Positions 1-64,000 of a DNA stretch of 64,000 bases are shown piece after piece. Every line of letters starts with the position of its first letter. The first letter of the stretch is position 1. The notes beneath the pieces are model-generated. The model was given only the letters and a program-made list of their open reading frames with translations, did not search any database and was not told the DNA's origin. Source of the stretch: Nephrocerus scutellatus (taxonomy: Eukaryota > Arthropoda > Insecta > Diptera > Pipunculidae); assembly GCA_947095585.1 (NCBI GenBank), contig OX352763.1, positions 63,831,016 through 63,895,015 of the forward strand. The letters run 5' to 3'. The position numbers and the translations under genes are program-made.

Positions 1-4
1 AGAT

Positions 5-782
5 GTGACCGCTGGCCACATGGGAATAGCAAAAACTATTGCCCGGATTGCGGGTACCTACTATTGGCCGGTATTATTTCGCGACGTCGCGCGATTTGTC
101 CGGAGATGCCCTACGTCCATAGAATACAATGTACCAACTTCAAACCCGCTGGAAAAATGTATACGACTGCCGCTAACCATCCATGGGAAATTGTATGCTC
201 CGAATTTGTAGGACCTCTGCCACGTTCGACTAAGGGAAACACGATGATACTCGTTTTCTACGACAAGTTTTCGAAATGGGCAGAAGTCATGGCTTTGCAC
301 GATGCCACAACCCCGCGTTGATAAGAGGTTTTAGGGAACGGATACTTAGCCGGTATGGCTGCCCAAAATTGTTAATTACTGACAAAGGTACGCAATACAG
401 AAGTAGACAGTTCCAAAATCTGCTCGCGCAATTACAAATAAAGCAAAGGTTTACGCCGCCATATACGCCGCAAGCCAACCCAACTGAAAGGTTGAACCGC
501 GTCACCAAATTTACAGACGAACCACCGGTGCCTGGAGCCCATCGCCGTACCAGGCCACGACCATCGATGGCTCCTCCACCCAAAAAGACTTCGCAACAAG
601 CATTAAGGGAGGTGAAGTGGAAGAAGAGGCCACCACCGCCAAACGGGTCATTAACAAGCAATGAGCTCAACCGGCTCTGCGAGGTCGTCCCGAGGGAGGC
701 AGGAAGTGCCGCAAGCCCCTTGCCTATTTGCGTGCAACGGCCCATCACTGTCGAGCGCCCCACGCTGCACTACAGTATCTAG
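5..782 (+). pseudogene. Gypsy integrase fragment with internal deletion
   Basis: Integrase inserts element cDNA into the host chromosome. The first 60 codons carry the histidine side of the zinc-binding domain (TAGHMGIAKTIARIAGTYYW, then a degraded Cys pair). A frameshift follows, and the frame starting at 276 shows the second catalytic Asp (LITDKGTQY) and the catalytic Glu (NPTERLNR). Immediately after the Glu the sequence jumps to the proline-rich pol tail (APPPKKTS, KRPPPPNGSLTSNEL), so the rest of the C-terminal integrase domain is deleted. The tail matches the array copies, for example 55496-55760. This copy keeps integrase-core sequence that the array copies have lost, so it comes from a more complete relative. 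Confidence 0.8.
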
Positions 783-1080
783 GCAGTAAGACAATGAGGC
801 CACCTACAACAACCATCGCCTGGACTGCAACCAAACGTCGTGTAGCAGATACCCCCACACAAATGTAACTCCCCGCAACAGTCCCTGAAGGTGACAACCT
901 ACCAATACGACCAATCCCCGTCAAAACCAAATCCCCAATCCACATACAATCAATAATTATAACCCGACCCAACCCTACAGACGATACACCTACCCCAACC
1001 ACAGTAGCAGACACCCCATACGATTCTCACGACATTTGGGTCTTCGTCCCGGAATCGACCCAGGACTCTCCTGGCCAAAG
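783..1080 (+). pseudogene. Remnant of gypsy pol C-terminal proline/threonine-rich tail
   Basis: This C-rich, A-rich stretch joins the integrase tail to the nested LINE. One frame reads as a low-complexity Pro/Thr/Asp sequence (TRPNPTDDTPTPTT) ending near PESTQDSPGQ. The position matches the variable Pro/Gln-rich linker between the KKPPPP block and the GHIYG motif in the array copies. No domain is visible and several frames are mixed. It could partly be LINE 5' leader. Confidence 0.4.
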
Positions 1081-2236
1081 AATGTCAACAATCAACAACA
1101 ATTCGTTCACTCCAAACGTTTTTTCAATAGTGGAGCAAATAACGCCGGCATCCTTGCTCCGCATACCACTTCTACTAGCCGGCATCGAGCCGAATCCAGG
1201 TCCTCGGAGCTGGACATGCTCCGTATGCAACACAAGGATAAATAAAAACATCTCTGCAACAACTGCGGACACTGGTGCCATTTCACACGATGCTCAGGTC
1301 TAGCCAACATCAGAGACTGGAATCAGAGTTTCATTGCGGAATGCTGCAGAGCACGAGTTCAGACAACCAACAACACCACTACCTGGCACTGCTCAGTATG
1401 CCAAAGCCGCATACACGGCAATGCCTCTTCTGTGAAATGCAATGGCTGTGAGAACTGGTGTCATCTTAGAACATGCTCCGGACTTAATAACTGTCATCAA
1501 TGGACCGCCAACTTATTGGCCCCATGCTGCTACAACCAAACAGTACAGACAACCCCACAACTTCACACTCCACCTACAACATCCCCCATAACCAGTCATA
1601 ATCCGACAGACAGCGTCAACTTGCTCATCAACACTACACCAACATCCACGGTCTCACCCCCACGCGCAATCCACCAACACACCACACAGGAACACCACAT
1701 ACCTTTCGCTGTGATGCATCTGAATTGCAACGGCTTACGAGGGAAAGTAACAGAAATCACCAACTGTATGGACCTCCATGGGATCTTAATTGCTACTATA
1801 CAAGAAACAAAGCTCACTCCCTCCTGCTCGCTATCCAGAAGCACCAACTATAACATAATACGCAAGGATAGAAACAGTGGAGGCGGAGGAGGTCTTGCGT
1901 TCATCGTACAGAACTCGGTCAACTACAGACTCATGCCAACACCTGCACCCACTACACCTGATCCACACCTCGAGACACAAACTATTGCAGTCAAGTCCAA
2001 CGACACCCTAATCGAAATAACAAATGTGTATATTTCACCAACAACATGCTGCACATCCGGCTACCTTCCTTCTCTAGAACATCTACTAACAGACGGAATA
2101 GCTACATACACCGCTTACGTAACAGCCTGTCGAAGCAGCCGCATTTCTGGGCCTGGACTGTTCCAACAGCTAAACAAACACAACAACCCAACGTTTGGAC
2201 TAACACGAATTAATAGTTGCTACAACAACAACAACA
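1081..2236 (+). pseudogene. LINE fragment: 2A-like motif, two PHD-like fingers, APE endonuclease
   Basis: This is a non-LTR retrotransposon ORF without its reverse transcriptase. The frame from 1082 begins STINNN and reaches GIEPNPGP (1181-1204), which resembles the NPGP core of 2A ribosome-skipping peptides. It is followed by CSVCNTRI. After one frameshift near 1250 the second frame runs to the end. It has two cysteine/histidine fingers of the form CxxC...WCHxxxCSGL (about 1255-1300 and 1436-1485) and an apurinic-type endonuclease start (LNCNGLRGK, ATIQETKL, GGGGGLAFIV, NVYISP). The endonuclease is cut short near 2090 and followed by unrelated residues and a (CAA)5 run at 2222-2237, which may be the element's 3' repeat. 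LOA- or CR1-like families carry such fingers, but the clade is uncertain. Confidence 0.7.
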
Positions 2237-2501
2237 ACACCCCAATGGAGCCACAAAAGGAAGAAATACTCCTGACGACGTTTGAAATCGTGGCCTAAAG
2301 CAATAATTTCGATCACCGAGCTCTGGAAGGGGTGAAGAAACGAAACCATACGTGAGCAGAAATAAACGTCCGCGACGGTTCAGATTAACTTGTCCCCTAG
2401 GACACATCTATGGGAAACACGTTGCTGACGATACAGTACTTCTCAAGACGGAAGCCCACCAACATATCTCCCTGCGGAACCAGACACAGGACAGGAAATG
2501 A
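2237..2501 (+). pseudogene. Gypsy pol C-terminal GHIYG domain, resuming after the LINE
   Basis: After the LINE, the host gypsy pol tail resumes. About 2240-2330 reads like the array copies' block before the final domain (TTFEIVA, then FDHRALEGV). From 2364 an open stretch of 45 codons to the stop at 2499-2501 reads RRFRLTCPLGHIYG followed by AD and LLKT. The array copies end with KRFRFIGPYGHIYG, AD and CLKT at the same relative place. Frameshifts and stops between 2290 and 2364 break the gene. The function of this C-terminal domain is not known to me. Confidence 0.75.
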
Positions 2502-2861
2502 ACAAAAAAAAACCCTGGACAGAAAAAAAAAACAAACCTAGCCTTAACCATATAATCAAATATATTTCTATATTTGTGTAACTCGGGCCGGCGACTGGCA
2601 CGAGAAATAAAGGTTATCCCATAAAACAGAGTGACCACACCGACCGAGCAAATTAGATTATACATATTATTAAACAATAAAATAAAAAAAACAATTAGAT
2701 GTAGTTATACTAGAGAATTTTTGTATATATCCACTATGTATATATAACCAACGAAAACACAATTAGTATTACTTATATTAGAGAATTTCTATTATATACA
2801 TCCACTATGTACATATATTAATTATATTACTTATACACCCTAGTATTTTCGTTTCTTCCCG
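2502..2861 (+). other. 3' untranslated region of the gypsy element
   Basis: AT-rich non-coding DNA with poly-A runs. The block AACTCGGGCCGGCGA at about 2580 and the following GACCACACCGACCGAG-like block recur, in the same order and reverse complemented, in every array copy (for example near 35380 and 63690). It therefore belongs to the element and not to the host. Confidence 0.75.
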
Positions 2862-2875
2862 AAGTAGGAGGGTAA
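2862..2875 (+). other. Polypurine tract
   Basis: AAGTAGGAGGGTAA lies directly before the LTR start TGTAACGAAG. The array copies have the same tract (complement of TTCCCCTCCTACTT). It is the expected primer for plus-strand cDNA synthesis. Confidence 0.75.
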
Positions 2876-4389
2876 TGTAACGAAGTTGCCTATCAGCAAC
2901 TACGCCACAAACCATATGGCTAATACTTATATTCAAATATATATATATATGTGTAATGTGTGCGCACAACTCATATGAAATTTATGGTGCCGATAAAATA
3001 ATCATAATAATAAGTATAGTCAAAAATATGGCGTTCATGGCGCCGGTCAAAATATATACATACGTACATATACACGTATAAATTTTCAAAATAATTTCTT
3101 GAGTAACCAATTAGGAATATCAGCGTAGTAAGCATGCGGCAGAATAACTCATTCAACAGGCATGCTACTAGGCCTTGATATTAAGATAGATTCTTGGATT
3201 ACTCAAAAGAGTCAACAGCGCCAGCGGAGAGCTATGAGCTAGAAATCTCTAGATGCCGAGTTCATACCCCGGTATTGACTCCGATTTTTTTAAATTTTAA
3301 TATCACATATAGTAAAATATTCATTCGGCCCTATGTCTCTATAATAAAAGAAAAGGCTTGTAGTTGTTATAAACAAGGGACAAAAGGGTATATTCGTATA
3401 AAATAGCATTATTAAATAAACAATAAATAATCGGTCAATGATTATTAGAAATTTCTTTTTGGTTTGGAATATAAATATAATTCTCAACAAGCCTCTACTT
3501 TTTATTAAAGACATAGGGACCGAAAATTCAGTATAATCAGAGAAATATACTCCAAAAAAACCATACTCGGTGTATTTCTTTCTGCGTTCTACACGAACAA
3601 AGCAAAGAAACTTCACACACTGAAAGCGGGTAGAGTCTCTCAACGTTCTGCACGAACAACTTTTTGAATGGAATAGTAATCTACTGAACCCCATACATAT
3701 AACGCAGCTCGTGTAATATTTTATTAAGAGATAAGTAGATTTTATCGCCTTCTCTTACTTAAAGATTGCACCCTGGCTGGAAGTCGACAAGCAATACCCG
3801 CAGTGCGAAATAAGTAGATTTTATCGCCTCTTCGTCACTGATGGTATGTTCTGCCGTAACTCCTCGTGGGCTTGTAAGGGATAAGTAGATTTTATCGATT
3901 TTCCTTACTTGCGCCATAGTCTACTGACCGGCATTGCACTTGATGGGAAGTAAGTAGATTTAATCGCCTCTTCCTCATTAAAGCCCATTATGGTCAATCG
4001 CATATAGCGGGGAATAGGTGACTTCAGTCTGTCTTTCCCCACTATAGCCAGTTATTTTTCAGTCGACTGAGAAGTCCGACTGTGGATAGGGTATTGGATG
4101 CGCCAATCTCCTATATAGGCGAATACCTCTATACGTAGGTTTAGGTATATATATATATATATAGGTATAAATAAGTAGTTATTCTTAGTTTAAGCATTTG
4201 AAGAAAACGGTAACATAGTATTAAATCTCAAGAAGAGAAGAAGAAAAAAAAGAAAACAAATAATAAAAACAAAATACCAACAAAACGAATTATTATTTAT
4301 AAGGAAAAATAAAAACAATTTGTAACACGGTAGAAGAGGAGAAGATCCCTGGGTAGACTGGCGAGCGTCACCCGAATAGAAACGTTCCA
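2876..4389 (+). repeat. LTR of the decayed gypsy element
   Basis: It starts TGTAACGAAG after the polypurine tract and ends GAAACGTTCCA. The last 45 bases (CCCTGGGTAGACTGGCGAGC and onward) match the LTR 3' end of the minus-strand array family (CCCTGGGTGACCGGCGAGCG in element sense). Length is about 1.5 kb. It holds a hairpin array at 3725-3978. Flanking DNA after 4389 does not match any internal sequence of this family, so this is the outer end of the element. Confidence 0.75.
3725..3978 (+). repeat. Four hairpin modules with invariant TAAGTAGATTTTATCG loop
   Basis: Four modules at about 3725-3757, 3802-3840, 3874-3908 and 3942-3978 share the loop TAAGTAGATTTTATCG (T to A once in module 4). 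The flanking arms differ between modules but stay complementary: AAGAG/CTCTT, AGTG-GAA/TTC-CACT, GTAAGG/CCTTAC and GGAAG/CTTCC. A further hairpin follows at about 3999-4044 (ATAGCGGGGAA with TTCCCCACTAT). The pattern suggests selection on a folded RNA made from the LTR. Confidence 0.75.
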
Positions 4390-4473
4390 CATTCTACTGC
4401 AAACATTTTTGATAGCGATCAGTTTCAAGTGTCAGTCAGTCAGTCAGACGTTAACGCTATCAGTTTTGAGGGA
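4390..4473. other. Short spacer with (GTCA)n run
   Basis: There is no coding signal. A GTCAGTCAGTCAGTCAG microsatellite lies at about 4432-4448. This may be flanking DNA between the gypsy LTR and the copia LTR. Confidence 0.5.
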
Positions 4474-4712
4474 TGTTGATTAAAATTTACAGTCACGTTC
4501 GATTGTCTGTTGTTGAGGTAAGCAATATGAACATTCATTTTATTGTTTTGTCATTCTCTTTTTAGTCAGTATCACTCAACCGATGAACATTAAAATTGTG
4601 CTCGCGTGCAAAATAAATTCATTAGCTTGTTTTATTTTATACGGTTCTAATTTACAGTTGTTTACTTGCTTGTGCTTGCTTAATACACATTAAGACTGAG
4701 ATAACTCGAACA
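4474..4712 (+). repeat. Putative Ty1/copia 5' LTR
   Basis: A segment starting TGTTGATTAA (an alternative start is TGTTGAGGTA at 4511) ends CTCGAACA at 4712. It is followed directly by TGCTATTGGCCCAGTTTCTG, which resembles the internal tRNA-iMet complement used as primer site by Drosophila copia. About 240 bp is a normal copia LTR length. The left end is uncertain and no 3' LTR is present in the window. Confidence 0.5.
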
Positions 4713-4732
4713 TGCTATTGGCCCAGTTTCTG
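4713..4732 (+). other. Putative copia primer-binding site
   Basis: TGCTATTGGCCCAGTTTCTG follows the LTR end. By recollection, copia primes from a half-tRNA-iMet and has a GGGCCCAGT-type core, which this resembles with changes. Confidence 0.45.
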
Positions 4733-4835
4733 AACAAGCGACATTAAGTTTCGAAATAAAACAAGTACATATCAAAAACAGTTTACGCGAAAAGTAAGTG
4801 CGAGTGAATAAAGTTACAAAGGCGAACTCCAAAAA

Positions 4836-5290
4836 GCGTTTATAACAAAAGTGAACAACGAGAATTATTTTGTGTGGAAGTACAAAATGAAGCTTCTGCT
4901 CATGAAAGAAAAATTGTGGAGTGTATTAAGTGTTTCAAAACCAGAACCAACGGAAGGTAATCCCAATGCGGAAGCAACCAACAAATTGGTAAATTCGCGA
5001 CGATAAGGCTCGTGCGTGGATTGGTTTGTCGGTCGAAGACAACTAATTGTGACATGGCATGTTGGTGTTATCGAGGCACAAACAGAGGCAGACGTTACAT
5101 TGTCGTTGGTTCAATCGAAATTAATTACTGAGTATCAACGTCGAATAGATGCCGACGGCAACTAAAATACAGACATTGAAACAAACACACAAAACATTGA
5201 ACAAATACGGCATTGAAAACTACAGCGAAATTTAAAGACAAAATTAAGTGTTTCTTTTGCAAAAGATCCACGTGAAGATTGATTGCCGTA
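4836..5290 (+). pseudogene. Ty1/copia gag remnant
   Basis: Gag forms the virus-like particle. The frame around 4850 reads NYFVWKYKMKLLLMKEKLW, the usual start of copia-type gag. A later frame gives DDKARAWIGLSVEDN just before a stop near 5045, then LSLVQSKLITEYQRRI near 5105. Near 5245 KCFFCKRS with a downstream C-terminal half in another frame (VKIDCRKYK) is a broken CCHC knuckle. At least three frameshifts and a deletion of the middle of gag are evident. Confidence 0.7.
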
Positions 5291-5925
5291 AATATAAATT
5301 GTGGAAAAAAAACACACAAAAGGCGAAAGCGCATGGCCAATGAAGATGGTCATTGCATTGCCATTGAAGAAAATGACAGTTTTTTATTTGTGGTTTCATC
5401 GGATAAAAATTGAGACGGATGGATTCTCGATTCGGATGCTACGAAGCACATTTCAAGCAACAAAAGTTTTTTGTTTCACTCGATCAAGCGGAATGCAAGA
5501 GTTTAAACGTCGCAAACGGTGAAAGCATACATGTCAAGGGAAAAGGCGTTTGTCGCATCGAAATGGTCAATGCAAATGGTGAATCAACCGTGGCAACGGT
5601 AACAGATGTTTTGTACGTGCCGAATAGTCAAGGAAATTTGCTGTCGGTGAAAAATTTGCTGGAAAAGGGCTATGCAGTAAATTTCATTCGAAATTCTGAA
5701 ACGTGTGAAATTAAATTCGGAGACAAACAAGTGGTAGCAGCAGCCATGCAATCGAATTTTTTTAAATTGCGTCAACCGAACAAAGCGTATGCGGCAAGCG
5801 AACACAAAGAAAGTTGCATTCATCACTGGCATCGCATTTTTGGCCATCGCCATCCCGATGCAATCAAGCAAATGTGTTCGAAAGGACTAGTTGACGGCAT
5901 CAAGGTTAAATGCGAAGTATGCCAA
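5291..5925 (+). pseudogene. Ty1/copia protease and pre-integrase zinc domain remnant
   Basis: The frame containing 5410-5925 carries the aspartic protease and the start of integrase. The protease site reads WILDSDATKHI (5420-5452) where the family normally has DSGAT, so the Gly after the catalytic Asp-Ser is replaced by Asp. YVPNSQGNLLSVKNLL is the conserved end of the protease region. HHWHRIFGHRHPD and CEVC (5911-5922) are the histidine and cysteine pairs of the pre-integrase zinc finger. The integrase core, RT and RNase H are absent because the sequence switches to a BEL env-like segment at about 5920-5935. Confidence 0.8.
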
Positions 5926-6341
5926 AGGAACGTGTCTCAATGGTCTGGCATTATAGCCATTCCGAACTAAACACGATTTAGTTGCCATCCATGGGCACAA
6001 CGTCTATTCCAGCTCAGTAAGAAAATGGTTCACGCCGATGGGGAATCTGTCCAATTTCATGAATATCCGCAATCCCGAATACCTAGTTCATCATACGATA
6101 GAATATTCAGGACAGTCAGACGAAAAGATCCAAGAGTTCATCACACAACAACAACTTCCATCAATTTGCGATTGGATACATCGCTGCCTTCTGCTGCCTG
6201 ATCATCTTGAGCTATAAGATCTGGACTAACATAAAACGTCGTCGACAACAAGCAACGAATAGCACACAACATCCAGTCCTACGACCATCTCAAGGGACAA
6301 CTTTACCGTTCACGTTGAACAATAGTTCAAGGCGCGGAGAA
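5926..6341 (+). pseudogene. 3' end of BEL env-like gene from a lost upstream copy
   Basis: This stretch is nearly the same as 17944-18402, the end of the env-like gene in the BEL copy downstream. Shared blocks include the WSGII, HDLVAIHGH and SSVRKWFTP codons and the run up to the LTR. It has lost a short piece around the IP-N residues, so frames are broken. It sits immediately 5' of the BEL LTR at 6342, where the outer flank of a complete element should be. This means an upstream tandem BEL copy once shared that LTR. Confidence 0.7.
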
Positions 6342-6979
6342 TGTTATACTTAGATTTTATTTTCATAGATTGTAGTACGAGTATCACACGGAAATAAATA
6401 TATGCACATATTTCTTAATGTAACAAAATATTATCTTATTACTAAGTTGAATTATCTTTGTAGTTTTTCACACGACCAGTGCAATGTGCTGACGTTGTAG
6501 TTTGTAGTATTCTGCATTCTCACGATCAGTACAGTGCAGTACAATATGCTAAATTACTTGTAGTATCATATTTAATCATTATATTTTATTATCTGTTCCC
6601 ATATTCGGTGCACACCGCTGACGTGTGCATTCTTGTGTTATTCGGTTTTCGAAATTCTAAACTGAGCACTTTTTTATGAGAATCATCCGTTCGAGTTGAC
6701 TGGGCTATTCTAGCACTGCAGTCAACGAATGCATGTTTATGATAAGAAATCGTAGTATATAAACTCTGAATAAATAAAATAAATTTCATTCAATCAACAA
6801 GTTTGTAAGAGTTTAATTTAAATCGCCGTTCTGGACTGATTATTCCGCATTCACAGGGCAACACTAACAAACGTTGCAAGTCTAATTGGTGATACTGGTT
6901 TATGTACCATTGTCATCAAATATTGTCAAAGTATAAGAACCTTGGTCAATGCTAGAAGACCCAAGAACAAATACAAACA
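6342..6979 (+). repeat. BEL/Pao 5' LTR
   Basis: 638 bp from TGTTATACTT to CAAATACAAACA. It is closely similar to 18403-19003 over its whole length, with indels. A TATATAAACTC box and AATAAAATAAA signals lie at about 6755-6780. It is followed by TTTGGTGACCCCGACGTGAT. Confidence 0.85.
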
Positions 6980-6981
6980 TT

Positions 6982-6999
6982 TGGTGACCCCGACGTGAT
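6982..6999 (+). other. BEL/Pao primer-binding site
   Basis: TGGTGACCCCGACGTGAT two bases after the LTR end is the primer site seen in many insect BEL/Pao elements. I do not assign the tRNA. Confidence 0.7.
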
Positions 7000-7049
7000 A
7001 GCAACAACGTTTAACAATTACTCCGTGAAGCATACCCTGCAACAACATC

Positions 7050-8666
7050 ATGGACCAGAAGGCGGAACTGTAACGAACAACAGGATCTGGAATCGAGGAA
7101 ATCATTTCAAACTATAAGAAGGACCCCATTAGTAGGAAGACAGTCCTATACTACAAAGAACGCCTTGAAAGGCTTGAGGAGATTTGGCAGGACTTTGATG
7201 CAACACATAGCGAGATCAATTCCTCCCATCGAGACCAATTGGATAATCTCTACTTTGCGAATAATTACTACGATGCCATAAAGGATATTCGCGATCGCTA
7301 CAAAGACAAGTTCCAGATGAATATATTGCCACTTCAACCAGCCGCCGTTAGAGATGTTACAGCAGAAGCAACAAAAGGGACGCAGCATAAATTCTAAGAT
7401 GACGTCTCTGCGCAACAGACGTCAAACGAAGTCATACGCATGATCAGGCGGAAAGAAGCCTTAATGAAGGCACTGCAGCGTACTCTAGACAGCCTGCAGG
7501 AATCGCAAGCGACATCAAATCAGTTTTGGGAGCTGAAAAGAGACACGATTACAAACTTTTGGGGACAAATTGAGCGCCTTCAAGACAAAATTTCGGACAT
7601 GACAGATGACCCACAAATGGCTGGCCACAACCTGCAAGGTAACATCAAAATGGAAATTATCGTTCAAGAAGCACTTGTAAGATGTGCAGAAGAACGCGAC
7701 AACTGTTGTGTACCACAACAATCACAACCATCCACAATAGCGAGCAATAGCACCCGATTGAACTTATCTAAAATTGTACTGTCTAAATTCGATGGAGACT
7801 ATCTTAAATGGAAACAATTCCATAACTTATTTACTCAAATGGTGGACAAATAATCAATGGCAGAGTGCGAAAAGATGTAGTACCTGAAGACTAATCTGTC
7901 GGGAGAAGCAGAAATACTTATCCGACATCTTGCTCTCTTCAATGAAAATTATTCTTCCGCATGGAAGATTCTGCAAGAACGTTACGACAATTTGAGGCTC
8001 CTAACTACAGCTTTCCTAAATCGACTATTGCAGCAAGCTCCAATTTTGTCAGAATCAGCTTCAGGCATAAAAGCAATTCATGACACCACTCAGGAATGTC
8101 GTCATGGGCTAAACAATCTCGGTGTAAGCATCATGCAGTGGGATCCACTGCTGGTCCATTTACTCATCAGAAAACTAGATCGCAACACGCACTCATTATA
8201 CGATACATTGAAGAGACCCAGAGCATTGCCCATGCTACCAGACTTCCTAACATTTCTCGAAGTCCGCTTTCAATTCTTGGAGGTTTTGGGAAACAAAGGT
8301 CGAATTATAGAAGACCATCAAAAGAAAGCGGTTGCACGTGCATTCATATCTATTGCAGCAGGAAGAGCTCGTTGTGCGCTATGCTCCAGTGACAACCACA
8401 AATTGTTTTATTGTCAGAAGTTCTCACAATTGACACTGACAAGCCGCTTGTACTTCTCAAGAAGAAAAACCTCTGAATTGCCTGAGACAATGCCACATGG
8501 CACCATCATGTGCTGTCCGTGGCTGCACAAAATGTTCAAGAAAGCACATACCTTGTTACATTTTGAGAAAACACCAGCATTGTTAACTCATACATCCATC
8601 CTGGAAACCCACCCAAATAAACTCACAGGACAGGGTAATACGTCTCGGCAGCTGCGTTGGCGCTAA
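7050..8666 (+). pseudogene. BEL gag
   Basis: Gag is the structural protein of the particle. Reading starts at ATG 7050, but the frame has stops at 7069-7071, near 7396 and at 7851. The order is: a helical charged N-terminus (VLYYKERLERLEEIWQDFD, DQLDNLYFANNYYDAI), then the DUF1759-type core (LPKI-like SKIVLSKFDGDYLKWKQFHN, LSGEAEILIRHL, ASGIKAIHDTT, DPLLVHLLIRKLDRN), then a zinc knuckle CALCSSDNHKLFYC near 8380. The C-terminal Cys-rich part (CCPW...HTLLHF) is frameshifted. The best open stretches are 7440-7853 and 7992-8666. Confidence 0.8.
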
Positions 8667-8679
8667 CCAAAAGATGTTA

Positions 8680-9130
8680 CGTGTTCCTAAGCACAGTAGT
8701 AGTCAAACTTGAGGACAGTCAAGGCGGCGTTGAAGAATGCAGAGCGTTGTTAGATTCCGGATCACAGCTCAATTTTGTAACAGATAAAATTGGCAAGAAG
8801 GCTTAAGCTTCCAGAAGTGATTGAAACCATGGGCATCTTGGGAATCGGAGAAGGCACAACGCATTCACACAAAAGAATGAAGATGCTCCTCAAATCCAGA
8901 ACGCCCGACTTTTCTATAAGTCTTGAAGCATTCGTCCTATCAAAAATAACGCCTCCTCAGCCAACACGCAGGATCAAAACTTCGGAATGGGCCTTTCCGA
9001 AAAACATTATACTCTCTTGGAGCTGAAGTTTACTTTCACTTACTGAACGTAGGAAGGGACTTACCAACGCTACACAACACACACTTTGGCTGGATGGTCG
9101 CTGGGAATGCTGGAGACATAACCCAATCAT
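8680..9130 (+). pseudogene. BEL aspartic protease region
   Basis: The protease matures the polyprotein. One frame reads VEECRALLDSGSQLNFVTDK (around 8725-8790). The catalytic Asp codon is at 8753-8755, and DSGSQ is typical of BEL proteases. A 1-nt shift near 8790 moves the following ARRLKLPEV and EAFVLSKITP blocks into another frame. A second break near 9026 precedes the AELYFHLLNVGR-like segment. It is not translatable as one protein. Confidence 0.7.
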
Positions 9131-10025
9131 AGGCAACTAGCGGGATTTGTACTGAAGAACAATTGAAGCAAGATATGGCAATGTTTTGGAAAAAAGAAGA
9201 AGTTCCACAATCAAAAGAAAGGAGTCGCACAGCTGAAGAGAGAAGGTGCGAAACCCATTTTACTGAAAACACCAAAAGGAATAGCAGTGGGCGAATTTTT
9301 TGTCAGACTCCATTCAAAGGAGATCCAAGCGAGCTAGGAGAGTCAAGAGGGATTGCGCTACAGCGCTGCCTGGCACTCGAGAGAAAATTAGCAAGACAAG
9401 ATGACCTCAAACAGCAATATCACCAGTTCATAAATGAATATAGAAATCTTGATGCAGATGCAGGGACCACACTATTTTCTTCCTCATCACAGCATACTTG
9501 ATGCCTCATCAAAAACAACATCCAATATATCGCTCAACGATCTCCTATTAACTGGTCCATCTATTCAAGATGAATTAATCTCAATCCCACTTCGCTTTCG
9601 CATACCCATATATGTTTTCACGGCTTATATCGAAAAGATGTATCAGCAAAATACTTATTCACGAGGCTTACAAACGCTTCCAGCTAATTCCTTGGAGGTA
9701 CACCCATACCGAAGACATACAGACCTATCAACTAGGAACAGTTACGTACGGGATTACATCCGCGCCCTATATAGCCACAAGATGTCTAAAAAAATTAGCA
9801 ATTGACGAATCCAAGTGTAATCCGTTGGGTGCAGAAATATTAAAAAGGGACTTCTACGTTGACGACGTAATGACAGGTTCAGTTAGCCTGAGTACAGCAT
9901 TGGAAATGCAAGACCAAGCAGATAAGCTGCTTCGTAAATCTGGCTTCACCCTGCGAAAGTGGTGTTCAAATCATGTATTAAAAATATTTTCACAGTCCGA
10001 CTACTATGTGCCAAGTCAAATGTAG
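9131..10025 (+). pseudogene. BEL reverse transcriptase
   Basis: RT copies element RNA into cDNA. The N-terminal portion is open at 9163-9501 (MFWKKEEVPQSK, CETHFTEN, GESRGIALQRCLALERKLAR). It changes frame near 9460 into HHSILDASSKTTSNISLNDL, and again near 9620 into the palm (RFQLIPWRYT, ITSAPYIATRCL). The catalytic box is FYVDDVMTGS with YVDD at 9855-9866, so the two aspartates are kept. The thumb (ADKLLRKSGFTLRKWCSN) follows. Frameshifts make it defective. Confidence 0.8.
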
Positions 10026-10399
10026 CTCCAATAAAAAAAACTCACTACAACTCGGCTGGCTGCGCAGCAACACTCGCAGCAGAATTGGTGAATCGCATCA
10101 AAAAGGACCTGGGATTCAAAGCATGTTCAACCTATATGTGGACAGACTCGGAAATAGTATTGCCATGGATTAATTCATCGTCGTCATCCTTCCAAACCTT
10201 CGTCGCTAATCGCGTAGCAAAGATCCAGGAGCTCTCATCAGCACCACAATGGCAACACGTACGATCCAGAGACAACCCGGCCGACATACCTTCGCGTGGA
10301 GTCCCGGCAGAGAAGTTGGCATCATGCAATCTGTGGTTTTATGGACCTCTATACTTACACGGATTGGAATCTGCATGGCCCCCTCCATACACGACTTAA
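10026..10399 (+). pseudogene. BEL RNase H
   Basis: This is an open stretch in the frame of 9959-10399 with the BEL RNase H signature. TDSEIVLPWIN carries a catalytic Asp, and VANRVAKIQELS, WQHVRSRDNPADIPSRG and LWFYGPLYLHG follow. The upstream part of the domain is deleted: the frame jumps from the RT thumb to AELVNRIKKDLGF. It ends at a stop at 10397-10399. Confidence 0.75.
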
Positions 10400-10956
10400 G
10401 GTGAATGCGACGTCGAAAAAAGAATCACAAAATATGTGTTAGCAGCTATAGCCGAGCCCTACGATATAATTCACAATGTTGATCATCAGAAAAACTTCAA
10501 CGCATTTACGCAAACGTACTCCGATTTATTAGTTAATAGAAGGCCACGAAGAACAAGGAACCAAAGGGAGATACGGGTACCTTGAAGCCGATGGAAATCC
10601 ATAAATCCTTAATATGCATTATAAAGATTATGCAGGAAGAGGAGTTCGAGAAGGAGTTAAGACACCTACAATAACTCGCAGAGACCCCAAAGGACAGTCC
10701 AATCGTAAGCTTATCTCCATTTATTGACGATAGAGGTAGGTAGGAGGTCGTCTGGAAGCCTCATCACTACCTTACGAAACAAAACATCCGCTACTAGTTA
10801 CTTATTCACACCCGTTCACGAAGTTACTGATGACATCACTTCCTCGCAAGAATCTACATTGTGTTCCACAAGTTCTGATAGCTATCACTAGGCAGAAATT
10901 CTGGCCCATCAAGGGCAAAACATTAACGCGATCAATCGTACAGAATTGCCTCAGGT
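10400..10956 (+). pseudogene. BEL pol linker and integrase zinc domain, decayed
   Basis: No long ORF. Translation in mixed frames gives HPLLVTYSHPFTKLLM-like and QKFWPIKGKTLTRSIVQNCL with CxxC (TGCCTCAGGTGTGC, about 10947-10960). This is the BEL integrase N-terminal zinc region. Several single-base indels separate the blocks. Confidence 0.6.
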
Positions 10957-12480
10957 GTGCAAGGGCAAATCAAAATTGCTCACGCAAATAATGAGAAATC
11001 TTCCTGCGCACAGAGTCCAGCGGGGGTCGATTTTTTCGGACCATTCAGGACTAATTTGAAGGTGAGGAGAAAGAATCCTCAAAAAATATACATTGCAGTT
11101 TTCTGCTGCTTCGCATCAAAGGCAGTTCATCTAGAACTTTTCACGGACCTCTCGACCATGGGATTCATAGCGGCTATAAAACGATTCATCGGAAGGCGAG
11201 GTAACTGCCGTCACTTGTATTGTGACAAAGCAACCAACTTTGTCCGCGCCAAGAATCAATTGCAAGTGTTGATCGAAATTATTCACACTGACAAAGCAAG
11301 AACGAAGATACACCACGCATTCATAGCAAGAGGAATTGAATTTCATTTCATTCCTCCTAGAGCACCCTATTTCGGAGGCCTTTGGGAAGCAGCGGTAAAG
11401 TCGGCAAAACATTTCTTACAACGCAGAATGGAACATGCATCATTGACCTATGAAGATCTAGAAACACTGGTGATTCAAATTAAAGCCATCATGAATTCAA
11501 GACCGCTCACTCCGATGTCAGCTGATCCGAACGATTTGATGGCACTAACACCAGGACATTTTATTATAGGAGAGCCATTAACAAACTCCATTGATCCAGC
11601 AGCTGGACCTTCCAGAGCTTATCTCCCAGTAAGATGGAAGTTCATTTCAGATATTAAAAAAGGCATTTGGAAAAGATGGCAGAATGAATACCTACATGAG
11701 CTTCAACAACGACACAAGTGGCAACACAAATGCAATAATATACTTCCAGGGTTTTTGGTCATTATTAAAAAAGACAACTGTCCAGTCATAAAACGGCCAC
11801 TGGAGAGAGTACTTCAGACCTTTCCCGGAGAAGACGGAGTAGTGGGCGTTGCAGAAATTCAAACAGCAAACAGCATCTTCCGAAGGCCAATTCACAGGTT
11901 GTCACCTCTACCTGTTCATATTCAAGATTTGGGATCTCAAGCCGACTTGAAAACTCCACCAGTTCCTCCAAAGTTTATACCATGTGAAGAGCCAAATTCA
12001 AGCTCTCCGTACATCGGTAACCATCCTGAACAGTTTCCTCAAGCAGAAGAACCTAGGAAGAATCAAAAAACAATTTTAAAATCTCGACATCGAAATAAGG
12101 GAAATAATGGATCAAGTAAGGCCCATTTACCAGCATCTCTTCATCTTCCAACGACATTTGAAAACGCAGCACGGCTCTACAAATTAATGATGGTAGAAGG
12201 AAGAATCATCTCAAACACTATTATATTTAGACTAAAGCAACCATTGCTGTCATCTGAAGAATATGAACTTTATCGAGTCATTCCCGTACCCGTGCTTGTC
12301 AACACTTCATTCGTAGCAATTAAACATTCCATCGACTACATAATGATAAGCTTACATCGAGTCCAATACTATCCACTAATGGAAAATGAGTTGCATATGC
12401 ATTTCGATCACGGAAGGCGAGACCATGTGCGAGCCAAAACATCCAATTCATCAAAAGGTGTCAAAAGTCAACAAGTGTGA
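10957..12480 (+). pseudogene. BEL integrase core fused to env-like N-terminal part
   Basis: This is the longest BEL frame, 507 codons; its first Met is internal and not a true start. The integrase core shows the three acidic residues: Asp at 11029-11031 (GVDFFGPF), Asp at 11224-11226 (YCDKATNF) and Glu at 11386-11388 (FGGLWEAAVKSAK). The C-terminal domain has LTPGHFIIGEPL, LPVRWKFISDIKKGIWKRW and the final RRPIHRLSPLP. From about 11970 a Pro/Ser-rich linker leads into an env-like stretch (ARLYKLMMVEGRIISNTI, SEEYELYRVIPVPVLVN, IKHSIDYIMISLHR). The join looks like a deletion that removed the pol stop and the env start. Confidence 0.8.
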
Positions 12481-12615
12481 ATTCGACCTTTTGAACCAAA
12501 TTCTCGACAACTCATCATGTCAGTTTATCAATTTTGTAAACAACCATTACTGGGTCCAGATCCGAAATTCAAATCTGTGGATATTTTCCCTACGAAACAA
12601 AATCGTGTAAAGTAA
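12387..12615 (+). pseudogene. BEL env-like segment before the gypsy insertion
   Basis: After a frame change near 12475 the env-like reading continues with CEFDLLNQILDNSSCQF and NNHYWVQIRNSNLWIF, then a stop near 12610. Cys-rich ectodomain-like sequence of this kind is found in BEL elements that carry an env-like gene. It is cut by the nested gypsy and resumes at 17939. Confidence 0.6.
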
Positions 12616-12682
12616 TAGGCACACCGACGCCTGAGAGCAAGAAATAAAGAGACGAGATATTTATGAACAGGATGGCAGCGTT

Positions 12683-12897
12683 AGGCGCTTTTTTTTATTA
12701 GATTACTTTTATTAGATAATTCAATTCAACCGATTATTTAAAGAACAATTTAATTATATATCACACGATTCCGCGAAGACTGTCCCCTCACAGGATATAT
12801 TACGCTCTTCTTTTATCAATTGCAGCTGTCACTCCTTGAACTCTCTCCCGCGGTACCAACTATGTATTCTACTTCTGCTGCGGTGCCAACTACGCAT
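12683..12897 (-). repeat. 3' LTR of nested gypsy
   Basis: About 215 bp matching 17727-17938. The block from CAATTCAACCGATTATTTAA to GTGCCAACTACGCATT is shared with few changes. The outer bases differ, so the exact ends are uncertain. A preceding GCGTTAGGCGC is also found before the right LTR. Confidence 0.7.
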
Positions 12898-14334
12898 TTT
12901 TCAGTCGCTTATCCTGACCAGAACTCGTCCCGAGGTCGTCTTCTTCTGCCGAGCCACTGTCCTCGGAACAAGTGTCCTCCAAGACGTCGTATTCGCCCCA
13001 CGGTTTGAGCTTGTCGGATGCGAAGAGGGAACTGAATTTCCGTTGGTTATGCCATTGCCCTGGGATGTCCTCCACTACGTATCGGTCATGAGGCAACCCT
13101 TCGATACATAATACGGTCCTCGAAACCTAGACTTCAGCTTGCGGCTTTCTCCCGTCGACTGCGGGTCTCTTTCCACCAACACTAAGTTACCTGGCGCCTC
13201 AGCACCTCAAGTCGCACTTCTTCCATGTCCTCCAGTGGTTCTCCATCCGATGATTGAAGGGCGAGCAGGAGCTTGTTTCCTAAGATGTCCCGGGGAACGA
13301 AATTAAACAGGAGCTCGTGTAGGCAACGTCTGGTTGTGGCATTCGACATCGTGTTCAGACCCCACTGTACTCATCGTAAATGGGATGTCCAGTCGGTCGA
13401 TGGCTTTTCTGCTGTCATACTTAGTAAAATAATCCACAATTGCCAGAATATAGCAGGTTCCCCCCTTACCGCGAGGAAGCGGACCAAGGTGATCAATGTG
13501 AATGGTGTTAAACGGGACCGGTTCGCGTTTCAGCGGATGTAGTTTGCCTTCCGCGGCCCCTCCTCTCTTTTTACCATAGGCGCACCAAACGCATGCTTTT
13601 ACGTATGATTTTACGTATTTACCCATCTGTGGGAACCAGAAATATTGGCGAACCCGCTCTGCGGTTTTTGCTTCGGCAAAATGCCCGACGTCGTCGTGTG
13701 CTCCCTTAAGAACTCTCCACCGTATTCGCGTGGGGACTACAAGTTTATATTGTCCACCCACCAGTCGAAACAGTCTTTCTCCCTTCAGGCAGTAATTCTT
13801 TGCGAGCGCTGATCGGGCTCCGGAATGGATGGTTTCCGCGATGCTGCCCAGCGTCTCGTCTTGTCGTTGGAGGGCGGCTATCCAGTCGTGGTCGGTGTCG
13901 ATGTCGGGAGAAGGGCCGGATATGTGGAACACCCCAAACGAAGCTTCCTCCGTACTGATCGCCGCATCTACTGGCGCTCTACTGAGCGCGTCTACGTGGC
14001 AAGCCCCCTTTCCCGGTTGGTGCCTGGTCGTAAATGTGAACTCTTGTAACCGTAGCCACCAGCGTGCAACCCTGTGTATCAGCTTAGCTTTGTTTGTGGT
14101 GGCGACGGCGGCTTCGCAGTCCGTAACTACGGTGAACTCCTTTTCCAGGAGGAAAACTCGGAAACGCTCCAAGCTGGCCACTATCGTACGAATGATATTT
14201 AGCTTCGGCCTCTGTCGTCCGTTGGCTAAAATAGGAAACTGGTAGCCTCTTGGCATTTCCGTTTTGTTGGAAAAGGACCCCTGCCAGCCCATCTGCGCTA
14301 GCGTCAGTGTGTACCTCATGCCTTGCGGTGACAT
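12890..14334 (-). pseudogene. Nested gypsy RNase H and integrase
   Basis: The main frame (14334 down to 13303) starts inside RNase H (VVTDCEAAV, HQPGKGACHVDALSRAPV). It continues into the integrase zinc finger (LKGAHDDVGHF with His pair, CVWCAYGKKR with Cys pair) and the first part of the core (IHIDHLGPLPRGKGG with the first catalytic Asp). After AIVDYFTKY it is broken. The second Asp and the Glu are not visible between about 13430 and 13300, so part of the core is deleted. A second frame (13096 down to 12890) holds the C-terminal domain (RYVVEDIPGQWHNQRKFSSL) and an acidic tail. Confidence 0.75.
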
Positions 14335-15193
14335 CGTACTATGCTAGGAGAGGAACTTCCGTCAACTTTGTTTTAAGCGTTTTGAAAGCGGTCCGTTGTT
14401 GGTCAGTCCATGTGAATGGGACGTCGGCTTGGCTATGACGGAGTACTTTTCTACGAATTTACGGAAGTAGCCACTGAGGCCCAGGAACTGTCTAACCTCA
14501 TGAACGTTTGTTGTGGTTTTAAAGGACCTAACCGCGTCTGTTTTTCGGTGACCTGTATCTACTCGGCCCCCTGATATTTGATGCCCCAGGAAGTCGATAC
14601 TCGTTTTCAAGAATTTACATTTTCTTAGGTTTGGGGTCATTCCGATGTCTGTCAGTTTCGTGAGGACCCGCTAACTCTTCTCCAAGCCTTCCTCGATAGA
14701 CCAACTAGGAATGATGCCATCCTCCAGATACACGATCGCGTCTCCCCGTTCCAGTTGGCTAACTAGCTGGTTCATAACGTGTTGGAAAACGGCCGGTGCA
14801 TTCACCAGTCCAAAAGGTAACCGGTTGAACTCGTACAATCCCTCCGCAGTGCTAATCGCTGTGTATGCCTTTGACTCTTTGACTTTGACTTTGGCGATCG
14901 GAATTTGGTGATAGCCAGAGTTGACGTCGAGTGCGGTAAAGAAGCGATTGCTCTCCAAAGAGCTCAACACCTCCTCCACAACAGGCATTGGGAATTGTTG
15001 GCGAACGGTTATACTGTTCAAAGCACGGTAGTCTATGCAGAATCTGTCGCCCCCGTCTTTCTTTTTGGTCAACACTACAGGGGAAGAAAAATTGGAAGTG
15101 GACTTGCGTATTATGTCCATCTTCAGCAGTTGCTTTACCTGCATGTTGATCACCTCCCTTTTTGCAAAAGGAACTCAATGGGGTACTAGGCAA
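14335..15193 (-). pseudogene. Nested gypsy reverse transcriptase with altered active site
   Basis: The frame 15153-14671 carries the fingers and palm (SSPVVLTKKKDGGDRFCIDY, FFTALDVNSGYHQIP, YEFNRLPFGLVNAP). The catalytic box reads VYLEDGI where the usual gypsy form is YxDD, so the first of the paired aspartates is Glu. This is expected to cripple polymerisation. After a break the frame 14640-14362 gives the thumb and connection (CKFLKTSIDFLGHQIS, VRQFLGLSGYFRKFV). It is defective. Confidence 0.75.
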
Positions 15194-15499
15194 ACCGGCT
15201 GCTTGGTAGTAACGTCCAATTGAAACTCATAGCTATTGCAACACCCAAGCTCGGATTCGTCGCACGCGAAACACCCATGAAACTCGTTTAACGTGCTGAG
15301 TAAGTTTTGGCGATCAATTTCGATACCATCTTAATTTACATCCAATAGATTCAGTTTACTTTGCGTCTTACCGGTGAGGATTTTCTTCTCGCTCTCGTTT
15401 GTTTGGGTGGTGATGCTAAGGCTGTCGTATGTCGCCGTCACGATTACCCAGGGTTTGTCTAACAAACTGTTTCCGATCATTACCGGGTATTGTTGGGCT

Positions 15500-15922
15500 T
15501 CATTTGGGGCAACTAATAGTTCGCACCGTGTCTAGTCTTGCGTTTAGTGCGTCTATTTCCCGTATAGTGACGCAATCGCTACCTTGGTCAATCAAGGCTT
15601 TAAGGGACTTTCCGTTAATGAAGGCAACTTTATCGAATTTCGACCCACCCGACCGCACTAGGTTCACCTGCCGCCGTGGATTCGGTACGTGTTGGCGATT
15701 GTCTCGTTCACGACCCGCGCATTGCTGACGAGTGTGCCCTACTTGATGACACTTGAAGCATCGTACCTCATGGAACTTGGGTCCGGTTTCGATTACCGGT
15801 TCCAGGGACTGGTTCCTTGAGCATAACCTGTTACTGGGCTCCCTAAGACTGAGCACCCAACGAACAAGGTCAATTACCCCCCCAACCGATCGAACACAAC
15901 CCAACACGAGCGACTGCCTCAT
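15500..15922 (-). pseudogene. Nested gypsy nucleocapsid knuckle and protease
   Basis: 140 codons without a credible start. A CCHC knuckle CFKCHQVGHTRQQC binds RNA. Downstream, KALIDQGSDCVTIRE sits where the aspartic protease site is expected. Most families have D[TS]G, so Gln in place of Thr is either a family trait or a disabling change. The segment 15194-15499 between protease and RT shows no clear frame. Confidence 0.65.
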
Positions 15923-15949
15923 CTCACTGTCATTTATGTTGGATATAAC

Positions 15950-16750
15950 TTATTTCAGGACTGCACTTTCACTGACGTTCCCCTTCTCCCAGATTGCTTT
16001 AATAGTCATAACGTATTCGACGTGGTCCTCATACGGTTTTCGGACCCTACTATCGAGACGTCGGTGCACATCGGCGGGGTTAACCGTGTTGGGAAAATAC
16101 GAAAGAAAATCCCGTTTTAAGTCAAACCACGACACTAACTCCGCGCCGTCTGCCAAAATTTTCGCGGCACCCTTTAACTTTGTGGTGGCCGCCATGAGTA
16201 CAAGTCCATCGTCAAGCTGGTAAGTTTCCATCAAGCGGTTAATTTTCGCCAGCCACTTCTCCGACGACGCCCCCACTTGATCTCATGGTTCAAACTGAGG
16301 AATCATTTCCCCGACGTCCCGCACGCTAAACACACTACGCCCGATTGCTGTTCCCGAAGTGCTTTGCTGCAACAACTGGTTTTCGCGGACCAGCAAATCG
16401 CGTTCCCAACGGACGAGTTCAAGTTCGCGTTGGAGGAGACCGTTACCCGACGGCATCGGCACCGTTTCGTTTGTAGTCTTGGTACTCGGAGTTGATTTGA
16501 CGCCAGGTACCGAGCCTGCCGTTATCGCGGGACTTTCCCGCATGGTCGCACCATTGAGTCTTTCCTAGAGCTCTTCCTTGCGACCCGTTGTCTCCAGCTG
16601 GTACTGCTCGAGCCTATCTTTGAGGCCCGCAACGGTAATTTCGTCTATTAGTGGCAGTATTAGTGTGGGCCTAGTCGGCATTATTCCGAACCGGGTTGCT
16701 AATTGGTCAACCCCCAAAATCGACGTTCCACACCGACGACTAACAGAGTC
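15950..16750 (-). pseudogene. Nested gypsy gag
   Basis: Two adjacent frames. 16276-15950 reads KWLAKINRLMETYQLDDGLV, AAKILADG and FDLKRDFLSYFP, a gag capsid core of the retrotransposon type. 16543-16283 is an N-terminal segment with ELELVRWERDLLVRENQLLQ, likely a coiled coil. A stop at about 16274-16276 and frame changes separate them. The sequence upstream to 16750 is gag-like but not readable as one ORF. Confidence 0.65.
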
Positions 16751-17712
16751 CCGTTCCCGAGATGAGCCTGAGCTACGTCCGGTTTTATATCTAATATTAA
16801 TGTGTTTACTGACCGTGGGCTTAAGATATCTTTAACAATTGTATAATATTGAATAAATGCTGTAGCAGTAAGTGGTTTAAAAATAGGTATTTAATAGAAT
16901 TATTTAACGAAACAACTCTATCCAAAAACTAACGCTTTATTTAAAAAAAATCAAGTTGTTTAGCGTAAGGTGGGGTTTATTTTAGAGTATTGGTCCTTCT
17001 AGTTAACGCGCGTTTCAATAAATTCACTTAAATTGCGTGTATTTGGTTCAACGGTAACATAATGGAGTTCCTCCTTGATATAACCACGCCACAGGTACAG
17101 CGGAGGAATATAGAAATATGTTCACAAAAGTAGTAGTAGTAGTAGTTAAGTAGTAGCTCCGTCTCCAAGCACGCGTAGCAGCTACCGGTGTGCTTTATGT
17201 GACGTATGGTTGATGGATGAGGTGTCCGTCCGACTTGTCACTTTCAACAAACAAAAACAAGAAAACCGTTAGCCGAGGAGCCGGCTGTAAAGTGATGAGT
17301 CGGATGTCTCACAATTATGGCAAAAAAACATGGAAATCAAACACTTACGGTTTCAATGATGTGTTGATTTGCTAAAATCGAGAAAAATTGCATGTGAAAT
17401 TATTAGGCGTCCCTTCAACTTAATTTCGTTTGAACAAAATTCATGCCATCCGACACACGAATGCTAACTGACATGCAGCCGCGGCGAAACACCATGGAAC
17501 ACTACCACTTGCTTTGTCCTTTCTACGACGATCAGTTCTATGCACCGGAGGACTCGTGTTTTACACTCTGGATCAAGAATCGTCAACTCAGCAGTTGGTT
17601 TAACAGACCTGGAGCTGCTACAACAACAACAAAAACAACCACTTTTCCTAAGTCAAGAAGTCGATGCACTACAAAATCACGGTTTTCCAGATTTTTTTTT
17701 TCAACACCGAGC
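16751..17712 (-). other. 5' leader of nested gypsy, no clear gene
   Basis: AT-rich DNA between gag and the right LTR. It holds an (AGT)n run at about 17129-17156. A 101-codon plus-strand ORF at 17443-17748 has no recognisable domain and runs into the LTR, so I treat it as chance. Confidence 0.5.
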
Positions 17713-17938
17713 ACCGTAGTTGCGTTAGGCGCCGATTACTTTTATTAGAGAATTCAATTCAACCGGTTATTTAAAGAACAATTTAATTATATATCACACG
17801 ATTCCGAGACGACTGTCCCCTCAGACGATCTATTACGCTCTCCTTTTATCAATTGCAGCTGTCACTCCTCGAACCCTCTCTCTCGCGGTACCAACTACGT
17901 ATTCTACTTCTGCTGCGGTGCCAACTACGCATTCTACA
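17713..17938 (-). repeat. 5' LTR of nested gypsy
   Basis: It matches the left LTR block at 12683-12897 and ends GCATTCTACA at 17938. The following ATCGTTTGCC begins the resumed BEL env-like sequence. The inner end near 17727 is uncertain. Confidence 0.7.
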
Positions 17939-18402
17939 ATCGTTTGCCAAAGGAACGTGTCTCAAATAATTCTGCAATGGTCTGGCATTATAACCATTCC
18001 GGCGGACTGCACCGTTAAACACGATTTAGTTGCCATCCATGGGCACGTCTATTCCAGCTCAGTAAGAAAATGGTTCACGCCGGTGGGGAATCTGTCCAAT
18101 TTCATGAATATCCACAATTTCGAATACCTAGTTCACCATACGATAATTCAGGACAGTCGGACGAAAAGATCCAAGAGTTCATCACACAACAACAACTTAA
18201 TGAATCGCTGCACCAAACATAGGATCATGAGCCTATGCGATTGGATACATCGCTCTCTTCTGCTGCCTGAGGTACAAGATCAGGACTAACATACAACGTC
18301 GTCGACAACAAGCAACGACCAAAACACAACATCCAGCTTCTAGGACCATCTCAAGGGACAACTTTACCGTTCACGTTGAACAATAGTTCAAGGTGCGGAA
18401 AA
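17939..18402 (+). pseudogene. BEL env-like gene, 3' part
   Basis: This is the continuation of the BEL env-like gene after the gypsy insertion. The frame from 17918 reads through QWSGIITIPADCTVKHD, HVYSSSVRKWFTPVGNLSNF and on to a stop at 18287-18289. Env-like proteins of insect LTR elements are type I membrane proteins, but no convincing membrane segment is left here. The gene ends before the LTR at 18403 and is homologous to 5926-6341. Confidence 0.65.
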
Positions 18403-19003
18403 TGTTTATACTTAGATTTTATTTTCATAGATTGTAGTACGAGTGTCACACGCCAATAAACATATGCACATATTTCTTAATGTAACAAAATATTATCTTA
18501 TTACTAAGTTGAATTATCTTTGTAGTTTTTCACTCGACCAGTGCAATGTGCTGACTTTGTACTTTGTAGTATTCTGCATTCTCACGATCAGTACAGTGTT
18601 GTGCAATATGGTGAATTACTTGTAGTATCATATTTTATCATTATATTTTATTATCTGTTCCCAGGTTCAGTGCACACCGCTGACGTGTGCATTCTTGGTT
18701 TCCGAAATTCTAAATTTAGCACTTTTTCATGGGAAACATCCGTTCGAGTTGTCTGGGCTATGCTAGGACTGCACTCAATTTGTTTATGATAAGAAATCGT
18801 AGTATATAAACTCTAAATAAATTGTCATTCAATCAACAAGTTTGTAAGAGTTTAATTTCAATCGCCGTTCGGACTTTCGTTGATTATTTCGCATTCACAG
18901 GGTAACACTAACAAACGTTGCAAGTCTAATTGGTGATACTGGTTTATGTACCATTGTCATCAACTTTCATCAATGCTAGTAGACCCAACAACAACTACAA
19001 ACA
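18403..19003 (+). repeat. BEL/Pao 3' LTR
   Basis: 601 bp starting TGTTTATACT and ending ACAACTACAAACA. It aligns with 6342-6979 throughout and is shorter because of several indels. Sequence after 19003 is a gypsy gag fragment with no BEL similarity. Confidence 0.85.
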
Positions 19004-19429
19004 TTTGTTTGCTATTTCGCCTGGACCAGAAACTAGTAAAGTTTTATTATTTAATTTCCTTAGTTTGTCTTTTATTTCGTTATAGAAGCCTAATACATTG
19101 TTTTTGAAAGTTACGCCTCTTAACTCATTGTAGAGTTCTTCTGGGCTATGTCTGTCACTAAAGTTATTTTGTTAAACCACTTTAATATGACTCCATGCAA
19201 TGGCTTGAGTATTTATTTCTATTACTTCTCTGGCTCTTTTAATTAATTTACTTTCAATTATGTCGGAAAATAAATATTTGGATAGGTCGTCATATGTTAT
19301 TAGGAGTGGGTGTATTCTGTCTACTAAGACAGAAAAGACTAATAAATTGTCTGGATTTCCGTCAAAATATGGGAGTGAATTTAAATATTTATTTGGATTT
19401 ATTACCACTTTATTTTCATGGGTTGCCAT
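19004..19429 (-). pseudogene. Gypsy-type gag N-terminal fragment
   Basis: The frame from 19429 starts MATHENKVVINPNKYLNSLP and contains YFDGNPDNLLVFSVLVD, then ESKLIKRAREVIEIN. This is the N-terminal core of a 17.6/297-like gag. After a stop at 19172-19174 another frame continues with FSDRHSPEELYNELRGVTF and YNEIKDKLRKLNNKTLL to the edge of the BEL LTR. It is unrelated to the other gypsy families in the window. Confidence 0.65.
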
Positions 19430-20569
19430 TTTTGCTTATAGAATGTATATATTTTCACTTTAGAAAGCACTTTTTTATATCAATTTCAATGTTGTAAATA
19501 TTGTATGTGTATAAATATTAAAAAAAAAAATTATATTTGATTGTATATATTTTCATAAAAATTAATCTTATATTAACATTTTTATTTTTTTGTTGATCCT
19601 GATGATGTTTTATAATTTGTTTTCTTGTTTCCTTGATGATCCTGATAATGTTGTATAATTCGATTTCTGGTTTCTTTGATGATCCTGATGTTGTTGTGTA
19701 ATTTATTTCTGATTTCTTTGATGATCCTGATGATGTTGTATAATTTTTTTCTGGTTTATTTGATAATCATGATGATGTTGTATAATTCGATTTGTGGTTT
19801 CTTTGATGATCTTGATGGTGTATTTATTATTTATTTTGTCTCTTTATTTTCTTGTTAGATAGTGTATTTTTCGATAAGTGGTTTTTTTTTTAAATATTTA
19901 CATAAAATAAAATTATGAAATATTTTTCTTTTAATAAGTCACGTTAAGTATTTTTCATAAAATAGAATTATGGAATACTTTTTTCGTTTTTTACCTTTGT
20001 CAGAACTCGTTGTTTAAGATCTTTCTTAAATTCAATGAAAACCTTTTGTTTTGGTAGTGCACTTTTTAAAACTTTTAAGAAAGTAAGTCTTTATTTGACT
20101 AAGCGCAACCTACCGATTGCACCAATTATATTTTTATTTGGTAGAAATAGATTTTTAAAAATAAAATATATTTACTTGAAAAATGATTTTTACAAAGGTA
20201 ATTATGTATTATTTTTTACAACAACTTATCTTATTTTATTGATCCGGACTGGACTGTATGTAAGTTATGAAACTGATCTTCTTGACTTAACTTGACTACA
20301 CTAAATTTAAATAGTGAACTATACTGAATTTGAACTGTGCTTCACGAATTCTGGATGGAACTGAACTGTACTTGACGAGTGATTTAAATTAACTGGACTG
20401 CTTGTATGATTTTCATACGGCTTATATGTTATTTGTGTGTGCTGTCCAACTTCTGTATTAGCTTTTTGGACGTTGATCGTGTCCTTGAATTTAGGAAGTA
20501 AACATGTTGATTTAGAATGCGTTCATGTTAGAACATGCGCAATTGAACATCTGGCGGACCTTGATCATT
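19430..20569. other. AT-rich gypsy-flank region with minisatellite
   Basis: Mostly AT-rich and non-coding. It probably includes the leader and LTR of the gag fragment to its left. A repeat motif with GTAAACATGTTGAT at about 20500 recurs at 28199 and 28308, beyond the young gypsy insertion, so that insertion split a repeated block. Confidence 0.5.
19592..19815 (+). repeat. Minisatellite of about 41-bp units
   Basis: Roughly five to six imperfect units containing GATGATCCTGATGATGTTG, TATAATT and TTTCTGGTTTCTT. Unit lengths vary by a few bases. The short plus-strand ORF across it is a by-product. Confidence 0.75.
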
Positions 20570-20573
20570 TCCT

Positions 20574-22171
20574 TGTAACGAGGTTTTTCCCAGCCGGGGT
20601 ATCCTCAGCGTGACCAGGGTTCGTTGATTTAAAAGGGTCGTTACAATAAAAGATTTATTTTGTTAGGAACTCTGAATTCGATGTTTTATTTTCCTTTCGC
20701 TTTTAAAAAAGATGAAAATTGATTTTGGAAAAATAATTAATTTGACTTAGGTCTTAGATGTGTCCTGTGTGTCCTGCGGTTTTGATGCCTTGGTCCAGCG
20801 GGATCGAAGTAAATCGTCTGCGTTTCGTCCAAGTGCTGACCAGCGAAAAGAGGATGCTACGCTCAATTCGTTGCCAAAGAGTTGATACGTCTCCGTGAGT
20901 TGACCAGCGAAAAGAGGATGCTACGCTCAATTCGTTGCCAAAGAGTTGATACGTTTCCGTGAGTTGACCAGCGAAAAGAGGATGCTACGCTCAATTCGTT
21001 GCCAAAGAGTTGATACGTTTCCGTGAGTTGACCAGCGAAAAGAGGATGCTACGCTCAATTCGTTGCCAAAGAGTTGTTGCGTTTTTGTGGGTTGACCAGC
21101 GAAAAGAGGATGCTACGCTCAATTCGTTGCCAAAGAGTCTGTGTCTAGGTAGCTTGATCAGTGAAAGAAGGATGCTACGCTTAATTCACTATCAGGAGTC
21201 GGTCAGATGTCTAAGTATTTTTGATCAGTGAAAGAGGATGCTACGCTCTGTTCACTATCAAGAGTCGGTCAGATGACGAAGAGACTAAGAGTAAGAGAGT
21301 GTATGCTGGGCTTGTGTCCCATTTTATATCATCTGAACCGGTTTAAAACGTCGAACCGGGCTGTTCCGTTTCCATGAATACGTACGGTAAATTACCGTTG
21401 TTGCTATGCCAATTGGTTTTAATTTCCTCGGAACTGCAGTGCGTATGCGTTATTCGTTGTTGTTGTTCGTGTATGTACGCTGCAAAATGTTGACGGAATC
21501 CCCTGTGTATTTTGTTGTTGCATTTTTGCCAATTGAGTTGTCTACTGTCGTTGTTCAGAAAAATGTTGACAAAATTGCCTATATATTTTGTTGTTGTATT
21601 TTCTCCTTCTAATTTTGTCTATTGTCGACGTCATCGTTGCTTGCAAAAAGCGTTGGCGGAGTTTCCTGTACGTTTTGTTGTTGTAGGGAATTCCGTTGTG
21701 ATGATTCTTTTGTGCATAGAATTGTGGTGTCGTTGTGTGTGTTGCATTTGGTCTGCGCTTCTTGGTCGTTGACCTCAGTGTCGTGTTTTTGCTCATTCGC
21801 TTGTGCTGTCGATATTGTGTATGCGTTTGTTATTTGTGGGTTTTTCTGCCTACTCTCCTGTGCTCCTGGCTGTACACCGAATTTGGTATGCAGTATGTGC
21901 TGTCTCTCTCTCCCTCCTCTATTGCTCTATTATGGTGGCTGCAGTGGAGGTGCGGCTACTCGATACTCAATGTATTGATTTCGATCGGTGTCCCAAAAAT
22001 GGAGGTGTGGCCTACTGATCGCATTTATGCATTGAAGAAGTGCAGTCGATCTGAGCAGAGATGCCGTCGGTGTTTTCAGTTTTTGAATATTGATAGAAAT
22101 AATAATGTGTAGATATATATATTTATATAGAAATGTGTGGGGTGAATTTGTTGCCAAATTGACTCCTTACA
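20574..22171 (-). repeat. 3' LTR of the young gypsy
   Basis: 1598 bp, plus-strand ends TGTAACGAGG and TCCTTACA. It matches 26581-28178 except about five substitutions, for example at the AAAAGGGTCG/AAAGGGGTCG block and GGTGGCTGC/GGTGGTTGC. The several plus-strand ORFs inside it occur identically in both LTRs and have no domain. Confidence 0.92.
20836..21276 (-). repeat. Tandem hairpin modules in the LTR (left copy)
   Basis: Five units of about 64 bp each contain CAGCGAA, a 19-base loop with AGGATGCTACGCT, then TTCGTTG. Two further diverged units have ATCAGTGAA and TTCACTATC arms around the same AGGATGCTACGCT loop. Arms change together, so pairing is kept. Between modules a short ACG-loop-CGT stem recurs (complement of ACGTTTCCGT and ACGTCTCCGT). 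The same array is at 26843-27283 in the other LTR. Confidence 0.8.
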
Positions 22172-22179
22172 CTTCCCGG

Positions 22180-24564
22180 TCACGTCGGACGAAGCGGAAT
22201 CTTCCGGTCTTGGTTACGAGGTCCGTTAACAAAATGGTGCCTGGTCTGTGTTTTTCTATGGATTTGAGCATGTTTCTGGACTGTTGTCGGTGAATTCCTG
22301 TGCGGATGCTGTTCCCTATGATAGGCACCTTTGCTTGTGTCGATTTGGGGGTTTTGGTGGAACTGTTTCAGTTCTCCCACGTAGGCGGTACGTTCCTTGG
22401 TCTGACCGCATAGCCTTAGTTTAGCAATGACCGGCGACACGAAATCTACTACTTGATATGGTCCGTCGTACTTTGGCGCGAGCTTGCTGGCAAATCCTTC
22501 AAGTGCGTTGGACAGATGATGCTGTTTGACCAGGACAAGTTGCCCGACCTCCGGTTTCCAGTGGCGTCGTCGAAGATTATAGTGTCGCGCCTGTTCTCCT
22601 GCTGCTCGTTCCATATTGCGTCGAACTATTACGAACACTTCCGACAATTGTTTCGCTCTGTCATCTGGTGTTTTGGGCAGTGTGCCGGTTCCAGTGGTGA
22701 CTTCGTCGAAAAGCGTGTGTGGGAGGCGTGGTTCTCGACCTTGCGTCAGGAAGATTGGGCTGTAACCCGTCGAGTCTTGTTGGCTTGAATTGATTGCCAA
22801 CATGATTTCCGGTAGTTTCTCGTCCCACGTGCGCTGTTGGGTACCGGACAGTTGTGCGATTATCGTTTTGACGGTGCGGTTTGCCCTTTCGGTCGGGTTT
22901 TCTTGCGGGGTGTATGGGGCGGTGTACTGATGTCGTACTCCCATGCTCTGGAGAAACCGTCGAAATGCCCTACTTGTGAACTGGGCGCCGTTGTCGGTGA
23001 TGAGGACTTTGGGTACCCCATATCGTGCCAGTATGCGTTCGCGAAACGCTTTTTGTAGTCCGTCGGTGGTTGCCCGTCTCATCGGCACTAGTTCGACCCA
23101 TATAGAAAAACGGTCGAAGAATACCAATAACATGGTGTTCCCATGTTTCGATCGTGGTAGTGGCCCTACGAAGTCGGCACATAGCATGGCCCATGGTTCT
23201 TCTGCTACCTGCGTGAGCATTTTCCCTGCTGCCTGCTGCTGATTCGGCTTGTAGCGTTGACAGTTCTCGCAACGTTTGACATGCTTGTGGATATCGCCGA
23301 ACATCCCTGGCCAGTAATAACGGGCACATATCCGCGCAGTTGTCTTCCGGATGCCTAGATGTCCTGCCGATGGGTTATCGTGATTCTCCCTGAGAACTTG
23401 GTCACGGAGTGCGATCGGGACACACAGTTTCCAAGGCGTTGTGTCTTCGTCTCCAGCTCGCTGTTCTATGTGGCGATATAACTGCCCAGCTTCTATCACG
23501 TAGTCGGGATACTTTTTGGGGTCTTCTTTGATCTGGTTTACCTTTCTCTCCAGCCATTTACACTTGGAACTTAGTGTGTTGTCGTCGGAACTTGCCATCA
23601 GTAAGTCGTGTGGTTGTCGTGACAATGCATCTGCTACGACGTTCAATTTTCCACGTCTGTATTGAACGTCGAAGGTATATTGTTGTAGTTCGAGCGCCCA
23701 ACGTGCGATTCGTCCGGAGGGGCTTGCAATGGAATTTAACCATTTAAGAGAAAGGTGGTCAGTGATTACCGTGAAGCGGTACCCTTCTAGGTATAACCGC
23801 ATTTTCCTGATTCCCCAGACTATCGCTAGGCACTCCTTCTCGGTGGGGGAATAGTTCTTCTCGGCTTGGTTGAGATGTCGGCTGGCGTATGCTATTACGC
23901 GTTCGTTGCCGTCTAGCTCCTGCGTCAGCACTGCTCCTAGCCCATAGTCGCTGGCGTCTGTCTGCAGTGAAAACTTTTGTGAGAAGTCCGGACATGCGAG
24001 GATTGGGGCTTCAGTTAATCTGGTTTTTAACTTATCGAACGCTGTTTGTTGTTCCTCTGTCCACTTCCAGTGTTTTCCTTTCTTCAATAGGGCGGTCAGT
24101 GGTCGCGTGGTCTCCGAGAAGTCAGGGACGAAACGACGATACCAAGACGCAATCCCCAAGTATCGTCGTACCTCTCGTACGTTGCGTGGTGGTTGCAGTT
24201 CCCTGATAGCTGCGACCTTTTCTGGATCGGTATGAATTCCTTCTCTTTTGACTACGTGTCCCAGGTACTTCAGTTCCGTCTTGCAGAACTCGCATTTTTC
24301 TGGGTTGATCTTTAGGTTCGCCGCTTGTAGTCGTCTGAACACCTTGCGTAGATTTGACAAATGTTCCTCGAAAGTCCTTCCGATGATGATGATGTCATCG
24401 AGGTATGCAAATGCGTGTGGCTCCATCTCTGGCCCGATAACCCGGTCGAGTGCCCGCTGAAAAGTGGCCGGTGCGGAATGCAACCCGAAGGGCATCACTC
24501 GCCACTGAAATAGGCCACGCTCTGGTACTGTGAAGGCAGTATATTTCTTGCTGTTTGCTTCCAT
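22180..24564 (-). pseudogene. Young gypsy pol: RT palm to integrase (after the stop)
   Basis: 794 open codons to the stop near the LTR. It is in the same frame as 25542-24613 and separated from it only by the TAA at 24610-24612. Order: RT (FQWRVMPFGLHSAPATFQRA, FAYLDDIII with the YLDD active site), connection (LGIASWYRRFVPDFS), RNase H ([42 protein letters not shown]), integrase zinc finger (RENHDNPSAGHLG, CENCQRYK) and core (LCADFVGPLP, ITDNGAQFTS, PQENPTERAN). The C-terminal GPY-type domain is FASKLAPKYDGPYQVVDFVS. Apart from the one stop, every catalytic residue I can check is present. Confidence 0.85.
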
Positions 24565-24609
24565 GGGTATTTGCCAGTACCCGTTCCGTAAGTCCAGGCT
24601 GCTTATAAA

Positions 24610-25542
24610 TTAAGCGCCTCGTAGTCGTTCCAGAATGTGCTGGATTCGGGGCAATGGGTATGCGTCGGGTGTTGACCGTGCATTGAGTTCACGATAGTCT
24701 ACGCAAAGCCTCCATTTTCCCGTCTTCTTCTTGACGAGCACGATAGGTGCGCTGTGAGGGCTGCGCGAGGGTTCGATACAGCCTTTTGCTAGCAGTTCGT
24801 TGATCTCCGAGTTGATGATTTCCTGCATTGCCGGGTTTCGGGGGAAATATCGCTGCTTGATTGGTCGCTCATCACGCATCAGGATCTTATGTTCTGTGAT
24901 GTTAGACACCGCTGGTAACTTGTCAAACTTTTGGAATTCCTCTTGGAGAAAAACTGCGAGTCTCTCGTGATCCGTTTTTAGTTCCGGTTGGACTCTTATA
25001 CCGCGCAGAGTTTCAGACTGCTGTTCCGCCTTTTCGTGAAGCTGTAGTGTTTGGCCGCCACAACTCACTTTGGCTTTCACTTTTAAAAGAAAGTCTAGTC
25101 CGAGGACGATACTGTCCACAGCTTCCGGGAGTACCAAAAAGTTTAGTCGGGTGTGTTCTCTTCCAATTCGTACGTCAAAGGTTAGGGCTTCTCGGATAAC
25201 TCGGGGTGTGCCCTCAGCCATCCTGACCGTCATGTTGACGGGTACGCTATTTGACGCGTTCCTTCTGTCTTCCGCATACTGCTCGCTAATGAAACTCTTT
25301 GTCGCACCCGTGTCGATCGTAGCGGTGACAATTTCGTTCCCTAGGCTGATGGTGGCGTAGACTCGAGTTGCGTCGAAGTGTAGACAGTCTACTGGGTTTG
25401 AGGTGTCATCGTCTGGGGTCCCGCCACACCTCTGTTCTGGCGGTCCCCGCGGTCGTTTCCCGCTTGTCTCCGACAACATTCTGTCGTCCTTATGTCTCGG
25501 CGGCCGCATTCCCAGCAGAAGAGAATTTGTTGATTCTGACAA
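24610..25542 (-). pseudogene. Young gypsy pol: protease and RT fingers, ended by a premature stop
   Basis: 310 codons from the first Met to TAA at 24610-24612. The protease has ATIDTGATKSFISEQY with DTGA and the C-terminal ILP...IVLGLDFLL. RT begins with IEPSRSPHSAPIVLVKKKTG and WRLCVDYRELNARS. The stop replaces a Gln that relatives keep in RGAQFI, a CAA-to-TAA type change. Without it pol would be one frame down to 22180. Pol overlaps gag and lies in the -1 frame relative to it, so expression probably uses a -1 frameshift. I could not identify the slippery site with confidence. Confidence 0.85.
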
Positions 25543-26516
25543 TCTCGTCTTCTATGCCCGTCCTGGCCGCATCGCATGCAGGCTGTCCTTACGTTTATGC
25601 GTCTCTCGCCGTCGCGTGCTATCATACCGTTTCTCTCCATCGGTTTCGGTCGGTGGGTGGGTCTGTTTGGTCCTGCCATTCCAGCTATACTCTCAAAATC
25701 TTCTGCTAGTTCGATGAGGTCGTTCAGTGAATTGAAATCTTTTCGCTTAATGTAGTATTGATATTCCTGGCGACAATTTCTGAATATCCTTTCTACCTGC
25801 TGTACCGCTGTGTAGTCGGCGTGCCTCATCAAGTTTTGCATTGCTATGACGAAATCTTTAAAACTTTCATTCCCTGTCTGGCGTCGTTGGCGGATTTCGT
25901 CGTCCAAATGTTCCCAATACCTTGTGGGCAAAAAGAATTTGAGGAAGTCTCCCTTAAACGCTCTCCAGCTCTGCCATCTCTGGTTGTTACTCCGGAACCA
26001 CATCAATCCACGGTCGCGAAGCAGTTCGGGCATAGTTCTCGGGAGCAGATCCTTGTCTAAAGAGTATGCGTCGGCCAGCTCCTCAAGTCTTTCGACAAAT
26101 GACAATGGGTCTTTGCCTCCGTCGTAACGAACTGACCATTTTCTGACTTGGTCGATCACCATCGCGTATGATATACCAGGTGGTACCGTTGTTCCTCGGT
26201 TCGATGCTCGGTCCGTGACCGCTGAAGTGTGCGTTGATGGTGGGATTGTTAACCCCGGTGTTTTGACTTTCTCGCCTTCTATCGTGTCATATAGATTTAA
26301 TTGTGGTGTGGGCGTTGGTGAAGGGTTGCGGTGGTGTCTTGCCTCCAGTTCCGCCAGGCGAAGTTCGTCGTCTGAGGTCACATCTCGTCCCGTGATGAAC
26401 GTCGTGAAACGCTTCCTCAACTCATCTACTCCGCCGTTAACGTCCAGCCTAAATTCTGCCAAATAACTTTGTAGGTTGTCCTTCGTAAGATTATAGACCC
26501 AACTAGTCTTTACCAT
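25389..26516 (-). CDS. Young gypsy gag, intact
   Basis: 375 codons with start ATG at 26516 just downstream of the primer site. Residues about 5-40 (YNLTKDNLQSYLAEF, GGVDELRKRFTTF) resemble a SAP DNA-binding motif. The capsid core runs from VIDQVRKWSVRYDGGKDPLS through LPRTMPELLRDRGLMWFR, FFLPTRYWEHLDDEIRQRR and MQNLMRHADYT to YYIKRKDFNSLNDLIELAED. Two zinc motifs follow: CMRCGQDGHRRRDC and the half-like CWECGRRDIRTTECC. Gag assembles the particle and binds genomic RNA. It is the best-preserved protein in the window. Confidence 0.9.
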   Translation of the reverse strand: MVKTSWVYNLTKDNLQSYLAEFRLDVNGGVDELRKRFTTFITGRDVTSDDELRLAELEARHHRNPSPTPTPQLNLYDTIEGEKVKTPGLTIPPSTHTSAVTDRASNRGTTVPPGISYAMVIDQVRKWSVRYDGGKDPLSFVERLEELADAYSLDKDLLPRTMPELLRDRGLMWFRSNNQRWQSWRAFKGDFLKFFLPTRYWEHLDDEIRQRRQTGNESFKDFVIAMQNLMRHADYTAVQQVERIFRNCRQEYQYYIKRKDFNSLNDLIELAEDFESIAGMAGPNRPTHRPKPMERNGMIARDGERRINVRTACMRCGQDGHRRRDCQNQQILFCWECGRRDIRTTECCRRQAGNDRGDRQNRGVAGPQTMTPQTQ

Positions 26517-26560
26517 CTTGGCTAATTTGGTTTTCTTCGTTTGTTATTTGTTTTTCCAGA

Positions 26561-26578
26561 GTCCCTGCTCGGGCGCCA
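26561..26578 (-). other. Primer-binding site (tRNA-Lys type)
   Basis: The plus strand reads GTCCCTGCTCGGGCGCCA, the complement of TGGCGCCCGAGCAGGGAC, two bases inside the 5' LTR. It matches the 3' end of tRNA-Lys(UUU)-like primers with about one difference. Confidence 0.85.
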
Positions 26579-26580
26579 AT

Positions 26581-28178
26581 TGTAACGAGGTTTTTCCCAG
26601 CCGGGGTATCCTCAGCGTGACCAGGGTTCGTTGATTTAAAGGGGTCGTTACAATAAAAGATTTATTTTGTTAGGAACTCTGAATTCGATGTTTTATTTTC
26701 CTCTCGCTTTTAAAAAAGATGAAAATTGATTTTGGAAAAATAATTAATTTGACTTAGGTCTTAGATGTGTCCTGTGTGTCCTGCGGTTTTGATGCCTTGG
26801 TCCAGCGGGATCGAAGTAAATCGTCTGCGTTTCGTCCAAGTGCTGACCAGCGAAAAGAGGATGCTACGCTCAATTCGTTGCCAAAGAGTTGATACGTCTC
26901 CGTGAGTTGACCAGCGAAAAGAGGATGCTACGCTCAATTCGTTGCCAAAGAGTTGATACGTTTCCGTGAGTTGACCAGCGAAAAGAGGATGCTACGCTCA
27001 ATTCGTTGCCAAAGAGTTGATACGTTTCCGTGAGTTGACCAGCGAAAAGAGGATGCTACGCTCAATTCGTTGCCAAAGAGTTGTTGCGTTTTCGTGGGTT
27101 GACCAGCGAAAAGAGGATGCTACGCTCAATTCGTTGCCAAAGAGTCTGTGTCTAGGTAGCTTGATCAGTGAAAGAAGGATGCTACGCTTAATTCACTATC
27201 AGGAGTCGGTCAGATGTCTAAGTATTTTTGATCAGTGAAAGAGGATGCTACGCTCTGTTCACTATCAAGAGTCGGTCAGATGACGAAGAGACTAAGAGTA
27301 AGAGAGTGTATGCTGGGCTTGTGTCCCCTTTTATATCATCTGAACCGGTTTAAAACGTCGAACCGGGCTGTTCCGTTTCCATGAATACGTACGGTAAATT
27401 ACCGTTGTTGCTATGCCAATTGGTTTTAATTTCCTCGGAACTGCAGTGCGTATGCGTTATTCGTTGTTGTTGTTCGTGTATGTACGCTGCAAAATGTTGA
27501 CGGAATCCCCTGTGTATTTTGTTGTTGCATTTTTGCCAATTGAGTTGTCTACTGTCGTTGTTCAGAAAAATGTTGACAAAATTGCCTATATATTTTGTTG
27601 TTGTATTTTCTCCTTCTAATTTTGTCTATTGTCGACGTCATCGTTGCTTGCAAAAAGCGTTGGCGGAGTTTCCTGTACGTTTTGTTGTTGTAGGGAATTC
27701 CGTTGTGATGATTCTTTTGTGCATAGAATTGTGGTGTCGTTGTGTGTGTTGCATTTGGTCTGCGCTTCTTGGTCGTTGACCTCAGTGTCGTGTTTTTGCT
27801 CATTCGCTTGTGCTGTCGATATTGTGTATGCGTTTGTTATTTGTGGGTTTTTCTGCCTACTCTCCTGTGCTCCTGGCTGTACACCGAATTTGGTATGCAG
27901 TATGTGCTGTCTCTCTCTCCCTCCTCTATTGCTCTATTATGGTGGTTGCAGTGGAGGTGCGGCTACTCGATACTCAATGTATTGATTTCGATCGGTGTCC
28001 CAAAAATGGAGGTGTGGCCTACTGATCGCATTTATGCATTGAAGAAGTGCAGTCGATCTGAGCAGAGATGCCGTCGGTGTTTTCAGTTTTTGAATATTGA
28101 TAGAAATAATAATGTGTAGATATATATATTTATATAGAAATGTGTGGGGTGAATTTGTTGCCAAATTGACTCCTTACA
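26581..28178 (-). repeat. 5' LTR of the young gypsy
   Basis: 1598 bp, matching 20574-22171 with about five differences. It contains the second copy of the hairpin array (26843-27283). In element sense it starts TGTAAGGAG and ends CTCGTTACA. Confidence 0.92.
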
Positions 28179-28182
28179 TCCT

Positions 28183-28529
28183 TGAGTTTGGAAAGACGTA
28201 AACATGTTGATCTCTTAGATCGCAATTTATTATAATGGTTTATTCATGTTAGAACATCTATACGATTTATTATTGGACTTTGGTTGTCCTTGGTTTGGAT
28301 CAAAACGTAAACATGTATACTTCTTAGATCAGAAATTGCGTCATTCTTTTATTATCCAGTAGAACTGCGCATTTGTTGTATGTAGTATTATTTGCGTGTA
28401 ACATTATATGCGTTACTTTTGTATTCTCCAGTTGGAGTGCGCACTTGTTTTATTATGAATATACATTATGAATACATATTTATATGTTTGTCGTGTGGGG
28501 TCTACTGCTTTAACAGTTAATCTTCAGGT
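28183..28529. other. Flanking repeat block, no gene
   Basis: Continuation of the interrupted block left of 20570. The motif GTAAACATGTTGAT...TTAGAT recurs about every 100 bp (28199, 28308). AT-rich and without coding signal. It may be LTR sequence of the 19-kb gag fragment's family. Confidence 0.45.
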
Positions 28530-28795
28530 TGTGGACGCCGTGGCTCAACGGAAATGCACATGGCTACTGAGCAGAAGGTTTGTGATTCGAATCCCAGTAA
28601 CACCAAAAGTATTTTTCACTGTGTACCCCCTCGCGCTAATGGGTGACAAACGTTCCGAGAGTAATACCTTGTCACGGAAAGCTTCTCATTTTGCCGTTCG
28701 GATCCTGCCTTAAATTGTAGGTCCCTTCCATTTTTGTCCAAAAATATACATGCGCAACACAAATGGTCGCGAGAAGCCTAGGCCTTGGACCGCAA
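28530..28795 (+). mobile_element. tRNA-derived SINE
   Basis: The head looks like a decayed tRNA: box A TGGCTCAACGG at 28541-28551 and box B GATTCGAATCCC at about 28584-28595, about 40 bp apart as in a tRNA gene. The head is followed by a tRNA-unrelated body containing GTCACGGAAAGCTTCTCATT, GCCGTTCGGATCCTGCC and CGCAACACAAATGG-like blocks, typical of insect SINEs transcribed by RNA polymerase III. The 3' end is blurred by the 188-bp duplication that follows. Confidence 0.7.
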
Positions 28796-29113
28796 GGTCT
28801 GTCGCACCGAATATTATGTATTAATTTTCAGGCTTGCTGCTTGTAGACGCTTAAAGACCTTTTTGAGATTCTCGTGGTGCTCCTCGAATGTTCGACCAAT
28901 GACGATGATGTGTGTCCATTTGTGTCCAAAAATATACATGCGCAACACAAATGGTCGCGAGAAGCCTAGGCCTTGGACCGCAAGGTCTGTCGCACCGAAT
29001 ATTATGTATTAATTTTCAGGCTTGCTGCTTGTAGACGCTTAAAGACCCTTTTGAGATTCTCGTGGTGCTCCTCGAATGTTCGACCAATGACGATGATGTC
29101 ATCAAGGTAGGCG
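28738..29113. repeat. 188-bp tandem duplication joining SINE end and gypsy RT
   Basis: 28738-28925 and 28926-29113 are nearly identical (CCAAAAATATACATGCGCAA starts each). Each unit contains the SINE end and the edge of the gypsy RT fragment. The duplication therefore happened after the SINE and gypsy sequences were joined. Confidence 0.85.
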
Positions 29114-29749
29114 AACGCGTGTGGTTCCATTTCGGGTCCTATGACCCGATCAAGCTCCCGCTGGAAAGTAGATGGCGCTGAGTTCAGCCCAAACGGCATT
29201 ACTCGCCACTGAAACAAACCGCGTCCAGGTACGGTGAAAGCTGTATAAGGCTGACTATGCTCCTCCATTGGATTTGCGAAGGTCCAAGCTGGTAATAAAC
29301 TGTGCGCCCCTGAGTCGGTCCAGAATGTGTTGGATGCACGGAAGTGGGTATGCATCTGGCACCGATTGCGCGTTCAGCTCTCTGTAATCGATACACAGCC
29401 TCCACTTGCCCGTTTTCTTCTTGACCTGTACTATTGGTGCGCTGTGAGGGCTGTGTGAGGGTTCGATACACCCGCGATCATGCAGTTCGTCCCTCTCTTT
29501 ATTAATTATTTGCTGCATCGCAGGGTTTCGTGTGAAATAGCACTGCTTTATCGGTCGTTCATCATGCATAATAATTTTGTGTTCCGTTATATTTGAGATG
29601 GATGGCAATTGTTCGAACTTCGAGAACTCCTTCTCGAGGAAAGTCTTGCCTTTCTCCTCGTCTGTCTGAGGTTTCGGTTGGATAGCGGTGCAACGCGGGG
29701 TGTCTATGACCTCTTTGGTTTGTTCCTGGAGTTCCACCGTTTGACCCAC
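29002..29749 (-). pseudogene. Gypsy protease end and reverse transcriptase, truncated
   Basis: 29749-29255 reads LPSISNITEHKIIMHDERPI, then RT fingers IEPSHSPHSAPIVQVKKKTG, LCIDYRELNAQS and TSLDLRKSNGGA. A small deletion then shifts frame, and 29355-29002 continues with YTAFTVPGRGLFQWRVMPFG and FAYLDDIIVIG (YLDD kept). The thumb ends abruptly at AASLKIN. Confidence 0.8.
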
Positions 29750-30363
29750 GCAGGTAAGTCCAAACCTAAAATAATATTGTCCATGGCGTCTGGGATGACA
29801 TCGGCTCGAAATCGGGACCGGTGGAGAGACTTTTTGCGGGAGGCCAGGCCAGGAGATATGATGATGATGGCATCTGGGAGTATCAGAAATAGAAATTTCA
29901 AGTAGTGGTTTCCGATGGGGACTTCTAATTCTAGGGCTTCGCTAATGTGTTTTGGTGTACCCTCAGCCATGCTCACTGTTATATCCATGGGCACACCATT
30001 AGTTTTGGTTCGGAGTTTGTCAGCGTATAGTTTGCTTATGAAGCTCCCGTATATATAGTCGCTTTCACCAGTTAATCTCTTAGTGCTTTTTTGGCGATGA
30101 TGCGGGAGGCATCATGGTATAGGAAGTTTAATGAGTAGAAGATGTAGTTTTCTGAGGACCCGTCGCACCTCTCCCCCGACGTTCCCCCTTGGTTGTTTCC
30201 CGGGCTTCTTCTGCAACAGTCCACAGTCCTTATATCTAGGCGGCCATACTCCCAACAGAAGAAGGCCTGTGGTCTTTGACAATCTCGCCATGTGTGTCCG
30301 TCCTGTCCGCAACGTCGACGCCGTTAGCACGTTTATGCGATCATCCATGCCCTCTGTGACCAT
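29704..30363 (-). pseudogene. Gypsy protease and nucleocapsid remnants
   Basis: 29994-29704 contains MDITVSMAEGTPKHISEALE and ILPDAI...DNIILGLDL, the C-terminal half of the protease, with a short insertion. 30363-30112 covers the zinc-knuckle region in mixed frames. The DTG site itself is not readable. Most of the gag capsid is deleted between about 30500 and 30530. Confidence 0.65.
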
Positions 30364-30590
30364 GAGGTTCCTCTCGATCGGTCGTGGCCTGGGTGTATGT
30401 CGGGTTGGTTCTGGTCTGGTGGTGATATTTTCCAGGTCTTCTGCTAAACCAATCAGATCCTGCAGATCTTGAAAATCTCTCCTCCGAACATAGAGCTGAT
30501 ATTCTTGGCGGCAGGGGTATATACCCAGCTAGTCTTGACCATCTTGTCTTATTATGTCTATTTTTGTTTTTTTTTTTTTTTGTTTTGCGA

Positions 30591-30608
30591 GTCCCTGCTC
30601 GGGCACCA
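30591..30608 (-). other. Primer-binding site of the truncated gypsy
   Basis: The plus strand reads GTCCCTGCTCGGGCACCA, one change from the young element's site. The LTR starts TGTAACGGAG at 30611. Confidence 0.75.
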
Positions 30609-30686
30609 ATTGTAACGGAGTTTTCCCAGCCGGGGTAAACTCAGGGTGACCACGGGTTTAAATTAAATTTGGTTGTCGGCTCAAAA

Positions 30687-31190
30687 AATAAAAGGCCCCG
30701 GGATCTGATAGGATCCCATCGGAACTGATAAAAATAAGAAGCCCCACATTACACCAAGCAATTCATGAAATAATAGTGCAAGTATGGGTGGTAGAAGCTT
30801 TGCCAGAAGACTGGTGAAGAGGCACCCTGTGCCCCATACATAAGAAAGGAGATATCACAAAATGCAGCAATTATCGTGGTATAACGTTGTTGAGTACCGC
30901 GTATGAGTTTTTCTCCGCTATCCATCAAGACAGGATAGCCCCATACGCTAAAGTCATCATTGGTCCAAACCAGTGTGGCTTCATCACAGGCAAATCGACA
31001 ACTGATCAGATTTACACCCTCAGGCAGGTGATGGAAAAATACCTAGAGTTTAAAAACTCACTACACCATCTTTTTATAGACTTTAAAGCCGCCTATTATA
31101 GCATAGCCAGAGTAGAACCAGTACTTACATATGGATCCGAGACTTAAGTGCTTAGCAAAAAGCATTCTGACCACTCGAATAAAAAAAATA
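30687..31190 (+). pseudogene. RTE-like LINE reverse transcriptase fragment
   Basis: Reading in sequence gives IPSELIKIRSPTLHQAIHE, EALPEDW then a stop, CSNYRGITLLSTAYEF, PYAKVIIGPNQCGFITGKST and LFIDFKAAYYS (motif A with the first catalytic Asp). It then jumps directly to RVEPVLTYGSET, a motif normally far downstream. The palm with the second catalytic pair is therefore deleted. The sequence style is that of RTE-clade elements. Confidence 0.7.
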
Positions 31191-31590
31191 AAATCTACCT
31201 AATAGTGCACAGCCAAAATTTTTAAATTTTATTAAAATCAGTGGCAATAGCAGAAAAATGATTTTTTTCTTGAAACTAAGAAATTTTTGTTTACATTAGA
31301 AGTACAGTGTAAAAGTGTAAGTTCTGACAAAGCATATTTAATTAAAAACCATTTATGTGAATTCAGAAAAAGTAGCGAAAATAAACACTTGTGTTGCACG
31401 GGAGCGCCATGGTGCAAAATTTTTAACTTAAAAGCAACAAAAGGAATTTTTAAAAAATAATTTTAAATTTCTTCAATTGCACTCGCAGAGAAAATAAAAC
31501 AACCCAAAAAAATTAAAATTGTTCGTGTAAATTCTCTAATTAGGGGATACACAACGTGCAAATTTTGAATAAAATCGGGTAAATTAAAAA
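31191..31590. other. AT-rich spacer, nothing recognised
   Basis: Low-GC DNA with poly-A and poly-T runs and no coding signal. The last part resembles the satellite monomers that follow. Confidence 0.4.
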
Positions 31591-32420
31591 AAAATAGTTT
31601 AGGAGCCCCCTATCCCGATCACTCAAAAACCTTACAAAAAGTGTTTCCATAGGAGATACACATGTGTATAAAATTTGAAGAAAATCGGGTACTTTTTTTA
31701 AAATTTTGTATGGATCCTTCCGACACCGGGGCCCGATTACTCCAAATTTTGTAAAAAAGGGTTGTTTATCGGATATATACATGCGTATAAACTTTTAAAA
31801 AGAAAAATTTTTTTGTATAAAATTTGTATGGGGGGCCCCGAAACCGAAAAAAAATAGTTTAGGAGCCCCCTATCCCGATCACTCAAAAACCTTACAAAAA
31901 GTGTTTCCATAGGAGATACACATGTGTATAAAATTTGAAGAAAATCGGGTACTTTTTTTAAAATTTTGTATGGATCCTTCCGACACCGGGGCCCGATTAC
32001 TCCAAATTTTGTAAAAAAGGGTTGTTTATCGGATATATACATGCGTATAAACTTTTAAAAAGAAACATTTTTTTGTATAAAATTTGTATGGGGGGCCCCG
32101 AAACCGGGGCCCGATCACTTTCAAATTTTTATAAAAAGTGTTGTCCATGGGAGTTAGACATGCATATAAAATTTAAAGAATTTTTTTTTTAAGAAAATTT
32201 GTATGGGTCCCCCCGACCCCGGGGCCCGATCACTTCCAAATTTTAACAAAAAGTGTTATCCATCGGATATACACATGCGTATAAAATTTGAAGAAAATCG
32301 GGTACTTGTTTTTATAAAATTTGTATGGGTGTTTTCCATCTGAGATACACATGCGTATAAAATTTGGTAAATATACAGTATAGCGTACAACGGTATTTTG
32401 ACCACTTCCCACGCCCACCG
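31591..32420. repeat. Satellite-like array of about 118-bp monomers
   Basis: The marker CCCGAT(C/T)AC occurs at about 31614, 31732, 31874, 31992, 32110 and 32224, a spacing of 114-142 bp. Monomers share GATACACATGTGTATAAAATT and AATTTGTATGGGGG-like blocks. On top of this, 31591-31850 is repeated as 31851-32110 with almost no change, a recent 260-bp duplication of two monomers. The short ORFs inside are repeats of each other. Confidence 0.85.
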
Positions 32421-33175
32421 CCCACTCACCAAAAAAGTGGGCAGGGTGTGGTGCAAACGCCCCATTTAGGAGGGAGGGGCTGCCAAAGTTTTGAGTATTT
32501 TTTTTAAAAATTTAATTTTCTAAGTAGTTTGTGGGGGATTTAGGGGTTAATTGGTACCATATGAAAGGTAATAAAATTACCGTTCTCTTTTTAAAAAAAA
32601 ATTAAGCCAATCAAACCCAAATCGGCAGCATTAGAATCAAAAAACTGACTTTTCCATAAAAGTTAAATAGTGGGCGTGTTTATAGGCAGGTGTAAATGTT
32701 GGTATTAAATTAAAGGTGAATAATAGTTCTACTTTTTCTAATTTTTATCATCGTGGCCCAATTTTAACGGAAGGTGTATCAATTTGTATTTGGTTTATGT
32801 GCAGTTTCATATGATTGAGTGGTATATCATATGAATCAGACTGGGAGCCCGCTTGCTCACTCCCTAAGGTCGCCGGCACTGGGTTTCCGAGTCCCTGCAC
32901 CGTAAAAAAAAGTCTCCTTCTGAGCCTTCCATGTCGGTTTTTCTATCGGGGGGGTCTTTCCCTTAGCATTTTAGATTGGTGGTAGGCAGCCGCTCCTAGC
33001 CTGGAGGACAGACGCTGATTAAGAAGCCGCCCAATGTGTGCTCGCGCTTGGATTTGTGTTCTAGTTTTGGTACGCGGGTGGTATTTTATTTCCCACCTAC
33101 CCGCCGATAGATCGGTTGGGGCATTCCCCTATCCGCCACTTAGGGACGCGCCTGATGGAAGACTAGCAACTCCAC
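32421..33175. other. Unassigned repeat-like region
   Basis: 32421-32800 is AT-rich with no gene. 32840-33175 is GC-richer (GGCAGCCGCTCCTAGCCTGG, CCGCCGATAGATCGGTTGGG) and resembles untranslated DNA of a transposable element, perhaps a LINE 3' end. I cannot name it. A 70-codon ORF at 33034-33246 has no domain. Confidence 0.4.
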
Positions 33176-34599
33176 ACAAGAAAGAAAATTCGTCCTTTAC
33201 ACCGATCACAAACCTCTCATTTACATCCACAATTGCAAGGACATAAGTTCAAGATTAATGAGGTATCGCCTACAACTTGAAGAATTTGACTACGAAATCA
33301 TACATAAGAAGGGCGAACAAAATACAAATGTAGATTGCCTCAGCAGAATTGCAAAAATGACTCTTCGATCATCTACTAAAGAGTCTACTAATTCTTGTAC
33401 CAATTCTCCTATATCGTTTACTAATTCTTGTACCAATTCTACTTAATCGTCTACTAATTCTTGTACAAATTTTCCTACATCGTTTACTAATTATTGTACC
33501 CATTCTACTAAATCGTCTACTAATTCTCGTACCAATTCTACTAAATCATCTACTAATTCTTGTACAAATTCTCCTACATCGTCTACTAATTATTGTACCA
33601 ATTCTACTATATCATCTACTAATTCTCTTGTACCAATTCACCTACTAATTCGTCTAATAAATCATCTACTAAATCGAATATTGAACCGACTTCAAACCCA
33701 TCCACCAGTCCTACTTCTTTCCCTAATTTGTGTCTAAATACGGTTCCAAATTCCTCTGCAAATTTATTAACTAATTCTTCCACCGATCGTGAACTTACAC
33801 GCGAAGAAATCAACACTATATTGAAAGAATTTCATCTAAATCCGATCAGAGGACACTGTGGCGTCAATAGGACTTTTACACGTATAAAAATGTATCCCAA
33901 ATGGAAAAACATGTTCCAAGATATTAAAAACTATACAAAAAATTGCGAACTCTGTCAGAAAAACAAAATCACCAAGTACACCATGAAACCTATGGTTACA
34001 ACCTCAACAGCCAATCCCTTTGAGAAAATCTAAATTGATATCGTTGGCCCACATCCTACTACATCCAACCATAAAAAATATCTTCTAACTTTCACTGACG
34101 ATTTAACTAAATACACTGACGCTATACCAATACCAAATCAAGAAGCCAATACTATTGCTGAAGCATTTGTAAAGGAAATAATCTTTCGCTTCGGTATCCC
34201 CAAATACGTTTTATCAGATCAAGGCCAAAATTTCTTAAGCGACATATTTAAAAATTACTAAACTCCAAACGTGTGCGTACCGGTCACAATCACGCAGTAT
34301 TTGTGCACAATACTACTCCAAATACCTCTACTTCTTTTACACATTTCGAGCTAGTATTCGGACGACAAGGCGATCTCCCGTCTAGCGTAACCAAAAACCC
34401 ACAAGTATACGCAAATGAGCTAAATTCAAGACTGCAACATCGCTAGGAAGAACCTATTTAAAAGTAAAGAATCTTCTAAAATACAATATGTTAAAAAACA
34501 AAATCCAGTTAACTTCACAGAAGGGAATCTTGTTTAACTAAAAAACGAGACGCCCTAATAATAAAAACAAAAAACTACTTCCCATATGGAACGGTTCAT
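33176..34599 (+). pseudogene. Gypsy RNase H-integrase fragment of a different family
   Basis: RNase H end: LYTDHKPLIYIHNCK and HKKGEQNTNVDCLSRI. A Ser/Thr/Asn-rich repeat follows (33380-33660). The integrase zinc finger is LKEFHLNPIRGHCGVNRT with CELCQKNK. Core: DIVGPHP with the first Asp just after a stop near 34031, then LSDQGQNFLS with the second Asp. A deletion at about 34260 removes the Glu, and the C-terminal part (HNTTPNTSTSFTHFELVFGR-like) follows with stops. It is cut at 34599 by the array LTR. The style is that of 17.6/297-type elements. Confidence 0.75.
33380..33660 (+). repeat. Minisatellite encoding a Ser/Thr/Asn-rich spacer
   Basis: About eight imperfect units of 33-36 bp with TCTACTAATTCTTGTACCAA. 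In frame they encode STNSCTNS-type repeats between RNase H and integrase. One unit carries a stop at 33444. Confidence 0.75.
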
Positions 34600-35206
34600 T
34601 GTAACGTTGCTGCTCGGGTGACGCTCGCCGGTCACCAGCGCGTGAGCAGACACAACGTTGGTACTGAGTACACAAAAAATGCGTTTTAGAAGAAAAAGTA
34701 GAAAATACTTTTATTCTCCTGGAGATGCACTTTTATACATGCGGGGTGTAGCTCAGTAAACAGCGCGTGAACAGACACAGTGTTGTTTTATGGAGTACCC
34801 TAGATGCATGTGTGCGGGAAAAAGCAATGATTTATTGCTTTAATAGTTCGGAATGAACGTTTGCCTTTTGACGAATTCCTTACGTTTTGTAGAGGTGTCA
34901 TATGAGGCGGAGATATTACCACGTAATGTAGAAGTCTCTTCCTCTGTTTGTGCTTATTTGAAATGCATGTTTTACATGCCCTGGTGTATTGAGTGGTTGG
35001 GAATTATTTTTCCGCCACTACCATACTGCACTTTGTAATTGATTTTGTGTTTTATTTTTATTTTTAGAGATTGGGTGTGTACATGTAATTGCGTTTGTGG
35101 TATATTTTGTATTAGAGATAGGGTGTGTACATGTAATTGAGTTTGTGGTATATTTTGTATTAGAGATAGGGTGTGTAACGAAGGTGAGTAATCAAACTTC
35201 GTTACA
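34600..35206 (-). repeat. Array LTR 1 (internally deleted)
   Basis: Plus-strand ends TGTAACGTTG and CTTCGTTACA. The 5' (plus) part jumps from GCCGGTCACC to AGCGCGTGAG, which removes about 480 bp compared with 62431-63519 and takes out two of the four hairpin modules. Left flank: gypsy fragment of another family. Confidence 0.85.
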
Positions 35207-35811
35207 TTCCCCTCCTACTTCGGGCTGCGGAAAGAGATATATTATATAATTCGGTGGTGTATATCTTATACTTCTAAATTGTATGTAATTATGGTTATTT
35301 ATAGCATTCGGTCGGGTGGTCTTTTTTTTCTTTTCTTTCTTTATTTGGGATTACCTTTATTTTTGTGTCAATCGCCGGCCCGAGTTACAAAGTTGAATAT
35401 GGGTATATAAAATATTTTTCAGTTTTTTTCTCATGTTTTTAGGTTGTTTTTTGATTTTCGGTTTTTTTTCTTCATGTTTCAGGTTTTTTTTTCCATTTTT
35501 TTTGGGTTTGTTTTTTTCCATGTATTCAGGTGTGTTTTTTTTTTTATTATTCAGGTTTTTTTTTGTTTTCTTGTTTTCGGTTTTTTTTTTTCTTTTTTAT
35601 ATTAAACGCATTTGTTTTCGGAACAATATATTTTGTAATAATAAAAAAAAATTCATAATAATAATAACCAAAAAAAATTTTCTGACAGTGTCAAAATATA
35701 TATTTTATGAAATATATAAAAATAAAAAAAATTCAATTTAATAAGTAATGACTAAAAATAGTGATAGTAACAAAAGTAAATAAAAATTCATAATAATAAT
35801 AAAAAATTCGG

Positions 35812-36496
35812 TTATTCCGGGAGCTGGATGCTGATGGTGTTGTTCCCCGTTGTTTTGAGGCAAATCTTGTTGTCTGCTCCTTTTGAACCATAGATGTGCC
35901 CATATGGGCCGATGAATCGGAACCTTTTCTTCCGGAGTGGGACCGTGATGCCTTTGAATGCCTCTGGGTCATACGGTTTGCTTTGGCTGATGGTGGTGAA
36001 CTCGGCTAGTGGTAGGAATTTTGTTTCTTGGGTGTCTGGGATCAGGGGTTGTTCTTCGGTGTAGGATTCTTCTGGTTGTTTGTTGTTGGTGCCTGGTTGT
36101 TCTTGTCGGACTATTGGGGAATTATTGATTAATTTATTTGGTAGTATGGGTTGGGGTGTGGCTAGGACGGTGGGTTGGTTTTTTGGGGTTGCTGGGTATT
36201 TTTCTGGGGCTTGGGAGGGATCTGGTTGGGTTGGTGTTGGATTTGGTACCGGGAGGAAAGGGACAGGAGCAGCTGCCGTTCCGGCCAGTCTTGGCACTAG
36301 CCTAGTCAAGTTTACCAACTCGTTGCTGGTAAGTGGCCGCTTTGGAGGCGGTGGCTGCTTCTTCCAGGCGCGATTTCGGTTGTGGTGCTGGACGGTCTTC
36401 TTCGGCGGTGGTGCTAGCACGGGACGTGGCTGGGTACATCGGTGGGTCCCAGGTGTTAAGCCGGCGTCGGTGAATTCGGTGAGGCGTTGTTGTCGG
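35812..36496 (-). pseudogene. Copy A pol C-terminal tail
   Basis: The tail reads from TEFTDAG through APPPKKTVQHHNRNRAWKKQ, PPPPKRPLTSNELVNLTRLV and a Pro/Gln-rich linker to the final domain KKRFRFIGPYGHIYG...LKTTGNNTISIQLPE. The last 202 codons are open. The junction to the protease lies near 36496. This tail follows integrase in a complete relative. Its role is unknown. Confidence 0.8.
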
Positions 36497-38345
36497 TCTG
36501 GCTGGTATGTGATTTTTCATACAGAGTTTTTGTATAGTTTTGCCTATACAGGATTTCCCTGCTCCGGTATCGATGATTGCGTTGTATTTCTGGTGAAATA
36601 GCTTTATGCGTAGGGTGTGTGAGGCCAGGTTTTAGTGGTGGTACTCGCCCCGCCCCGTCTAATGCCTCACGGAGGTGGACGGTTCGTTGGAGTTTTCCCG
36701 GAGTACAAGTACAACAGCGACTTTGTTTGCCGTTTATACCGCAGTGTGAGCAAAAGCGTCGGTGCGTTTGTTGACAGTGGTATCGGGTATGTCCTGGCTG
36801 GCCGCAAGTCCAGCAGCAGGTTTGGCGGTCATAAGCATTCGGTGCGGTTGGACGGGCGGTCTGGTGGTTCGGGTACATCGGATTGCTGGGTAAGTGCTGC
36901 GGGTATGTTGCATCGTTGGTTTTTTGTAAAAGTTGCGGATATGATGTATTAGTGGTATTCGGTGGGTGTTGTGGATGTGTTACATCGTTGGCATTCGGGT
37001 AATGCTGTGTATACGGTTTATGTTGTTATGTTGTTATGTTGTTATTCGGGAAGTGCTGTGGATGTGTTACATCGTTGGCATTCGGGTAATGCTGTGTATA
37101 CGGTATATGGTTGGTATTCGTTGTGGGCTGTGGATGTGTTACATCGTTGGCGTTCGGGTAATGCTGTGTATACGGTTTATTGTTGTTATTCGAGAAGTGC
37201 TGTGGAATTGTTACATCGTTGGCATTCGGGTAATGCTGTGTATACGGTATATGGTTGGTACTCGTTGTGGGCTGTGGATGTGTTACATCGTTGGCATTCG
37301 GTGAATGCTTGACTGGTCGAGCGGATCGCATTGGGGGTCGGTATGAATTTGTCTGCGGCTGGATCGCTGGGGTGGTGTGATGAAATGGCGGTGCGGTTGG
37401 ACGGACTGATGCGGTGGTTGGTCGGAATGGTGCTGGTCGTATTGGAGTTTGAACTGGGTGAGGGACTGGTTCCGTCACGAGACACTCGAAATCTTCGATG
37501 AGCGAAGTGAGTTCGGAGAGTGTGGTGAATTCCCTTCGCTTAATATAGTGTCGGTAATCTGGTCGGAGATTCTCGTAGATTCGGTTCAACTTTTCCTCAG
37601 GAGTGAGTGGGACGTGCCATCGCATTAGGGCTTGGATAAAGGTGATGTACTCTTTGCCTTTTTCTCGGCTATTCTGAGTTCTGTTTCTAATGCGATCTGC
37701 CAGTTGTGTTGCAAATCGTGGGGGAAGGAAGAAGCTTCGTAATTCTTCGCTGAAATTGTTCCAGGTATTCAAAAACTCCTTGTTGTTTCGATACCAGACT
37801 AGCGCGTTCCCTTTCAGAAGTTCAGGTAGGGTGCGGACTATACGGTCGAGTGGCAACTGGTAGCACTCCGCTAGCTCTTCCACCCTTTCTAAAAATTCGA
37901 GTGGATTGTTATTGCCACCCTCGAATCGCACGTTCCACTTTCTAACCTTGTCCATCACCTCTGCGTCGGATGGGTGATAGGTTAATACTCGTGGAAGGTT
38001 TTGATCTACTTGCGAGTAGGTTATGGTAGGAACGGTCGGCGGTTGCGTGGTTCTGGTTTTGTATTCCACGTTCGGCAGGTTACTGGTAGTTACGGGTACT
38101 TGTGAGTACGAAATCGTGGGGACATTGGATGACTGTGTTGCGGTAGCCTTTAATTCCAGTTTCGGTAGGATGTCAGCGCTGGTCGGTAATCCCATATTTT
38201 GTAAGTTATCGCATGATTTGCAATTTTTGAGTTCGGCTGATAGACGTTTTCTTAGTTCATCTACACCACCGGTGTGATTGATCCCACGACGATCCAATTC
38301 GTTGATTAACTCCTCTTTTCGGAGTGAGTATTTTGTGTTCCCCAC
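36497..38345 (-). pseudogene. Copy A gag and protease start
   Basis: 439 open codons (38345-37026) begin SLRKEELINELDRRGINHTG (SAP-like). The first codon is GTG created by the deletion, so the native start is lost. The capsid core contains VRKWNVRFEGGNNNPLEFLE, TLPELLKGNALVWYRNN, FFLPPRFATQLADRIRNR and YRHYIKRREFTTLSELTSL. The 24-residue repeats follow. A small TGTTATG expansion near 37020-37040 ends the frame. The next frame (36878-36456) holds the knuckle CWTCGQPGHTRYHC, FCSHCG and the start of the protease. Confidence 0.8.
36962..37312 (-). repeat. 72-bp repeats in gag linker, copy A
   Basis: Repeats of 72 bp (24 codons) alternate between two variants, HYPNANDVTHPQPTTNTNHI and HYPNANDVTHPQHFPNNNNK, so the higher-order unit is 144 bp. 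About five units are present, one disturbed. They lie between capsid and zinc knuckle. The plus-strand ORFs here are shadows. Confidence 0.85.
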
Positions 38346-38901
38346 AACGTTGGTACTGAGTACACAAAAAATGCTTTTTAGAAGAAAAAGTAGAAAATAC
38401 TTTTATTCTCCTGGAGATGCACTTTTATACATGCGGGGTGTAGCTCAGTAAACAGCGCGTGAACAGACACAGTGTTGTTTTATGGAGTACCCTAGATGCA
38501 TGTGTGCGGAAAAAGCAATGATTTATTGCTTTTATAGTTCGAATGAACGTTTGCCTTATGACGAATTCCTTACGTTTTGTAGAGGTGTCATATGAGGCGC
38601 AGAGGAGATATTACCACGTAATGTAGAAGTCTCTTCCTCTGTTTGTGCTTATTTGAATTGCATGTTTTACATGCCCTGGTGTATTGAGTGGTTGGGAATT
38701 ATTTTCCCGCCACTACCATACTGCACTTTGTAATTGATTTTGTTTTTTGTTTTTATTTTTAGAGATTGGGTGTGTATATGTAATTGCGTTTGTGGTATAT
38801 TTTGTATTAGAGATAGGGTGTGTACATGTAATAGCGTTTGTGGTATATTTTGTATTAGAGATAGGGTGTGTAACGAAGGTGAGTAATCAAACTTCGTTAC
38901 A
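38346..38901 (-). repeat. Array LTR 2 (truncated)
   Basis: It lacks the first half on the plus side (begins at CACAACGTTGGTACTGAG) and ends CTTCGTTACA at 38901. It still holds two hairpin modules. Confidence 0.8.
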
Positions 38902-38930
38902 TTCCCCTCCTACTTCAGGGTGCGGAAAGA

Positions 38931-40666
38931 GATATATTATATAATTCGGTGGTGTATATCTTATACTTCTAAATTGTATGTAATTATTGTTATATATAGC
39001 GCTCGGTCGGGTGGTCACTATCTTTTTTTTTTCTTTATTTGGGATTACCTTTATTTTTGTGCCAATCGCCGGCCCGAGTTACAAAGTTGAATATGGGTAT
39101 ATAAAAAAAATGTTTTCTTTTTTTCAGTATTTTTTTCTCATGTTTTCAGGGTTTTTTTCCCATTTTTTTTGGGTTTGTTTTTTTCCATGTATTCAGGTGT
39201 GTTTTTTTTTTTTTATTATTCAGGTTTTTTTTTGTTTTCTTGTTTTCGGTTTTTTTTTCTTTTTTATATTAAACGCATTTGTTTTCGGAACAATATATTT
39301 TGTAATAATAAAAAAAAATTCATAATAATAACAAAAAAAAATTTCCAAAAGTGTCAAAATATATATTTTATGAAATATATAAAAACAAAAAAAATTCAAT
39401 TCAATAAGTAATGACTAAAAATAGTGATAGTAACAAAAGTAAATAAAAATTCATAATAATAATAAAAAATTTGGTTATTCCGGGAGCTGGATGGTGATGG
39501 TGTTGTTCCCCGTTGTTTTGAGGCAAATCTTGTTGTCTGCTCCTTTTGAACCATAGATGTGCCCATATGGGCCGATGAATCGGAACCTTTTCTTCAGGAG
39601 TGGGACCGTGATGCCTTTGAATGCCTCTGATATATTATATAATTCGGTGGTGTATATCTTATACTTCTAAATTGTATGTAATTATTGTTATATATAGCGC
39701 TCGGTCGGGTGGTCACTATCTTTTTTTTTCTTTATTTGGGATTACCTTTATTTTTGTGCCAATCGCCGGCCCGAGTTACAAAGTTGAATATGGGTATATA
39801 AAAAAATTTTTTTCTTTTTTTCAGTTTTTTTTTCTCATGTTTTCAGGGTTTTTTTCCCATTTTTTTTGGGTTTGTTTTTTTCCATGTATTCAGGTGTGTT
39901 TTTTTTTGTTTTCTTGTTTTCGGTTTTTTTTTCTTTTTTATATTAAACGCATTTGTTTTCGGAACAATATATTTTGTAATAATAAAAAAAAATTCATAAT
40001 AATAACAAAAAAAAATTTCCGAAAGTGTCAAAATATATATTTTATGAAATATATAAAAACAAAAAAAATTCAATTCAATAAGTAATGACTAAAAATAGTG
40101 ATAGTAACAAAAGTAAATAAAAATTCATAATAATAATAAAAAATTTGGTTATTCCGGGAGCTGGATGGTGATGGTGTTGTTCCCCGTTGTTTTGAGGCAA
40201 ATCTTGTTGTCTGCTCCTTTTGAACCATAGATGTGCCCATATGGGCCGATGAATCGGAACCTTTTCTTCAGGAGTGGGACCGTGATGCCTTTGAATGCCT
40301 CTGATATATTATATAATTCGGTGGTGTATATCTTATACTTCTAAATTGTATGTAATTATTGTTATATATAGCGCTCGGTCGGGTGGTCACTATCTTTTTT
40401 TTTTTCTTTATTTGGGATTACCTTTATTTTTGTGCCAATCGCCGGCCCGAGTTACAAAGTTGAATATGGGTATATAAAAAAAATGTTTTCTTTTTTTCAG
40501 TTTTTTTTTCTCATGTTTTCAGGGTTTTTTTCCCATTTTTTTTGGGTTTGTTTTTTTCCATGTATTCAGGTGTGTTTTTTTTTGTTTTCTTGTTTCCGTT
40601 TTTTTTTTCTTTTTTATATTAAACGCATTTGTTTTCGGAACAATATATTTTGTAATAATAAAAAAA
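38931..40666 (-). repeat. Triplicated pol-end/3' UTR unit of about 0.7 kb
   Basis: Unit 1 38931-39628, unit 2 39629-40302, unit 3 40303-40666. Each starts GATATATTATATAATTCGG and units 1 and 2 end at GAATGCCTCT. Junctions fall at CCTCT|GATATATTA. Unit 3 is internally deleted from AATAATAAAAAA to CCTTTTCTTC. Units 1 and 2 each carry a copy of the last pol codons and the poly-T-rich untranslated region. The plus-strand Phe-rich ORFs are artefacts of T runs. Confidence 0.9.
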
Positions 40667-42170
40667 CCTTTTCTTCAGGAGTGGGACCGTGATGCCTTTG
40701 AATGCCTCTGGGTCATACGGTTTGCTTTGGCTGATGGTGGTGAACTCGGCTAGTGGTAGGAATTTTGTTTCTTGGGTGTCTGGGACCAGGGGTTGTTCTT
40801 CGGTGTAGGTTTCTTCTGGTTGTTTGTTGCTGGTGCCTGGTTGGTGTTGGCTTTGGTACCGGGAGGAAAGGGACAGGAGCAGCTGCGGTTCCGGCCAGTC
40901 TTGGCACTAGCCTAGTCAAGTTTACCAACTCGTTGCTGGTGAGTGGCCGCTTGGGAGGCGGTGGCTGCTTCTTCCAGGCGCGATTTCGGTTGTGGTGCTG
41001 GACGGTCTTCTTCGGCGGTGGTGCTAGCACGGGACGTGGCTGGGTACGTCGGTTAGTCCCAGGTGCTAAGCCGGCGTCGGTGAATTCGGTGAGGCGTTGT
41101 TGTCGGTCTTCCATCTCGATTGGTACTGGACTGGGTGTAATCGTGGGACAATTGAGTATACCTGACGTTTGATCGATTTCGTTCGGTGGCTGGTCAGGTA
41201 TTTGTTTACAGTCTTTTATATGGGTTGTAATAGTTTTTTTCTGGTCTCCTTCTAGGATGAATATTACTGGTGACACCCTTTTCCGTATACGGTAGGGGCC
41301 TATATATGTTGGTGCTAGCTTAGCAGCGAATTGTTGTGCGGCTGAAGAGAGTGGACGGTAGCGGTAATAAACCATCTCTCCTATGGATGGGCTCCATGGT
41401 CGACGGCGTGGATAGATGCAAGTTGGATATTGTCGGACAAATCGTGTCGTGTCACGAAATAAGCCGGGCCAATAGTAATTCTTTGCTATCCTGGCTATGG
41501 TTTTTGCAATCCCCATATGCCCTGCGGTCACGTTCGTGTGGTTTTCGAGTAACACTTGGTGGCGGAGCGGTTTCGGAATGCAAACTTTCCAAGCTGTTGG
41601 AGCGGTTTCGGTGTAGCATGTGGGGTTATAGATGTGTCGATACAGTGTACCATCTCGGGTTTGATATTCGGATTTTTCTTCTGGTTTTTCCTTTGTCATA
41701 GTTATCTTGGTATTGTACCATGGACAAGTTTCGGTTATGGGTAATATTAGTTTTATTGCTGTTTTTCTGGTCGGATGCCTTGATAGGACTTCTGCGGGGC
41801 TGGGTTCTGTATGAGCCGTTATGATATTTTCGCCCTGAATAATATTAAAACTGAATTTCGATAGGAAGTCCGTTCCGATCAGAAATTCGCCATTAGTTTC
41901 AGGAGGTATATAAATTCTTGTAAAAAGGTTCGATCTTTCCAACTTAATTCCAATGTGTATGCCTCACGAGCGGTGACGGTTCGGTTATCTGCCAAAGCGA
42001 AGGTGATTTCAATAGGTCGGGCTGGTATGTGATTTTTCATACAGAGTTTTTGTATAGTTTTGCCTATACAGGATTTCCCTGCTCCGGTATCGATGATTGC
42101 GTTGTATTTCTGGTGAAATAGCTTTATGGGTAGGGTGTGTGAGGCCAGGTTTTCAGTGGTGGTACTCGGG
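40667..42170 (-). pseudogene. Copy B pol remnant: protease, integrase zinc finger, C-terminal tail
   Basis: The 409-codon frame (41942-40713) begins at the end of the protease (LIGTDFLSKFSFN). It then goes straight to SEYQTRDGTLYRH, the region before integrase, so RT and RNase H are absent. The zinc finger keeps LLENHTNVTAGHMGIAKT, but the first Cys is Tyr (YPTC). Next comes a second deletion joining it to RRPWSPSIGEMVYYRYRP and YIGPYRIRKRVSPVIF, the integrase C-terminal domain. The tail follows and is disturbed near 40840 by a deletion. Upstream, IIDTGAGKS (near 42090) is the protease active site in another frame. Confidence 0.8.
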
Positions 42171-43966
42171 GCGTCTAATGCCTCATGGAGTTGGACGGTT
42201 CGTTGGAGTTTTCCCGGAGTACAAGTACAACAGTGACTTTGTGTGCCGTTTGTACCGCAGTGTGAACAAAAGCGTCGGTGCGTTTGTTGACAGTGGTATC
42301 GGGTATGTCCTGGCTGGCCGCAAGTCCAGCAGCAGGTTTGGCGGTCATAAGCATTGGGTTCGGGTACATTGGATTGCTGGGTAAGTGATGCAGGTATGTT
42401 GCATCGTTGATTTTTTGTAAAAGCTGCGGATATGTTGTATTAGTGGTATTCGGTGGGTGTTGTGGTTGTTTTACATCGTTGGCATTCGGGTAATGCTGTG
42501 TATACGGTTTATTGTTGTTATTCGGGAAGTGCTGTGGATGTGTTACATCGTTGGCATTCGGGTAATGCTGTATATACGGTATATGGTTGGTATTCGTTGT
42601 GGGCTGTGGATGTGTTACATCGTTGGCATTCGGGTAATGCTGTGTATACGGTTTATTGTTGTTATTCGGGAAGTGCTGTGGATGTGTTACATCGTTGGCA
42701 TTTAGGTAATGCTGTGTATACGGTATATGGTTGGTATTCGTTGCGGGCTGTGGATGTGTTACATCGTTGGCATTCGGTGAATGCTTGGCTGGTCGAGCGG
42801 ATCGCATTGGGGGTCGGTATGAATTTGTCTGCGGCTGGATCGCTGGGGTGGTGTGATGAAATGGCGGTGCGGTTGGACGGACTGGTGCGATGGATGGTCG
42901 GAATGGTGCTGGTCGTATTGGAGTTTGAACTGGGCGAGGGACTGGTTCCGTCACGAAAAACTCGAAATCTTCGATGAGCGAAGTGAGTTCGGAGAGTGTG
43001 GTGAATTCCCTTCGCTTAATATAGTGTAGGTAATCTGGTCGGAGATTCTCGTAGATTCGGTTCAGCTTTTCCTCAGGAGTGAGTGGGACGTGCCATCGCA
43101 TTAGGGCTTGGATAGAGGTGATGTACTCTTTTCTCGGCTCTTCTGAGTTCTGTTTCTAATGCGATCTGCCAGTTGTGTTGCAAATCGTGGGGGAAGGAAG
43201 AAGCTTCGTAATTCTTCGCTGAAATTGTTCCAGGTATTCAAAAACTCCTTGTTGTTTCGATACCAGACTAGCGCGTTCCCTTTCAGAAGTTCAGGTAGAG
43301 TGCGGACTATACGGTCGAGTGGCAACTGGTAGCACTCCGCTAGCTCTTCCACCCTTTCTAAAAATTCGAGTGGATTGTTATTGCCACTCTCGAATCGCAC
43401 GTTCCACTTTCTAACCTTGTCCATCACCTCTGCGTCGGATGGGTGATAGGTTAATACTCGTGGAAGGTTTTGATCTACTTGCGAGTAGGTTATGGTAGGA
43501 ACGGTCGGCGGTTGCGTGGTTCTGGTTTTGTATTCCACGTTCGGCAGGTTACTGGTAGTTACGGGTACTTGTGAGTACGAAATCGTGGGGACATTGGATG
43601 ACTGTGTTGCGGTAGCCTTTGGTTCCAGTTTCGGTAGGATGTCAGCGCTGGTCGGTAATCCCATATTTGTAAGTTATCGCATGATTTGCAATTTTTGAGT
43701 TTGGCTGATAGACGTTTTCTTAGTTCATCTTCACTACCGGTGTGATTGATCCCACGACGATCCAATTCGTTGATTAACTCCTCTTTTCGAAGTAAGTATA
43801 CCCCCGAAACACTTAGTGTGCTTTCTTCGGTTGACTTGGTGCAGGTTTCGGTACTTCGTAGTATTAAAGTGTAGGTAAATAAATACTCCTCGATTGGTGT
43901 CCAAAATGTCGCTATTTTGGGTTTTATCCTTGCTATTTTGTGTTCCTCAATTGTAGAAGAGAGCAC
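42171..43966 (-). pseudogene. Copy B gag, frameshifted
   Basis: Three frames. 43966-43673 contains the N-terminus (SVSGVYLLRKEELINELDRR, SAP-like). A deleted T near 43670 shifts to 43664-43101 with the capsid core. A small deletion near 43130 shifts to 43101-42175, with the end of the capsid, the repeats and the knuckle CWTCGQ-like region. Compared with copies A and D the protein is otherwise conserved. Confidence 0.8.
42453..42785 (-). repeat. 72-bp repeats in gag linker, copy B
   Basis: Four to five units of the same 24-codon repeat as copy A, with the two variants alternating. Confidence 0.85.
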
Positions 43967-44105
43967 AACTTTAGGCTATTGTTCTCTGGTTGTTGGTTTT
44001 TGTCCTGACTATTTTGTGTTCCCCAATTGTAGATGAAAGCACAACTTTATTATTATTATTTTCATTTTTCTCGGTATCGGTCGGTAAAACGACTTTGATA
44101 GTCGT

Positions 44106-44123
44106 CCCTGGTCGGGCTCCAAT
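44106..44123 (-). other. Degraded primer-binding site, copy B
   Basis: The plus strand reads GTCCCTGGTCGGGCTCCA, two changes from the copy D site GTCCCTGCTCGGGCGCCA at 62409. Confidence 0.7.
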
Positions 44124-44125
44124 TT

Positions 44126-45036
44126 TGTAACGTTGTTGCTCGGGTGACGCTCGCCGATCACCCAGGGTTCTTTCTCCTCAATGTTACAAAATAAACAGAT
44201 TTTTTTAGATTTCTTTTGATTTTCGTTTTATTATTTCGGTTTAAATTACTATTATTACAGGCTAATATAGTGTGTACGACTAATGTAATGATTATAAGTT
44301 AACATACGGACTAATGATGTGTACAAACTACGGTTCTGGTTATAAGCCAATATAATACTAATATAATATAATATATGGTAACAATATGCTAATATACAGA
44401 CTTATACAATGAAAATAGGGTAATGTAATTGCGGGACGGTGTAGCTCCTTGACCGGTGTGTGTGCAACACAACACCGTCGGTGGGTCAGCAGAACAGAGT
44501 GTACTCAAGTACAGCGTTGCTGTGAGTGGAAAAGCATACGTGATGCTATCCTTCAAATAATGGGAGTGTAGTTCAATAGGCAGTGCGTGACCGTCACAGC
44601 ATTGTTACTGTTGAACTAAGTGCATTTACAGAAGAAAAGTAGACAAAAAATACTTTTATTCTTCTGTAGGGTGTAGTTCAATAACCAGCGCGTGAGCAGA
44701 CACAACGTTGGTACTGAGTACACAAAAAATGATTTTTAGAAGAAAAAGTAAGAAATTCTTTTTTTCTCCTGGAGATGCACTTTTATACATGCGGGGTGTA
44801 GCTCAGTAAACAGCGCGTGAACAGACACAGTGTTGTTTTATGGAGTACCCTAGATGCATGTGTGCGGGAAAAAGCAATGATTTATTGCTGTAATAGTTCG
44901 GCATGAACATCATGAACGTTTGCCTTATGACGAATTCCTTACGTTTTGTAGAGGTGTCATATGAGGCGCAGAGGAGATATTACCACGTAATGTAGAAGTC
45001 TCTTCCTCCGTTTGTGCTTATTTGAAATGCATGTTT
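44126..45036 (-). repeat. Array LTR 3, left part (interrupted)
   Basis: It starts TGTAACGTTG and continues normally to GAAATGCATGTTT at 45036, where the plus-strand element is inserted. The LTR resumes at 54335-54572 after the target duplication GTTT. Four hairpin modules are complete in this part. Confidence 0.9.
44436..44889 (-). repeat. Four two-hairpin modules in the array LTR
   Basis: Each module has a long hairpin beginning GTGTAG(C/T)TC, then a short A/T-rich hairpin. Long hairpins: 44436-44478 (ACGGTGT/ACACCGT), 44569-44618 (TAGTTCAA/TTGAACTA), 44671-44723 (GTGTA/TACAC, ACCA/TGGT) and 44795-44849 (AAACA/TGTTT). Short ones: 44532-44547 (AAGCAT/ATGCT), 44628-44667 (ACAGAAGAA/TTCTTCTGT) and 44871-44889 (AGCAAT/ATTGCT). 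Sequences differ between modules, but complementarity is kept. Confidence 0.8.
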
Positions 45037-45586
45037 TGTAAGGACGATTTTGGACGCACACAAAATCCCCCATACAACGTAACCAGATCAGCGGTCCAGG
45101 GTTCGCTAAAACTCTTTCTGTTTTGTAAATACTACTGAATTAAATATTGAAATATTGTTAAAACACGAAACATAAATTAAATGAATTTTAATATAAAATG
45201 TATTTGGAATACTTTTTACACATAAAATATTTTACTCACTTTAGAATAAGCACCCTGTAGGCTAAGAACAATTGTAACGGGCTTTGCTTCAATAGCACTG
45301 CACCGACAATTATATAGCAACACTCATGGCAATACACAGTGTGAATTACATATTTACACAAGTTTGTTGCCACCGAGTTACAAAGCGAAATCATACATAA
45401 TTATATGTAATTACTTACAAGAGCTATGTAATACAACAACAACACGGTCATTGGGTTCAGCATGCAGACAACGGTAAACATACATCACACACACGGTATA
45501 CGCATGGCGCACGCACAAACATGGACAATGTACAAACACGGAATATTACTATACGCATGCTGGACCAAATGAACCGTTAGTTCAAG

Positions 45587-45657
45587 TATAAAAGGAGGCT
45601 GCTGATCGATCAACAGCGAGTCGTTCGTGAACCGTCGCAGGGTGCACCACTGGTAAG
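45587..45657 (+). promoter_or_regulatory. LTR promoter and possible 5' splice site
   Basis: TATAAAAGG at 45587-45595 lies about 25-30 bp before a likely start (ATCAACAG near 45612), followed by AGTCGTTCGTG, which resembles a downstream promoter element. At 45650-45658 CTGGTAAGT matches a strong splice donor. The 3' LTR keeps the TATA box, but the donor reads CTGGTACGT (about 53486). No acceptor was identified. Confidence 0.65.
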
Positions 45658-45710
45658 TCTCGTTATTCTTAGTTATTGTTAGTTTATTTCTATTTCTTAG
45701 TTATATGTAG

Positions 45711-46353
45711 CTCACAGCTTCCCCCCACCCGCGGTAAGGGGTTGTGAGACTATTATCATAGTATATATATAGCATATAGCTTCCCCCCACCCGTGGTAAG
45801 GGGTTATATGATATTATCATTATTTAATAGCAAAGGTTGTATACAGTTTGTAACTTCCCCCCACCCGTGGTAAGGGGTTGCAAACTATTATCATTTCGCT
45901 CATAGGGGGCAGAGATTTTATCTCTCCAATTGTAATTTGGCTTATCTACGTACTACCGATATTATAAAGTTTACGGCTTCCCACCACCCGTGGTAAGGGG
46001 TCGTAAGCTATTGTCATTTCGCTTATAGGGGGCAGAGATTTTATCTCTCCATTTCTGGTTTGGTCAGCTACGTTTACTAGGTGGTATACGGATTGCAATT
46101 CCACATTTAGCTATTCTGCTCATAGGGGGCAGAAATTTTATCTCTCCAGTTCTGATTTGGATAGATATTTTACTTACAAGAACATTAGTCTAGACATAGC
46201 TCACAGCTTCCCCCCACCCGCGGTAAGGGGTTGTGAGACTATTATCATAGTATATATATAGCATATAGCTTCCACCCGTGGTAAGGGGTTATATGCTATT
46301 ATCGTTATTTATTTGCAAACTATTGTCAGAGGTGGCAGAGATTTTATCTCTCC
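45711..46353 (+). repeat. Alternating hairpin array in LTR leader
   Basis: Two hairpin types. Type A (45711-45748, 45773-45810, 45845-45886, 45968-46009, 46200-46237, 46262-46295) has an invariant core CTTCCCC...GGTAAGGGG with changing outer arms: CTCACAG/TTGTGAG, CATATAG/TTATATG, AGTTTGTAA/TTGCAAACT, AGTTTACGG/TCGTAAGCT. Type B (45905-45927, 46027-46050, 46121-46147, 46330-46353) reads GGGGGCAGAGATTTTATCTC. It lies downstream of the start site, so it is in the RNA leader. The 3' LTR has a shorter array at about 53533-53972. Confidence 0.88.
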
Positions 46354-46431
46354 ATGTCTAACTTGGTTAGCTATACTTAGTGATACGACCCACACACCAA
46401 CGAATGCACCTTACGATGTCGGGACGTCGAC

Positions 46432-46700
46432 TCCACAAGTAAAACAGTAAACTAAAACATTGTAAAACCACAAGTAAAACAGTAAACTAAAACATTGTAA
46501 AACCACAAGTAAAACAGTAAACTAAAACATTGTAAAACCACAAGTAAAACAGTAAACTAAAACATTGTAGAACCACAAGTAAAACAGTAAACTAAAACAT
46601 TGTAAAACCACAAGTAAAACAGTAAACTAAAACATTGTAAAACCACAAGTAAAATAGTGAGCTAAAACATTGTAAAACCATAAGTTAAATAAAATTCCAA
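46432..46700 (+). repeat. 35-bp tandem repeat, seven units (5' LTR)
   Basis: Units of CCACAAGTAAAACAGTAAAC plus TAAAACATTGTAAAA. Seven units here and five in the 3' LTR (54053-54235). The last unit in both LTRs is diverged in the same way (AGTAAAATAGTGAGC), so copy number changed inside the array. Confidence 0.9.
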
Positions 46701-46788
46701 AAGAAAACCAAGACAAAGTTTTAAATTTTTTCTGTAACGAACCCCTGGAAATCGCTGAGCATACCCCAGCCATAAAACTTCGTTACAG

Positions 46789-46806
46789 TGGCGCCCGAGC
46801 AGGGAC
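46789..46806 (+). other. Primer-binding site (tRNA-Lys type)
   Basis: TGGCGCCCGAGCAGGGAC, one base after the LTR end. Same site as in the 20.6-kb family and the array family. Confidence 0.88.
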
Positions 46807-47028
46807 TTCTACGCAGAAAAAAAACATCAATCATCATTAAGCTACAACACCCCCCACAGAAGACTACGAGAACACAACAAAAGACGCCGGCCATAAAAGA
46901 TTTTCAAATTGTTGTTGTGAAATCACTACTTCGCCACGAAAGACCACGTTAAATTTCACTCCAACGCTTCGGCCGTCACATCACCGCAGAAGACAAGAAT
47001 CACCGCACCGGAAACAATAACCCCCCGT

Positions 47029-48125
47029 ATGAAGACAGCGTGGATATATTCACTACGCAAAGAAGATCTGGTCACATACGCTAAGGAATTTGGGCTAGAG
47101 GACACCGGCACCGTCGAAGAACTTCGTAAGCGTTTTTCCTCGTTTGTGAATGGAGGCGAACTTAAATCAGAAGTTCAGGACCGACTCCGCACTCTGGAAA
47201 GCCAACACACGAGGGCACTCCTCACCTCACCTGTACATCCTCCACAAGTAGTTGTCTCTCATACAGATGACGCTTACGAAAAGATGACCGGCATCATCAA
47301 CAACACAGACCAACACACATCGGTTCCAGCCCAACCCATCGTACCCGGCTGTCATCGATCACGTTCGGAAGTGGTCGGTGAAATTCGACGGTGTGCGCGA
47401 ACCCGCTTGCTTTCATTGAACGCGTCGAAGAGCTCTCCGACGTCTATGGGTTGAACAAAAACATGCTTCCGCGAACGATGCCAGAACTCCTTAAGGACAG
47501 AGCACTGATATGGTACCGAAACAACAACGGTCAATGGACAGAGTGGCATGCTTTCAAACAGGACTTCCTGAGGTTCTTCCTGCCAGCTCGATTCTTCGAA
47601 GGATTAGAAGATGACATCCGCCAACGTAAGCAACAGCCGAGGGAAAAATTTAAAGATTACATCATCACCATTCAGAATCTAATGCGCCACGCCCGATACA
47701 CCGAAGACCAGAAGCTGGAACGCATCTTTCGAAATAGTCGCCAGGACTATCAGCTTTATATAAAACGGAAAGATTTTGTATGTCTCGAGGAGTTAGTAAA
47801 ATTATCCGAAGACTTCGAATGCCTTAACTGCGGCACCAGAAATGTCGACGCACCATCACGATCACCAAGACGGGACGAGCAACACCGACAAGTCATCCCA
47901 GTGCCAGAAGGACCCATTGACCCGCGATCAGCCTGTCGACGTTGCGGCCAGCAAGGGCATTTTTCCCGCGAATGTCGGAACCCCAGGGTGCTGTTTTGCT
48001 GGGAGTGTGGCAAACGGAATGCCAGAACGATCGACTGCTGTCGTCGACCGACGGGAAACTCCATCGGGTTCCATCAAAGCCAGGGGAGGATGGAACCCCA
48101 GAACCCCACGCCCCGACACAACTAG
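47029..48125 (+). pseudogene. Gag of the Ulp1-bearing gypsy, two frameshifts
   Basis: Start ATG at 47029. Residues 1-40 (YSLRKEDLVTYAKEFGLEDT, GTVEELRKRFSSF) are SAP-like. The first frame is lost near 47340. A short middle frame carries VIDHVRKWSVKFDG (47351 on), and the third frame (47391-48125) holds the capsid core (LPRTMPELLKDRALIWYRNN, FFLPARFFEGLEDDIRQRKQ, YQLYIKRKDFVCLEELVKL) and zinc motifs CRRCGQQGHFSREC and CWECGKRNARTIDCC. Two +1-type shifts about 50 bp apart are needed to read it. The sibling element at 25389-26516 shows the intact form. Confidence 0.85.
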
Positions 48126-49597
48126 GACCACTGCAACAAGAACACAACCGCATAGCCGCTACGATAACCATGGGTGGAGAAGAAACCACCGCTACAATCG
48201 ACACAGGAGCTACAAGACGTCTCATCAGCGAAGCCTATGCACGCGCAATACGACATACAGGACAGACAGTGAGAACGGCGGTATCAGTACGGATGGCAAA
48301 CGGCACGAAAAGACTGGTACAATATGCCTTCGAGACCACGATACAATTTGGACACAGCTGTTGCAAGATGCAACTACTCATTCTCCCGGAGGCCATCGAC
48401 AGAATAATCTTGGGACTGGATTTCCTCAGTCGGGCAAAGACAACGATGAGCATAGGCGGATATAACCTCACCCTCAACTACGACAGAACGATTACGCAGC
48501 CAATAGGACCCCAGGTTCGTGCCATCCAAAGCAAGATCCCCAGTGACGACGACAGGATAAAGTCCTTTCTGGACCAGGAGCTTAGAAAATTTGAGTCGAT
48601 GAGCGGCGTGTCCAATATCACTAGCCCTAAAATCGTGATGCAAGACGATCGACCACTAAAGCAACGGAACTTCCCGAAGAACCCGGCCATGCAAAACATT
48701 ATCAACGAGGAAATCAATGACTTATTAGAAAAGGGATGCATTGAACCATCCAAAAGCCCCTTCAGTGCCCCAGTCGTCTTCGTAAGGAAAACGACTGGGA
48801 AATGGAGACTCTGTGTGGACTACAGGCAGCTGAACTCCAAGTCTGTCCCTGACGCATACCCGCTTCCGAGGATCCACCACATTTTAGATCGTCTCAGGAA
48901 CGCGAAGTATATCAGTAGCCTAGACCTCAAGAATGGGTACTGGCAAATTCCGATGGAGGAAGACAGCAAAAAGTATACAGCGTTCACCGTGCCAGGGCGT
49001 GGGCTTTTCCAATGGCGAGTCATGCCTTTCGGGCTCCACTCCGCTCCCGCCACATTCCAGCGAGCACTAGACCAGGTCATTGGTCCAGATATGGAACCTC
49101 ACGCTTTCGCCTATTTGGATGACATCGTCGTGACCGGAGAGTCTTTGGAGGACCACATGACACACCTGAGAGAAGTACTACGACGGCTGCATCAGACGAA
49201 CCTAAAAATCAACGCAGACAAGTGTGAATTCTTCAAGAAGGAAATAAAGTACCTGGGACACATGGTCAGTGAACAAGGAATTCACACTGACCCAGAGAAA
49301 ATTGCGGCCATTCGAGAACTCCGACCACCGACTACACTTCGAGAACTCCGTCGCTGCCTAGGGATCGCTTCGTGGTACAGGAGATTTGTTCCCGAATTTG
49401 CAAAGGTCCTCCAACCCCTAACTAGCCTCCTAAAGAAGGGGAAACATTGGAAGTGGATCGACACGCAGCAAGACGCATTTGACCAGTTAAAGGAACGGCT
49501 TACGCAAGCACCGGTTCTCGCCTGTCCGGATTTTGAAAGAAAATTTATCCTGCAGACAGATGCCAGCGACTACGGACTCGGGGTCGTACTCACGTAA
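47942..49597 (+). pseudogene. Pol part 1: protease and RT, ended by one stop
   Basis: 551 codons in the -1 frame relative to gag, overlapping its end. Protease site: TATIDTGATRRLISEAYA; C-terminal IDRIILGLDFLS. RT: IEPSKSPFSAPVVFVRKTTG, LCVDYRQLNSKS, SSLDLKNGYWQIPM, FQWRVMPFGLHSAPATFQRA, FAYLDDIVVTG (YLDD). The connection LGIASWYRRFVPEFA and first RNase H motif LQTDASDYGLGVVLT follow. TAA at 49595-49597 stands where relatives have Gln, a C-to-T type change. The frame is open again beyond it. Confidence 0.88.
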
Positions 49598-50150
49598 GAA
49601 ATCGACGGCCAAGAGAGGGTTATCGCCTACGCCAGTCGCCACTTGAACTCAGCGGAACGCAACTATTCGCCCACAGAAAAGGAATGCCTAGCCATAGTTT
49701 GGGGTGTTCGCAAGATGCGACACTACCTGAAAGGATATAAATTCACGATCATCACGGACCATCTGGCGTTGAAATGGCTCAACTCAATCGAGAGTCCGTC
49801 GGGAAGAATCGCTCGTTGGCCCTTGGAATTACAACAATTTACATACGACATCCAGTATCGACGAGGAAGGTTGAACGTGGTCGCTGACGCACTTTCACGT
49901 CAACCCCGAGAAGTCCTGCGAACGGCAACTGCAGAAAACATCGACATAGACAAAGGCTTGAACGAAGGAAATCGGAAGTCAAAGGAAGTCCGCAGAAATT
50001 TCCGGACTATGTCATCGAGGGCAACGATTTCTATCGCCACATCTCCCATCAGACCGCAAACGAGGACTGTACTCTTGGAAGCTATGCGTCCCAAAATACC
50101 AGCGAACACGAGTCCTGAGGGAGAATCATGACGAACCCACCGCCGGACAC
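49598..50150 (+). pseudogene. Pol part 2: RNase H end and integrase zinc finger, frameshifted
   Basis: It continues in the same frame after the stop: [57 protein letters not shown]. The frame changes near 49990 ([20 protein letters not shown]) and again near 50072, after which [20 protein letters not shown] and TAGHLGIRKT give the integrase His pair. Two small indels are therefore present in about 90 bp. Confidence 0.8.
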
Positions 50151-51506
50151 TTGGGGATTCGCAAGACAATCACCCGTATTACCAATAGATATTACTGGCC
50201 AGGAATGTTCCGGGACATCAGCCGGTATGTTCGGCGCTGCGAATCCTTCCAGAAGTTCAAGTCGATCCAACAGAAGCCAGCCGGAGCCATGCTGTCTCAA
50301 ATCGCAGACGGACCCTGGAATATCGTGTGCGCGGATTTCGTCGGGCCACTCCCCCGATCTAAACACGGCAACACAGTTATGCCCGTCCTCTTCGATAAGT
50401 TCTCGAAGTGGACAGAGATCGTCCCACTAAGAAAAGCCACATCGGAATCTCTGAAGAAGGCCTTTCGTGAGCGAACCTTGGCCCGTTACGGAGTTCCGAA
50501 GATCTTCGTCAGCGACAACGGAGCCCAATTCTCCAGTAACCAGTTCCGGAAGTTCCTACAAGAGCTGGGGGTCAAACACCAATTCACCGCCCCATACACG
50601 CCCCAGGAGAACCCCACAGAACGAGCAAACCGCACAGTCAAGACAATGGTCACCCAGTTTGTAGGCGAACAACACAGGGGGTGGGACGAACTCCTCCCCG
50701 AGATCTCATTAGCCATAAACTCCAGTGTAGCGGAATCGACAGGCTTCAGTCCAGCCTTCCTCACCCAGGGTCGAGAGCCTCGCATACCACGGACACTTTT
50801 CGACGATAGAACCAGCGGGACGGGAGACACCGAACAGTCACCCAGAGAGAAGGCTGAACACCTACAAGAAGTCTTCCAACTTGTGCGCCGGAACCTGGAA
50901 CAAGCAGCTCAGAATCAGGCGAGGTACTACAATCTTCGAAGACGGCCCTGGAAAACCACGATCGGACAGTTGGTCCTGGTGAAACAGCACCATCTGTCCA
51001 AGGCGATAGACAGTTTTGCAGCAAAACTCCTCCCAAGGTATGACGGACCTTATGAGGTCATCAGCTTCTTGTCTCCAGTAATTGTGCGACTCCGAATAAA
51101 AAATAACAAGAAGACTCGCACAGCCCATATCAGCGACCTAAAGGAGTTCAAAACAGAAGACACTCTGGTCCCATCAGATTTATCACAGCCGGAGGATCCA
51201 GGTAACACACCCGAAGAAACACCAACTATGCAGTGGACACTCCATTTCCATGGGTCCAAGAACACGAGACACCGAAGGAAACAGCAGGCGCTCAGGGAGA
51301 CACGCCAAGAATCAAACTCCCATACCGGGAGGAAGGACAACATTCCCCGGTACAGCAACACGGCAGCGGTGAGGGTCAGCGACACCGCATCGAGGAAGTA
51401 CAGCGACCACGGCAGGACTAAGGTACAGGGACAGGGAAGCAGGGGCGAACCATACCGTAGCAGTGAACGAGACAACAAGAGCAAGAGAGATAGCAGACAA
51501 CAGTAG
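50151..51506 (+). pseudogene. Pol part 3: integrase core and C-terminal domain
   Basis: 451 open codons. The zinc finger second Cys is Phe (CESFQKFK instead of CxxC), a likely disabling change. Catalytic residues: Asp62 (VCADFVGPLP), Asp122 (VSDNGAQFSS), Glu157 (PQENPTERANR). C-terminal GPY-like domain: LVLVKQHHLSKAIDSFAAKL, RYDGPYEVISFLSPVIVRL. The last 110 residues are polar and Arg-rich (TRHRRKQQALRE, SSERDNKSKRDSRQQ) without a domain. The stop at 51504-51506 precedes the internal promoter by about 120 bp. Confidence 0.88.
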
Positions 51507-51624
51507 GGGCGGGCAGACGGCTCCAAATGCGAAAAGGAGCACGATAACGGCAGCACTCGACCACCACAAAATAAATAGAATGTAAATTCTATGTATTTAT
51601 TCTACAAATGTCCCGTTAGTCCAC

Positions 51625-51670
51625 TATAAATAGGCAGACGGAGATCAAAGAACTCATCAGTCATCAGTAT
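51625..51670 (+). promoter_or_regulatory. Internal core promoter upstream of the Ulp1-like gene
   Basis: TATAAATAG at 51625-51633, then TCATCAGTCATCAGT at about 51654-51668 holding two Inr-like sites (TCAGTC at 51657-51662 is a good match to the insect initiator). TATA-to-start distance is about 31-34 bp. The first ATG downstream (51724) starts the Ulp1-like ORF. This suggests a separate transcript for the accessory gene. Confidence 0.65.
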
Positions 51671-51723
51671 ACGATCGCGAAAGCAAGTGAATTTAAAATA
51701 AAATAAAAATAAAAACAATAATA

Positions 51724-52554
51724 ATGGAAAAATTAGAAGCGGTTAAGCAAAAGGCCAGAGAGGTAGCCGAGCGAAACTACCAGCGGCGCTCGCTAATGCA
51801 GCCATTAGACGACCAGTGGGAGGAAACCTGCGACCCCCGGACCAGGAGGATGAAGGTGAAACGCCGGCAGCCGGACCCGAGGGAGCTAGAGGACGCCGAG
51901 GTACGCCGATCCGCCGCCACGGCCATCGAGGCAGTCGGACTATCCCCGACCATCACCCTGTCCAGCGACGAGGAGGAGACCTCCCCTCCAGAGCACTTCT
52001 GCATCTATCCTCCAGGACCAGGCGGGATCACCCTCACAAAAGAGGACTACGGCCGACTGGCTGTCGGTGAGCTGCTCAACGACCGGCTGATCGAGGCGCA
52101 GCTACGATGGATTCATCAGAGGGCCACGACCGATCAAGAGCGCCAGAGTACACATATCTTCAACACTTTTCTTTTGGAACGACTCACTCAGATCAAAGAG
52201 GTGGTCGACATGCCGCCGTAGCACGTTGGACCAAAGAAGCGGAAGCGGCAGTCAAAAACCACGGACCGGACCCTCCACGGCGATTTTCCACCCTCCCACA
52301 TAAGCTGGTACGAATCCCCAAACAGCGCAACAACAAAGACTGTGGCCTTTTCTTGCTTCACTGTACCGGAGATTTTGTTACCAGTCCGGGAAGACCGCCA
52401 ACATTCCCCGGGACTGGGCAACCTGCCCGAAGGCGAGATGGAAGTCCGGGAAGACCGTCAACATTCCCCGGGACGAGACAACCTGCTCGAAGGCGAGATG
52501 GAAGTGCGGGAAGACTGCCAAAATTCCCCGGGACGACGGCTAGGCACGATTAGT
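51724..52554 (+). pseudogene. Ulp1/SENP6-7-like cysteine protease gene captured by a retrotransposon
   Basis: Proteases of this family (C48) cut SUMO or related modifiers from proteins. The ORF from ATG 51724 (165 codons) has a charged N-terminus, then YPPGPGGITLTKEDYGRLAV, GELLNDRLIEAQLRWI and HIFNTFLLERLT, the opening helix and strand of the Ulp1 fold. A SENP6/7-type origin is suggested by YPP-GGI and GE-LND. A shift near 52200 moves to the frame of 52107-52553, which has ARWTKE and then VRIPKQRNNKDCGLFLLHC. Its Cys codon at 52341-52343 fits the nucleophile. The part between, where the catalytic His and Asp belong, is missing. This copy cannot be an active protease. Confidence 0.8.
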
Positions 52555-52854
52555 GATGGCAAAGGGGGCCTGGAACACCACATCATAGACGAGGAAAACG
52601 GCAAGGCCAACAGCAGCAGAACAGCAGAAGGACCCTTCTCCGAGGTCTGGGCCATGGGCAACGTAGAGCCCCATGCGCCATACGTCGGACGAGAATACTC
52701 CCAAAACTGGCCTCGAGAGGTCACCAAGGGTATTTCCAGGGCCAATAACATACGGCAGCGAAACCAGCAGATGAGGTTAATAATCGAGACCGGCGGGAGA
52801 AAATATAAGGTGAAAACCAGGCGGTCGGGAGAGGCCAACGTAACCATGTCTTAA
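52342..52854 (+). pseudogene. C-terminal ORF after the Ulp1-like domain
   Basis: 170 codons in the frame of the 51724 ORF, overlapping the Cys region. It starts inside the protease homology, so the Met is doubtful. It contains 20-residue repeats (VREDRQHSPG..NL.EGEME), then an acidic and polar stretch and a basic end (IRQRNQQMRLIIETGGRKYK, KTRRSGEANVTMS). No family recognised. It may be the natural C-terminus of the Ulp1-like protein before the frameshift, or a separate protein. Confidence 0.5.
52384..52540 (+). repeat. 60-bp tandem repeat in the Ulp1-like gene
   Basis: About 2.6 units starting GTCCGGGAAGACCG and containing ACATTCCCCGGGAC. Unit length is a multiple of three, so reading frames are kept through it. 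Confidence 0.85.
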
Positions 52855-52855
52855 C

Positions 52856-52875
52856 GGAAGTAAAGGGGGTGGGGG
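52856..52875 (+). other. Polypurine tract
   Basis: GGAAGTAAAGGGGGTGGGGG ends just before the 3' LTR start TGTAAGGACG at 52876. Confidence 0.85.
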
Positions 52876-54334
52876 TGTAAGGACGATTTTTGACGCACAC
52901 AAAATCCCCCATACAACGTAACCAGCGGTCCAGGGTTCGCTAAAACTCTTTCTGTTTTGTAAATACTACTGAATTAAATATTGAAATATTGTTAAAACAC
53001 GAAACATAAATTAAATGAATTTTAATATAAAATGTATTTGGAATACTTTTTACACATAAAATATTTTACTCACTTTACAATAAGCACCCTGTAGGCTAAG
53101 AACAATTGTAACGGGCTTTGCTTCAATAGCACTGCACCGACAATTATATAGCAACACTCATGGCAATACATAGTGTGAATTACATATTTACACAAGTGTG
53201 TTGCCACCGAGTTACAAAGCGAAATCATACATAATTATATGTAATGACTTACAAGAGCTATGTAATACAACAACAACACGGTCATTGGGTTCAGCATGCG
53301 GACAACGGTAAACATACATCACACACACGGTATACGCATAGCGCACGCACAAACAGGGACAATGTACAAACACGGAAGATTACTATACGCATGCTGGACC
53401 AAATGAACCGTTAGTTCAAGTATAAAAGGAGGCTGCTGATCGATCAACAGCGAGTCGTTCGTGAACCGTCGCAGGGTGCACCACTGGTACGTCTCGTTAT
53501 TCTTAGTTTATTTCTATTTCTTAGGTATATATAGCTCACAGCTTCCCCCCACCCGCGGTAAGAGGTTGTGAGACTATTATCATAGTATATATATAGCATA
53601 TAGCTTCCCCCACCCGTGGTAAGGGGTTATATGCTATTATCATTTCGCTCATAGGGGGCAGAGATTTTATCTCTCCATTTCTGGTTTGGTCAGCTACGTT
53701 TACTAGGTGGTATACGGATTGCAATTCCACATTTAGCTATTCCGCTCATAGGGGGCAGAAATTTTATCTCTCCAGTTCTGATTTGGATAGATATTTTACT
53801 TACAAGAACATTAGTCTAGACATAGCTCACAGCTTCCCCCCACCCGCGGTAAGGGGTTGTGAGACTATTATCATAGTATATATATAGCATATAGCTTCCA
53901 CCCGTGGTAAGGGGTTATATGCTATTATCGTTATTTATTTGCAAACTATTGTCAGAGATTTTATCTCTCCATGTCTAACTTGGTTAGCTATACTTAGTGA
54001 TACAACCCACACACCAACGAATGCACCTTACGATGTCGGGACGTCGACTCCACAAGTAAAACAGTAAACTAAAACATTGTAAAACCACAAGTAAAACAGT
54101 AAACTAAAACATTGTAAAACCACAAGTAAAACAGTAAACTAAAACATTGTATAACTACAAGTAAAACAGTAAACTAAAACATTGTAAAACCGCAAGTAAA
54201 ATAGTGAGCTAAAACATTGTAAAACCATAAGTTAAATAAAATTCCAAAAGAAAACCAAGACAAAGTTTTAATTTTTTTCTGTAACGAACCCCTGGAAATC
54301 GCTGAGCATACCCCAGCTATAAAACTTCGTTACA
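52876..54334 (+). repeat. 3' LTR of the Ulp1-bearing gypsy
   Basis: 1459 bp with the same ends as the 5' LTR. It has fewer hairpin modules (about 53533-53972) and five 35-bp units. A few substitutions are visible outside the repeats, including a 5-bp deletion near 52922. Confidence 0.92.
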
Positions 54335-54572
54335 GTTTTACATGCCCTGGTGTATTGAGTGGTTGGGAATTATTTTCCCGCCACTACCATACTGCACTTT
54401 GTAATTGATTTTCTGATTTGTTTTTATTTTTAGAGGTTGGGTGTGTACATGTAATTGCGTTTGTGGTATATTTTGTATTAGCGATAGGGTGTGTACATGT
54501 AATTGCGTTTGTGGTATATTTTGTATTAGAGATAGGGTGTGTAACGAAGGTGAGTAATCAAACTTCGTTGCA
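54335..54572 (-). repeat. Array LTR 3, right part
   Basis: Continuation of the LTR begun at 44126, after the duplicated GTTT. It ends CTTCGTTGCA at 54572 and is followed by the polypurine tract complement of copy C. Confidence 0.9.
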
Positions 54573-55005
54573 TTCTCCTCCTACTTCGGTGTGCGGAAAG
54601 AGATATATTATATAATTCGGTGGTGTATATCTTATACTTCTAAATTGTATGTAATTATTGTTATATATAGCGCTCGGTCGGGTGGTCACTATCTTTTTTT
54701 TTTCTTTTTTTGGGATTACCTTTATTTTTGTGCCAATTGCCGGCCCGAGTAACAAGGTTTGTTTTCTTGTTTTCGGGTTTTTTTTTCTTTTTTATATTAA
54801 ACGCATTTGTTTTCGGAACAATATATTTTGTAATTATAAAAAAAAATTCATAATAATAATAACAAAAAAAAATTTCTGACAGTGTCAAAATATATACTTT
54901 ATGAAATATATAAAAACAAAAAAAATTCAATTTAATAAGTAATGACTAAAAATAGTGATAGTAACAAAAGTAAATAAAAATTCATAATAATAATAAAAAA
55001 TTCGG

Positions 55006-56510
55006 TTATTCCGGGAGCTGGATGCTGATGGTGTTGTTCCCCGTTGTTTTGAGGCAAATCTTGTTGTCTGCTCCTTTTGAACCATAGATGTGCCCATATG
55101 GGCCGGTGAATCGGAACCTTTTCTTCCGGAGTGGGACCGTGATGCCTTTGAATGCCTCTGGGTCATACGGTTTGCTTTGGCTGATGGTGGTGAACTCGGC
55201 TAGTGGTAGGAATTTTGTTTCTTGGGTGTCTGGGACTAGAGGTTGTTCTTCGGTGTAGGTTTCTTCTGGTTGTTTGTTGCTGGTGCCTGGTTGTTCTTGT
55301 CGGACTATTGGGGAGTTATTGATTAATTTATTTGGTAGTATGGGTTGGGGTGTGGCTAGGACGGTGGGTTGGTTTTTTGGGGTTGCTGGGTATTTTTCTG
55401 GGGCTTGGGAGGGATCTGGTTGGGTTGGTGTTGGCTTTGGTACCGGGAGGAAAGGGACAGGAGCAGCTGCGGTTCCGGCCAGTCTTGGCACTAGCCTAGT
55501 CAAGTTTACCAACTCGTTGCTGGTGAGTGGCCGCTTGGGAGGCGGTGGCTGCTTCTTCCAGGCGCGATTTCGGTTGTGGTGCTGGACGGTCTTCTTCGGC
55601 GGTGGTGCTAGCACGGGACGTGGCTGGGTACGTCGGTGGGTCCCAGGTGCTAAGCCGGCATCGGTGAATTCGGTGAGGCGTTGTTGTCGGTCTGCCATCT
55701 CGATTGGTACTGGACTGGATGTAATCGTGGGACAATTGAGTATACCTGACGTTTGATCGATTTCGTTCGGTGGCTGGTCAGGTATTTGTTTACAGTCTTT
55801 TATATGGGTTGTAATAGTTTTTTTCTGGTCTCCTTCTAGGATGAATATTACTGGTGACACCCTTTTCCGTATACGGTAGGGGCCTATATATGTTGGTGCT
55901 AGCTTAGCAGCGAATTGTTGTGCGGCTGAAGAGAGTGGACGGTAGCGGTAATAAACCATCTCTCCTATGGATGGGCTCCATGGTCGACGGCGTAGATCGA
56001 TGCAAGTTGGACATTGTCGGACAAATCGTGCCGTGTCACGAAATAAGCCGGGCCAATAGTAATTCTTTGCTATCCTGGCTATGGTTTTTGCAATCCCCAT
56101 ATGCCCTGCGGTCACGTTCGTGTGGTTTTCGAGCCGTATGATTCTGTATGAGCCGTTATGATATTTTCGCCCTGAATAATATTAAAACTGAATTTCGATA
56201 GGAAGTCCGTTCCGATCAGAAATTCGCCATTAGTTTCAGGAGGTATATAAATTCTTGTAAAAAGGTTCGATCTTTCCAACTTAATTCCAATGTGTATGCT
56301 TCACGAGCGGTGACGGTTCGGTTATCGGCCAAAGCGAAGGTGATTTCAATAGGTCGGGCTGGTATGTGATTTTTCATACAGAGTTTTTGTATAGTTTTGC
56401 CTATACAGGATTTCCCTGCTCCGGTATCGATGATTGCGTTGTATTTCTGGTGAAATAGCTTTATGGGTAGGGTGTGTGAGGCCAGGTTTTCAGTGGTGGT
56501 ACTCGGGGCG
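55006..56510 (-). pseudogene. Copy C pol remnant
   Basis: 369 open codons (56115-55006). Integrase zinc finger with both Cys (CPTC), then the deletion junction into LRRRPWSPSIGEMVYYRYRP. After that come AAKLAPTYIGPYRIRKRVSP, TEFTDAGLAPGTHRRTQP, the KKPPPP block and the complete tail ending GHIYG...SIQLPE. Upstream, the protease with IIDTGAGKS (about 56430) is in another frame. RT, RNase H and the integrase core are missing. Confidence 0.85.
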
Positions 56511-56511
56511 T

Positions 56512-58181
56512 CTAATGCCTCATGGAGTTGGACGGTTCGTTGGAGTTTTCCCGGAGTACAAGTACAACAGCGACTTTGTGTGCCGTTTGTACCGCAGTGT
56601 GAACAAAAGCGTCGGTGCGTTTGTTGACAGTGGTATCGGGTATGTCCTGGCTGGCCGCAAGTCCAGCAGCAGGTTTGGCGGTCATAAGCATTGGGTTCGG
56701 GTACATTGGATTGCTGGGTAAGTGATGCAGGTATGTTGCATCGTTGATTTTTTGTAAAAGCTGCGGATATGTTGTATTAGTGGTATTCGGTGGGTGTTGT
56801 GGATGTTTTACATCGTTGGCATTCGGGTAATGCTGTGTATACGGTTTATTGTTGTTATTCGGGAAGTGCTGTGGATGTGTTACATCGTTGGCATTCGGGT
56901 AATGCTGTATATACGGTATATGGTTGGTATTCGTTGTGGGCTGTGGATGTGTTACATCGTTGGCATTCGGGTAATGCTGTGTATACGGTTTATTCTTGTT
57001 ATTCGGGAAGTGCTGTGGATGTGTTACATCGTTGGCATTTGGGTAATGCTGTGTATACGGTATATGGTTGGTATTCGTTGTGGGCTGTGGATGTGTTACA
57101 TCATTGGCATTCGGTGAATGCTTGACTGGTCGAGCGGATCGCATTGGGGGTCGGTATGAATTTGTCTGCGGCTGGATCGCTGGGGTGGTGTGATGAAATG
57201 GCGGAGCGGTTAGACGGACTGGTGCGATGGATGGTCGGAATGGTGCTGGTCGTATTGGAGTTTGAACTGGGCGAGGGACTGGTTCCGTCACGAGACACTC
57301 GAAATCTTCGATGAGCGAAGTGAGTTCGGAGAGTGTGGTGAATTCCCTTCGCTTAATATAGTGTCGGTAATCTGGTCGGAGATTCTCGTAGATTCGGTTC
57401 AGCTTTTCCTCAAGAGTGAGTGGGACGTGCCATCGCATTAGGGCTTGGATAGAGGTGATGTACTCTTTGCCTTTTTCGCGGCTATTCTGAGTTCTGTTTC
57501 TAATGCGATCTGCCAGTTGTGTTGCAAATCGTGGGGGAAGGAAGAAGCTTCGTAATTCTTCGCTGAAATTGTTCCAGGTATTCAAAAACTCCTTGTTGTT
57601 TCGATACCAGACTAGCGCGTTCCCTTCCAGAAGTTCAGGTAGGGTGCGGACTATACGGTCGAGTGGCAACTGGTAGCACTCCGCTAGCTCTTCCACTCTT
57701 TCTAAAAATTCGAGTGGTTTGTTATTGCCACCCTCGAATCGCACGTTCCACTTTCTAACCTTGTCCATCACATCTGCGTCGGATGGGTGATAGGTTAATA
57801 CTCGTGGAAGGTTTGGTCTACTTGCGAGTAGGTTATGGTAGGAACGGTCGGCGGTTGCGTGGTTCTGGTTTTGTATTCCACGTTCGGCAGGTTACTGGTA
57901 GTTACGGGTACTTGTGAGTACGAAATCGTGGGGACATTAGATGACTGTGTTGCGGTAGCCTTTGGTTCCAGTTTCGGTAGGATGTCAGCGCTGGTCGGTA
58001 ATCCCATATTTTGTAAGTTATCGCATGATTTGCAATTTTTGAGATCGGCTGATAGACGTTTTCTTAGTTCATCAACACTACCGGTGTGATTGATCCCACG
58101 ACGATCCAATTCGTTGATTAACTCCTCTTTTCGGAGTGAGTATACCCCCGAAACACTTAGTGTGCTTTCTTCGGTTGACAT
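56512..58181 (-). pseudogene. Copy C gag, one frameshift
   Basis: The ATG at 58181 gives STEESTLSVSGVYSLRKEEL (SAP-like N-terminus) to 57795. A small indel near 57812 shifts to 57771-56512 (419 codons) with the capsid core, 24-residue repeats and knuckle CWTCGQ-like residues up to the protease overlap. Except for the indel, gag is complete. Confidence 0.85.
56790..57125 (-). repeat. 72-bp repeats in gag linker, copy C
   Basis: Four to five 24-codon units with the same alternating variants as the other copies. Confidence 0.85.
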
Positions 58182-58275
58182 GGTGCAGGTTTCGGTACTT
58201 CGTAGTATTTAAGTGTAGGTAAATTAATACTCCTCGATTGGTGTCCAAAATGTCGCCCTGCTCGGGCGCCAATTT

Positions 58276-59111
58276 TTTAACGTTGTTGCTCGGGTGACGC
58301 TCGCCGGTCACCCAGGGTTCTTTCTCCTCGATGTTACAAAATAAATAGATTTTTTTAGATTTCTTTTGATTTTCGTTTTATTATTTCGGTTTAAATTATT
58401 ATGATTACAGGCTAATATAGTGTGTACGACTAATGTAATGATTATAAGTTAACATACGGACTAATGATGTGTACAAACTACGGTTCTGGCTATAAGCCAA
58501 TATAATACTAATATAATATAATATATGATAACAATATGCTAATATACAGACTAATACAATGCAAATAGGGTAATGTAATTGCGGGACGGTGTAGCTCCGT
58601 GACCGGTGTGTGTGCAACACAACACCGTCGGTGGGTCAGCAGAACAGAGTGTACTCAAGTACAGCGTTGCTGTGAAGGGAAAAGCATACGTGATGCTATC
58701 CTTCAAATAATGGGAGTGTAGTTCAACAGGCAGTGCGTGACCATCACAGCATTGTTACTGTTGAACTAAGTGCATTTACAGAAGAAAAGTAGACAAAAAA
58801 TACTTTTATTCTTCTGTAGGGTGTAGTTCAATAACCAGCGCGTGAGCAGACACAACGTTGGTACTGAGTACACAAAAAATGATTTTTAGAAGAAAAAGTA
58901 GAAATATTTTTATTCTCCTGGAGATGCACTTTTATACATGCGGGGTGTAGCTCAGTAAACAGCGCGTGAACAGACACAGTGTTGTTTTATGGAGTACCCT
59001 AGATGCATGTGTGCGGGAAAAAGCAATGATTTATTGCTTTAATAGTTCGGAATGAACGTTTGCCTTATGACGAATTCCTTACGTTTTGTAGAGGGGTCAT
59101 ATGAGGTGAGA
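58276..59111 (-). repeat. Array LTR 4 (truncated at right)
   Basis: It starts TTTAACGTTG (TGTAACG with one change). Four hairpin modules are present. At about 59111 it joins directly to the poly-T part of copy D's untranslated region, so the LTR end and polypurine tract are deleted. Confidence 0.85.
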
Positions 59112-59605
59112 TCTTTTTTTTTTTTCTTTTTTTGGGATTACCTTTATTTTTGTGCCAATCGCCGGCCCGAGTTACAAAGTTGAATATGGGTATATAAAAA
59201 AAATTTTCTCTTTCTTTTTCAGTTCTCTTTTCTCATGTTTTTAGGTTTTTTTTTTTTTGATTTTCGGTTTTCTTTTCAGGGTTTTTTTTTCATGTTTTCA
59301 GGGGTTTTTTTTTTTAATTTTTTTGGGTTTGTTTTTTTCCATGTATTCAGGTTTTTTTTGTTTTCTTGTTTTCGGGTTTTTTTTTCTTTTTTATATTAAA
59401 CGCATTTGTTTTCGGAACAATATATTTTGTAATAATAAAAAAAAATTCATAATAATAATAACAAAAAAAAATTTCTGACAGTGTCAAAATATATATTTTA
59501 TGAAATATATAAAAACAAAAATAAATTCAATTTAATAAGTAATGACTAAAAATAGTGATAGTAACAAAAGTAAATAAAAATTCATAATAATAATAAAAAA
59601 TTCGG

Positions 59606-60297
59606 TTATTCCGGGAGCTGGATGCTGATGGTGTTGTTCCCCGTTGTTTTGAGGCAAATCTTGTTGTCTGCTCCTTTTGAACCATAGATGTGCCCATATG
59701 GGCCGATGAATCGGAACCTTTTCTTCCGGAGTGGGACCGTGATGCCTTTGAATGCCTCTGGGTCATACGGTTTGCTTTGGCTGATGGTGGTGAACTCGGC
59801 TAGTGGTAGGAATTTTGTTTCTTGGGTGTCTGGGATCAGGGGTTGTTCTTCGGTGTAGGTTTCTTCTGGTTGTTTGTTGTTGGTGCCTGGTTGTTCTTGT
59901 CGGACTATTGGGGAATTATTGATTAATTTATTTGGTAGTATGGGTTGGGGTGTGGCTAGGACGGTGGGTTGGTTTTTTGGGGTTGCTGGGTATTTTTCTG
60001 GGGCTTGGGAGGGATCTGGTTGGGTTGGTGTTGGCTTTGGTACCGGGAGGAAAGGGACAGGAGCAGCTGCCGTTCCGGCCAGTCTTGGCACTAGCCTAGT
60101 CAAGTTTACCAACTCGTTGCTGGTAAGTGGCCGCTTGGGAGGCGGTGGCTGCTTCTTTCAGGCGCGATTTCGGTTGTGGTGCTGGACGGTCTTCTTCGGC
60201 GGTGGTGCTAGCACGGGACGTGGCTGGGTACATCGGTGGGTCCCAGGTGCTAAGCCGGCGTCGGTGAATTCGGTGAGGCGTTGTTGTCGGTCTGGCT
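59606..60297 (-). pseudogene. Copy D pol C-terminal tail
   Basis: From the junction, TEFTDAGLAPGTHRC leads to the KKPPPP block in one frame. The 168-codon frame 60112-59606 carries LVPRLAGTAAAPVPFLPVPK, the Pro/Gln-rich linker and the GHIYG end. Nearly identical to copy A. Confidence 0.82.
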
Positions 60298-62149
60298 GGT
60301 ATGTGATTTTTCATACAGAGTTTTTGTATAGTTTTGCCTATACAGGATTTCCCTGCTCCTGTATCGATGATTGCGTTGTATTTCTGGTGAAATAGCTTTA
60401 TGCGTAGGGTGTGTGAGGCCAGGTTTTAGTGGTGGTACTCGCCCCGCCCCGTCTAATGCCTCATGGAGGTGGACGGTTCGTTGGAGTTTTCCCGGAGTAC
60501 AAGTACAACAGCGACTTTGTGTGCCGTTTGTACCGCAGTGTGAGCAAAAGCGTCGGTGCGTTTGTTGACAGTGGTATCGGGTATGTCCTGGCTGGCCGCA
60601 AGTCCAGCAGCAGGTTTGGCGGTCATAAGCATTCGGTGCGGTTGGACGGGCAGTCTGGTGGTTCGGGAACATCGGATTGCTGGGTAAGTGCTGCAGGCAT
60701 GTTGCATCGTTGGTTTTTTGTAAAAGTTGCGGATATGTTGTATTAGTGGTATTCGGTGGGGTGTTGTGGATGTGTTACATCGTTGGCATTCGGGTAATGC
60801 TGTGTATACGGTTTATTGTTGTTATTCGGGAAGTGCTGTGGATGTGTTACATCGTTGGCATTCGGGTAATGCTGTGTATACGGTATATGGTTGGTATTCG
60901 TTGTGGGCTGTGGATGTGTTACATCGTTGGCATTCGGGTAATGCTGTGTATACGGTTTATTGTTGTTATTCGAGAAGTTCTGTGGATGTGTTACATCGTT
61001 GGCATTCGGGTAATGCTGTGTATACGGTATATGGTTGGTATTCGTTGCGGGCTGTGGATGTGTGACATCGTTGGCATTCGGTGAATGCTTGACTGGTCGA
61101 GCGGATCGCATTGGGGGTCGGTATGAATTTGTCTGCGGCTGGATCGCTGGGGTGGTGTGATGAAATGGCGGTGCGGTTGGACGGACTGGTGCGGTGGTTG
61201 GTCGGAATGGTGCTGGTCGTATTGGAGTTTGAACTGGGCGAGGGACTGGTTTCGTCACGAGACACTCGAAATCTTCGATGAGCGAAGTGAGTTCGGAGAG
61301 TGTGGTGAATTCCCTTCGCTTAACATAGTGTCGGTAATCTGGTCGGAGATTCTCGTAGATTTGGTTCAGATTTTCCTCAGGAGTGAGTGGGACGTGCCAT
61401 CGCATTAGGGCTTGTATAGAGGTGACGTACTCTTTGCCTTTTTCTCGGCTATTCTGAGTTCTGTTTCTAATGCGATCTGCCAGTTGTGTTGCAAATCGTG
61501 GGGGAAGGAAGAAGCTTCGTAATTCTTCGCTAAAATTGTTCCAGGTATTCAAAAACTCCTTGTTGTTTCGATACCTGACTAGCGCGTTCCCTTTCAGAAG
61601 TTCAGGTAGGGTGCGGACTATACGGTCGAGTGGCAACTGGTAGCACTCCGCTAGCTCTTCCACCCTTTCTAAAAATTCGAGTGGATTGTTATTGCCACCC
61701 TCGAATCGCACGTTCCACTTTCTAACCTTGTCCACCACCTCTGCGTCGGATGGGTGATAGGTTAATACTCGTGGAAGGTTTTGATCTACTTGCGAGTAGG
61801 TTATGGTAGGAACGGTCGGCGGTTGCGTGGTTCTGGTTTTGTATTCCACGTTCGGCAGGTTACTGGTAGTTACGGGTACTTGTGAGTACGAAATCGTGGG
61901 GACATTGGATGACTGTGTTGCGGTAGCCTTTAGTTCCAGTTTCGGTAGGATGTCAGCGCTGGTCGGTAATCCCATATTTTGTAAGTTATCGCATGATTTG
62001 CAATTTTTGAGTTCGGCTGATAGACGTTTTCTTAGTTCATCTACACTACCGGTGTGATTGATCCCACGACGATCCAATTCGTTGATTAACTCCTCTTTTC
62101 GGAGTGAGTATACCCCCGAAACACTTAGTGTGCTTTCTTCGGTTGACAT
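60298..62149 (-). pseudogene. Copy D gag and protease start
   Basis: 468 open codons from ATG 62149 to 60743: SAP-like N-terminus, Pro/Thr linker, capsid core (VRKWNVRFEGGNNNPLEFLE, FFLPPRFATQLADRIRNR, YRHYVKRREFTTLSELTSL) and 24-residue repeats. One extra G near 60760 ends the frame early. The next frame (60672-60250) continues with CWTCGQPGHTRYHC, FCSHCG and the protease N-terminus, then the deletion. Confidence 0.85.
60766..61090 (-). repeat. 72-bp repeats in gag linker, copy D
   Basis: Four to five 24-codon units, variants alternating as in copies A-C. Confidence 0.85.
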
Positions 62150-62408
62150 GGTGCAGGTTTCGGAACTTCGTAGTATTTAAGTGTAGGTAAATAAATACTC
62201 CTCGATTGGTGTCCAAAATGTCGCTATTTTGGGTTTTGTCCTTGCTATTTCGTGTTCCTCAATTGTAGATGAGAACACAACTTTAGTGCTATTGTTCTCT
62301 GGTTGTTGGTTTTTGTCAAGACTATTTTGTGTTCCCCAATTGTAGATGAAAGCACAACTTTATTATTATTTATTCTCCGTATCGGTCGGTAAAACGACTA
62401 TGATAGTC

Positions 62409-62426
62409 GTCCCTGCTCGGGCGCCA
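62409..62426 (-). other. Primer-binding site, copy D
   Basis: The plus strand reads GTCCCTGCTCGGGCGCCA, the undamaged tRNA-Lys type site of the array family, four bases from the LTR. Confidence 0.85.
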
Positions 62427-62430
62427 ATTT

Positions 62431-63519
62431 TGTAACGTTGCTGCTCGGGTGACGCTCGCCGGTCACCCAGGGTTCTTTCTCCTCAATGTTACAAAATAAA
62501 TAGATTTTTTTAGATTTCTTTTGATTTTCGTTTTATTATTTCGGTTTAAATTACTATGATTACAGGCTAATATAGTGTGTACGACTAATGTAATGATTAT
62601 AAGTTAACATACGGACTAATGATGTGTACAAACTACGGTTCTGGCTATAAGCCAATATAATAGTAATATAATATAATATATGATAACAATATGCTAATAT
62701 ACAGACTTATACAATGCTAATAAGGTAATGTAAGGTGCGGGACGGTGTAGCTCCTTGACCGGTGTGTGTGCAACACAACACCGTCGGTGGGTCAGCAGAA
62801 CAGAGTGTACTCAAGTACAGCGTTGCTGTGAGTGGAAAAGCATACGTGATGCTATCCTTCAAATAATGGGAGTGTAGTTCAATAGGCAGTGCGTGACCGT
62901 CACATCATTGTTACTGTTGAACTAAGTGCATTTACAGAAGAAAAGTAGACAAAAAATACTTTTATTCTTCTGTAGGGTGTAGTTCAATAACCAGCGCGTG
63001 AGCAGACACAACGTTGGTACTGAGTACACAAAAAATGATTTTTAGAAGAAAAAGTAGAAAATACTTTTATTCTCCTGGAGATGCACTTTTATACATGCGG
63101 GGTGTAGCTCAATAAACAGCGCGTGAACAGACACAGTGTTGTTTTATGGAGTACCCTAGATGCATGTCTGCGGGAAAAAGCAATAATTTATTGCTTTAAT
63201 AGTTCGGAATGAACGTTTTGTTTATGACGAATTCCTTACGTTTTGTAGAGGTGTCATATGAGGCGCAGAGGAGATATTACCACGTAATGTAGAAGTCTCT
63301 TCCTCTGTTTGTGCTTATTTGAAATGCATGTTTTACATGCCCTGGTGTATTGAGTGGTTGGGAATTATTTTCCCGCCACTACCATACTGCACTTTGTAAT
63401 TGATTTTCTGTTTTGTTTTTATTTTTAGAGATTTGGTGTGTACATGTAATTGCGTTTGTGGTATATTTTGTATTAGAGATAGGTTGTGTAACGAAGGTGA
63501 GTAATCAAACTTCGTTGCA
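62431..63519 (-). repeat. Array LTR 5, complete
   Basis: 1089 bp from TGTAACGTTG to CTTCGTTGCA. It is the best full-length reference for this LTR in the window. It contains the four two-hairpin modules (about 62740-63200). Confidence 0.9.
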
Positions 63520-64000
63520 TTCCCCTCCTACTTCGTGGTGCGGAAAGAGATATATTATATAATTGGTGGTGTATATCTTATACTTCTAAATTGTATGTAA
63601 TTATTGTTATATATAGCGCTCGGTCGGGTGGTCACTATCTTTTTTTTTTTCTTTATTTGGGATTACCTTTATTTTTGTGCCAATCGCCGGCCCGAGTTAC
63701 AAAGTTGAATAGGGTGTGTACATGTAATAGCGTTTGTGGTATATTTTGTATTAGAGATAGGGTGTGTAACGAAGGTGAGTAATCAAACTTCGTTACATTC
63801 CCCTCCTACTTCGGGGTGCGGAAAGAGATATATTATATAATTCGGTGGTGTATATCTTATACTTCTAAATTGTATGTAATTATTGTTATATATAGCGCTC
63901 GGTCGGGTGGTCACTTTCTTTTTTTTTCTTTATTTGGGATTACCTTTATTTTTGTGCCAATCGCCGGCCCGAGTTACAAAGTTGAATATGGGTATATAAA
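63520..64000 (-). mobile_element. Start of array copy E, rearranged
   Basis: Polypurine tract complement and untranslated region at 63520-63705. A jump back follows into the last 90 bp of an LTR (about 63708-63796, ending CTTCGTTACA), then a second polypurine tract and untranslated region running off the window. This is another small tandem rearrangement at a junction. Confidence 0.75.

Follow-up and report, generated by a model that had tools for sequence, protein, structure and literature searches.

The window, a 64-kb stretch of the Nephrocerus scutellatus genome, contains a Ty3/gypsy LTR retrotransposon whose parts are located in Table 1. The assignment follows from LTRs flanked by a short target-site duplication (GTTT) and from the order of the domains found by Pfam in the window frames, gag first, then aspartic protease (PR), reverse transcriptase (RT), RNase H (RH) and integrase (INT). 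The two LTRs are approximately 96% identical over their longest aligned blocks. The primer binding site TGGCGCCCGAGCAGGGAC, which we take to be tRNA-Lys-like, reads TGGCGCCC in the window element. The N-terminal part of gag is SAP-like, just under the curated Pfam cut-off, and the first pol frame terminates in a stop at 49595-49597. The regions on both sides of the element (34634-45037 and 54335-64000) are rich in repeated blocks, 94-99% identical; gypsy-like pieces of gag and of integrase occur there on the minus strand, and several copies of another element apparently surround the one studied here.

As the first-pass annotation had claimed, an open reading frame with Ulp1-type blocks, here called ORF3, stands between the end of pol (51506) and the polypurine tract, and a TATA box and an initiator-like block precede it. 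Errantiviruses have env as third ORF; the window ORF3 pieces matched C48 (Ulp1-type) proteases or nothing at E-values up to 1. No env family match was obtained at E up to 0.1 in the ORF3 of ten relatives, eight of which matched C48 only; the extra Pfam matches of L049 and L048, below the cut-off, were not to env either.

Table 1. Features of the C48-bearing retrotransposon and of the related element E2, in window positions
Feature	Position	Strand	Remarks
E2, related element with gag and pol	20573..28178	-	target-site duplication AGGA
Target-site duplication GTTT	left 45033..45036, right 54335-54338	.	flanks the Ty3/gypsy element
Ty3/gypsy LTR retrotransposon, whole copy	45037-54334	+	between the GTTT duplications
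5′ LTR	45037..46787	+	starts TGTAAGG, ends CGTTACA
Primer binding site TGGCGCCCGAGCAGGGAC	46789..46806	+	
gag, two frames	46921..48125	+	46921-47454 and 47382-48125; Retrotrans_gag, CCHC knuckle (Pfam)
pol: aspartic protease, reverse transcriptase, RNase H start	47921..49597	+	Pfam
Remaining RNase H, open frame	49598..50131	+	by position and translation, without Pfam scan
Integrase frame	49962..51506	+	H2C2, rve, SH3-like (Pfam)
TATA box TATAAATAG, putative internal promoter	51625..51633	+	
Initiator-like block TCATCAGTC	51654..51662	+	candidate starts A51656 or A51659
ORF3, N part	51724..52221	+	starts at ATG 51724; C48 N-terminal block about 51988-52191
C48 nucleophile block (NNKDCGLFLLHC)	52305..52364	+	in a different frame (52071-52553)
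ORF3 C-terminal tail module	52636..52851	+	conserved; frame of the start ATG
Polypurine tract	52858..52875	+	
3′ LTR	52876..54334	+	start adjoins the polypurine tract

In the window copy, ORF3 begins at the first ATG 3′ of the predicted start site. Its initial 165 residues include the N-terminal block of the C48 domain and run into a stop (52219-52221), so that the two halves of the domain sit in different frames. Besides GELLND and HIFNTF, the sequence contains YPPGPGGITLTKEDYGRLAV and NNKDCGLFLLHC. The halves matched Pfam Peptidase_C48 with E 0.0051 and 0.1, both under the curated cut-off, and ORF3 matched SENP7 with E 1e-6 (phmmer); a profile made from the C48 cores of nine relatives recognised them at 2e-25 and 2.1e-15. 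In the catalytic columns the Cys is kept, the His is replaced by T and the Asp by H, and the His/Asp stretch is not recognisable, in agreement with the annotation of this copy as frameshifted and devoid of that region. Because of the stop, the frame change and the loss of the His/Asp stretch, the window ORF3 is, by its sequence, dead and would not yield an active enzyme.

Relatives of this ORF are numerous. The window ORF3 part, used as query against the source genome (613 Mb in 9 contigs), found at least 152 matches with E up to 0.001 and 31-100% identity (best 150 of 505 candidates scored); among the matches listed, many are in open frames of 400-570 aa. Peptidase_C48 itself was also used as query (best 150 of 487 candidates scored). 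Some relatives have an open ORF3 of 457-563 aa with a nearly full Peptidase_C48 domain. All ten relatives' proteins scanned passed the Pfam C48 cut-off, one of them, L048, coming from a tandem array, not from an LTR element; nine covered most of the domain, only the Cys part being matched in L039, and the best, L050, reached E 8e-34. The profile thus matches fully in relatives, the window copy by itself falling below the cut-off, and a chance resemblance to C48 is ruled out by the genome search and the profiles.

Twenty 10-kb stretches around ORF3 matches were examined, a length that stops inside most 3′ LTRs. A same-strand integrase match lay upstream of ORF3 in 19 of them, the exception being L048. 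Thirteen (L033, L034, L036, L037, L039, L040, L041, L043, L044, L045, L047, L049 and L050) showed gag, pol and ORF3 together with a direct repeat beginning 3′ of ORF3 and having its partner 5′ of gag; in L032 and L046, integrase and ORF3 were found in rearranged surroundings. Identity over the longest LTR-repeat segment ranged from 88.7% (L036) to 99.4% (L033), 99.7% (L040 and L050) and 100% over 775 bp (L047), and some insertions therefore look recent. In L047, pol and C48 share a single frame, 1774 aa long.

The association was then counted from the integrase side. Among 84 window-related integrase matches (86 minus two partial rows), 56 had a listed C48 match 49-827 bp downstream on the same strand, the C48 rows being all 150 listed for Peptidase_C48 and 73 of the 152 ORF3 matches; 28 had none among the matches listed. 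The remaining ORF3 rows, inspected by eye, placed no match less than 3 kb downstream of these 28, and one of them (C1:73851108) has a C48 approximately 3.2 kb downstream. A large family with 475-aa C48 frames, known here by its coordinates, accounts for 27 of the best 150 rows, 24 of them with no stop in the match (hand count). In seven of these 27 rows, a listed integrase match is found 612-746 bp ahead of the C48, and the family belongs to the same element lineage. These genome copies, the linkage to integrase and the Pfam matches of the relatives establish what had been proposed from one decayed copy, that a C48 gene resides inside a Ty3/gypsy element. Many other copies having been found behind integrase, a single host insertion in one copy is ruled out.

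Some arrangements depart from dispersed elements. At C3:57797663-57825109, four ORF3 copies, each behind an integrase match, are spaced by 8.9-9.3 kb, as of whole elements in tandem. L048 (C2:56.345-56.464 Mb) consists of head-to-tail in-frame C48 units with no gag-pol there; the usual spacing is 1.55-1.56 kb, and a single gap measures 2.55 kb. Differences among five of its units are about equal over the three codon positions, so that a piece of ORF3 seems to have been amplified neutrally, in the manner of a satellite. The nuclear contigs C1-C4 hold full-length copies of mitochondrial-type COX1, a dense array of COX1 fragments occupies C4:57.05-57.43 Mb, and contig C9 looks like the mitochondrial contig.

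The window also holds the complete-looking E2, whose LTRs (1599 bp) are 99.7% identical and which groups with L047 and L049 in both the RT and the INT tree. Neither C48 nor the ORF3 tail was found ahead of its 3′ LTR. E2 is young, so at least one recent insertion either could dispense with C48 or received it in trans from other copies.

Among host proteases, the element C48 is closest to the SENP6/7 group, the affinity first suggested for the window copy. L050 ORF3 matched SENP7 (3eay) with E 2.4e-40, yeast Ulp2 with 6.2e-20 and SENP1 with 6.2e-17; similarity and trees both place the domain nearer to SENP6/7/Ulp2 than to SENP1/2/3/5. It shares with these enzymes the P..GGI start and the LND, HW, DS and QxNxxDCG blocks. 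It differs from host SENP6/7 in being short and in lying inside an LTR element with an N part and tail of its own; in L050, His and Asp are not separated by a large insertion. One tree combined 12 element rows (L048 included) with 11 others; the element rows formed one group (support 82/85, 81% of bootstraps) adjoining Timema and Drosophila SENP6/7-type proteins. In a second tree, P0031 (a metagenomic protein described below), a Candida row and an unnamed row were added and five near-copies left out; there the group without P0031 had support 43/18.8, the group with P0031 was present in 20% of bootstraps, and a single clade including P0031 was not rejected (p-AU 0.358). An origin of the element C48 from the SENP6/7 type is thus well supported by sequence comparison, and capture from a host gene, as initially proposed, is likely. 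A single capture is not supported once P0031 is added.

The full triad of His, Asp and Cys is present in 25 of the 40 distinct stretches of ORF3 compared, the window copy being one of the 15 others. Nine of the 25 had supplied the queries, which leaves 16 of the remaining 31. Kept residues do not amount to an open frame: in L029 and L030, the catalytic residues are kept across a frame change. Selection was estimated between subfamilies. For L041-L043, C48 dN was 0.07 and dS 0.27 (ratio 0.25), and integrase dN/dS in L041-L042, which represent the same two groups, was 0.14. L041 and L043 show 33 amino-acid differences where the neutral mean is 47.8, and L041 and L044 show 31 where it is 47.5; none of 1000 simulations was as low in either case. 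C48 is under purifying selection between these two subfamilies. The close pairs L043-L044 and L045-L046 gave C48 dN/dS of 0.78 and 0.90, on few changes. C48 also diverges faster than integrase (dN 0.216 versus 0.058 for L047-L049, C48 dS being saturated), a pattern compatible with an accessory role or a role in conflict.

The first-pass annotation had given ORF3 a promoter of its own. The 64-kb window contains a single occurrence of TATAAATAG-N(18-24)-TCA[GA]T, a pattern present in none of 5000 shuffles for each of six spacers; because the pattern was derived from these copies, only conservation between copies counts as independent evidence. TATAAATAG stands 5′ of ORF3 in 14 of 18 copies, with an initiator at near-fixed spacing, and is absent from the approximately 360 bp upstream of ORF3 in L036, L046, L049 and L050; the count leaves out the fused L047, in which no TATA[AT] was present in the stretch examined, as well as L032 and L048. 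By script, the distance between the candidate start A and the first TATA-box T is 31 or 33 nt; by eye, with the second TCA, it is 34 nt. In six subfamily representatives, 6 of 10 columns were invariant in the initiator block, 4 of 18 between it and the TATA box, and 3 of 121 in the flanks; the representatives were picked for having the TATA box, whose nine columns are invariant by that choice. Integrase dS exceeds 1 between the window element, L033/L034 and L041, so that for these the conservation of TATA box and initiator is not inertia.

In 11 of the 14 copies, no other ATG comes between the predicted start and that of ORF3, and the leaders are 12-98 nt long; the ORF3 ATG is lost in L039, and short frames come first in L037 and L038. 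In L050, on the ORF3 strand at about 7105-7138, a possible initiator TCATTC is followed by GGACGTG at +28, a DPE-like layout seen by eye, in the branch without TATAAATAG. The comparison supports a putative internal Pol II promoter ahead of ORF3 in one subclade. The proposal of a private promoter therefore stands for the conserved sequence of that subclade and does not extend to the lineage in general, as L049 and L050 lack this TATA box and the L047 protease is fused to pol.

ORF3 opens with an N part that varies and that includes, in several subfamilies, a basic KRRQP-like stretch; the C48 core follows, then a linker of low complexity or of repeats, and finally the tail module. Some related elements devoid of C48 have a pol end similar to this tail: a tail profile, which included the window copy among its rows, matched weakly (set of 136, E 1e-5 to 5e-4) the C-terminal ends of P0056, P0032, P0030 and P0078 and, in the same weak range, an inner stretch of P0096, and C48 was not reported in any of these five. 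The occurrence of the tail in such elements suggests that C48 may have entered between the integrase and a pol tail that was already there, to be separated from pol later, in the TATA subclade.

The metagenomic P0031 (1483 aa, 6.4-kb contig) has PR, RT, RH, INT and C48 (E 5e-21) in one frame; its end looks tail-like by eye, and was not reported by the tail profile. C48 within the pol frame was found in one of the best 120 of 306 pol relatives by precomputed domains, a survey that would not show a separate ORF3. Within these 120, the top-ranked named relatives come from dipterans (Eurosta and Drosophila, with Calliphora further down), and the lower-ranked ones from beetles, ants, bees and a wasp. 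ORF3 protein searches elsewhere gave few matches: one protein of the spider Oedothorax, and C48 proteins that were fungal or of host type. Beyond the Nephrocerus genome and P0031, the ORF3 protein and pol relative searches revealed no further C48-bearing element, and no relatives were found in phages or viral contigs.

We propose that a Ty3/gypsy lineage took up a SENP6/7-type cysteine protease gene as ORF3, that ORF3 would be transcribed separately into a short mRNA, and that the enzyme may strip SUMO or SUMO chains off nuclear proteins. Its activity on SUMO, as opposed to ubiquitin or NEDD8, is putative. The most plausible targets would be the SUMO-dependent transposon-silencing machinery, whose weakening would favour expression of the element; passages of PMC7272611 propose that Su(var)2-10, a SUMO ligase of Drosophila that interacts with Piwi, recruits SetDB1 in transposon silencing. 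In L047, the pol-joined C48 could travel with the integrase instead. We give this proposal, from capture to plausible action on silencing, about an even chance of being right. A more specific version is tentative and, taken whole, will probably need revision: an insect Ty3/gypsy deSUMOylase, driven in part by a private promoter, would strip SUMO off the piRNA co-transcriptional silencing machinery, would have stood first between integrase and pol tail and been split off later, and its INT-C48 order may be linked to the origin of Ginger1 transposons.

Among the alternatives, an action at integration has the most in its favour. C48 would then remove SUMO from proteins of chromatin or repair, either at the target or on the incoming complex, a role of the type suggested for Ginger and Mutator-type transposons. 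L047 and P0031 both have the protease joined to pol, and Ginger1 transposases offer a precedent in which Ulp1 lies C-terminal to a gypsy-type integrase (PMC2836005, in part). Delivery with integrase is disfavoured, however, by the separate ORF3 with its own promoter-like block in the other subclade, and we judge this role unlikely. An active C48 might also work on ubiquitin or another modifier, or on antiviral immunity, and not on SUMO-dependent silencing. C48 enzymes include deNEDDylases and deubiquitinases, and the rapid divergence between L047 and L049 would suit a conflict of any kind, but the top matches are SENP7 and Ulp2, and we hold this reading to be improbable.

Some DNA viruses use Ulp1-fold proteases for polyprotein maturation, and pol fusion as in L047 and P0031 would carry C48 into particles, where it could cut Gag-Pol, or ORF3 itself. 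Yet the element already has an aspartic protease, ORF3 is separate from pol in the TATA subclade, the closest similarity is to SENP7 and Ulp2, and E2 manages without C48, so that a maturation protease seems a poor prospect. That ORF3 is a functionless passenger, a carried gene fragment, is scarcely credible: the window copy and 14 more of the 40 stretches are without the full triad, E2 has no C48 and the L048 array looks neutral, but the catalytic residues are kept across subfamilies with integrase dS above 1, C48 is under purifying selection, 24 of the best 150 rows have 475-aa frames with no stop in the match, and C48 is present in another organism's element, P0031.

The preferred reading, a captured protease plausibly directed at SUMO-dependent silencing, has partial counterparts in known systems. 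Foamy viruses have an internal promoter inside the provirus that drives the 3′ accessory genes. The likeness lies in a second promoter ahead of a 3′ accessory ORF; foamy viruses differ in being retroviruses with env, and to our knowledge none of their accessory proteins is a C48 protease. Ginger1 transposases, as described in sections of PMC2836005, have a gypsy-type integrase followed, at the C-terminal end, by a Ulp1 (or OTU) domain, for which a role in transposition or repair has been proposed. The likeness is one of domain order, INT-C48 in L047 and P0031 as in Ginger1; however, Ginger1 is described there as a cut-and-paste DNA transposon with terminal inverted repeats, whereas the element studied here has LTRs, gag, PR, RT and RH, and is not a Ginger1 member. 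Mutator-like elements likewise carry Ulp1 genes, but are DNA transposons with another transposase (PMC2836005, same sections).

Extra enzymatic ORFs in LTR elements are already known, judging from parts of PMC5408684 and PMC9289625. Orchid Ty3/gypsy elements, in the portion of PMC9289625 concerned, carry an ORF for an AlkB-type m6A demethylase; they resemble our case in joining to Ty3/gypsy an extra-ORF enzyme that acts on a regulatory mark, and differ in enzyme, host kingdom and mark. Among the papers listed by searches of the open PMC library, none was found to describe a Ty3/gypsy element with Ulp1/C48.

Our observations thus extend the carriage of Ulp1 from DNA transposons to Ty3/gypsy elements, in a promoter layout that recalls foamy viruses. 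Flies silence transposons partly via SUMO, and an element-borne SUMO-type protease would be placed to undo such marks. If true, this would be a direct animal example of transposon counter-defence, and would provide a testable handle on why silencing uses SUMO.
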